Part shown: one piece after another, positions 1-33,231 of the stretch
Position numbering within the stretch: position 1 is the stretch's first letter
Layout: each line of letters begins with the position of its first letter
From: Paracoccus marcusii
Lineage (GTDB): Bacteria; Pseudomonadota; Alphaproteobacteria; Rhodobacterales; Rhodobacteraceae
Direction: 5' to 3'
Length of the DNA: 33,231 nucleotides
Assembly: GCF_006151785.1 (NCBI RefSeq)
Contig: NZ_VDDD01000026.1
Span: 1-33,231, forward strand
The notes under the pieces: generated by a model
What the model saw: only the letters and a program-made list of their open reading frames with translations
Database searches by the model: none
What the model was told of the DNA's origin: nothing
Made by a program: the position numbers and the translations under genes

Positions 1-39
1 GCCCCGGTGGCCGATCGCCGCGTGCCGGTCGCCGCCTGA
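1..39 (+). CDS. C-terminus of an unidentified upstream gene (partial)
   Basis: An open frame from base 1 ends at a TGA at 37-39 and would encode a 12-residue tail, APVADRRVPVAA. It is followed by a hairpin with a short T run at 70-98, which fits a gene end. The tail does not look like the end of ribosomal protein S15, the common neighbour of pnp. Twelve residues are too few to identify a family or to be sure that this is the coding frame. Confidence 0.3.
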   Translation, partial: APVADRRVPVAA

Positions 40-69
40 CGCGACCGCCCGGTCGGCGGGCCGGAAACG

Positions 70-98
70 GGCGGCCGCACCGTGGTCCGGCCGCCTTT
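70..98 (+). terminator. Probable intrinsic terminator of the gene upstream of pnp
   Basis: GGCGGCCG at 70-77 is perfectly complementary to CGGCCGCC at 88-95 across a 10-base loop, and TTT follows at 96-98. The T run is short, so termination may be weak or Rho-assisted. Its place 31 bases after a stop codon supports the call. Confidence 0.5.
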
Positions 99-269
99 GG
101 CGCATCCGTCGCCGCCCTTCCCAAATCCGGCGTTTTCCTGTATGGCCCCTGTCATCTGTGACGTGAGGTCCTGCCCCGGGGCACATGCAAAGGATAGGGG
201 CGGCGGCAATGGGGCCGCGATACATGACATGGGTGGCCGGAGGGCCGGAGCACCCTTTGAGGAAATCAG
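99..269 (+). promoter_or_regulatory. pnp 5' leader and promoter region
   Basis: This 171-base stretch has no convincing gene. It holds a perfect 12-base palindrome, TGCCCCGGGGCA, at 172-183. GGGTG at 231-235 and CACCC at 251-255 could pair across the intervening GGCCGG-rich sequence just before the ribosome binding site. In enterobacteria the pnp leader forms a stem processed by RNase III for autoregulation; whether these pairings do the same here is inference. I cannot place a promoter with confidence. Confidence 0.35.
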
Positions 270-2414
270 ATGTTTGATGAAGTGAAGAAATCGATCCAGT
301 GGGGCCAGGAAACCCTGACGCTGGAAACGGGCAAGGTTGCCCGTCAGGCCGACGGCAGCGTCATCGCCACTTTGGGCGAGACCAGCGTCATGGCCAACGT
401 CACCTTCGCAAAGGCGCCGAAGCCCGGACAGGACTTCTTTCCGCTGACGGTGCATTACCAGGAAAAATACTATGCCGCCGGCAAGGTCCCGGGCGGCTTC
501 TTCAAGCGCGAGGCGCGTCCGTCCGAAAAGGAGACGCTGACCGCGCGCCTGATCGACCGTCCGATCCGCCCGCTGTTCGCCCCCGGCTTCAAGCATGAAG
601 TGCTGGTGATGTGCACCGTGCTGAGCCACGACCTGGTCAACGATCCCGACATCGTCGCGATGATCGCGGCCAGCGCCGCACTGACCATCTCGGGCGTGCC
701 CTTCATGGGCCCGATCGCAGGCGCCCGCGTCGGCTTCTCGAACGGCGAATACGTGCTGAACCCCGAGGTTCAGGACATGGACGGCCTGCGCAACAACCCC
801 GAACAGCGCCTGGACCTGGTCATCGCCGGCACCGCCGACGCCGTGATGATGGTTGAATCCGAGGCCTATGAGCTGACCGAGCAGGAGATGCTGGGCGCGG
901 TCAAGTTCGGCCATGACGCGATCAAGCCGGTGATCGACCTGATCATCGACCTGGCCGAGGATGCCGCCAAGGAGCCGTTCGACTTCCAGTCGCCCGACTA
1001 CAGCGCGCTCTACAACCGCGTGAAGTCGCTGGGCGAGGCGGACATGCGCGCGGCTTACGCGATCCGCGACAAGTCCGAGCGTCAGGACGCCATCGCCGCC
1101 GCCAAGACCAAGGTCAAGGACGCCCTGACCGAGGAAGAGCTGGCCGATGCCAACCTGGGTTCGGCGCTGAAGAAGCTGGAATCGGGCATCCTGCGCGGCG
1201 ACATCATCAGCGGCGGCGCCCGCATCGACGGCCGGGACACCAAGACCGTTCGTCCGATCGTCAGCCAGGTCGGCATCCTGCCGCGCACCCACGGATCGTC
1301 GCTGTTCACGCGGGGCGAGACGCAGGCGCTGGTCGTGACGACCCTGGGCACCGGCGATGACGAACAGATCATCGACGCGCTGCACGGAAACTCGCGCTCG
1401 AACTTCCTGCTGCACTACAACTTCCCGCCCTATTCGGTCGGCGAGGTTGGTCGCGTGGGCAGCCCCGGCCGTCGCGAAATCGGCCACGGCAAGCTGGCAT
1501 GGCGTGCGCTGCAGGCGGTTCTGCCCGCGGCGACGGACTTCCCCTACACCATCCGCGTCGTGTCCGAGATCACAGAATCGAACGGATCGTCGTCGATGGC
1601 GTCGGTCTGCGGCGGTTCGCTGTCGATGATGGATGCGGGCGTGCCGCTCAAGGCGCCGGTCGCGGGCGTGGCGATGGGCCTGATCCTGGAAGAGGACGGC
1701 CGCTTTGCCGTGCTGACCGACATCCTGGGTGACGAAGACCACCTGGGCGACATGGACTTCAAGGTGGCGGGGACCGAGAACGGGATCACGTCGCTGCAGA
1801 TGGACATCAAGGTCGCGGGCATCACGCCCGAGATCATGGAGCAGGCCCTGGCCCAGGCCAAGGACGGTCGTCTGCACATCCTGTCGGAAATGGCCAACGC
1901 CCTGACCGCAGGCCGGACCGAGTTCAGCGCCCATGCGCCGCGCATCGAGACGATGCAGATTCCGACCGACAAGATCCGCGAAGTGATCGGTTCGGGCGGC
2001 AAGGTCATCCGCGAGATCGTCGAGGTTTCGGGTGCCAAGGTCGACATCAACGACGACGGCATCATCAAGATCGCGTCGGCCAACGCCGATTCGATCAAGA
2101 AGGCCTATGACATGATCTATTCGATCGTGGCCGAGCCGGAAGAGGGCAAGGTCTATACCGGCAAGGTCGTCAAGCTGGTCGACTTCGGCGCCTTCGTGAA
2201 CTTCTTCGGCAAGCGGGACGGGCTGGTGCATGTCAGCCAGATCGCCAACCGCCGTCTGGGTCACCCCAATGAGATCCTGAAAGAGGGCCAGGAGGTCCGC
2301 GTCAAGCTGCTGGGCTTTGACGACCGTGGCAAGGTCCGCCTTGGCATGAAGATGGTCGATCAGGAGACCGGGGCCGAGATCGAGGAAAAGCAGGAGCAGT
2401 CGGCCGAAGGCTGA
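270..2414 (+). CDS. pnp: Polyribonucleotide nucleotidyltransferase (PNPase)
   Basis: PNPase is a trimeric phosphorolytic 3'-5' exoribonuclease that degrades RNA to nucleoside diphosphates, can also add 3' tails, and is a core part of many degradosomes. The 714-residue length is normal. It opens with two RNase PH-like domains joined by a helical linker (about 1-550; [12 protein letters not shown] and IDRPIRPLF near residues 77-100 are typical). A KH domain follows from about 562, with its RNA-binding GxxG loop as GSGG at 574-577. An S1 domain spans about 624-695 ([20 protein letters not shown]). An AGGAAA-type ribosome binding site lies just before the ATG at 270. The gene is monocistronic or the last of its operon, since a perfect terminator follows at 2430-2460. 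rpsO is not visible directly upstream. Confidence 0.98.
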
Positions 2415-2429
2415 ATTGTATTAAGGCAG

Positions 2430-2460
2430 GCGGCCGGCCAGAAAAGGCCGGCCGCTTTTT
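2430..2460 (+). terminator. Strong intrinsic terminator after pnp
   Basis: GCGGCCGGCC at 2430-2439 and GGCCGGCCGC at 2446-2455 form a perfect 10-bp stem with loop AGAAAA, followed by TTTTT at 2456-2460. It begins 15 bases after the pnp stop codon and ends only 23 bases before the next start codon, so it also lies in the leader of the glycosyltransferase genes. Confidence 0.93.
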
Positions 2461-2483
2461 GCGCCTCTAAAGGAAATTCCATC

Positions 2484-3278
2484 TTGCAAGATCTAAGCAC
2501 GTTGTGGATTGGTGGAAATTTGGGGGCGATGGAACGCGCCAGTCTGAATTCCATGATGCGGCTCGGACATGACGTAACGCTCTATAGCTATACTCCGATT
2601 AAAAATGCGCCCCATGGTATTCGGTTGCGGGACGCATCTGAGATAATGCCTGCAGATCGCATTTTGCTCTATCGTGATAAGCGAAAACCAAGCCCAGCTC
2701 TGCATGCAAATCTATTTCGCTACGCAATGCTAAATATGACAGACGCTGCTTGGGTCGACCTGGATATCGTTGCCGTCCGACCGGTGCCGCACGCTGACTA
2801 CCTGATGGGGTTCGAAACCTCATCTTCAGTAAACAACGCTGTCCTAAGATTGCCGCATAGCTCTCCTACATTAAAGCAACTGCTAAGTTTCACATCCGAA
2901 AGTCGCGGAGTGCCGCCTCACATTCAAGGCGCGAGGCGTATTAAATATTGGGTGCGAACATTAGGTCGTGGTTATCCTATAGAAAGCTGGGCATGGGGTA
3001 GTACTGGACCGAAGGCTTTGACAATGTTCCTTGCGCAAAATTCCGAGTTGCATAACGCACTTCCAAAAAACGTGTTCTATCCTATCGGAGTTCACGACCA
3101 CGATCAGTTTCTTGAGCCCGGCCGGTGGCAGCTGAACGATTTTCCGAGTGAAACCATTTGTCTTCATTTGTGGGGTAGCAGAATTCGTAAAACTTTGGCG
3201 GAGAGGTATAATGGTCAAGTTCCCCGGGGAAGTTTATATGCTGAAATTCTCGACACGTTTGCCGACTTAGGCCAATGA
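2484..3278 (+). CDS. Glycosyltransferase-like protein with DXD motif; low-GC gene
   Basis: The 264-residue protein resembles DXD-containing sugar transferases (GT32-type or capsule-synthesis type). Its N-terminal WIGGNLGAMERASLNSMM and VDLDIVAVRP, with the DLD metal/nucleotide-sugar motif at 92-94, fit a GT-A fold. There is no signal peptide or membrane segment, so it is probably cytoplasmic. The start is TTG at 2484, with AAAGGA about ten bases upstream; the end overlaps the next gene as ATGA at 3275-3278. Composition is odd: sampled 60-base lines run at about 45-57% GC while the following gene reaches the seventies, and it uses TTA, ATA and AGA codons that its neighbours avoid. This suggests recent acquisition. 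Donor and acceptor sugars are unknown. Confidence 0.72.
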   Translation: MQDLSTLWIGGNLGAMERASLNSMMRLGHDVTLYSYTPIKNAPHGIRLRDASEIMPADRILLYRDKRKPSPALHANLFRYAMLNMTDAAWVDLDIVAVRPVPHADYLMGFETSSSVNNAVLRLPHSSPTLKQLLSFTSESRGVPPHIQGARRIKYWVRTLGRGYPIESWAWGSTGPKALTMFLAQNSELHNALPKNVFYPIGVHDHDQFLEPGRWQLNDFPSETICLHLWGSRIRKTLAERYNGQVPRGSLYAEILDTFADLGQ

Positions 3279-4054
3279 CCGAACCCCTGCTGATCCTGAC
3301 GATGAAATGGGGCACGCTGTACAGCAGTGCCGACGTGAACCGTCTGGCGGCGCAGGTGCGGCGGCATCTGGACCGCCCGCATCGGTTCATCTGCTTCACC
3401 GACGACGCAGCAGGCCTTGATCCGCAGGTCGAGGCGATGCCGTTGCCCGAACTGGGTCTGCCCCAGGGGCATTCCGACACGCGCTGGCGCAAGCTGGCGC
3501 TGTTCCGGCGCGATCTGGGGGGGCTGTCGGGGACGGCGCTGTTTCTGGACATCGACCTGGTGGTGGTGGACGATCTGGGGCCGTTCTTTGATCTGCCGGG
3601 CGATTTCTTCATCATCCGCGACGATGACCTGTTCCGGGCAAAGCCCCTGCGCAAGGTCAACCCGGATCGTGACCGCTTCCTTCACAGCGTCGGCAATTCC
3701 AGCGTGTTCCGGTACCGGATCGGCGAACATGCCTATGTCCTGGACGCCTATCTGGCCGATCCGGCGGCGGCCACCCGGGACTATGAGATCAGCCAGCAGT
3801 TCCAGTCGGCGCAGCTGGCCGCCCACGGGAACCTGCATTACTGGCCCAAGGGCTGGTGCGTCAGCTTCAAGAACGACTGCGTGCCGCGTAACCTGGCCAG
3901 CTATCTGCGCGCCCCCTCCCTGCCCGAGGGGGCGAGGATCGTGCTATTCGCGGGCGCGCCCAAGATGGAGGACGTCTTTGCCGGACGCGGGCACAAATGG
4001 TACCGCCGCATCGGCGATATCGGCTGGCTGCGCCGCGCGTGGGAAAACCCGTGA
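3275..4054 (+). CDS. Putative glycosyltransferase, second gene of the GT cluster
   Basis: The 259-residue protein begins with a beta strand and MKWGTLYSSADVNRL, then has FICFTDD at 39-44 and ALFLDIDLVVVDDL with DID at 92-94. This is the arrangement of GT-A enzymes that bind a nucleotide sugar through a DXD motif, as in GT8-like families. DYEISQQFQSAQL and the C-terminal GHKWYRR are further conserved-looking blocks. It has no signal peptide. Overlaps of four bases on both sides (ATGA at 3275, GTGA at 4051) show translational coupling to both neighbours. Its GC is high and typical of the genome, unlike the gene before it. The likely role is surface glycan synthesis; the substrate cannot be read from the sequence. 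Confidence 0.68.
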   Translation: MTEPLLILTMKWGTLYSSADVNRLAAQVRRHLDRPHRFICFTDDAAGLDPQVEAMPLPELGLPQGHSDTRWRKLALFRRDLGGLSGTALFLDIDLVVVDDLGPFFDLPGDFFIIRDDDLFRAKPLRKVNPDRDRFLHSVGNSSVFRYRIGEHAYVLDAYLADPAAATRDYEISQQFQSAQLAAHGNLHYWPKGWCVSFKNDCVPRNLASYLRAPSLPEGARIVLFAGAPKMEDVFAGRGHKWYRRIGDIGWLRRAWENP

Positions 4055-4869
4055 TCTCCGAGGCCTTCCGCCGGTTCAAGCAGCGCCGCCGCCAGGCCCG
4101 CGCCCTGGCCGAGATCGCCGCGCGCCCCGACCGTCCGGGCCGTCCGCACGGGTTGCCCGGCCCGCTGATCGTGTCGCTGACCAGCCACGCGGCGCGCTTT
4201 GCCACGCTGGCGCCGACGCTGCGCGCGCTGACGCGGCAGACGGTGCAGCCCGACCGCGTGATCCTGTGGTTGGCCGAGGGCGATCAGCACCGCCTGCCGC
4301 CGGAGGTCGCGGCGATGGCGGGGCTGGAGATCCGCATCTGTCCCGACTGGCGATCCTACAAGAAGATCGTGCCGACGCTGATGGCGCATCCCGAGGCCTA
4401 TATCGCGACGGCGGATGACGACCTCTATTATCCCGCCGACTGGCTGGAGCGGCTGGTGGCCGTGGCGGGGTCGGGCGTCGCCTGCCTGCGCGCGCATCGC
4501 GTGGTGATGGCGGGGGCGGGACCCGCGGGATATGAGGGCTGGACCCACAATATCGACGCGCCCGAGGTCGGGCCGCTGGTCTTTCCGACCGGCGTGTCGG
4601 GGGTGATCTATGCGCCCGGCGTCTTCCATGCGGACGTGACGCGGGACGACCTGTTCATGCGGCTGGCGCCGGGGGCGGATGACATCTGGCTGTACTGGAT
4701 GCACCGGCTGGCCGGGTCGCGGCCCGCCAAGACCGGCGGGCGCGCGCGCACTCTGGAATGGCAGGGCAGTCAGGCCGTCAGCCTGCGCGCCGTGAACCGC
4801 CCCGCCGCAGGGCAGGGCGGCAATGACCGTGCCATCGCCGCCCTGCTGGATCATTACGGTTGGCCGTGA
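4051..4869 (+). CDS. GT-A family glycosyltransferase, third gene of the GT cluster
   Basis: LIVSLTSHAARFATLAPTLR at 39-58, QTVQPDRVILWLAEGD at 63-78, SYKKIVPTL and the metal-binding IATADDDLYYPADW (DDD at 122-124) match a family of predicted polysaccharide glycosyltransferases with the pattern SLTS...QT..P..I.LWL...TADDD..YP. The start is taken as GTG at 4051, overlapping the previous stop as GTGA and giving 272 residues; an in-frame ATG at 3997 would overlap the previous gene by 58 bases and is less likely. The basic N-terminus (RRFKQRRRQ) may contact membrane or a lipid-linked acceptor. The gene converges with the peroxiredoxin gene with no base between the stop codons. Confidence 0.78.
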   Translation: MISEAFRRFKQRRRQARALAEIAARPDRPGRPHGLPGPLIVSLTSHAARFATLAPTLRALTRQTVQPDRVILWLAEGDQHRLPPEVAAMAGLEIRICPDWRSYKKIVPTLMAHPEAYIATADDDLYYPADWLERLVAVAGSGVACLRAHRVVMAGAGPAGYEGWTHNIDAPEVGPLVFPTGVSGVIYAPGVFHADVTRDDLFMRLAPGADDIWLYWMHRLAGSRPAKTGGRARTLEWQGSQAVSLRAVNRPAAGQGGNDRAIAALLDHYGWP

Positions 4870-5526
4870 TCAGGCCGGGTCCTTGGCATAGCGCAGATAG
4901 GGCAGCTTGATGTCCAGGGGGCCGTATTTCGCCTCGGCCGAGGCATCGTCCAGGGACAGGGCCACGATCACGTCCTGACCGGGCACCCAGTTGGCGGGCG
5001 TGGCGATCGGCACGCCGTCGGTCTTCTGCACCGCGTCCAGCGCGCGCAGGATCTCGGCAAAATTGCGCCCCACGGACATGGGATAGGTCATGGTCAGGCG
5101 GACCTTCTTGTCCGGCCCGATGATGAAGACGGTGCGCACGGTCGCGGAATGGGCGGGCGTGCGGCCTTCGGTCGGCAGGTAGTATTCGGCCGGCAGCATG
5201 TCATAGGCCTTGGCGACGCCCAGGTCGCTGTCGTCGATGATGGCGAAGTTCGCAGGAACGCCGGCGACCTTGCCGATATCGGCCTTCCATTTCTCATGGT
5301 CGTCCACGCTGTCCACGGACACGCCCAGCACCTTGGTGTTGCGCTTTTCGAATTCGGGAGCCAATTGCGCCACGGCGCCGAATTCTGTGGTGCAGACCGG
5401 GGTGAAGTCGCGCGGATGGCTGAAGACGATGGCATAGCTGTCGCCGATCCAGTCGTGGAAGCGGATCTGCCCTTCGGTCGAATTGGCGGTGAAGTCGGGG
5501 GCCGTGTCATTGATGCGCAGGGACAT
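4870..5526 (-). CDS. 1-Cys peroxiredoxin (Prx6 family)
   Basis: A thiol peroxidase that reduces hydrogen peroxide and alkyl hydroperoxides in the cytoplasm. The 218-residue length and the C-terminal extension (ATPANWVPGQDVIV) are those of the Prx6 class. The active-site motif is SHPRDFTPVCTTEFG with the peroxidatic cysteine at position 45, and that is the only cysteine in the protein, so an external thiol must resolve the sulfenic acid. The ATG at 5526 is preceded by AAAAGGAG; a longer frame to 5601 has no such site. It is divergent from an aldehyde dehydrogenase gene across 142 bases. OxyR-type control is plausible but no clear site is seen. Confidence 0.95.
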   Translation of the reverse strand: MSLRINDTAPDFTANSTEGQIRFHDWIGDSYAIVFSHPRDFTPVCTTEFGAVAQLAPEFEKRNTKVLGVSVDSVDDHEKWKADIGKVAGVPANFAIIDDSDLGVAKAYDMLPAEYYLPTEGRTPAHSATVRTVFIIGPDKKVRLTMTYPMSVGRNFAEILRALDAVQKTDGVPIATPANWVPGQDVIVALSLDDASAEAKYGPLDIKLPYLRYAKDPA

Positions 5527-5567
5527 GGGCGCTCCTTTTCCGGTTGGTTGCGTCGCCCCATAGATAA

Positions 5568-5579
5568 GCGCCGCGGCGC
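5568..5579. promoter_or_regulatory. Palindrome in the peroxiredoxin / aldehyde dehydrogenase divergent promoter region
   Basis: GCGCCGCGGCGC is a perfect 12-base palindrome about 40 bases upstream of the peroxiredoxin start and 90 upstream of the aldehyde dehydrogenase start. It could be a regulator site for either gene, but short all-GC palindromes are common in DNA of this composition. Confidence 0.2.
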
Positions 5580-5668
5580 GGAATGCCAGTGGGGGCGCCA
5601 TGCGGCCGGGGTTGCGGCGCGGCCTGCGGGGTGACAGGCTTTGCCCGAACGCCAGTCAGGAGGACCAG

Positions 5669-7111
5669 ATGCTGGACCAGCGGAAATTCTATATCGACGG
5701 AGCCTGGGTGGACCCCGTGCAGGCACGCGACCTGGAGGTGATCGACCCGTCGACCGAGGATGCGGTCGCGTTCATCTCGATCGGCGATCAGGCGGATACC
5801 GATGCCGCGGTGGCCGCGGCCAAGCGTGCCTTTCCGGCCTGGGCCGCGACGCCGCCCGCCGAACGCTTGGCCGTGGTCGAGCGCATCCTGGCGATCTATG
5901 AGCGGCGCATGCCCGACATCGCCCGCGCGATCAGCCTGGAGATGGGCGCGCCCGAGGACATGTCCTTGGCCGACCAGGCCGAGTCCGGGGCCTGGCACAC
6001 CCGCAATTTCATCACCGCCTTCAGGGAGTTCCAGTTCGTGCGGCCCTTGGGGGCGCATGCGCCGACCAGCATGGTCGCGTGGGAGCCGGTGGGCGTGGTG
6101 GGCCTGATCACGCCCTGGAACTGGCCGATGAACCAGGTGACGCTGAAGGTGATCCCGGCGCTGCTGGCGGGGGATACCTGCGTGCTGAAGCCCTCCGAGA
6201 TCGCGCCTTTGTCGTCGATGGTCTTTGCCGAGGTGCTGGATGAGGCGGGCGTGCCAGCGGGCGTCTTCAACCTGGTGAACGGCGACGGGGCGGGGGTCGG
6301 CAGCCAGCTGTCGGTGCATCCGGATGTCGAGATGATCAGCTTCACCGGTTCTACGCGCGCCGGGATAGCGATCAGCAAGGCCGCGGCCGACAGCCTGAAG
6401 AAGGTCGTTCTGGAGCTGGGTGGCAAGGGCGCCAACATCGTCTTTGCTGATGCCGACGACAAGGCCGTGGTGCGGGGGGCGCGGCACTGCTTCTACAACA
6501 GCGGGCAGTCCTGCAACGCCCCGACGCGGATGCTGGTCGAACGCTCGGTCTATGATCGCGCGGTCGAGGTCGCGGCCAAGGTGGCCGAGGAGACCGCCGT
6601 GGCGACGGCCCATCAGCCGGGCAAGCATATCGGCCCGGTGGTCAGCCGCCAGCAATGGGATAAGATCCAAGGCCTGATCCAGGCCGGCATCGACGAGGGC
6701 GCGCGGCTGGTCGCCGGCGGGCCGGGCCTGCCGGAGGGGGTGAACCGCGGCTATTTCGTGCGGCCGACGGTCTTTGCGGATGTGTCGAACGACATGACAG
6801 TCGCGCAGCAGGAGATCTTTGGCCCGGTTCTGTCAATCATCCCCTTCGACAGCGAGGAGGAGGCCGTGGCCATCGCCAATGAGACGCCCTACGGGCTGAC
6901 GAACTATGTCCAGAGCCAGGACGGCGCACGCCGCAACCGCGTGGCGCGGCAGCTGCGGGCGGGCATGGTCGAGATGAACGGCGAATCGCGCGGGGCCGGA
7001 TCGGCCTTCGGCGGGGTCAAGAAATCCGGCCGGGCGCGCGAAGGCGGCGTGATGGGGCTGGAGGAGTTCATGGACAGCAAGGCCATCAGCGGATGGGACC
7101 GCGACGCCTGA
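5669..7111 (+). CDS. NAD(P)+-dependent aldehyde dehydrogenase
   Basis: A 480-residue member of the aldehyde dehydrogenase superfamily, which oxidises an aldehyde to the acid with NAD(P)+. All key residues are visible: ITPWNWP with the oxyanion Asn at 151, LKPSE with cofactor-binding Lys174, FTGST at 225-229, LELGGKG with the general base Glu249, and NSGQSC with the nucleophile Cys282. The C-terminal part has QQEIFGPVLSIIPF and a conserved GxxxSGRAREGG-like block. The start is ATG at 5669, seven bases after CAGGAGG; the longer in-frame start at 5600 lacks a binding site. The substrate cannot be assigned: the sequence resembles broad-range dehydrogenases rather than a dedicated betaine or succinate semialdehyde enzyme. 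No operon partner is seen downstream. Confidence 0.93.
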   Translation: MLDQRKFYIDGAWVDPVQARDLEVIDPSTEDAVAFISIGDQADTDAAVAAAKRAFPAWAATPPAERLAVVERILAIYERRMPDIARAISLEMGAPEDMSLADQAESGAWHTRNFITAFREFQFVRPLGAHAPTSMVAWEPVGVVGLITPWNWPMNQVTLKVIPALLAGDTCVLKPSEIAPLSSMVFAEVLDEAGVPAGVFNLVNGDGAGVGSQLSVHPDVEMISFTGSTRAGIAISKAAADSLKKVVLELGGKGANIVFADADDKAVVRGARHCFYNSGQSCNAPTRMLVERSVYDRAVEVAAKVAEETAVATAHQPGKHIGPVVSRQQWDKIQGLIQAGIDEGARLVAGGPGLPEGVNRGYFVRPTVFADVSNDMTVAQQEIFGPVLSIIPFDSEEEAVAIANETPYGLTNYVQSQDGARRNRVARQLRAGMVEMNGESRGAGSAFGGVKKSGRAREGGVMGLEEFMDSKAISGWDRDA

Positions 7112-7140
7112 CCGTCGGGCCGTCTGCGTCCCGCGACGTG

Positions 7141-7200
7141 CCGGGGGGACTTCCCGTCCCCCCGGACCCCCCTGCGGGAATACCCCAAGGGCCGGGTCAA
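7141..7200. repeat. Dispersed intergenic repeat, copy 1 (G/C stem plus GGGAATACC tail)
   Basis: CCGGGGGGAC at 7141-7150 pairs perfectly with GTCCCCCCGG at 7156-7165 around a 5-base loop, then comes ACCCCCC and GGGAATACCCC at 7178-7188. The element between livH and livM (13919-13968), read on the minus strand, has the same order: G-rich arm, short loop, C-rich arm, ACCCCC, GGGGTATTT. They therefore look like two copies of one family in opposite orientation. Such elements recur between genes in Rhodobacteraceae genomes as I recall them; copy number here is unknown. Confidence 0.55.
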
Positions 7201-7248
7201 GATGCGACAGCGGTGCAGGATTGCGACGACGTCGACGGTGTAGGGCCT

Positions 7249-7267
7249 GCGGGAGCATAGCTCCCGC
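7249..7267. terminator. First of two adjacent hairpins between convergent genes
   Basis: GCGGGAGC at 7249-7256 pairs with GCTCCCGC at 7260-7267 around the loop ATA. It abuts the larger hairpin that starts at 7268. There is no T run on either strand, so it may act as an mRNA end-protecting structure rather than a terminator on its own. Confidence 0.45.
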
Positions 7268-7304
7268 GCGCAAGCCGGCCCCCTCGATGGGGGCCGGCTT
7301 GCGC
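7268..7304. terminator. Long perfect hairpin, likely bidirectional transcript end
   Basis: GCGCAAGCCGGCCCCC at 7268-7283 is the exact reverse complement of 7289-7304, with the 5-base loop TCGAT. It sits between the stop codons of the aldehyde dehydrogenase gene (plus strand) and the response regulator gene (minus strand), where a shared terminator is expected. No U-tract follows on either strand, so either it works without one or it defines 3' ends by blocking exonucleases. Confidence 0.65.
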
Positions 7305-7345
7305 CGCTACCGCCCGGCAGGGCAAACTGCGATCCGGTGCGGAAC

Positions 7346-8047
7346 TCAGCCGATCTCTGCTAGGAAAATGTAGCCCGCGCCATAGATCGTCTTGATCAGC
7401 CGCGGGTTCTTGGGATCCTCGCCCAGCTTGGTCCGCAGGCGCGAGATGCGCACGTCCATCGCCCGATCAAAGCTGTCGCCGGCCGTGCCGCCCAGGGTTT
7501 CCAGCATCTGTGCGCGGGTGATCAGGCGGCGGGGATTGTCGGTGAACAGGCGCAGCACCTCTGCCTCGGCGTGGCTCAGCGGTGTCTCGATGCCGTCGGG
7601 CGCGGTCAGCAGGTAACGGTCGAAATCCGCCGTCCAGCCCGCAAAGCGCAGCGTCTGGGGGCGCTGGGTCGCGTTTTGGGACGGCCGTCGCAGGCGGGCG
7701 CGGATGCGGGCCACGACCTCGGCCGGCTCGAAGGGCTTGGTGATGTAGTCGTCGGCCCCCAGCTCCAACCCCGTCACCCGGTCCTGGACCTGCGCCCGTC
7801 CCGACACGATGATGATCACCGCCCCCGAATCGGATGCCAGCCGATGGACCAGCGCCAACCCGTCCCGGTCCGGCAGGCCCAAATCGATCAGGCAGGCATC
7901 CGGTGTAATGCGGCGCAGCGCGGCCTCGAACTCGGTGGCGCGGCCGAAGCTTTGCGTGCGAAAGCCTGCCTGTTCCAGCGCGGCGGACAGGATGCGGCGG
8001 ATCTGCGGCTCGTCGTCCAGGATCGCGATCAGGGGGGCGTCGGTCAT
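7346..8047 (-). CDS. OmpR/PhoB-family response regulator
   Basis: A 233-residue two-component transcription factor. The receiver domain (about 5-120) has the acidic pair at 11-12, the phosphoacceptor Asp55 in CLIDLGLPDRDG, and Lys104 in YITKPFEP. The C-terminal winged-helix domain (about 130-230) has LSHAEAEVLRLF, ITRAQMLETLGG, the recognition helix DRAMDVRISRLRTKL and the closing TIYGAGYIF, the classic OmpR signature. The start overlaps the stop of the kinase gene as ATGA at 8044-8047, with AGGAGAT upstream, so the two proteins are translationally coupled and are almost certainly partners. The likely target is the divergent ligase/transporter operon starting at 10102; that link is inference from position. 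Confidence 0.95.
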   Translation of the reverse strand: MTDAPLIAILDDEPQIRRILSAALEQAGFRTQSFGRATEFEAALRRITPDACLIDLGLPDRDGLALVHRLASDSGAVIIIVSGRAQVQDRVTGLELGADDYITKPFEPAEVVARIRARLRRPSQNATQRPQTLRFAGWTADFDRYLLTAPDGIETPLSHAEAEVLRLFTDNPRRLITRAQMLETLGGTAGDSFDRAMDVRISRLRTKLGEDPKNPRLIKTIYGAGYIFLAEIG

Positions 8048-9930
8048 GGCATCTCCTTTACGGGGGCTGCCAGTGCGGCGGCCAGGCGCGGGGCCGTCAC
8101 GGGCTTGGTCAGCACCGGCCCCGGCGCGCGGGCGCGCAGCGGATCGCCCGGTGGCAGCGAGGTCATCATCACCAGGGGTACCGTCCCCGCCAGATCCAGT
8201 CCCAGCCCGTCGCCCAGCTGGATGTCCGACAGGATCACCTCCAACCCCGGCAGGTCCGTCAGGGCGCGGGCCTCCGACAGGGACGCGGCCTCGATCACCG
8301 CATGGCCCAGCCCGGTCAGCTCGTCGCGGACCTGAGCGCGGATCTGGTCGTCATCCTCGACCAGCAGCACCATCCGCCGCGCCACGGGCCGCCAAGGCAG
8401 GCGCAGCATCACCTGCGCGCCCCGTGGCCCGTTCGACAGGCGCATGGTGCCCCCGACCATCTTGGTCTGGTCATAGACCATCGACAGACCCAGACCCGAG
8501 CCCTGGCCCTTCTTGGTGGTGAAGAAGGGTTCAGTCGCGCGGGATAGGGCTTCGGGGGTGAAGCCGGGTCCGGTATCGCCCACCGTCAGTTCCAGCCAGT
8601 CGCCGCTGCGCCGCGCCTTCAGCGTGATGACGCCGGGTGGGGTGATCGCCGCATTGGCGTTCAGGATCAGGTTCAGCGCCGAATCCTGTAGCGCGCCGGG
8701 GTCCAAGAGTAGCTGTCCGAGCGGCAGGGCCAGGGCCAGGTCCAGCCGCGTCCCTTCGGACAGCGACGGGCGGGCCAGCACCGCCAGATCGGACAGCAAT
8801 GTCGGCAGGTCCGTCGGCTCCAGCGCGGGTTCGCGCGCGCCGGTGATCTGCGCCAGCCGGTCCAGAAGCGAGGCCCCGCGCCGGGCGGCCGCCAGCGTCG
8901 CTTGGACATCCTCGGCCGCGTCCGGTGGCAGGTCGCGGGCGGCCAGTCGGGCCTGCAGGCCCAGGATGATCGTCAGCAGGTTGCCGAAATCATGCGCCAT
9001 GCCGCTGGTCAGCTGGGCGGCCAGGTTGCGCCGCGCGGCATGGGCCAGCGCCTCTCGCGATTGGACCTCGGCGCTGACATCGGTGGATAGGATATAGACC
9101 CCCTGACCATCGCGGTCGGGCGTCAGCGCGATGCGGATGCGCCGGCCCGAGGTGGGGTGGGTGATCTCGAACACCTGCGGATCGCCCGCCAGCGCGCGCT
9201 CCATGAACGGGTGCAGGGTTCGCGCGGTGGCCGCCCCCAGGGCCTGTTCCAGCGTCAGCCCGACGATGTCGCCCTCGGCCCCCGGAAAGATCACCGGCAG
9301 CCGCCGGTTGGAGAAGGTATAGCGGAACTGCGCGTCCATATGCGCGATATGGGCCGGGACCATCTCGGTCACCTGGCGGGTACGGGCCTCGGTCCGGGTC
9401 AGGATACGCTGCGCTTCGGACAGGGCGGCGTTCGTCGCGGCCAGCTTGCGGTTCGCCGCCGCCAGCCGTTCGGCATTCAGCAGCACCTGTTCGGACAGCG
9501 CGTCCGACCGCGCCCGAAGTAGCGCTTCCTGACGCTTGATGTCGGTGATGTCGGTATAGACGGTGACCCAGCCCCCTTGCGACAGCGGTGCGCCCTCGAC
9601 CGCGACCCACCGGCCGTCGGCGCGTTCGCGTTCGAAGTAGTGGGGCTGGAACGTGCGGGCCTGGGCCACGCGCAGGGCGACGGCCTGTTCGGGGTCCTCG
9701 GTCGGGCCGTATTCGCCGCGCCGGGCCAGAAAGCGGATCGTGTCCTCGAAATGGCTGCCCGGCAGGGTCAGGTCGTCGGGCAGGTCGAACATCGTCTGGT
9801 ACTGCCGGTTGGCCACCGCCAGGCGCAGGTCCGCGTCGAAGATGGACAGCGCCTGGCCGATCAGGTTCAGCCCCGACCGGGTCAGGTCGGCGCGAATCTC
9901 GGCCCGCGTGACGGGGTCGGGGTGGTGCAT
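8044..9930 (-). CDS. Hybrid PAS-domain sensor histidine kinase with C-terminal receiver domain
   Basis: The 628-residue protein has no membrane segment and is probably cytoplasmic. In order: a PAS-type domain (about 20-132) with the rarely varied block GQALSIFDADLRLAVANRQYQ; a coiled coil (132-185); a second PAS domain (about 187-290); a HisKA region with His313 in SGMAHDFGNLLTIILG; an ATPase domain with N-box LNLILNANAAI (419-429), G1 DTGPGF (452-457) and G2 GQGSGLGLSM (475-484); and a receiver with Asp569 in LSDIQLGDG and Lys609. The start is ATG at 9930 behind GGAGGAGACCGCC; a longer frame to 10563 crosses the divergent promoter region and is rejected. It is followed at once by an OmpR-type regulator. 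The internal receiver may act as a phosphate sink or relay. The signal is unknown, perhaps the compound imported by the neighbouring transporter. Confidence 0.93.
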   Translation of the reverse strand: MHHPDPVTRAEIRADLTRSGLNLIGQALSIFDADLRLAVANRQYQTMFDLPDDLTLPGSHFEDTIRFLARRGEYGPTEDPEQAVALRVAQARTFQPHYFERERADGRWVAVEGAPLSQGGWVTVYTDITDIKRQEALLRARSDALSEQVLLNAERLAAANRKLAATNAALSEAQRILTRTEARTRQVTEMVPAHIAHMDAQFRYTFSNRRLPVIFPGAEGDIVGLTLEQALGAATARTLHPFMERALAGDPQVFEITHPTSGRRIRIALTPDRDGQGVYILSTDVSAEVQSREALAHAARRNLAAQLTSGMAHDFGNLLTIILGLQARLAARDLPPDAAEDVQATLAAARRGASLLDRLAQITGAREPALEPTDLPTLLSDLAVLARPSLSEGTRLDLALALPLGQLLLDPGALQDSALNLILNANAAITPPGVITLKARRSGDWLELTVGDTGPGFTPEALSRATEPFFTTKKGQGSGLGLSMVYDQTKMVGGTMRLSNGPRGAQVMLRLPWRPVARRMVLLVEDDDQIRAQVRDELTGLGHAVIEAASLSEARALTDLPGLEVILSDIQLGDGLGLDLAGTVPLVMMTSLPPGDPLRARAPGPVLTKPVTAPRLAAALAAPVKEMP

Positions 9931-9982
9931 GGCGGTCTCCTCCGCCCGTTGGCCTAGCACCGGTGTGCAGCGTGCGAAAGCG

Positions 9983-10012
9983 TCGTAACATTTCGTAGGA
10001 ATCGCGTAAAAC
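9983..10012. promoter_or_regulatory. Tandem GTA-centred direct repeats, candidate OmpR-type operator
   Basis: Three consecutive units, TCGTAACATT (9983-9992), TCGTAGGAAT (9993-10002) and CGCGTAAAAC (10003-10012), place GTA cores 10 and 11 bases apart. They lie between the divergent kinase and acyl-CoA ligase genes. OmpR/PhoB-family regulators bind tandem direct half-sites about one helical turn apart, and the adjacent regulator belongs to that family. Binding has not been shown. Confidence 0.45.
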
Positions 10013-10023
10013 TGGCGCAAGGT

Positions 10024-10033
10024 TTGGCGCCAA
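10024..10033. promoter_or_regulatory. Short palindrome in the divergent promoter region
   Basis: TTGGCGCCAA is a perfect 10-base palindrome 69 bases upstream of the ligase start and 12 bases beyond the tandem repeats. It could bind a second regulator or overlap a promoter. Chance occurrence is possible. Confidence 0.25.
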
Positions 10034-10101
10034 TGGTATGTGTGTCGCGGGGCACGGGGAGGTGCCGCGCGACAGGGCGTCCGCGCCTTGAGGGAGGATA
10101 C

Positions 10102-12078
10102 ATGACCGTTCAGCACACGCCCCCGGGCGATCTGCAATCCGTGCCCGCGCTGCTGGCGCGCAACGTCGCCCGCTTTGGCGACCGCCCCGCCTATCGCGAG
10201 AAGGAATACGGGATCTGGCAAAGCTGGACCTGGACCCAGGCCGCGGACGAGATCCGCGCCCTGGCGATGGGGCTGATGGCGCAGGGGCTGGCGCCGGGCG
10301 ATCACATGGCGATCATCGGGCGCAACCGTCCGGCGCATTACTGGGGCATGATCGCGGCGCAGATGTGCGGCGCGATCCCGGTGCCCCTGTACCAGGACGC
10401 CGTGGCCGAGGAGATGGCCTATGTCCTGGATCATTGCGGCGCGCGCTTCGTGCTGTGCGGCGATCAGGAGCAGGTCGACAAGGTGCTGGAGGTCGAGCAG
10501 ACCACCGGCGCGCGGGCCCGCATCATCTATACCGACGGGCGGGGCCTGAGGAAGTACGACCATGCCAACATGGCGTCGCTGGCCGACGTGCAGGCGCAGG
10601 GCCGGGCGGGGGCCGCGACCCTGGGGCAGCGGCTAGACGCGATCATCGCCGGGCTGGATTACGACAGCACCTGCGTGATGCTGTACACCAGCGGCACGAC
10701 GGGCAAGCCCAAGGGCGTGGTCCTGTCCAACCGAAACATCATCGAGACCGCTCGCAACACCGCCAATTTCGACCATCTGACCGAGGTCGAGGAGATCGTG
10801 GCCTATCTGCCGATGGCCTGGGTGGGCGACTTCATCTTTTCGATGGGCCAGGCGATGTGGTCGGGCTTCACCGTGAACTGCCCCGAGGGGGCGCACACGA
10901 TGATGACCGACATGCGCGAGATCGGCCCGACCTACTTCTTTGCCCCGCCCCGCGTCTTCGAAGGGCAGCTGACATCCGTGATGATCCGCATGGAAGATGC
11001 CAGCCGCCTGAAACGCTGGCTGTTCAAGCGCGGCATGGCGGTGGCGCATCGCGCGGGCCCGGCGCTCCTGGACGGCAAGACGGTCGGCTTGGGCGACAAG
11101 CTGGCCTATGCGCTGGGCAAGATCTTCGTCTTCGGCCCGCTGAAGAACACCCTGGGCCTGAGCCGCGTGCGCGTGGGCTATACCGCCGGAGAGGCGATCG
11201 GCCCCGAGATCTTCGATTTCTACCGCAGCCTGGGCATCAACCTGAAGCAGCTTTACGGCCAGACCGAGGCAAGCGTCTTCATCACCCAGCAGCCCGACGG
11301 GCAGGTGCGCTCTGACACGGTGGGCGTTCCCAGCCCCGGGGTCGAGGTCCGCATCGGAGAGAACGGCGAGGTCTATTACCGCAGCCCCGGCACCTTCGTC
11401 GAATATTACAAGAACGCCGACAGCACCGCATCGACCAAGGATGCCGAGGGCTGGGTCGCCACGGGCGACGCGGGCTTCTTCGAGGAGGGCAGCGGCCATC
11501 TGCGCATCATCGACCGCGCCAAGGACGTGGGCCGCATGGCCAGCGGCGCGATGTTCGCCCCCAAATATGTCGAGAACAAGCTGAAGTTCTATCCCAACAT
11601 CCTGGAGGCCGTGGTCATCGGCAACGGCCGCGACTTCTGTACCGCGATGATCAACATCGACCTGACCGCGGTCGGCAACTGGGCCGAACGCAACAACATC
11701 GCCTATGGCAGCTATCAGGAACTGGCCGGCCACCCGCAGGTCTATGAGACCATCCGCGGCCATGTCGAGGCGGTGAACGAATCCGTGGCGCAGGACCCGA
11801 TGCTGTCGGGCTGCCAGGTCCACCGCTTCCTGGTGCTGCACAAGGAGCTGGACCCCGACGACGGAGAGATGACCCGCACCCGCAAGGTCCGCCGCGCCGT
11901 CATCACCGAGAAGTTCCACGACCTGGTCACCGCGCTCTATGACGGATCGTCCAGCGTCCATACCCGGACCGAGGTCACCTACGAGGACGGCCGCAAGGGT
12001 GCGATCAGCGCGACCCTGCGCATCGAGGATGCCCGCGTCTTCGGCGACGCGGCCCGTCAGAAGGTAGCAGCCCAATGA
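10102..12078 (+). CDS. AMP-forming acyl-CoA synthetase (long-chain fatty acid-CoA ligase type)
   Basis: A 658-residue adenylate-forming enzyme that activates a carboxylic acid with ATP and then loads it on CoA. The phosphate loop TSGTTGKPKG lies at 196-205, followed by VAYLPMAWVGDF, the YGQTEASVF block that contacts the adenylate, and VATGDAGFF. The hinge reads DRAKDVGRMASGAMFAPKYVE rather than the usual GRxKExI version, and the C-terminus has TRTRKVRR with a candidate catalytic lysine. Length and layout match the FadD15/ACSBG-like group. The start is ATG at 10102 after AGGGAGG; an in-frame start at 10024 falls in the promoter region. It overlaps livG by four bases, so the ligase is the first gene of the transporter operon. 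It probably activates the imported substrate, which is not necessarily a long-chain acid. Confidence 0.9.
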   Translation: MTVQHTPPGDLQSVPALLARNVARFGDRPAYREKEYGIWQSWTWTQAADEIRALAMGLMAQGLAPGDHMAIIGRNRPAHYWGMIAAQMCGAIPVPLYQDAVAEEMAYVLDHCGARFVLCGDQEQVDKVLEVEQTTGARARIIYTDGRGLRKYDHANMASLADVQAQGRAGAATLGQRLDAIIAGLDYDSTCVMLYTSGTTGKPKGVVLSNRNIIETARNTANFDHLTEVEEIVAYLPMAWVGDFIFSMGQAMWSGFTVNCPEGAHTMMTDMREIGPTYFFAPPRVFEGQLTSVMIRMEDASRLKRWLFKRGMAVAHRAGPALLDGKTVGLGDKLAYALGKIFVFGPLKNTLGLSRVRVGYTAGEAIGPEIFDFYRSLGINLKQLYGQTEASVFITQQPDGQVRSDTVGVPSPGVEVRIGENGEVYYRSPGTFVEYYKNADSTASTKDAEGWVATGDAGFFEEGSGHLRIIDRAKDVGRMASGAMFAPKYVENKLKFYPNILEAVVIGNGRDFCTAMINIDLTAVGNWAERNNIAYGSYQELAGHPQVYETIRGHVEAVNESVAQDPMLSGCQVHRFLVLHKELDPDDGEMTRTRKVRRAVITEKFHDLVTALYDGSSSVHTRTEVTYEDGRKGAISATLRIEDARVFGDAARQKVAAQ

Positions 12079-12896
12079 ACGCGATGACCCAGGACGGCTA
12101 TGTGACCGCCGACGGCCGCCAGATCGGCCCCGTGGTGATGGAGCTGAAGAACATTACCCTGCGGTTCGGCGGCGTTGTCGCCATCAAGGACATCAGCTTC
12201 GACATCCGGCAGGGAGAGATCCGCGCGATCATCGGCCCGAACGGCGCGGGCAAGTCGTCGATGCTGAACATCATCTCGGGGTTCTACAACCCGCAGGAGG
12301 GGCAGGTCATCTTCAAGGGCCAGCCGCGCCCGGCGATGAAGCCCTATCAGGTCGCGCGCCTGGGCATCGCCCGCACCTTCCAGAACATCGCGCTGTTCGA
12401 CGGCATGTCGGTTCTGGACAACATCATGACCGGGCGCCTGAACAAGATGAAGACGGGCTTCCTGTCCCAGGCCCTGTGGTGGGGCGCGGCCGAGCGTGAG
12501 GAGAACGAGAACCGCGCCGTGGTCGAACGCATCATCGACTTCCTGGAGATCCAGAACATCCGCAAGACGCCCGTCGGCCGTCTGCCCTACGGCCTGAAGA
12601 AGCGGGTCGAGCTGGCCCGCGCGCTGGCGGCGGAACCGAACCTGCTGCTGCTGGACGAGCCGATGGCCGGCATGAACGTCGAGGAGAAGGAGGACATGTC
12701 CCGCTTCATCCTGTCGGTGAACGACGAGTTCGGCACCACGATCTGCCTGATCGAGCACGACATGGGCGTGGTCATGGACCTGTCCGACCGGGTGGTGGTG
12801 ATGGATTACGGCAAGAAGATCGGCGACGGCACCCCCGCCGAGGTGCGCAGCAACCAGGCGGTGATCGACGCCTATCTGGGGGTGGCCCATGACTGA
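12075..12896 (+). CDS. livG: Branched-chain-type ABC transporter ATP-binding protein (LivG-like)
   Basis: A 273-residue ATPase of the HAAT (Liv) class of importers. It has an N-terminal extension of about 20 residues, then VMELKNITLRFGGVVAI, Walker A GPNGAGKS at 54-61, ARTFQNIALF near the Q-loop, Walker B LLLLDEPMAG, and the switch histidine in CLIEHDM. The ABC signature is the divergent LPYGLKKRVELARAL in place of LSGGQ; LivG proteins often have a YGxQRR variant, but GLKKR departs further. The C-terminal GTPAEVRSNQAVIDAYLG is typical. It starts inside the ligase gene (ATGA at 12075-12078). It should pair with LivF (16453) on the cytoplasmic face of LivH/LivM. The gene symbol marks the family, not proof of amino acid transport. 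Confidence 0.93.
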   Translation: MNAMTQDGYVTADGRQIGPVVMELKNITLRFGGVVAIKDISFDIRQGEIRAIIGPNGAGKSSMLNIISGFYNPQEGQVIFKGQPRPAMKPYQVARLGIARTFQNIALFDGMSVLDNIMTGRLNKMKTGFLSQALWWGAAEREENENRAVVERIIDFLEIQNIRKTPVGRLPYGLKKRVELARALAAEPNLLLLDEPMAGMNVEEKEDMSRFILSVNDEFGTTICLIEHDMGVVMDLSDRVVVMDYGKKIGDGTPAEVRSNQAVIDAYLGVAHD

Positions 12897-12929
12897 TCCG
12901 ATCCGTGCAGAAGTGAAAGGACGCGCCCC

Positions 12930-13913
12930 ATGGACCAGCTGATCTTCGCCGCCGAGGTCGTGCTGAACGGCCTGATGACCGGAGTCATGTACGCGCTTGT
13001 GGCGCTGGGCTTCGTGCTCATCTTCAAGGCGTCCGGCGTCTTCAACTATGCCCAGGGGGTGCTGGCGCTGTTCGCGGCACTGACGCTGGTGGGCATCCAG
13101 AACGGCCAGGTGCCCTTCGCGCATCTGATCAACGCGGCCTTCGGCACCTCGCTGCACCATTTCGGCTGGACGGTCCCCGCGGTCCTGGCCGTGGCCCTGA
13201 CCGCACTGGTGATGGTCGGCCTGGCCTTCCTGATCGAGAAGCTGGTTCTGCAGCACCTGGTGGGACAGGAACCGATCATCCTCTTCATGGCGACCATCGG
13301 CCTTGCCTATTTCCTGGAGGGCCTGGGCGACGTGATGTGGGGCGCCGACATCAAGACGCTGGACGTTGGACTGCCACAGGGCATCTCGGACGGGATCGAG
13401 GCCGTCACCGCGCAATGGTTCGGCTATGGCTTCTTCATCGACCGGCTGGACCTGTGGGCCACGCTGATCGCGGCGATCCTGGTGGCCGCACTGGTGGCCT
13501 TCGCGCAATACACCAAGCAGGGCCGCGCCATGCGCGCCGTGGCCGACGACCACCAGGCGGCGATGTCCGTGGGCATCTCGCTGCGCTTCATCTGGGTGAT
13601 GGTCTGGTCGATCGCAGGTTTCGTGGCGCTGGTCGCGGGCATCATGTGGGGCACGAAATCGGGGGTGCAGTTCAGCCTGTCGCTGATCGCGCTCAAGGCG
13701 TTGCCGGTGCTGATGCTGGGGGGCTTCACTTCGATCCCCGGCGCCATCGTGGGCGGGCTGATCATCGGCGTGGGCGAGAAACTGTTCGAATTCACCATCG
13801 GCCCGATGGTCGGCGGCGCGACAGAGAACTGGTTCGCCTATGTCCTGGCGCTGATCTTCCTGGTGTTCCGGCCCCAGGGGCTGTTCGGCGAACGCATCAT
13901 CGAACGGGTGTGA
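12930..13913 (+). CDS. livH: Branched-chain-type ABC transporter permease (LivH-like)
   Basis: A 327-residue inner-membrane permease with about eight hydrophobic stretches. Family marks are SGVFNYAQGVLALF (35-48), TIGLAYFLEG (122-131), the cytoplasmic coupling loop GRAMRAVADDHQAAMSVGIS (198-217), LMLGGFTSIPGAIVGG (261-276) and the C-terminal VFRPQGLFGE (312-320). It forms the translocation channel with LivM. AAAGGA precedes the ATG by about ten bases, and 33 bases separate it from livG. A repeat element with a strong hairpin lies between its stop and livM, which may alter the relative expression of the two subunits. Confidence 0.93.
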   Translation: MDQLIFAAEVVLNGLMTGVMYALVALGFVLIFKASGVFNYAQGVLALFAALTLVGIQNGQVPFAHLINAAFGTSLHHFGWTVPAVLAVALTALVMVGLAFLIEKLVLQHLVGQEPIILFMATIGLAYFLEGLGDVMWGADIKTLDVGLPQGISDGIEAVTAQWFGYGFFIDRLDLWATLIAAILVAALVAFAQYTKQGRAMRAVADDHQAAMSVGISLRFIWVMVWSIAGFVALVAGIMWGTKSGVQFSLSLIALKALPVLMLGGFTSIPGAIVGGLIIGVGEKLFEFTIGPMVGGATENWFAYVLALIFLVFRPQGLFGERIIERV

Positions 13914-13918
13914 CCATG

Positions 13919-13968
13919 GCGCTTCTTCATTGCAGAAATACCCCGGGGGTGCGGGGGCTGGCCCCCGC
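13919..13968 (-). repeat. Dispersed intergenic repeat, copy 2, inside the liv operon
   Basis: Read on the minus strand the element has a G-rich arm, short loop, C-rich arm, CACCCCCGGGGTATTT and a TGCAATGAAGAAG tail. On the plus strand GCGGGGGC at 13951-13958 pairs with GCCCCCGC at 13961-13968, and CCCCGGGGG lies at 13941-13949. It shares its order of parts with the element at 7141-7200 in the opposite orientation. It also creates a 26-codon open frame (13916-13996) whose stop overlaps the livM start as ATGA. That frame has no good ribosome binding site, so I do not call it a gene. Confidence 0.55.
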
Positions 13969-13992
13969 CGACCGTGCTGAAAGGAACACCCG

Positions 13993-15069
13993 ATGATCTA
14001 TCGTGAGGCCGGCGACTTCAAGACCAGCTACCGCGACGACAGCCAGACCTTTCCGATCCGTCTGGACCGCTGGGGCTATTACGCGATCCTGGCCGTGGCC
14101 TTCGGGATCATTCCTTTCGTCATCAACGACTATTGGGCCAATGCGGTCCTGGTGCCCTTCCTGATCTATGCCATCGCCGCCCTGGGGCTGAACGTGCTGA
14201 CCGGCTATGCCGGCCAGGTCAGCCTGGGAACCGGCGGTTTCATGGCGGTGGGGGCCTATGCGGTCTACAAGCTGATGACGGCATTCCCGGATGTCAGCAT
14301 CGTCATCCACATCCTGCTGGCGGGCGGCATCACCGCCGGGGTGGGCGTCCTGTTCGGCCTGCCCAGCCTTCGGATCAAGGGCTTCTATCTGGCCGTCGCC
14401 ACGCTGGCCGCGCAGTTCTTCCTGGTCTGGCTGTTCAACAAGGTCCCGTGGTTCTACAACTATTCGGCCTCGGGCCAGATCACCGCGCCGACGCGCACGG
14501 TGTTCGACCAGGCGGTGACCGGCCCGGCCGCGACCGCGCCCGCGAAATACCTGATCTGCCTGGTCTTCGCCTTCGTGCTGGCCTGGGTCGCGCGCAACCT
14601 GACGCGCGGCAGCCTGGGGCGCAAGTGGATGGCCATCCGCGACATGGACATCGCGGCCGAGATCATCGGCGTGAACCCCCTGCGCGCGAAACTGTCGGCC
14701 TTTGCCGTCAGCAGCTTCTTCATCGGCATCGCCGGCGCGCTTCTGTTCGCGGTCTATCTGGGGGCTGCCGAGGTCGGCGAGGCCTTCGGCATCAACAAGA
14801 GCTTCCTTGTGCTGTTCATGATCATCATCGGCGGCCTGGGCAGCATCTTCGGCAGCTTTGCCGGCGCGGCCTTCCTGGTGCTGCTGCCGGTGCTGCTCAA
14901 GAACTTCCTGGTCGGCAACATGGGCTGGCCCACCGACCTGGCCGCCCATATCGAGCTGATGATCGTGGGCGCGCTGATCGTGACCTTCCTCATCGTCGAG
15001 CCGCACGGCCTGGCGCGCCTGTGGCGCCTGGCCAAGGACAAGCTGCGCCTGTGGCCGTTCCCGCATTAA
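13993..15069 (+). CDS. livM: Branched-chain-type ABC transporter permease (LivM-like)
   Basis: The 358-residue second permease subunit. After a hydrophilic N-terminus of about 27 residues come the hallmark GYAGQVSLGTGGFMAVGAY (71-89), PSLRIKGFYLAVATLAAQ (124-141), the coupling loop GRKWMAIRDMDIAAEIIGVN (about 209-228), FFIGIAGALLFAVYLG and IIGGLGSIFGSFAGAAFL. The C-terminus is IVEPHGLARLWRLAKDK. AAAGGA lies about nine bases before the ATG. The N-terminal extension and the 32-residue insertion around AVTGPAATAPAKY differ from classical LivM of amino acid systems, in line with a different substrate class. Confidence 0.93.
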   Translation: MIYREAGDFKTSYRDDSQTFPIRLDRWGYYAILAVAFGIIPFVINDYWANAVLVPFLIYAIAALGLNVLTGYAGQVSLGTGGFMAVGAYAVYKLMTAFPDVSIVIHILLAGGITAGVGVLFGLPSLRIKGFYLAVATLAAQFFLVWLFNKVPWFYNYSASGQITAPTRTVFDQAVTGPAATAPAKYLICLVFAFVLAWVARNLTRGSLGRKWMAIRDMDIAAEIIGVNPLRAKLSAFAVSSFFIGIAGALLFAVYLGAAEVGEAFGINKSFLVLFMIIIGGLGSIFGSFAGAAFLVLLPVLLKNFLVGNMGWPTDLAAHIELMIVGALIVTFLIVEPHGLARLWRLAKDKLRLWPFPH

Positions 15070-15116
15070 CGTCAAGACCGGGCAACCGGCATCGCATCTC
15101 TGGGAGGAGACCCGCA

Positions 15117-16397
15117 ATGAAACTGACCCTTGCCGCCCTGGCCACCACGATGATGGTCGCAAGCCCCGCACTGGCGGACCTGATCGTGCCGAACATGTCC
15201 TATCGGACCGGCCCCTATGCCGCGAACGGTATCCCCTATGCCGACGGCTTTGCCGATTACTTCACGCTGCTCAACGAACGCGACGGCGGCATCGGCGGCC
15301 AGCGCATCCAGGTCCCGGAATGCGAGACCGCCTACAACACCGAGAAGGGGGTCGAGTGCTATGAATCGCTGCGCACCCAGAACCCGCTGGTCCTGAATCC
15401 GCTGTCGACGGGCATCACCTATCAGCTGATCCCGCGGATCACCCAGGACGGCATCCCGCTCTACACGCCGGGCTATGGCCGCACCTCGGCCAAGGACGGC
15501 TCTGTCTTCGAATGGGTGTTCAACGCGCCGGCGAACTATTGGGACGGCGCCTCGGTCGCGGTCAAGCATATCCTGGACCAGGAGGGGGGCGACCTGTCCG
15601 GCAAGAAGATCGCGCTGGTCTATCACAACTCGGCCTATGGCAAGGAGCCGATCCGTACGCTGGAGGAGCTGTCCGAAAAGCACGGGTTCGAACTGAGCCT
15701 GCTGCCCGTGGACGCACCCGGCCAAGAGCAGAAGTCGCAATGGCTGCAGATTCGCCGCGACCGGCCCGATTACGTGATCATGTATGCCTGGGGCGTGATG
15801 AACCAGGTCGCCATCCAGGAGGCCGTGAACATCCGCTTCCCGATGGACAAGTTCATCGGCATCTGGTGGTCGGGCTCCGAGAACGACGTGCGCGCGGCGG
15901 GGGCCGGGGCCGAGGGCTACAAAGCGCTGACCTTCCACGGCGTGGGCCGCGACTATCCGCTGTACGAGGACCTGCAGACGCATGTCTATGACAAGGGTCT
16001 GGCGGCCGGTGCGGGCGATCAGGCGGGCAGCGTTCTCTATTCGCGCGGCGCCTATGCGGCGCTGGTGATCGCCGAGGCCATCGCCAAGGCGCAGGAGCTG
16101 GCCGGCACCCCCGAGATCACGCCCGCGCAGATGCGCGACGGCTTCGAGGCGCTGGACATCACCGCCGAGCGCATGGCTGAGCTGGGCCTGCCCGATTTCG
16201 GCGCGCCCATCGCGCTGTCCTGTCAGAACCACGGCGGCGACGGCCTGGCCCGCGTGCAGCAGTGGAACGCCGCCGAGGGGACGTGGTCGCTGATCACCGA
16301 CTTCATCGAGCCGGATGCCGAGATCCTGGACCCGCTGATCAAGGAAGACAGCGCCGCCTATGCCGCCGAGGCGGGCCTGACCGCGCGCTGCAACTGA
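15117..16397 (+). CDS. livK: Periplasmic substrate-binding protein of a branched-chain-type ABC transporter (LivK-like)
   Basis: The 426-residue protein has a Sec signal peptide, MKLTLAALATTMMVASPALA, with likely cleavage after residue 20. The mature part is a Peripla_BP_6-type fold: NMSYRTGPYAANGIPYADGF at the N-terminus, the block KKIALVYHNSAYGKEPI, and the hinge-side WGVMNQVAIQEAVNIRFP. The start ATG at 15117 follows GGGAGGAGA; a longer open frame upstream lies inside livM in another phase and is not coding. At about 400 mature residues it is larger than classical LivK/LivJ and resembles binding proteins found next to acyl-CoA ligases. It should set transporter specificity, but I cannot read the ligand. 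A strong hairpin follows its stop codon. Confidence 0.93.
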   Translation: MKLTLAALATTMMVASPALADLIVPNMSYRTGPYAANGIPYADGFADYFTLLNERDGGIGGQRIQVPECETAYNTEKGVECYESLRTQNPLVLNPLSTGITYQLIPRITQDGIPLYTPGYGRTSAKDGSVFEWVFNAPANYWDGASVAVKHILDQEGGDLSGKKIALVYHNSAYGKEPIRTLEELSEKHGFELSLLPVDAPGQEQKSQWLQIRRDRPDYVIMYAWGVMNQVAIQEAVNIRFPMDKFIGIWWSGSENDVRAAGAGAEGYKALTFHGVGRDYPLYEDLQTHVYDKGLAAGAGDQAGSVLYSRGAYAALVIAEAIAKAQELAGTPEITPAQMRDGFEALDITAERMAELGLPDFGAPIALSCQNHGGDGLARVQQWNAAEGTWSLITDFIEPDAEILDPLIKEDSAAYAAEAGLTARCN

Positions 16398-16402
16398 TCC
16401 AC

Positions 16403-16431
16403 GACCGGCGGCGGTCACCCCGCCGCCGGTC
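16403..16431 (+). other. Intercistronic mRNA hairpin between livK and livF
   Basis: GACCGGCGGCGG at 16403-16414 pairs perfectly with 16420-16431 (12 bp) around a 5-base loop, beginning five bases after the livK stop. There is no T run, so it is not a classic terminator. Such stems after binding-protein genes commonly protect the upstream mRNA and raise binding-protein yield relative to the membrane parts. Confidence 0.65.
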
Positions 16432-16452
16432 CCGCATCCAAGGGGACAGCCC

Positions 16453-17274
16453 ATGTTCGATACCCGCACCCAAGAGACGCTGCTGGACGTCAACAACATC
16501 GAGGTGATCTACAACCACGTCATCCTGGTCCTGAAGGGCGTCAGCCTGACGGTGCCCAAGGGCGGCATCACCGCACTGCTGGGCGGCAACGGGGCGGGCA
16601 AGACCACGACGCTCAAGGCGATCTCGAACCTGCTGGCCAGCGAGCGGGGCGAGGTGACCAAGGGGTCGATCACCTATCAGGGCGACGACATCACCGCGCT
16701 GGACCCGGCCGCCCTGGTGCGGCGCGGCGTCATCCAGGTGATGGAGGGCCGCCACTGCTTCGAGCACCTGACGGTGGAGGAGAACCTGCTGACCGGCGCC
16801 TATACCCGCCGCGACGGATCGGCCGCCATCAAGCGCGACCTGGAGATGGTCTATGACTATTTCCCGCGCCTGCGCGAGCGGCGCAAGAGCCAGGCGGGAT
16901 ACACCTCGGGCGGCGAACAGCAGATGACCGCGATGGGTCGCGCGCTGATGTCGCGCCCGCAGATGATCCTCTTGGACGAGCCGTCGATGGGCCTGGCCCC
17001 GCAGCTGGTCGAGCAGATCTTCCAGATCGTCAAGGCCGTGAACGAGGGCGAGGGGGTCACCTTTCTTCTGGCCGAGCAGAACACCAACGTCGCGCTGCGC
17101 TATGCCCATCAGGGCTACATCCTGGAAAACGGGCGCGTCGTGATGGAGGGTCCGGCCGCGCAGCTGCGCGAGAACCCGGACGTCAAGGAATTCTACCTGG
17201 GCATGTCGGACGAGGGGCGCAAGTCCTTCCGCGAGGTGCGCAGCTATCGCCGGCGCAAGCGCTGGCTGGCCTGA
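16453..17274 (+). CDS. livF: Branched-chain-type ABC transporter ATP-binding protein (LivF-like)
   Basis: The 273-residue second ATPase of the importer. Walker A is GGNGAGKT at 44-51, the signature TSGGEQQM is close to canonical, Walker B is MILLDEPSMGLAP, and the switch region reads LLAEQNTNVALR, as in LivF. The usual VPEGR-like strand appears as VIQVMEGRHCF. A C-terminal basic extension of about 25 residues (SFREVRSYRRRKRWLA) goes beyond standard LivF proteins of about 235-245 residues. AAGGGGA precedes the ATG. The next gene begins 10 bases after its stop, so the PaaK-like gene is in the same operon. Confidence 0.93.
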   Translation: MFDTRTQETLLDVNNIEVIYNHVILVLKGVSLTVPKGGITALLGGNGAGKTTTLKAISNLLASERGEVTKGSITYQGDDITALDPAALVRRGVIQVMEGRHCFEHLTVEENLLTGAYTRRDGSAAIKRDLEMVYDYFPRLRERRKSQAGYTSGGEQQMTAMGRALMSRPQMILLDEPSMGLAPQLVEQIFQIVKAVNEGEGVTFLLAEQNTNVALRYAHQGYILENGRVVMEGPAAQLRENPDVKEFYLGMSDEGRKSFREVRSYRRRKRWLA

Positions 17275-17284
17275 GGGGGTCATC

Positions 17285-18499
17285 ATGGGATATTACGACG
17301 ATCTGGAAACGCGCGACGAGGGTCAGCGCGCCGAGGCGCTGGCCCAGGCCCTGCCGCTGGCGCTGAGCCGCGCCAAGCTGGCCCCCGCGATGGCGCGCCT
17401 TCTGCGCGACGTGGAGCCGGAGGTGGTGACCGACCACGCCGCGCTGGCCCGCCTGCCGGTGATCCGCAAGGCCGAGCTGTCCGAGGCGCAGCGCAAGCAG
17501 CCCCCCTTCGGCGGCTATACCACCCGCCCCGCCGCGCAGTTCGACCACATCTTTCAAAGCCCCGGCCCGATCTATGAACCCGGTCGGCGCGACGGCGACT
17601 GGTGGCGGCTTGGCCGCTTCCTGCATGCCGCGGGCGTGGGGCAGGGCGACATCGTCCAGAACTGCTTCGGCTATCACCTGACGCCTGCCGGGATGATGTT
17701 CGAATCAGGCGCGCGGGCCGTCGATGCGGCGGTCCTGCCCGCCGGCACCGGGCAGACAGAACTGCAGGTGCGCGCGGCCGTCGACATCGGCACGACCTGC
17801 TATGCCGGCACGCCCGATTTCCTCAAGGTGATCCTGGACCGTGCCGACGAGATGGGCGAGGTGCTGTCCTTCACCAAGGCCGTGGTGGGCGGCGGCGCGC
17901 TGTTCCCGTCGCTGCGCCAGATGTATGCCGACCGGGGGATCGTCACGCGGCAATGCTATGCCACCGCCGATCTGGGTAACATCGCCTATGAGAGCGAGGC
18001 GATGGAGGGAATGATCGTGGACGAGGGTGTGATCGTCGAGATCGTGCGCCCCGGCACCGGCGATCCGGTTCCCGACGGCGAGGTCGGCGAAGTGCTGGTG
18101 ACCACGCTGAACCCGGATTATCCGCTGGTTCGTTTCGCGACGGGTGACCTGTCTGCGGTCCTTGCAGGTACCAGTCCTTGTGGTCGCACCAACATGCGCA
18201 TCAAGGGGTGGATGGGGCGCGCCGATCAGACGACAAAGATCAAGGGCATGTTCGTGCGCCCCGAACAGGTGGCAGCCCTGGTCGCGCGCCATGCGGACGT
18301 GTCCCGCGCCCGCGTGATCGCCGATCGTCGCGGAGAGATGGACGTGATGACCGTCCAGCTGGAAACTGCGGGTCAGGGGGGCGACTATGCCGCATCCGTC
18401 ATGGACACGCTGAAGCTGCGCGGCGACATCGAACTGGTGGCACCGGGCAGCCTGCCCAATGATGGCAAGGTCATCGAGGATCGCCGCAGCTATGAATAG
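17285..18499 (+). CDS. PaaK-like adenylate-forming protein (phenylacetate-CoA ligase family) with atypical P-loop
   Basis: The 404-residue protein resembles the PaaK family, which turns aryl acids into CoA thioesters. It keeps the PaaK-style CYATADLGNIAYE (224-236), RFATGDLSAV (283-292), GRADQTTKIKGMFVRPEQV (311-329) and Lys395 in NDGKVIEDRR, matching the C-terminal catalytic-lysine block. Where PaaK has the phosphate-binding SSGTTGxPT, this protein reads QSPGPIYEPG (91-100), so the Ser/Thr/Gly loop is missing. It may use a different ATP contact, act with the first ligase, or not be a ligase. It is also shorter than PaaK (about 430-440). It begins 10 bases after livF, behind GAGGGGG, and ends the operon. 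The substrate is unknown. Confidence 0.8.
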   Translation: MGYYDDLETRDEGQRAEALAQALPLALSRAKLAPAMARLLRDVEPEVVTDHAALARLPVIRKAELSEAQRKQPPFGGYTTRPAAQFDHIFQSPGPIYEPGRRDGDWWRLGRFLHAAGVGQGDIVQNCFGYHLTPAGMMFESGARAVDAAVLPAGTGQTELQVRAAVDIGTTCYAGTPDFLKVILDRADEMGEVLSFTKAVVGGGALFPSLRQMYADRGIVTRQCYATADLGNIAYESEAMEGMIVDEGVIVEIVRPGTGDPVPDGEVGEVLVTTLNPDYPLVRFATGDLSAVLAGTSPCGRTNMRIKGWMGRADQTTKIKGMFVRPEQVAALVARHADVSRARVIADRRGEMDVMTVQLETAGQGGDYAASVMDTLKLRGDIELVAPGSLPNDGKVIEDRRSYE

Positions 18500-18506
18500 G
18501 ACGCAT

Positions 18507-18525
18507 TTGATCCGTTAACTTGATC
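18507..18525 (+). promoter_or_regulatory. TTGATC direct repeat with GTTAAC core upstream of motB
   Basis: TTGATC at 18507-18512 and again at 18520-18525 flank CGTTAAC, giving a 13-base repeat period in the 79-base space before motB. The TTAAC core is also a CtrA-type half-site; the second half seven bases on is GAAA rather than TTAA, a weak match. It is an operator candidate only. Confidence 0.3.
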
Positions 18526-18578
18526 GAAACCTTTGACCCGGCGACAAGGATGCCTGACCGGAACGAAGGATAGACATC

Positions 18579-19355
18579 ATGGCTGCGGGCAAGGGGCTGA
18601 ACGGGCCGTCCATCATCATCAAGCGCGTCGAGGCGTCGTCCGACGGCGGCCACCACGGCGGCGCGTGGAAGGTCGCCTATGCGGATTTCGTGACCGCGAT
18701 GATGGCGTTCTTCCTGCTGATGTGGCTGCTAAACGCCACCACCGAGGAGCAGAAGACCGGTCTGGCCGACTACTTCGCACCGACGGTGATCCAGACGCCG
18801 AACGCCACCACCAGCGGCGGCGGCGACGGGACCGAGGACGGCGTCCGTCACGCGGTCGAGGCGCCGCTGCCCGACAGCGACAGTGCAGGCGACTTCGAGG
18901 AGGTCGCCCGCGCCGTCCAGGACAGCCTGACCGGCACGGGCGCCGAATCGTCCCAGCTGACCAACCTGCTGCAGCATGTCGTGACCCGCATGACCGACGA
19001 AGGGTTGGTGATCGAGCTGGGCGATCTGACCGACGCCCCCCTGTTCGTCGAGGACACCGCCCAGCCCCAGCCCGCCCTGTCCGAACTGATGGGAATCATC
19101 GCGCGGGTCATCCGGCATGTCAGGAACGATGTGGCGATCTCGGGCCATGTGCGCGCCTATCCCGAAACCCTGGTCGCGTCGCCGGTCTGGCCGCTGTCGG
19201 ATGCCCGGGCGCATACGGTGCGCAACCTGCTGGAACAGCAGGGTTTCGACGGCAAGCGCGTGCAGCGGGTCAGCGGCTATGCGGACCGCAAGAACCGGCA
19301 GGGCAACCCGATGGACCCGCTGAACAACCGGATAGAGCTGATTTTACTCAGGTAG
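18579..19355 (+). CDS. motB: Flagellar motor stator protein MotB
   Basis: MotB anchors the proton-conducting stator to peptidoglycan. In this 258-residue protein one membrane segment (about 30-53) reads WKVAYADFVTAMMAFFLLMWLLNA, with the proton-carrying Asp at 36. A flexible linker (about 55-120) precedes the OmpA-like peptidoglycan-binding domain, which has AISGHVRAYP, LSDARAHTVRNLLEQQG and the terminal NNRIELILL. GAAGGA lies about nine bases before the ATG. Its partner motA is not in the window, so stator subunits are encoded apart. It heads the plus-strand flagellar run motB-flgE-flgK-flgL-flgI, with 76 bases and a separate candidate CtrA site before flgE. Confidence 0.95.
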   Translation: MAAGKGLNGPSIIIKRVEASSDGGHHGGAWKVAYADFVTAMMAFFLLMWLLNATTEEQKTGLADYFAPTVIQTPNATTSGGGDGTEDGVRHAVEAPLPDSDSAGDFEEVARAVQDSLTGTGAESSQLTNLLQHVVTRMTDEGLVIELGDLTDAPLFVEDTAQPQPALSELMGIIARVIRHVRNDVAISGHVRAYPETLVASPVWPLSDARAHTVRNLLEQQGFDGKRVQRVSGYADRKNRQGNPMDPLNNRIELILLR

Positions 19356-19364
19356 CCGTCGCGG

Positions 19365-19379
19365 TTAGCCTTATCTTAA
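19365..19379 (+). promoter_or_regulatory. CtrA-type box upstream of flgE
   Basis: TTAGCCTTATCTTAA matches the CtrA consensus TTAA-N7-TTAA with one mismatch (G for A in the first half). It lies 53-67 bases before the flgE start, in one of the few AT-richer intergenic spots. CtrA controls flagellar genes in many alphaproteobacteria including Rhodobacterales, so the position is sensible. Confidence 0.5.
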
Positions 19380-19431
19380 GCGTTCACGGGCAGTGTGACG
19401 GACAAGACCGAAATCAGAAGGGTGTCTGTCC

Positions 19432-20730
19432 ATGTCCATCTCCTCTGCGATGAATGCCGGCGTGTCCGGCCTTGCCGCGAACTCGTCGCGGCTGGGAACC
19501 ATCTCGGACAATATCGCGAACGCATCGACCTTCGGGTACAAGCGCGTCGAGACCGACTTCAATGCGCTGGTCGTGGGGCAGGGGGCGGGCCTTTACACCG
19601 CAGGTGGCGTTCGCGCGTCCACGACGCGATCGGTGTCGCAGGACGGTGCGATCGTGACCACCTCGAATGCGCTGGATCTTGCGATGACCGGGCGGGGCAT
19701 GCTGCCCGTGACGACCCTGAACGATGCAACCGGTGGGGGGACGCCGTCGCTGATGATGACGCGGACCGGTGCGTTCCGTCCCGATGCGGGCGGCTTGCTG
19801 CGCACCGAAAGCGGGCTGGTGCTGATGGGCTGGCCCACGGCCGCGGACGGTAGCATGCCGCTTGTCGCGCGCGACACGTCGGCCGCACTGCAGCCGATCC
19901 GCATCGAATCGAACCGCCCTGTCGGGGATCCGACGACGCAGGTGTCGCTTGGCGCCAACCTACCCGCAACAGAGACCCTGCCCACCGGCTCGGGCGACCC
20001 GCTGCCGCTGCGCGTCGAGTATTTCGGCAACCTGGGAACCTCGGAATCGCTGGACATCACCTTCACGCCCGACACCAGCGATCCAACCGGCATGTCGAAC
20101 ACCTGGACGGTCAGCATCAGCGACAGTGCCAGTGATCCCGCAGCCAACCCGATCTCAACCTTCCAGGTGACGTTCGACGACAGCCAGGGGGCGGGCGGCG
20201 CGCTGCTGAACGTCGTCGGCGGCGGCTATGATCCGGCAACCGGTGCGATCCCGCTGACCGTCGGGGGCGGCAACATAGAGCTTTCCATCGGCGTGCCGGG
20301 CGGGGCCTCGGGCCTGAAGCAGCTGGCGGCCAGCTTCTCTCCGTCGAACGTGGTCAAGAACGGCTCTCCGGTGGGGCAGCTGGTCGCGGTCGAGGTTGAC
20401 CCGCAGGGCTATGTCAAGGCGACCTACGACACCGGTTTCGTCAAGGCGCTGTACAAGATCCCCGTCATCGACGTCCCGAATCCCAACGGCCTGGTGGCGG
20501 TCGAGGGGCAGGCCTTCAAGACATCGCCCGATTCTGGCGGTTTCTTCCTGTGGGATGCGGGCGACGGGCCGACGGGCGCCATCGCCGGCTATGCCCGCGA
20601 GGCGTCGACCACAGACATCGCGCAGGAACTGACACATCTGATCACCACGCAACGCGCCTATTCGTCGAACGCCAAGATCATCCAGACGGTCGACGAGATG
20701 CTGCAGGAAACCACGAACATCAAGCGCTGA
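19432..20730 (+). CDS. flgE: Flagellar hook protein FlgE
   Basis: The 432-residue subunit of the extracellular hook, the universal joint between rod and filament, exported by the flagellar type III system. The N-terminal rod/hook helix has SSAMNAGVSGLAANSSRLG and SDNIANASTFGYKR, the family signature. The middle (about 80-330) is a variable Thr/Ser/Gly-rich domain. The C-terminus carries GFVKALYKIPV, then AYSSNAKIIQTVDEMLQETTNI, the closing coiled-coil segment. CAGAAGG stands upstream of the ATG. No signal peptide is expected. flgK follows after 36 bases. Confidence 0.95.
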   Translation: MSISSAMNAGVSGLAANSSRLGTISDNIANASTFGYKRVETDFNALVVGQGAGLYTAGGVRASTTRSVSQDGAIVTTSNALDLAMTGRGMLPVTTLNDATGGGTPSLMMTRTGAFRPDAGGLLRTESGLVLMGWPTAADGSMPLVARDTSAALQPIRIESNRPVGDPTTQVSLGANLPATETLPTGSGDPLPLRVEYFGNLGTSESLDITFTPDTSDPTGMSNTWTVSISDSASDPAANPISTFQVTFDDSQGAGGALLNVVGGGYDPATGAIPLTVGGGNIELSIGVPGGASGLKQLAASFSPSNVVKNGSPVGQLVAVEVDPQGYVKATYDTGFVKALYKIPVIDVPNPNGLVAVEGQAFKTSPDSGGFFLWDAGDGPTGAIAGYAREASTTDIAQELTHLITTQRAYSSNAKIIQTVDEMLQETTNIKR

Positions 20731-20766
20731 TCCGCCCCGCAGGGGATCGGGTGAAGGAGGCCGGAC

Positions 20767-22212
20767 ATGAGCATTGCCAAGGCGATATCGAACGCGATGT
20801 CGGGGCTGACTGCCACCGCGCGCGGCACCGAAACGGTGGCGTCGAACATCGCCAACGTCATGACGCCCGGTTATGCCCGGCGCGACATGGTGGTGTCCGC
20901 CCAACTGCACGGCGGGGGCGTGCGCATCGACGGCATCACTAGGATCGTCAATTCCAGCCTGCTCTCCGAATCGCGCCTGGCGGCCTCGTCCGTCGGTGAC
21001 GGCGCCGCACGCGCGTCGTTTCACCGGTCGATGGAAAAGGTCATCGGTCTTCCCGGAGAGGCGCATTCCCTGTCGGGTGCGCTGACCGATTTCCAGGCCG
21101 CGCTCAGCAGTGCGGCGACGCGGCCCGATGACGAGATCCGCCTGTCGCAGGTCGTCAGCACGGCCTCGGCGCTGGCGGACCGGCTGAACGCGGCGTCGAC
21201 CGCGGTTCAGGGCGCGCGCAGCGCCGCGCAGCAGGGCATCGCGTCCGACGTGGCGACGGTGAACGCCTCGCTGGAGCGGGTGGCCTATCTGAATGCGCGC
21301 ATCTCCATCCTGGATTCCGACGGCAAGGATGCCACCCCGTTGATGGACGAACGCCAGCAGGTGATCGACCGCATCGCAAGCATCATTCCCATCCAGGAGG
21401 TCGCGCGCGACTCGGGCAAGGTCGCCCTGTTCAGCGCCGAGGGGGCGGTGCTGCTGGATGGCAGCGTGCCGGCCCGGCTGGGATTCTCAGGCGCGGATCA
21501 GGTGACCGCGGGCCAGGTCGTTGGCGCACCCCTGGAACTGCTGACCCTGAACGGGACGCCGGTTACCGCAGCGCAGATGCGCCTGTTCGGCGGCGGGTCC
21601 TTGGCCGCCAACTTCCAGATTCGCGATCAGCTGGCCCCGCAGATGCAGTCGGAACTGGACGACTTGGCCTTTGACCTGCACCAGCGTTTGGTCGATCCCG
21701 CCGTTGATCCGTCCCTCGGGGCTGCCGATGCCGGGCTGTTCACCGACGGCGGTGCGCGCGCGACCGCGGCGACGGTCGTTGGCCTGTCCGGTCGGATCGC
21801 GCTGAATGCGACGGTCGATCCGGGACAGGGGGGCCAGCTGTGGCGCCTGAGGTCGGGCCTGCAGGCGGCGAACGGCGAACCGACGGGCCAATCCGCGATT
21901 CTTTCGGCGCTGGTCCAGGCACTGGACGCGCCGCGCCCGGCGCAGGCGGGCAGCGGCTTCGAGGGGAACGGCACGCTGACCGTCCGGTTCGGATCGGTCG
22001 AGTCGCGGGTGTCGACGCGGCGCGTCGAGGCCGAGGCCGACCTGACCATCCGCAGCAGCCGCCAGTCGACCATCGCCTCCAGCCTGATGGCCGAGGGCGT
22101 GGACAGCGACGCCGAGATGCAACGCCTGCTGCAATACGAACAGTCCTATGCCGCCAATGCCCGCGTGCTGGTCGCCGTGGACGAGATGATCAACCAGATC
22201 CTGAGGATGTAG
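20767..22212 (+). CDS. flgK: Flagellar hook-filament junction protein FlgK
   Basis: FlgK (HAP1) is the first junction layer between hook and filament. The 481-residue protein starts with SIAKAISNAMSGLTATARGTETVASNIANVMTPGYARRD, the typical N-terminal signature. In the middle it has an ATPLMDERQQVIDRIASIIP block, which matches the DxRDxLxxxL region of FlgK. It ends with YEQSYAANARVLVAVDEMINQILRM. GAAGGAGG lies upstream of the ATG. It is only three bases from the flgL start, so the two junction proteins are co-translated. The variable D2/D3 part is shorter than in enterobacterial FlgK (about 545 residues). Confidence 0.94.
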   Translation: MSIAKAISNAMSGLTATARGTETVASNIANVMTPGYARRDMVVSAQLHGGGVRIDGITRIVNSSLLSESRLAASSVGDGAARASFHRSMEKVIGLPGEAHSLSGALTDFQAALSSAATRPDDEIRLSQVVSTASALADRLNAASTAVQGARSAAQQGIASDVATVNASLERVAYLNARISILDSDGKDATPLMDERQQVIDRIASIIPIQEVARDSGKVALFSAEGAVLLDGSVPARLGFSGADQVTAGQVVGAPLELLTLNGTPVTAAQMRLFGGGSLAANFQIRDQLAPQMQSELDDLAFDLHQRLVDPAVDPSLGAADAGLFTDGGARATAATVVGLSGRIALNATVDPGQGGQLWRLRSGLQAANGEPTGQSAILSALVQALDAPRPAQAGSGFEGNGTLTVRFGSVESRVSTRRVEAEADLTIRSSRQSTIASSLMAEGVDSDAEMQRLLQYEQSYAANARVLVAVDEMINQILRM

Positions 22213-22214
22213 CC

Positions 22215-23228
22215 GTGACCCTGAACAGTATCGGTGACCAAGCCCGCGCCTATGCGCTGCAGGTCGCCTCGAACCGGATCAAGACGACCCTGTCCACCCT
22301 GACCCAGGAGGTCGCGTCCGGGCAGGTCGCGGATGTGGGCCAGCGCGTTGGCGGCAACACCCGCGCCCTGAACGAGATCGAAGGCCGCATCCAGCTGGCC
22401 GGGCAGTTGCGCCAGAACGGTCAGGATGCGGGCATCCGGCTGCAGGCGGTGCAGGACATGTTCGACGCCGTCCGGCTCAGCACGACGGAGCTGGGCCTGG
22501 CCCTGGCCACCGACCCGTTCAACGACCAGGCCCTGCTGGGGACACGGTCGACAGAAGTGGCCAATGCGTTCGATTCGGTGATCCAGAGGCTGAACGGCAC
22601 GAACAGCAACCGGTACCTTTTGTCCGGAGAGGCATCAGACGTGGCCCCCCTGTCGGACGCGACCAGCATCCTGGACAGCCTGCAGGCCATCGTCGCGCCG
22701 CTGACCACGGCCGCAGACGTCGCCCAAGCGGTGTCCGACTGGTTCGACGCTCCGGCCGGGGGCGGCGGGTTTCTGGACACGGCCTATCACGGGACCCTTG
22801 GCCAGCCGCAGCGGATCACCGTCGGAGAGGGAGTCTCGGTCGAGATGCAGACGACCGGTGCGTCCGGCCCGGTGCGCGACCTGCTGAAGGGCCTGGCGAC
22901 CGCAGCCATCCTGGACCGCGGTATCCTGGCGGGCAACGTGGCCGAGCGGAGGGAGCTGTTGTCCACGGGCGGCACCCTGATGGTCGCCGCGGACAGCGCC
23001 GTTCTGGGAGAGATGGGGCGTGTGGGCCTTGCCCAGCAGACCGTCGAGCGCGCGCAGGTCACCGGGACCTCGACCCTGAACACGCTGGAACGGGCCCGCG
23101 GCGACATCCGCAGCGCCGACCCGTTCGAGACGGCAGCAGCCCTGACCGAAGTGCAAAGCCAGCTGGAATCTCTCTATGCGGTCCAGGCGCGGCTGGCGAA
23201 CCTCAACCTGGTGGATTTCCTGCGATGA
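22215..23228 (+). CDS. flgL: Flagellar hook-filament junction protein FlgL
   Basis: FlgL (HAP3) is the second junction layer and contacts flagellin. The start is GTG at 22215, two bases after the flgK stop and behind GAGGATG; the in-frame extension to 21840 overlaps flgK almost entirely and is rejected. The 337-residue protein has a flagellin-like N-terminal helix (SIGDQARAYALQVASNRIKT, LTQEVASGQVAD) and a C-terminal helix (FETAAALTEVQSQLESLYAVQARLANLNLVDFL). The central LNGTNSNRYLLSGEASD resembles the flagellin fold. The stop overlaps the flgI start as ATGA at 23225-23228. Confidence 0.92.
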   Translation: MTLNSIGDQARAYALQVASNRIKTTLSTLTQEVASGQVADVGQRVGGNTRALNEIEGRIQLAGQLRQNGQDAGIRLQAVQDMFDAVRLSTTELGLALATDPFNDQALLGTRSTEVANAFDSVIQRLNGTNSNRYLLSGEASDVAPLSDATSILDSLQAIVAPLTTAADVAQAVSDWFDAPAGGGGFLDTAYHGTLGQPQRITVGEGVSVEMQTTGASGPVRDLLKGLATAAILDRGILAGNVAERRELLSTGGTLMVAADSAVLGEMGRVGLAQQTVERAQVTGTSTLNTLERARGDIRSADPFETAAALTEVQSQLESLYAVQARLANLNLVDFLR

Positions 23229-24328
23229 AGACAGTTCTGCAAGCACTGATCCTGTGGATGGCCGTGGCGACCTCGGCCCTGGCTGTGCCCGTGCGCATCA
23301 AGGATCTGGCCGATTTCGACGGCGTACGGGGCAACGACCTGGTCGGCTATGGGCTTGTCGTCGGCTTGGACGGGTCGGGCGACGGCATGCGCAATGCCCC
23401 CTTCACCGAAGAGATGCTGGCCGGCCTGCTGGAACGGCTTGGGGTGAACGTCACCGATGACGCCCTGAGGTCCAAGAACGTGGCGGCGGTGATCGTGACG
23501 GCCACCCTGCCGCCCTTTGCGCGGTCGGGCAGCAGGATCGACGTGAGCGTCTCTGCGATCGGCGACGCGAAAAGCCTGCTGGGCGGTACGCTGGTGATGA
23601 CCCCGCTGAAGGCCGCGGATGGCAACATCTATGCCGTGGCCCAGGGATCGATCATCGCGGGCGGGGTCGCGGCGCAGGGCGACGCGGCCCGCGTGGTCGA
23701 AGGTGTGCCCACCACCGGAAGCATCCCGGTGGGCGCCCGGGTCGAGCGCGAGGTAGAGTTCGATTTCGCCGGCATCGACGACATCCGCATCGCGCTGCGC
23801 AATGCCGACTTCACCACCGCCACGCGGGTCGAGGACGCGATCAACCGCGACTTCAACCGCCAGCTGGCAGTCACGCTGGACAGCGGCACGGTCGTCGTGA
23901 ACTTCCGCGGCCTGGGCGACGTGAACCCCGCTCGCGTCGTCGGCCGGATCGAGAACCTGCTGATCGAACCCGAAGACCGGGCCAAGGTCGTGATCGACCA
24001 CAAGTCCGGGACGATCGTGGTGGGCGAACGCGTGCGCATTTCCCGGGTGGCGGTGTCGCAGGGCAACCTGACCCTGCGCGTGGCCGAGGCACCGCTGGTA
24101 TCCCAGCCCAACCCCTTTGCCGCTGGAGAGACAGTGACCGTGCCCCGCACCGCCGTCGACGTGAACCAGGAACCCGGCATCGGCTTTGTGGAGGTGGCCG
24201 GAGAGACCAACCTGTCGGATCTTGTCGACGGTCTGAATGCCTTGGGTGTGCGGCCTCGCGACATGATCGACATCCTGAAGTCGATCCATTCGGCAGGTGC
24301 CCTGCACGCGGACCTGATCGTCGAATAG
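23225..24328 (+). CDS. flgI: Flagellar P-ring protein FlgI
   Basis: FlgI forms the periplasmic P-ring bushing around the rod. The 367-residue precursor has a Sec signal peptide (MKTVLQALILWMAVATSALA, cleavage near residue 20). The mature part begins VRIKDLADFDGVRGNDLVGYGLVVGLDGSGD, the diagnostic FlgI opening. Further blocks are NVAAVIVTATLPPFARSGSRIDVSVSAIGDAKSLLGGTLVMTPL and IDHKSGTIVVGERVRIS near residue 260. The C-terminal DLVDGLNALGVRPRDMIDILKSIHSAGALHADLIVE is standard. Its chaperone FlgA is encoded on the other strand at 26657. The gene converges with a glycosyltransferase gene, with three bases between the stops. Confidence 0.97.
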   Translation: MKTVLQALILWMAVATSALAVPVRIKDLADFDGVRGNDLVGYGLVVGLDGSGDGMRNAPFTEEMLAGLLERLGVNVTDDALRSKNVAAVIVTATLPPFARSGSRIDVSVSAIGDAKSLLGGTLVMTPLKAADGNIYAVAQGSIIAGGVAAQGDAARVVEGVPTTGSIPVGARVEREVEFDFAGIDDIRIALRNADFTTATRVEDAINRDFNRQLAVTLDSGTVVVNFRGLGDVNPARVVGRIENLLIEPEDRAKVVIDHKSGTIVVGERVRISRVAVSQGNLTLRVAEAPLVSQPNPFAAGETVTVPRTAVDVNQEPGIGFVEVAGETNLSDLVDGLNALGVRPRDMIDILKSIHSAGALHADLIVE

Positions 24329-24331
24329 CGA

Positions 24332-25258
24332 TCAGGCGCGCAGGGCGCCGGTCAGCGCCGACAGCGCAAGGGCCGCCGTCCCGGGCCGCGTCTGCCGATA
24401 AAATCCGCCACGCCGCATGGCCATCACGGCCTGCGGCCCGGTGCTGTCCAGCATCCGGCCCAGATGCGCCAGCGTCGCGCGGCTGTCGGACGGAAGATCC
24501 AGGGGCAATAGGCTGGCGCGGTTGGCCCGCAGCCAGCCGCCGAACTGCCCGGCCATCAGCTTGCGCAGCCGCGCAGCCAGCGCAGGCAAGGTATCGTTGC
24601 GCCCGACTTCGGATCGGGCATGCTGGCGGTACAGCAACCCGGGTTCCGGGTCGTGGATCAGCGTCGCGCCGTGGCCCGCGCTGACCTGATAGGCCCACCA
24701 GTCATGAGAGATCACCCCCGCCCGCATTGCATGCGGCGCGGCGTGCTGCAGCAGCGCCACGGCATGCCGGTTTAACACCGAGGTGTTGCCCGCCATGCAG
24801 GCCTGGACCAGCGCGTTGCGAAAGCCCAAGGGACGCAGGAACCGGCGCGATGGTGCCAGGGGGCGCAGGTCCGCATCGGTGATGATGGTCCGGGCGGCGT
24901 AATGGGCGGGTCCGGCCAACCCCTGCAGGGCGGACACCGCGCGGGCCAGCTTGTGCGGCAGCCACTGGTCGTCCTGATCGCAGAACGCGGCCGATGCATC
25001 GGGGGGCACGTGATCCAGCAGCGACAGGAAGTTCCGCGTGGCGCCCGCGCGCGGTCCGTCGACCAGGCGCACCTGTCCTGCGGGCCGATCCGCCGCGAAC
25101 CGTTCGACGATCTGCCGGGTTTCATCGGTCGACCCATCATCGGACACGATCAGCGACCAATCCGCGTGCGTCTGTGCCGCGATGCTGTCCAACTGCGTGC
25201 CCAGATGCGGCGCGCCCTGCCAGGTCGCCATCAGGATCACCACGTGATGCGCGTGCAA
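24332..25258 (-). CDS. Family 2 glycosyltransferase inserted in the flagellar cluster
   Basis: A 308-residue GT2 enzyme: HHVVILMATWQGAPHLGTQLDSI, LIVSDDGSTDETRQIVERF with Asp40/Asp41 for the nucleotide sugar, and AFCDQDDQWLPHKL with the metal-binding DQDD at 94-97. This resembles rhamnosyltransferase-type GT2 proteins. The start is placed at TTG 25258, five bases after GGAGG. The longer GTG start at 25282 would lie inside a terminator hairpin and has no binding site. It stands on the minus strand between flgI and fliL, where no glycosyltransferase is needed for basal body assembly. It may glycosylate flagellin or another surface protein, or belong to an unrelated glycan pathway. GC is like that of its neighbours. 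Confidence 0.85.
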   Translation of the reverse strand: MHAHHVVILMATWQGAPHLGTQLDSIAAQTHADWSLIVSDDGSTDETRQIVERFAADRPAGQVRLVDGPRAGATRNFLSLLDHVPPDASAAFCDQDDQWLPHKLARAVSALQGLAGPAHYAARTIITDADLRPLAPSRRFLRPLGFRNALVQACMAGNTSVLNRHAVALLQHAAPHAMRAGVISHDWWAYQVSAGHGATLIHDPEPGLLYRQHARSEVGRNDTLPALAARLRKLMAGQFGGWLRANRASLLPLDLPSDSRATLAHLGRMLDSTGPQAVMAMRRGGFYRQTRPGTAALALSALTGALRA

Positions 25259-25268
25259 CGGCCCCTCC

Positions 25269-25306
25269 GGAAAAGCAGACACCCGAAGCGGTCGCTCCGG
25301 GTGTCT
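25269..25306 (-). terminator. Intrinsic terminator of the minus-strand flagellar operon after fliL
   Basis: Read on the minus strand, AGACACCCG pairs with CGGGTGTCT (plus-strand 25298-25306 and 25277-25285). An inner AGCG/CGCT pairing is set off by one mismatch, and GCTTTT follows. It begins 36 bases after the fliL stop and ends just before the glycosyltransferase start. The operon should therefore largely stop here. Confidence 0.8.
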
Positions 25307-25342
25307 GCGGTTCTGGCCCGAAGGCGCGGCAAGGGCAAGCGG

Positions 25343-25909
25343 TCAGCCCGGCTGGCGGGCGATATCCTCGATCAGGATGGCGGTGACGGGGGCATCCGTC
25401 GCGGTCTTGGCGGCCTGCAGCAGACCCTCGCGCAGGGTGACAAGGTTGCGATCCGCGGTGAAGTTGCCGTCGAAACCGCCGGTATTGGCGTGGATCATCA
25501 GCTGGCGCAGCAGGGCGTCGCGCAGGATGTGCTCCTTCTTCGACAGCGCCTGGAGGTTGGCCCCGTCGGTCTGCAGGGTCACCGTCAGAATCATCACGTC
25601 GCGCAGGTCGCCCTGACGCATCAAGGGCACGAAGAACTGTGTCGGGAACTGGAAATAGGCGGCCTCGGTGGGGTCACCCCCGCCACCATGATCGCCGCCC
25701 CCGTGGTCTCCGCCCCCGTGATCGTCGCCGCCATGATCCTCGCCACCGCCGTGGCCGTCATCGGCGGGGGCTGCGCCGTGATCGTCCGCGGCTGCGGCCT
25801 CGGTTGCGGGATCGGCCGGTGATGCGGGGGCGCGCAGCATGTCGCCGCCGAATGCGCCGCCGACCAGGGCTAGCACGGGCAGGGCGATGGGAATGATTTT
25901 CTTGATCAC
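25343..25909 (-). CDS. fliL: Flagellar basal body-associated protein FliL with His/Gly/Asp tract
   Basis: FliL is a single-pass inner-membrane protein that rings the stator and supports torque or stability. The start is GTG at 25909, behind GAAGG and ten bases after the flgH stop, giving 188 residues. One membrane segment spans about 5-22 (IIPIALPVLALVGGAFGG). A periplasmic linker (about 30-80) contains six histidines in DHGGG/DHGGD-like units (44-76). The FliL domain follows (85-188): FVPLMRQGDLRDVMILTVTLQ, ILRDALLRQLMIHANTGGFDGNFT and ILIEDIARQ. The linker is far richer in His, Gly and Asp than normal FliL linkers and could bind metal ions; that is inference. It is last in the operon. Confidence 0.88.
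   Translation of the reverse strand: MIKKIIPIALPVLALVGGAFGGDMLRAPASPADPATEAAAADDHGAAPADDGHGGGEDHGGDDHGGGDHGGGDHGGGGDPTEAAYFQFPTQFFVPLMRQGDLRDVMILTVTLQTDGANLQALSKKEHILRDALLRQLMIHANTGGFDGNFTADRNLVTLREGLLQAAKTATDAPVTAILIEDIARQPG
25682..25780 (-). repeat. Low-complexity tract in fliL encoding DHGGG-type units
   Basis: Codes FliL residues 44-76. The unit GACCACGGGGGCGG-like, about 15 bases long, recurs imperfectly three to five times. Encoded repeats DHGGG appear in tandem, with related GHGGGE and DHGGD before them. Length variation by slippage between strains is likely. Confidence 0.7.
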
Positions 25910-25919
25910 GGGAACACCT

Positions 25920-26645
25920 TCAATAGGGCAGGACGATGTCGGCGATCTGCTGGCCATAGCGGGGCTGCTGCACATCGGTGATCTGGCCGCGGCCGCCATA
26001 GCTGATGCGCGCACCGGCGATGCGGTCATAGGCGATCTCGTTGCTGCGATCGATGTCGGCGGGGCGTACGAAACCGCTGACGGTCAGCTCGCGCAATTCG
26101 AAGTTCACGCGCACCTCTTGCGTGCCCTGGATCTGCAGCGTGCCGTTGGGCAGCGTGTCCACGACCGTCGCCGCCACCCGCAACGTCAGCTGATCGCGTC
26201 GCGAGATGTTGCCGTTGCCGCGATAGGATGACGACGACGACGCGTCGGCTAGGTTGTCGAAGCTGGCACCTTCGGGCAGCTTCTCGCCAAGGCGCTGCGG
26301 GATGCCGACCATCTGCGGGATCGACAGGCTCTCGCTGCTGGCGCGGTTGCGACCGCTGCTGTTGCTGATCGTGGCCTCGTCGTCGATCTCGATCACGACG
26401 GTCAGGATGTCGCCGCGGATGGCCGCGCGACGGTCGCTGATCAACGACGACTGGGTGCCGGCCCACAGCGAGGCCGCGGCCTCGGGGCGGCCCGAATCCA
26501 GCGGCAGGTTCAGGGGCGGATTGGTCATCGCCAGGAATTCCTCGGTCTCGCGGGGCGAGGTCAGTTCGGGCGGCTGGCCGATATTGGCGGCGCGCGAACA
26601 GCCCGCGGCGGCAAGGGCCAGGCACAGCAGATAGGCGGGTTTCAT
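25920..26645 (-). CDS. flgH: Flagellar L-ring lipoprotein FlgH
   Basis: FlgH forms the outer-membrane L-ring. The 241-residue precursor has a lipoprotein signal (MKPAYLLCLALAAAGC, lipidated Cys16). Conserved blocks include SLWAGTQSSLISDRRAAIRGDILTVVIEIDDEATISNSSGRNR, then VAATVVDTLPNGTLQIQGTQEVRVNFELRELTVSGFVRPADI and RISYGGRGQITDVQQPRYGQQIADIVLPY, the standard FlgH ending. The start is ATG 26645 behind AGAGGA, 11 bases after flgA; a TTG at 26660 in frame would overlap flgA and lacks a good site. The gene is followed by fliL after ten bases. Confidence 0.96.
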   Translation of the reverse strand: MKPAYLLCLALAAAGCSRAANIGQPPELTSPRETEEFLAMTNPPLNLPLDSGRPEAAASLWAGTQSSLISDRRAAIRGDILTVVIEIDDEATISNSSGRNRASSESLSIPQMVGIPQRLGEKLPEGASFDNLADASSSSSYRGNGNISRRDQLTLRVAATVVDTLPNGTLQIQGTQEVRVNFELRELTVSGFVRPADIDRSNEIAYDRIAGARISYGGRGQITDVQQPRYGQQIADIVLPY

Positions 26646-26656
26646 CGTCGTTCCTC

Positions 26657-27070
26657 TCAATTGGTGACGGCCAGCGTGCCGTCCGGCATCACCTGGGCGG
26701 TGACCGTGCTGCGCGAGCCCATGTTCATGACGCGGATCAGTTCTCCGGCGGCGCCGTCCGACATGGCGCGCCCCTCGGTGTCGATCTGCAGGGCGCCCCG
26801 CTGAAAGCGCAGGCGCACGATCTGGTTGCGGCCGATCACGCGGGGCGCCTGCAGCATGTTGGCGTGCAGCGGCCGGCCTTCGTAGATGGTGATGCGGGTC
26901 TGCATCCCGATCGCGGCGGACGGGTCTGTCAGGCCGGGCCGGTCGCTGTCGATCACCGTCAGGTCGCCCGCCGCGATCACGTGCCCGACCGGCAGGGTGT
27001 GCGCCGCGCCCAGGGCGCCTGCGAAGGCCGCCCCCGGCAGCAGCGCCAGCATCACGATCAGCGCCCGCAT
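26657..27070 (-). CDS. flgA: Flagellar P-ring assembly chaperone FlgA
   Basis: FlgA is the periplasmic chaperone for P-ring (FlgI) assembly. The protein of about 137 residues has a signal peptide (MRALIVMLALLPGAAFA). An SAF-like domain reads LPVGHVIAAGDLTVID, then IGMQTRITIYEGRPLHANML, VIGRNQIVRLRF and VMNMGSRSTVTAQVMPDGTL. It lacks the N-terminal domain of enterobacterial FlgA (219 residues), as short alphaproteobacterial forms do. The start is ATG 27070, overlapping the flgG stop as TGATG; a GTG at 27073 directly before it is an equal alternative. It is co-transcribed with flgG and flgH. Confidence 0.93.
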   Translation of the reverse strand: MRALIVMLALLPGAAFAGALGAAHTLPVGHVIAAGDLTVIDSDRPGLTDPSAAIGMQTRITIYEGRPLHANMLQAPRVIGRNQIVRLRFQRGALQIDTEGRAMSDGAAGELIRVMNMGSRSTVTAQVMPDGTLAVTN

Positions 27071-27855
27071 CACCGCACCTGCGTCGTGGCGCCGAGCATC
27101 TGGTCGGCAGCGGTGATGACCTTGGCGTTCAGCTCGTAGCCGCGCTGCGCCTTGATCAGGTCGGTGATCTCGCGCACCGCATCGACAGAGCTTTCCTCCA
27201 GATAGCCCTGGCGCAGGGTGCCCAGGCCGTCCTGGCCGGGATTCACGACCTGCGGGCCGCCCGAGGCTGCGGTCTCGATGAACAGGTTGGACCCGATCGC
27301 CTCGAGGCCCTTCTCGTTTGCGAAACCGGCCAGGGTCAGCTGGCCCAGCAGCTCGGCATCGACCCGGTCGGCGAAGTAGGCATAGACCTCTCCGCCGGCA
27401 TTGATGGTGATGGCGCGGGCATCCTCGGGGATGGTGATGTCGGGGACGACCGGATAGCCGTCCGAGGTCACGATCTGCCCCTCGGGCGAGCGCTTCAGCC
27501 CGCCGTCGCGAGTATACCCCGAGACCCCGGACGGCAGCGTCACCTCAAGATAACCATCGCCCTCGATGGCCAGATCCAGGTCGCCGCCCGTCTGCGTCAG
27601 CGCGCCCTGCTGCAGGTTCACGCTGACCGCTGTGGGGCGCACGCCAAGGCCCAGCTGGACTCCGGCGGGGATCACAGTGCCGTCGGCGGCCGTGACGCTG
27701 CCCGGACGGGCGGCCTGCTGGTAGTGCAGGTCCGCGAACTCGGCACGGCGGGCGTTGTAGCCGGTCGTGGACATGTTCGCGAGGTTGTTCGAGATGACCT
27801 CGACGCGGGTCTGCTGCGCGCTCATGCCGGAGGCGGCGATCTGCAGGGCTCTCAT
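27070..27855 (-). CDS. flgG: Flagellar distal rod protein FlgG
   Basis: FlgG builds the distal rod. The 261-residue length matches E. coli FlgG (260). N-terminal MRALQIAASGMSAQQTRVEVISNNLANMSTTGYNARRAEFADLHYQQ, the central GDLDLAIEGDGYLEV and C-terminal GTLRQGYLEESSVDAVREITDLIKAQRGYELNAKVITAADQML are all diagnostic. AAGGAG lies upstream of the ATG at 27855. It lies nine bases after flgF and overlaps flgA. Confidence 0.98.
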   Translation of the reverse strand: MRALQIAASGMSAQQTRVEVISNNLANMSTTGYNARRAEFADLHYQQAARPGSVTAADGTVIPAGVQLGLGVRPTAVSVNLQQGALTQTGGDLDLAIEGDGYLEVTLPSGVSGYTRDGGLKRSPEGQIVTSDGYPVVPDITIPEDARAITINAGGEVYAYFADRVDAELLGQLTLAGFANEKGLEAIGSNLFIETAASGGPQVVNPGQDGLGTLRQGYLEESSVDAVREITDLIKAQRGYELNAKVITAADQMLGATTQVR

Positions 27856-27864
27856 GGTGGCTCC

Positions 27865-28581
27865 TTATCGGGTCATGGCGGTGATCGCGCCGCGGATCCG
27901 CTGATCCTCGCGATCCAGGAAGGTCTGGCCCAGCTCGTAGGCGCGCTGGACCTCGATCATGCGGGTGATCTCGAAGATCGGGTCGACGTTGCTGTCCTCC
28001 AGGAAGCCCTGGCGGATGCGTCCCTCCTCGACTAGCTGCGGCTCGCCCTCGACGGCGAAGCCGGTGCCGCTCTGGCGGGTCAGGTCGGTGCCTTCGGGCG
28101 GGGTGAACAGGCCGATGCGGCCAAAGGGCAGGCCGTTCGACGACAGCGTGCCGTCGGCACCGATGGCCACCGCATTGGCGCCGGCTGGCAGGATGATCGG
28201 CGCCTGACCCTCGTCCAGCAGACGGTGGCCGTCGGCGGTCATCAGTTCCCCCTCCGCCGAGGGGATGAAGGCGCCCGCGCGGGTCAGGCGCAGCCCGTCG
28301 GGCGCCTCGACCAGAAAGAACCCCTCGCCCTCGATGGCCAGGTCCATGCTGTTGTTGGTCTGCGTCAGCCCGCCCTGCTGCAGGTCCAGCAGGCGGCCGC
28401 GGGCGTGGGCCATCGACAGCGTGTCGCCCTGCCGGTCCAGCGCGGACAGGTGTTCGGCAAAGATCACCCCCTCGCGCCGGTAACCGGTGGTGTTGGCGTT
28501 GGCGATGTTGTTGGCCACGACGCGCATTTCGGCCATCAGGCCGGATTGCCGCGACAGGCTGGCATAGATTGCGTTGTCCAT
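27865..28581 (-). CDS. flgF: Flagellar proximal rod protein FlgF
   Basis: FlgF is a proximal rod subunit related to FlgG. The 238-residue protein starts MDNAIYASLSRQSGLMAEMRVVANNIANANTTGYRREGVIF, has NNSMDLAIEGEGFFLVE in the middle, and ends QGFLEDSNVDPIFEITRMIEVQRAYELGQTFLDREDQRIRGAI. It is told from FlgG by its opening DNAIYASLS and shorter length. One base separates its start from the fliQ stop, so the two are coupled. Confidence 0.96.
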   Translation of the reverse strand: MDNAIYASLSRQSGLMAEMRVVANNIANANTTGYRREGVIFAEHLSALDRQGDTLSMAHARGRLLDLQQGGLTQTNNSMDLAIEGEGFFLVEAPDGLRLTRAGAFIPSAEGELMTADGHRLLDEGQAPIILPAGANAVAIGADGTLSSNGLPFGRIGLFTPPEGTDLTRQSGTGFAVEGEPQLVEEGRIRQGFLEDSNVDPIFEITRMIEVQRAYELGQTFLDREDQRIRGAITAMTR

Positions 28582-28582
28582 C

Positions 28583-28849
28583 TCAGCTGCCCGCGATCAT
28601 GGGGATGATTTCGCCCAGGTAGAAATCCGCCAGGGCGGTGGTCATGAAGCTCATCGAGACCCAGAAGACGACCAGCATCAGCCCCACCTTGGGCACGAAG
28701 GTCAGCGTCATCTCCTGGACCGAGGTCAGCGCCTGGAACAGGCCGATCACCACCCCCGCGATCAGCGCGACCCCCAGCAGCGGGGCCGAGATCCGGACCG
28801 AGATCAGCAGCGCCTGGCGCAGCATGTCGAAAAGGACCGTCTCTCCCAT
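28583..28849 (-). CDS. fliQ: Flagellar type III export gate protein FliQ
   Basis: FliQ is one of the small export-gate proteins that assemble with FliP and FliR. The 88-residue protein has two long membrane helices, VRISAPLLGVALIAGVVIGLFQALTS and VGLMLVVFWVSMSFMTTALADF, joined by the conserved QEMTLTFVPK. ATG 28849 is used; a GTG at 28852 directly upstream is equally possible, with AAGGA preceding both. fliP and fliR are not in this window, so the gate genes are split between loci. Confidence 0.95.
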   Translation of the reverse strand: MGETVLFDMLRQALLISVRISAPLLGVALIAGVVIGLFQALTSVQEMTLTFVPKVGLMLVVFWVSMSFMTTALADFYLGEIIPMIAGS

Positions 28850-28864
28850 CACGACGTTCCTTCC

Positions 28865-29149
28865 CTATACCGGCATCCGCAGGATTTCCTGGTACGCCTC
28901 GACGACCTTGTCGCGGATCGCCACGACGGTGTTCATGGTCAGCTCGGCCTCCGCGATGGTCTGGACCAGCTGCTGGGTGCTGGTCTGGCCGGTCATGGCG
29001 CCGGTGGCGACCTGGTCGACCTGGGCCATCTGGGCGGCGAAATCCTCGGCGGCCTGCCCCACGCGGGCCAGGGCCTCCGATCCCTGCTGGGGGGCGACGG
29101 CCGTGCGGGCGGCGGAATAGGCGTTGGCGGCGTTCAATCCGGAAATCAT
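28865..29149 (-). CDS. fliE: Flagellar hook-basal body protein FliE
   Basis: FliE joins the MS-ring to the proximal rod and is the first exported component. The 94-residue protein has a variable N-terminus and a C-terminal helical signature, GAMTGQTSTQQLVQTIAEAELTMNTVVAIRDKVVEAYQEILRMPV, that matches the family (…AEVALxxxVxVRNKVVEAYQEIMRMQV). Length is close to the usual 100-105. It lies between flgC (12 bases upstream) and fliQ. Confidence 0.96.
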   Translation of the reverse strand: MISGLNAANAYSAARTAVAPQQGSEALARVGQAAEDFAAQMAQVDQVATGAMTGQTSTQQLVQTIAEAELTMNTVVAIRDKVVEAYQEILRMPV

Positions 29150-29161
29150 GGGTCGGCCTTT

Positions 29162-29554
29162 CTAGCGGCGAAGAAGATCAAGAAGCGATCCGTTCATCTG
29201 ACGGGTCTGTTCGAACATGCGCAGGTTGGCCTCGTAGCTGCGGCCCGCCTCGCGGGCGTCGGCCAGCTCGATCACCAGATCGACGTTGGATCCGTCGTAA
29301 TAGCCGTCCTGGTCGGCCATCGGATGCGCGGGGTCATGGATGCGCGGCAGCGCCGACTGGTCCAGCTGCATGCGGCCGGCTTGGACCTCGCCCGTCGTGC
29401 GGCCGAAACGGACGGCCTCCTCGAAGGCCACCAGCTTGCGGCGATAGCCGGGCGTGTCGGCGTTCGCGATGTTCTCGGACGTGTGGCGCAGGCGTTCGGT
29501 CTGCGCACGCATCCCCGACGCTGCCATGCGCAGCGGTGAAATCTGATCGGTCAT
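29162..29554 (-). CDS. flgC: Flagellar proximal rod protein FlgC
   Basis: The 130-residue proximal rod subunit. The N-terminus, ISPLRMAASGMRAQTERLRHTSENIANADTPGYRRKLVAFEE, carries the rod signature. The region YYDGSNVDLVIELADAREAGRSYEANLRMFEQTRQMNGSLLDLLRR matches FlgC C-termini. Length is close to E. coli FlgC (134). It follows flgB by 12 bases. Confidence 0.96.
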   Translation of the reverse strand: MTDQISPLRMAASGMRAQTERLRHTSENIANADTPGYRRKLVAFEEAVRFGRTTGEVQAGRMQLDQSALPRIHDPAHPMADQDGYYDGSNVDLVIELADAREAGRSYEANLRMFEQTRQMNGSLLDLLRR

Positions 29555-29566
29555 GGTGGTGGTTCC

Positions 29567-29956
29567 TTACCTGCGTCCCAGACTGGACCGCAGCAGGTCC
29601 AGCCCCGAGCGATAGATGGTCAGCGAACGGTCATGGCTGCTCTTGACCTCGGCGGCGCGGACCATCTCCTCCTCCAGCGACACGGAGTTGCCGTTCGGAG
29701 AGACGGGACCCGCGACCTCGATCACCCGCGCCCCGCCGGGCGACCATTGCGGCGCATCCAGGTGGCGGGCGTTCGACACGCGCAGCGTGCCGCCCTCCTC
29801 GGCCTGCCGATAGGTCTCGGCAAAGGGCTGCAGGTCGTGGGCACGGAAACCGGGCGTGTCCGCATTGGCGATGTTGCGCGCCACCTCGATGTGGCGGGCC
29901 TGCGTGTGCTGGCCCATCGCGCGGGCCATCCGCAGCATTTCGATCTTCTCAAACAT
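29567..29956 (-). CDS. flgB: Flagellar proximal rod protein FlgB
   Basis: The 129-residue proximal rod subunit, first gene of the minus-strand operon flgB-flgC-fliE-fliQ-flgF-flgG-flgA-flgH-fliL. It reads MFEKIEMLRMARAMGQHTQARHIEVARNIANADTPGFRAHDLQPF, then VSPNGNSVSLEEEMVRAAEVKSSHDRSLTIYRSGLDLLRSSLGRR, the classic FlgB layout. The start is ATG 29956 behind GAGGAG; a much longer frame to 31051 runs antisense through fliI and is not real. Confidence 0.96.
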   Translation of the reverse strand: MFEKIEMLRMARAMGQHTQARHIEVARNIANADTPGFRAHDLQPFAETYRQAEEGGTLRVSNARHLDAPQWSPGGARVIEVAGPVSPNGNSVSLEEEMVRAAEVKSSHDRSLTIYRSGLDLLRSSLGRR

Positions 29957-29988
29957 GAGGCTTCTCCTCAATCTCGATAAACCCGGTC

Positions 29989-30012
29989 TTAACCCCAATT
30001 GGTTTAGAAACC
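29989..30012. promoter_or_regulatory. Divergent flgB / fliI promoter region with half-sites and small inverted repeats
   Basis: The 99-base space between flgB and fliI is AT-rich for this genome. It holds a CtrA-like half-site TTAACC (29989-29994), the palindrome CCAATTGG (29995-30002) and GGTTT-AG-AAACC (30001-30012). A full TTAA-N7-TTAA box is absent. The cluster is a sensible place for two back-to-back flagellar promoters, but no exact promoter can be named. Confidence 0.35.
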
Positions 30013-30055
30013 GTTTCAGCCGCCGGATTTTCGACACGCGGCGAAAGGAGATCGG

Positions 30056-31378
30056 ATGGACAAGCTTGAATCGATCGCGCGCCGGCTGTCGCAGCTGCGC
30101 CTGGCCACGCATTACGGTCGCGTGCAGTCGATCCGCGCGGGCCTGATCGCCGCCGAAGGGCTGAACGGGCGCGCATCGGTCGGCGACCGGGTGCGAATCG
30201 CCCTGCAATCGGGCGATCTGGGCGGAGAGATCGTGGGCCTGTCGCCCCGCGCCGCCCAGATCCTGCCCGAGGGCCCGATCGAGGGGCTGTCGGTCGGCGC
30301 CCAGGTGCAGCTGGACTTCGCGCCGCGAATCGCCCCCTGCGATGCCTGGATCGGCCGGATCATCGACCCGTTGGGACAGCCCCTGGACGGCCGCCCGCTG
30401 ACCCAGGGCCTGACGCGCCGCAGTTTTCGGACCGAAGCGCCGCCTGCCGCCACGCGCAAGCGCCTTGGGGCGCGGCTGGCCACCGGAATGGCTGTCTTCG
30501 ACACGCTGCTGCCCATCGTCGCGGGACAGCGGATCGGCCTGTTCGCGGGATCGGGGGTGGGAAAGTCCACGCTGCTGTCGCAGATGGCGCGCGGGGTACA
30601 GGCCGATGTCGTGGTGATCGCCATGATCGGCGAACGCGGTCGCGAGCTGCGCGAATTCGTCGAAAAGACGATGGGTCCGGAGGGCATGGCCCGTGCGGTG
30701 ATCGTCGCGGCGACCTCGGATCAGTCGCCGCTGATCCGGCGGCGCTGTGCCTGGGCCGCGATGGCCGTGGCCGAGCATTTTCGCGACCAGGGCCGCCACG
30801 TCCTGTTCCTGGCCGATTCGATCACCCGCTTTGCCGAGGCGCACCGCGAGATCGCCTTGGCCGCGGGCGAGCCCCCAAGCTATCGCGGCTTTCCCCCGTC
30901 GGTGTCGAACCTGATCATGGCGCTGGCGGAACGCGCAGGCCCCGGCCCGGAAGGGTCGGGCGACATCACCGGCATCTTCAGCGTGCTGGTCGCGGGATCG
31001 GACATGGAGGAGCCGGTGGCCGACATCCTGCGCGGGACGCTGGACGGCCATGTCGTGCTGGACCGCACCATCGCGGAACGGGGCCGCTTTCCGGCGGTCG
31101 ACGTGGTGCGGTCGGTGTCACGGTCGCTGCCCGATGCCGCCAGCGCGGTCGAGAACGCGGCCATCGGGCGGGCCCGCGCGGCGCTGGGCGCCTATGCCGA
31201 ATCGGAACTGATGATCCGCGCGGGCCTCTATGCGCCCGGTTCGGACGCCAAGCTGGACGAGGCGGTGCGATTGTACCCCCAGCTGGACGAATTCGTGACG
31301 CGCCGTTGCCCCGGCATCGCGGACAGCTTTGCCGCGTTGGAGGCCGCGCTGCGCCTGCCCATGCGCGCGCGCGCGTGA
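30056..31378 (+). CDS. fliI: Flagellar export ATPase FliI
   Basis: FliI is the F1-beta-like hexameric ATPase that prepares substrates for flagellar export. The 440-residue protein has an N-terminal beta barrel (about 15-90), DAWIGRIIDPLGQPLDG (96-112), Walker A GSGVGKST (165-172), IGERGRELREF (191-201) with the catalytic Glu, and Walker B VLFLADSITRFA. PSYRGFPPSVSNLIMALAERAGP and GTLDGHVVLDRTIAERGRFPAVD are further FliI/F1 blocks. AAAGGAG precedes ATG 30056. The extreme N-terminus is short, so the FliH-binding helix is reduced. fliH is not adjacent. Confidence 0.97.
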   Translation: MDKLESIARRLSQLRLATHYGRVQSIRAGLIAAEGLNGRASVGDRVRIALQSGDLGGEIVGLSPRAAQILPEGPIEGLSVGAQVQLDFAPRIAPCDAWIGRIIDPLGQPLDGRPLTQGLTRRSFRTEAPPAATRKRLGARLATGMAVFDTLLPIVAGQRIGLFAGSGVGKSTLLSQMARGVQADVVVIAMIGERGRELREFVEKTMGPEGMARAVIVAATSDQSPLIRRRCAWAAMAVAEHFRDQGRHVLFLADSITRFAEAHREIALAAGEPPSYRGFPPSVSNLIMALAERAGPGPEGSGDITGIFSVLVAGSDMEEPVADILRGTLDGHVVLDRTIAERGRFPAVDVVRSVSRSLPDAASAVENAAIGRARAALGAYAESELMIRAGLYAPGSDAKLDEAVRLYPQLDEFVTRRCPGIADSFAALEAALRLPMRARA

Positions 31379-31395
31379 AACCAAGCGGCGCCGCG

Positions 31396-31426
31396 TTGCG
31401 TTGGCTTAATCAATGTTAGAACGCAA
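31396..31426. promoter_or_regulatory. Inverted repeat TTGCGTT-N17-AACGCAA upstream of the Crp/Fnr gene
   Basis: Perfect 7-base arms at 31396-31402 and 31420-31426 enclose 17 bases (GGCTTAATCAATGTTAG). A third TTGCGT lies at 31437-31442 in direct orientation. Inside the spacer TTAA-N6-TTAG resembles a CtrA box with wrong spacing. The arms are too far apart for a terminator, and the site ends 65 bases before the regulator start, so an operator, perhaps autoregulatory, is plausible. It does not match the FNR box TTGAT-N4-ATCAA. Confidence 0.4.
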
Positions 31427-31491
31427 GGGGGGACCATTGCGTCCAGAATCCCGATTTGCAACTGTCCGGCTGCCTTAGAAGGAGGGGCGGA

Positions 31492-32223
31492 ATGGCGATT
31501 ACCGAGTATTTTATCCGTTTCCTTCAACGACGTGACAGCTTGCCCGAACGCGATCTGGCCCGTCTTCGCGCCTTGCGTACCCAACATGTCAGCTTCGCCT
31601 CCGGAGAGGTGATCGTCCCCGTCGACCGGGTGGCGAAACGCAGCTGCATGATGCTGCGCGGCATGTCGGCGCGTTCGCACCGCCTGGTCGGCCGACCCGA
31701 CGAACGGGTTATCACCGCCCTGCACGTGCCGGGCGATTTCGTCGATCTGCACGGGTTCGTTCTGGCCGGGCTGGAACATTCCGTCGTCGCTGTCGGTCCC
31801 GCCGAGGTCGAGTTCGTCGATCACGACGAACTGGTCGAGATCACCGAGAACTTTCCGCACCTGACGCGCCTGTTGTGGATGGCGACGCTGATCGACGCGG
31901 CGGTGCACCGGCAATGGCTGGTCGCGGCGGCCTCGCTGCGCTCGAGCGCGCATCTGGCCCACCTGCTGTGCGAGGTCTATACCCGCCTGAACGCCGTCGG
32001 CGCCGCGGCCGACCATCAGTTCTCTCTGCCTTTGCTGCAACGGGAACTGGCGGATATCCTGGGATATTCACCCATCCACGTGAACCGGGCCGTGCGCGAT
32101 CTGCGCGATCGTGGTCTGCTGCGCTGGTCCGGGGCGGATGTGTCGATCCTGGACTGGAAGGGCCTGGCGATGCTGGCCCGGTTCGACCCGACCTATCTAG
32201 ACATGGAGCGTCAGAGCCGCTGA
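31492..32223 (+). CDS. Crp/Fnr-family transcriptional regulator
   Basis: The 243-residue protein has a cyclic-nucleotide-binding-like beta roll (about 30-125; HVSFASGEVIVPVDRVAKRSCMMLRG, HVPGDFVDLHGF), a dimer helix (130-165) and a Crp-type helix-turn-helix (about 183-211; LQRELADILGYSPIHVNRAVRDLRDRGLL). Only two cysteines occur (52 and 160) and there is no N-terminal cluster, so it is not an oxygen-sensing FNR. The classical cAMP-binding PGExFGE/RxA pattern is absent; the equivalent reads PGDFVDLHG. The start is ATG 31492 right after AAGGAGGGG. It is separate from fliI (113-base gap) and converges with the extensin-like gene, four bases between stops. The effector is unknown. Confidence 0.9.
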   Translation: MAITEYFIRFLQRRDSLPERDLARLRALRTQHVSFASGEVIVPVDRVAKRSCMMLRGMSARSHRLVGRPDERVITALHVPGDFVDLHGFVLAGLEHSVVAVGPAEVEFVDHDELVEITENFPHLTRLLWMATLIDAAVHRQWLVAAASLRSSAHLAHLLCEVYTRLNAVGAAADHQFSLPLLQRELADILGYSPIHVNRAVRDLRDRGLLRWSGADVSILDWKGLAMLARFDPTYLDMERQSR

Positions 32224-32227
32224 GGTA

Positions 32228-33049
32228 TCATTCGCACAGCCGCCAGCCGCCGTTCCGGGCTGCAATGTCCAGATGCAGGTGGTCGTCATGCGCGGCGTTC
32301 GATCCCGGTCCCAGAACGGTGGTGAACAGCAGGCATCCGGTCCCCTGCGCTGCCTTCTGAAAGCTTTCGGCGGCATCGCCGTCGCCTTGGCGCGGCTGCA
32401 CCAGCACGGGATCGCCACCGTCGAAGAGAAAGCCCATCACGTCGATCGCATTGCCATAGCCGTGTTCCGACGGTTTCGGATCCGCCTCTCCGGTGCCCAC
32501 GCGGTCGCGGCAGGAATAGGCCGGTCCGGTCTCCAGCGCGGTCAGGCGCGGCGTTTCGGGCAGAAGCCCCGCGGCAGGCTGCAGGAAATCCCGCGTCCAC
32601 AACGCCAGCGACAGCGCGGCCGCACAGCGCATCACCGGCTCGCCTGACAGGGCGACGTCGGGCAGGATGCGGCTGACCTGCAGCGGACGGGCGATGCCGC
32701 AGTCGCGGTTGTCCGGGTCGGTCACGGGGGGCTGGGGGCGGAATTGCGCGCCCATCACCGACAGCGCCACTCGGCAGGCGTCGTATTCCGCGTCCGTCTC
32801 GGCCAAGGTGAGCCAGACCGGCGGGGGCGGCGGGCCGAAGGGCTGCGCCGCAGGTTCGTCCGGTACCGATTCGCTGATCGCATCAGGGACCGGGTCCGGC
32901 GCTCGCGCCGGTTCCGCAGCTTCGGGCTTTTCGGGCGGGCGGTCGGCGGTCTGGGCGGTGTCAGGCTCTGCCTCAGGGGGGCGCTCCTGCGCCAGGGCGG
33001 GGACCACCGCCAGCGTCAACGCGATGATCGTCCCCGCCACGCGGATCAT
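32228..33049 (-). CDS. Extensin-like secreted protein with LAS-peptidase-type residues
   Basis: The 273-residue precursor has a signal peptide (MIRVAGTIIALTLAVVPALA) and then a Pro/Glu/Ala-rich linker (21-78). The C-terminal extensin-like domain (about 88-273) has DCGIARPLQV, SEHGYGNAIDVMGF (194-207) and HDDHLHLDI (254-262). His196, Asp203 and His257/His259 fit the zinc triad of LAS enzymes such as D,D-peptidases, so a peptidoglycan hydrolase role in the periplasm is likely though unproven. Six cysteines (92, 117, 142, 180, 239, 272) suggest three disulfides. The start overlaps the stop of the next upstream gene as ATGA at 33046-33049. Confidence 0.88.
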   Translation of the reverse strand: MIRVAGTIIALTLAVVPALAQERPPEAEPDTAQTADRPPEKPEAAEPARAPDPVPDAISESVPDEPAAQPFGPPPPPVWLTLAETDAEYDACRVALSVMGAQFRPQPPVTDPDNRDCGIARPLQVSRILPDVALSGEPVMRCAAALSLALWTRDFLQPAAGLLPETPRLTALETGPAYSCRDRVGTGEADPKPSEHGYGNAIDVMGFLFDGGDPVLVQPRQGDGDAAESFQKAAQGTGCLLFTTVLGPGSNAAHDDHLHLDIAARNGGWRLCE

Positions 33050-33231
33050 GGCTGCGCCTCTTCCAGGGGCGGGACGACGAACCCTTCGGGCAGCGCGCCG
33101 CTGAGGGCATCGCTGAGCGGATCAGGGTTTGCCGGCTCGGCGGCGTCCGGCGCGACGGGGATGGCCGCCGGATCCGTGGCCGCAGGGGCCACCGGCGTCG
33201 GGGCAGCGGGGCTCGGGGCAGCGGCAGCCGG
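33046..33231 (-). CDS. C-terminus of a Pro/Ala-rich protein (partial, runs off the window)
   Basis: An open minus-strand frame enters at 33231 and ends with TGA at 33046-33048, giving 61 residues rich in Pro and Ala (PAAAAPSPAAPTPVAPAATD), then NPDPLSDALSGALPEGFVVPPLEEAQP. The four-base overlap with the extensin-like gene indicates one operon, and the composition resembles that protein's own linker, so an exported or envelope protein is likely. No family can be named from this fragment. Confidence 0.6.
   Translation of the reverse strand, partial: PAAAAPSPAAPTPVAPAATDPAAIPVAPDAAEPANPDPLSDALSGALPEGFVVPPLEEAQP

Follow-up and report, generated by a model that had tools for sequence, protein, structure and literature searches.

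The window, the whole 33,231-nucleotide stretch of Paracoccus marcusii DNA that was analysed (NZ_VDDD01000026.1, positions 1 to 33,231), carries an importer operon that begins with an acyl-CoA ligase gene and ends with the gene for a PaaK-fold protein. On the forward strand the genes follow one another in the order FadD-like ligase, LivG, LivH, LivM, substrate-binding protein, LivF and PaaKL. The first encodes a FadD-like acyl-CoA ligase of 658 aa (10102..12078; PF00501, 1e-69) with an intact A3 loop (TSGTTGKPKG) and an intact A10 lysine. It is followed by a LivG-type ABC ATPase (12075..12896), two permeases matching PF02653, of LivH type (12930..13913) and LivM type (13993..15069), a Peripla_BP_6 substrate-binding protein with a putative start (15150..16397), whose nearest solved relative by sequence is 4ru0, and a LivF-type ABC ATPase (16453..17274), the stop codon of which lies 10 bp upstream of the last gene. 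This last gene (17285..18499), recognised as an open reading frame and by phmmer matches to PaaK structures, encodes a 404-aa PaaK-fold protein without a P-loop, which we call PaaKL. Its nearest named relatives share 80–97% identity with it. A search of the Paracoccus genome (3.67 Mb in 297 contigs, 99.99% complete) returned neither a second PaaKL match nor a true PaaK at E ≤ 1e-3, and hence no true PaaK was detected there.

Directly downstream of PaaKL, and on the same strand, a MotB-like gene starting at 18579 opens a flagellar set (18579-24328) that also includes an FlgEFG-type rod/hook protein (19432), FlgK (20767) and FlgI (23225). On the reverse strand a PAS sensor histidine kinase with a putative start (8044-9936; PAS_7 and HATPase_c, with a receiver domain below the cut-off) overlaps the gene of an OmpR-type response regulator (7346-8047), and the pair (7346-9936) is divergent from the FadD-Liv operon, of which it may be the regulator. 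A homologue of the PAS kinase occurs in 55 of the 111 subfamily loci longer than 9 kb. Upstream of the kinase lies an aldehyde dehydrogenase gene on the forward strand (5600-7111; PF00171, 2.1e-148), a homologue of which was seen in 1 of the same 111 loci, their flanks being mostly too short to reach it.

Relatives of PaaKL were collected within the Pseudomonadota from two sources. In a sample of 398 genomes, 102 had matches at E ≤ 1e-20; the subfamily was defined by scores of 363 bits or more, with a wide gap to the next among the matches listed (186 bits), and on this definition it is present in 67 of the 398 genomes, the Paracoccus genome included. A contig scan for relatives of PaaKL contributed 80 loci, the best 80 of 593. 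Pooling both sources gave 147 subfamily loci, which collapsed to 144 distinct proteins, PaaKL among them. For comparison, 16 PaaK rows were hand-picked from 21 PaaK-like rows outside the subfamily and its deeper clade, with L150, L154, L159, L168 and L169 excluded as odd. The tree left out L001, L003 (which stops short of the A10 region) and any row at least 86% identical to a retained one; it is a quick tree, in which 48 of 124 inner branches are weak.

Fold and known relatives

The AF2 model of PaaKL (pLDDT 88.5, pTM 0.86) predicts a PaaK-type fold. Its N-terminal part alone fits PaaK-type ligases well, and over the whole chain the deviation from them is mostly 9.5–11.2 Å. PaaK1 (2y27_A) was aligned over 368 residues with Z 33.8 and an rmsd of 10.6 Å (VIA), presumably because the two domains are differently placed in the model. 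The 2-hydroxyisobutyryl-CoA ligase HCL (6hdw, 6hdx, 6he0) has the same PaaK-type fold and matches PaaKL in sequence at E 4.2e-22. Its 6hdx structure fits with Z 33.7 and 2.2 Å over 314 residues of the N-terminal part, and 6he0, in the thioesterification state, fits with 2.8 Å over 319 residues, which is barely beyond that part. The entry titles show that the HCL structures contain its acyl-adenylate and CoA, i.e. HCL adenylates. The top match to PaaKL among PDB sequences is the putative acyl-CoA ligase BT_0428 (4r1l, 4rvo; E 6.6e-33), which was compared by sequence and fold and shares the fold at 23–26% identity in structure alignments.

In profile searches PaaKL stays below the gathering scores of both Pfam domains concerned (PF00501, 23.1 against 29.9; PF14535, 16.8 against 25), although of the 80 members of set A1 all have a PF00501 hit at E ≤ 0.01 (1e-10 at best) and 71 a PF14535 hit. 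PaaKL has the fold, the A7 and A8 blocks and the hinge residues in common with PaaK (PaaK1, 2y27/2y4n; PaaK2, 2y4o; TIGR02155), but differs from it in the replaced P-loop, the unconserved A10 lysine, the change of the A5 Glu to Asp and the Liv/FadD neighbours. Membership of PaaK itself was ruled out, since PaaKL scores 106.9 bits against NCBIfam TIGR02155, for which the curated cut-off is 646.3, and the SPG loop described below is found in 144/144 subfamily proteins. The FadD-like ligase of the operon belongs to the ANL superfamily, the fold of which PaaKL shares, and lies in the same cluster, but it is a protein of 658 aa in which A3 and A10 are intact.

The phosphate loop and the other active-site blocks

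At the site of the A3 phosphate loop PaaKL reads QSPGPIYEPG (residues 91-100; 17555..17584, forward strand). A phmmer search against PDB sequences pairs IFQSPGPIYEP with IHASSGTTGKP, the P-loop block of PaaK1 (2y27), and the sequence on either side is also in register; thus SPGPIYEP occupies the place of SSGTTGKP in PaaK. The AF2 model places a hairpin there, with strands at 88-92 and 96-100, but its pLDDT is 76 for residues 91-100 and 68 for residues 101-110. Neither a canonical A3 pattern, nor a loose A3 pattern, nor a Walker loop pattern matched anywhere in the PaaKL chain, and the canonical A3 pattern was found in 0 of the 144 distinct subfamily proteins. By the same pattern check, 19 of the 23 other PaaK-like rows fetched have a canonical-like loop; the remaining four are two deeper-clade rows (SPGP), L150 (SSGTTSQP) and L159 (TPTSTGLMP). 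The last of these, a PaaK-like protein (G339:C1:137800-155600), does not belong to the subfamily and sits at the end of a very long branch.

The replacement is itself strongly conserved. Ser92, Pro93 and Gly94 are invariant in all 144 proteins, and Pro95 is kept in 141 and Ile96 in 143. At position 97, 143 proteins have Tyr, Phe or His. An acidic residue, Glu or Asp, occupies position 98 in every subfamily protein, where 14 of the 16 PaaK rows have Lys and the other two Arg. Pro93 and Pro95 stand at the positions of the PaaK Ser and Thr, and proline at two loop positions removes two backbone NH groups. A further search, at class level and with a deeper-clade protein as query (385 genomes, 102 matching), gave SPG in 30/30 loci, these being the best 30 of the 102 and including the locus of PaaKL itself and three genomes already sampled; together with its presence in 144/144 proteins, this means that the motif is not due to chance. 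On a tree of 127 rows that was built without the loop and A10 columns, the SPG state requires one change. The preliminary description of this DNA had proposed that the phosphate loop is lost at residues 91-100, had named a normal loop elsewhere in the chain as the finding that would speak against it, and had suggested checking whether homologues beside the same transporter have SPGPIYEP; the alignment to PaaK1 and the conservation bear out the loss, the pattern scan found no second loop, and the motif is indeed conserved beside the transporter.

The blocks that follow the loop have fared unequally. In the A7 block RFATGD (residues 283-288; 18131..18148, forward strand) the ribose-site Asp288 is invariant, and so are Arg312, the hinge Asp314 and Gly321 in the A8 hinge GRADQTTKIKG (residues 311-321; 18215..18247, forward strand), each in 144/144; these four residues are invariant in subfamily and PaaK alike. 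The A5 block YATAD (residues 225-229, in the context CYATAD; 17957..17971, forward strand) has Asp in place of the PaaK Glu, with Asp in 140 and Glu in 4 of 144 subfamily proteins and Glu in 16/16 PaaK rows. Lys395 (codon 18467..18469, forward strand) corresponds by alignment to the A10 lysine of PaaK, which is Lys in all 16 hand-picked rows; in the 143 aligned subfamily proteins the residue is K in 98, L in 34, V in 5, R in 3, I in 2 and M in 1, and the tree requires at least 18 changes between K and other residues among 105 subfamily rows. Hence position 395 is under little constraint, and Lys395 was ruled out as a retained catalytic feature. The earlier remark that the later blocks remain thus holds for CYATAD, RFATGD and GRAD, and is misleading for Lys395.

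In class I enzymes the phosphate loop and the A10 lysine serve the adenylation step. To judge from the sequence, the parts lost would be those that hold the triphosphate and drive adenylation, and the parts kept would be the ribose site and the hinge. Because of this role of the loop and the lysine, and because published loop mutants are reported to lose most activity (PMC8388817, PMC6122825), we infer that PaaKL probably does not adenylate. An altered first half-reaction, as initially suggested, correctly reflects the missing loop but understates the case; outright loss is likelier than alteration, since the A10 lysine is free to vary and A5 is Asp in 140/144. The gene is nevertheless not decaying: dN/dS of PaaKL against six Paracoccus relatives is 0.11-0.15, compared with 0.13-0.22 for FadD and 0.07-0.17 for LivF, which indicates purifying selection. 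Loss of catalytic motifs under purifying selection, which PaaKL shows, is one of the features expected of a pseudoenzyme.

Pairing with the FadD ligase and the Liv importer

In the 398 genomes, a search with FadD gave 70 genomes at E ≤ 1e-90, and those at E ≤ 2.4e-129, 67 in number, coincide exactly with the genomes that contain the subfamily, the cut-off that gives this exact agreement having been chosen after the list of 70 was seen. The 67 genomes span 15 family codes, and at the chosen cut-offs both genomes with the two genes and genomes with neither occur within family codes f1, f2, f8 and f10. The arrangement of the genes is also well kept. Upstream sequence of at least 7.8 kb was available for 106 distinct loci, and in 101 of them FadD, LivG, LivH, LivM and LivF lie on the same strand as the PaaKL homologue; the substrate-binding protein was found in 89 of these 101 loci with the Paracoccus query and in the other 12 with the Azospirillum one. 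Of the 5 others, one (L114) has the cluster in divergent orientation, and four (L117, L131, L139, L141) have no FadD/Liv cluster nearby. The genomes of these four carry FadD, LivGHM, the substrate-binding protein and LivF together elsewhere (L215, L213, L214 and L216), although the match to the substrate-binding protein in L216 is weak (51 bits). Persistence of the pairing in genomes where the genes are no longer linked points to a common task. The suggestion of a partner role to the 10102-12078 ligase has therefore gained strong indirect support, from the identical 67/67 genome sets and from co-occurrence despite broken linkage. The partner FadDs keep TSGTT in 102/102 and the A10 lysine in 100/100 aligned proteins; at the final Gly of TSGTTG, 10 of the 102 have Ser and 3 have Ala.

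The co-occurrence reflects shared descent in part, and since Fisher's test on the genome sets takes no account of relatedness, no probability is given for it. Moreover, the genomes G070, G138 and G174, which share a genus code, lack the subfamily and have a FadD of 36% identity within a Liv cluster, and thus a system of the kind formed by Liv and a distant FadD can work without the PaaKL subfamily. One of the three carries a deeper-clade copy (L148) beside another FadD/Liv set.

This deeper clade, at 33–38% identity, keeps SPGP; its hinge Asp is gone (GRVG or GRIG), and the A10 lysine is absent wherever the region aligns. Of its five widely flanked copies, four (L148, L149, L208 and L209, not L177) sit with FadD/Liv-type genes. 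The loop replacement is therefore not confined to the core subfamily, and in most cases its gene neighbours are of the same kind. The copies of Sulfitobacter (L208) and Pseudosulfitobacter (L209) are on plasmids, in long catabolic islands with acyl-CoA dehydrogenases, hydratases, a thiolase paired with an OB-fold protein, CaiB transferases and biotin carboxylase, together with Liv-type transporter genes and AMP-binding proteins; from this gene content the islands are probably devoted to acyl-CoA degradation. In Roseibium the copy is part of an island of this type too, but neither Liv nor FadD genes occur within 10 kb of it.

The neighbours of named copies give some indication of the substrate. 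In Xanthobacter Py2 (L175, pXAUT01) and Roseovarius THAF8 (L171, pTHAF8_b) the cluster adjoins genes for a TetR regulator, a B12-binding subunit, an acyl-CoA mutase and MeaB, and this B12 acyl-CoA mutase beside two named relatives of PaaKL is a further likeness to HCL. We take the Xanthobacter enzyme to be pivalyl-CoA mutase. The Azospirillum copy adjoins leucine-degradation-type genes (isovaleryl-CoA dehydrogenase, carboxylase and HMG-CoA lyase). These neighbourhoods hint at branched or quaternary short acids as the substrate. The Xanthobacter mutase query matched in 1 of the 111 distinct subfamily loci longer than 9 kb, and weakly (29%, 173 bits); the count is a weak test, since the Roseovarius mutase lies ∼9-11 kb upstream and most loci reach only 8.4-9 kb.

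Possible roles of PaaKL

We favour a product-binding, non-catalytic partner over an enzyme of the second half-reaction and over a divergent true ligase: PaaKL would be a non-adenylating pseudo-ligase that serves the Liv importer and the FadD ligase as an accessory, a proposal that we think stands an even chance of being right. The importer probably carries a carboxylic acid, and the Liv-type importer and the FadD-type ligase would together take it up and trap it as a CoA thioester. PaaKL, having kept the AMP-ribose site and the hinge, would no longer form an acyl-adenylate from ATP and would act as a dedicated accessory of this importer-ligase system. It would most likely bind the nucleotide-containing product of the pathway, i.e. 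acyl-AMP, AMP or acyl-CoA, and may use the bound product to tune the partner ligase or the importer ATPases. Strict invariance of the ribose Asp, the Arg and the hinge is more than would be required of a plain scaffold, and is compatible with a catalyst as well. Against the accessory reading stands the observation that residue 395 is still Lys in 98/143 proteins, PaaKL included.

More tentatively, a PaaK-fold family without ATP activation might be either a product sensor or a second-half enzyme that couples a Liv carboxylate importer to a ligase. In that case the coupling could amount to a switch, gated by acyl-adenylate or acyl-CoA, for import with metabolic trapping.

The second-half enzyme taken by itself is doubtful. 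Such an enzyme would use the AMP site and the hinge to transfer the acyl group from FadD-made acyl-adenylate to CoA, or for acyl-CoA exchange. The thioester-forming step of the superfamily needs the A7 Asp, the A8 Arg, the hinge Asp and the Gly321 elements, all of which are invariant here; an intact ligase is always present alongside in the 67 genomes, and some relatives sit among CoA-thioester enzymes. However, ANL enzymes normally retain acyl-AMP and do not release it, the FadD partner has full machinery of its own, and the hinge Asp is lost in the deeper clade.

It is unlikely that PaaKL is an ordinary ATP-dependent acyl-CoA ligase whose phosphate loop has diverged. The fold and several motifs are intact, Lys395 is present in PaaKL and in the majority of its relatives, and one of the nearest structures is that of HCL, a PaaK-type ligase acting on a branched short acid, all of which such a ligase would explain. 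This reading is difficult to reconcile with the two prolines of the loop, the fixed acidic residue at the Lys/Arg site, the change of A5 from Glu to Asp and the activity lost by the published loop mutants; moreover, the A10 lysine has been lost repeatedly while the remainder is kept. Finally, the idea that the gene is a pseudogene, either decaying or misread, or that the alignment is an artefact and the true loop lies elsewhere, is highly improbable and was ruled out, as it has nothing in its favour beyond the motif loss itself, and it is contradicted by the open frame, the dN/dS, the same replacement in 144/144 proteins, the tree, the in-register alignment with a hairpin modelled at the site, and the lack of any other A3-like loop.

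The records from which these proteins are known suggest another function. Among the plasmid records (40 of 68 listed), subfamily copies carry the name ‘putative phenylacetate-CoA ligase’ or ‘AMP-binding protein’, or have no gene entry at all; for deeper-clade copies the usual annotation is ‘phenylacetate--CoA ligase family protein’ or ‘hypothetical protein’. Such names imply a ligase of aromatic acids, which the PaaKL subfamily probably is not. PMC4103551 lists a Roseobacter litoralis protein under the name ‘phenylacetate-CoA ligase, putative’. We found no description of the PaaKL subfamily in the literature within the scope of the search, which most subscription papers lie beyond. If PaaKL is a non-adenylating partner, it would offer a tractable case of carboxylic acid import coupled to CoA activation, and it is the tight pairing with an intact ligase that makes the partner role tractable.
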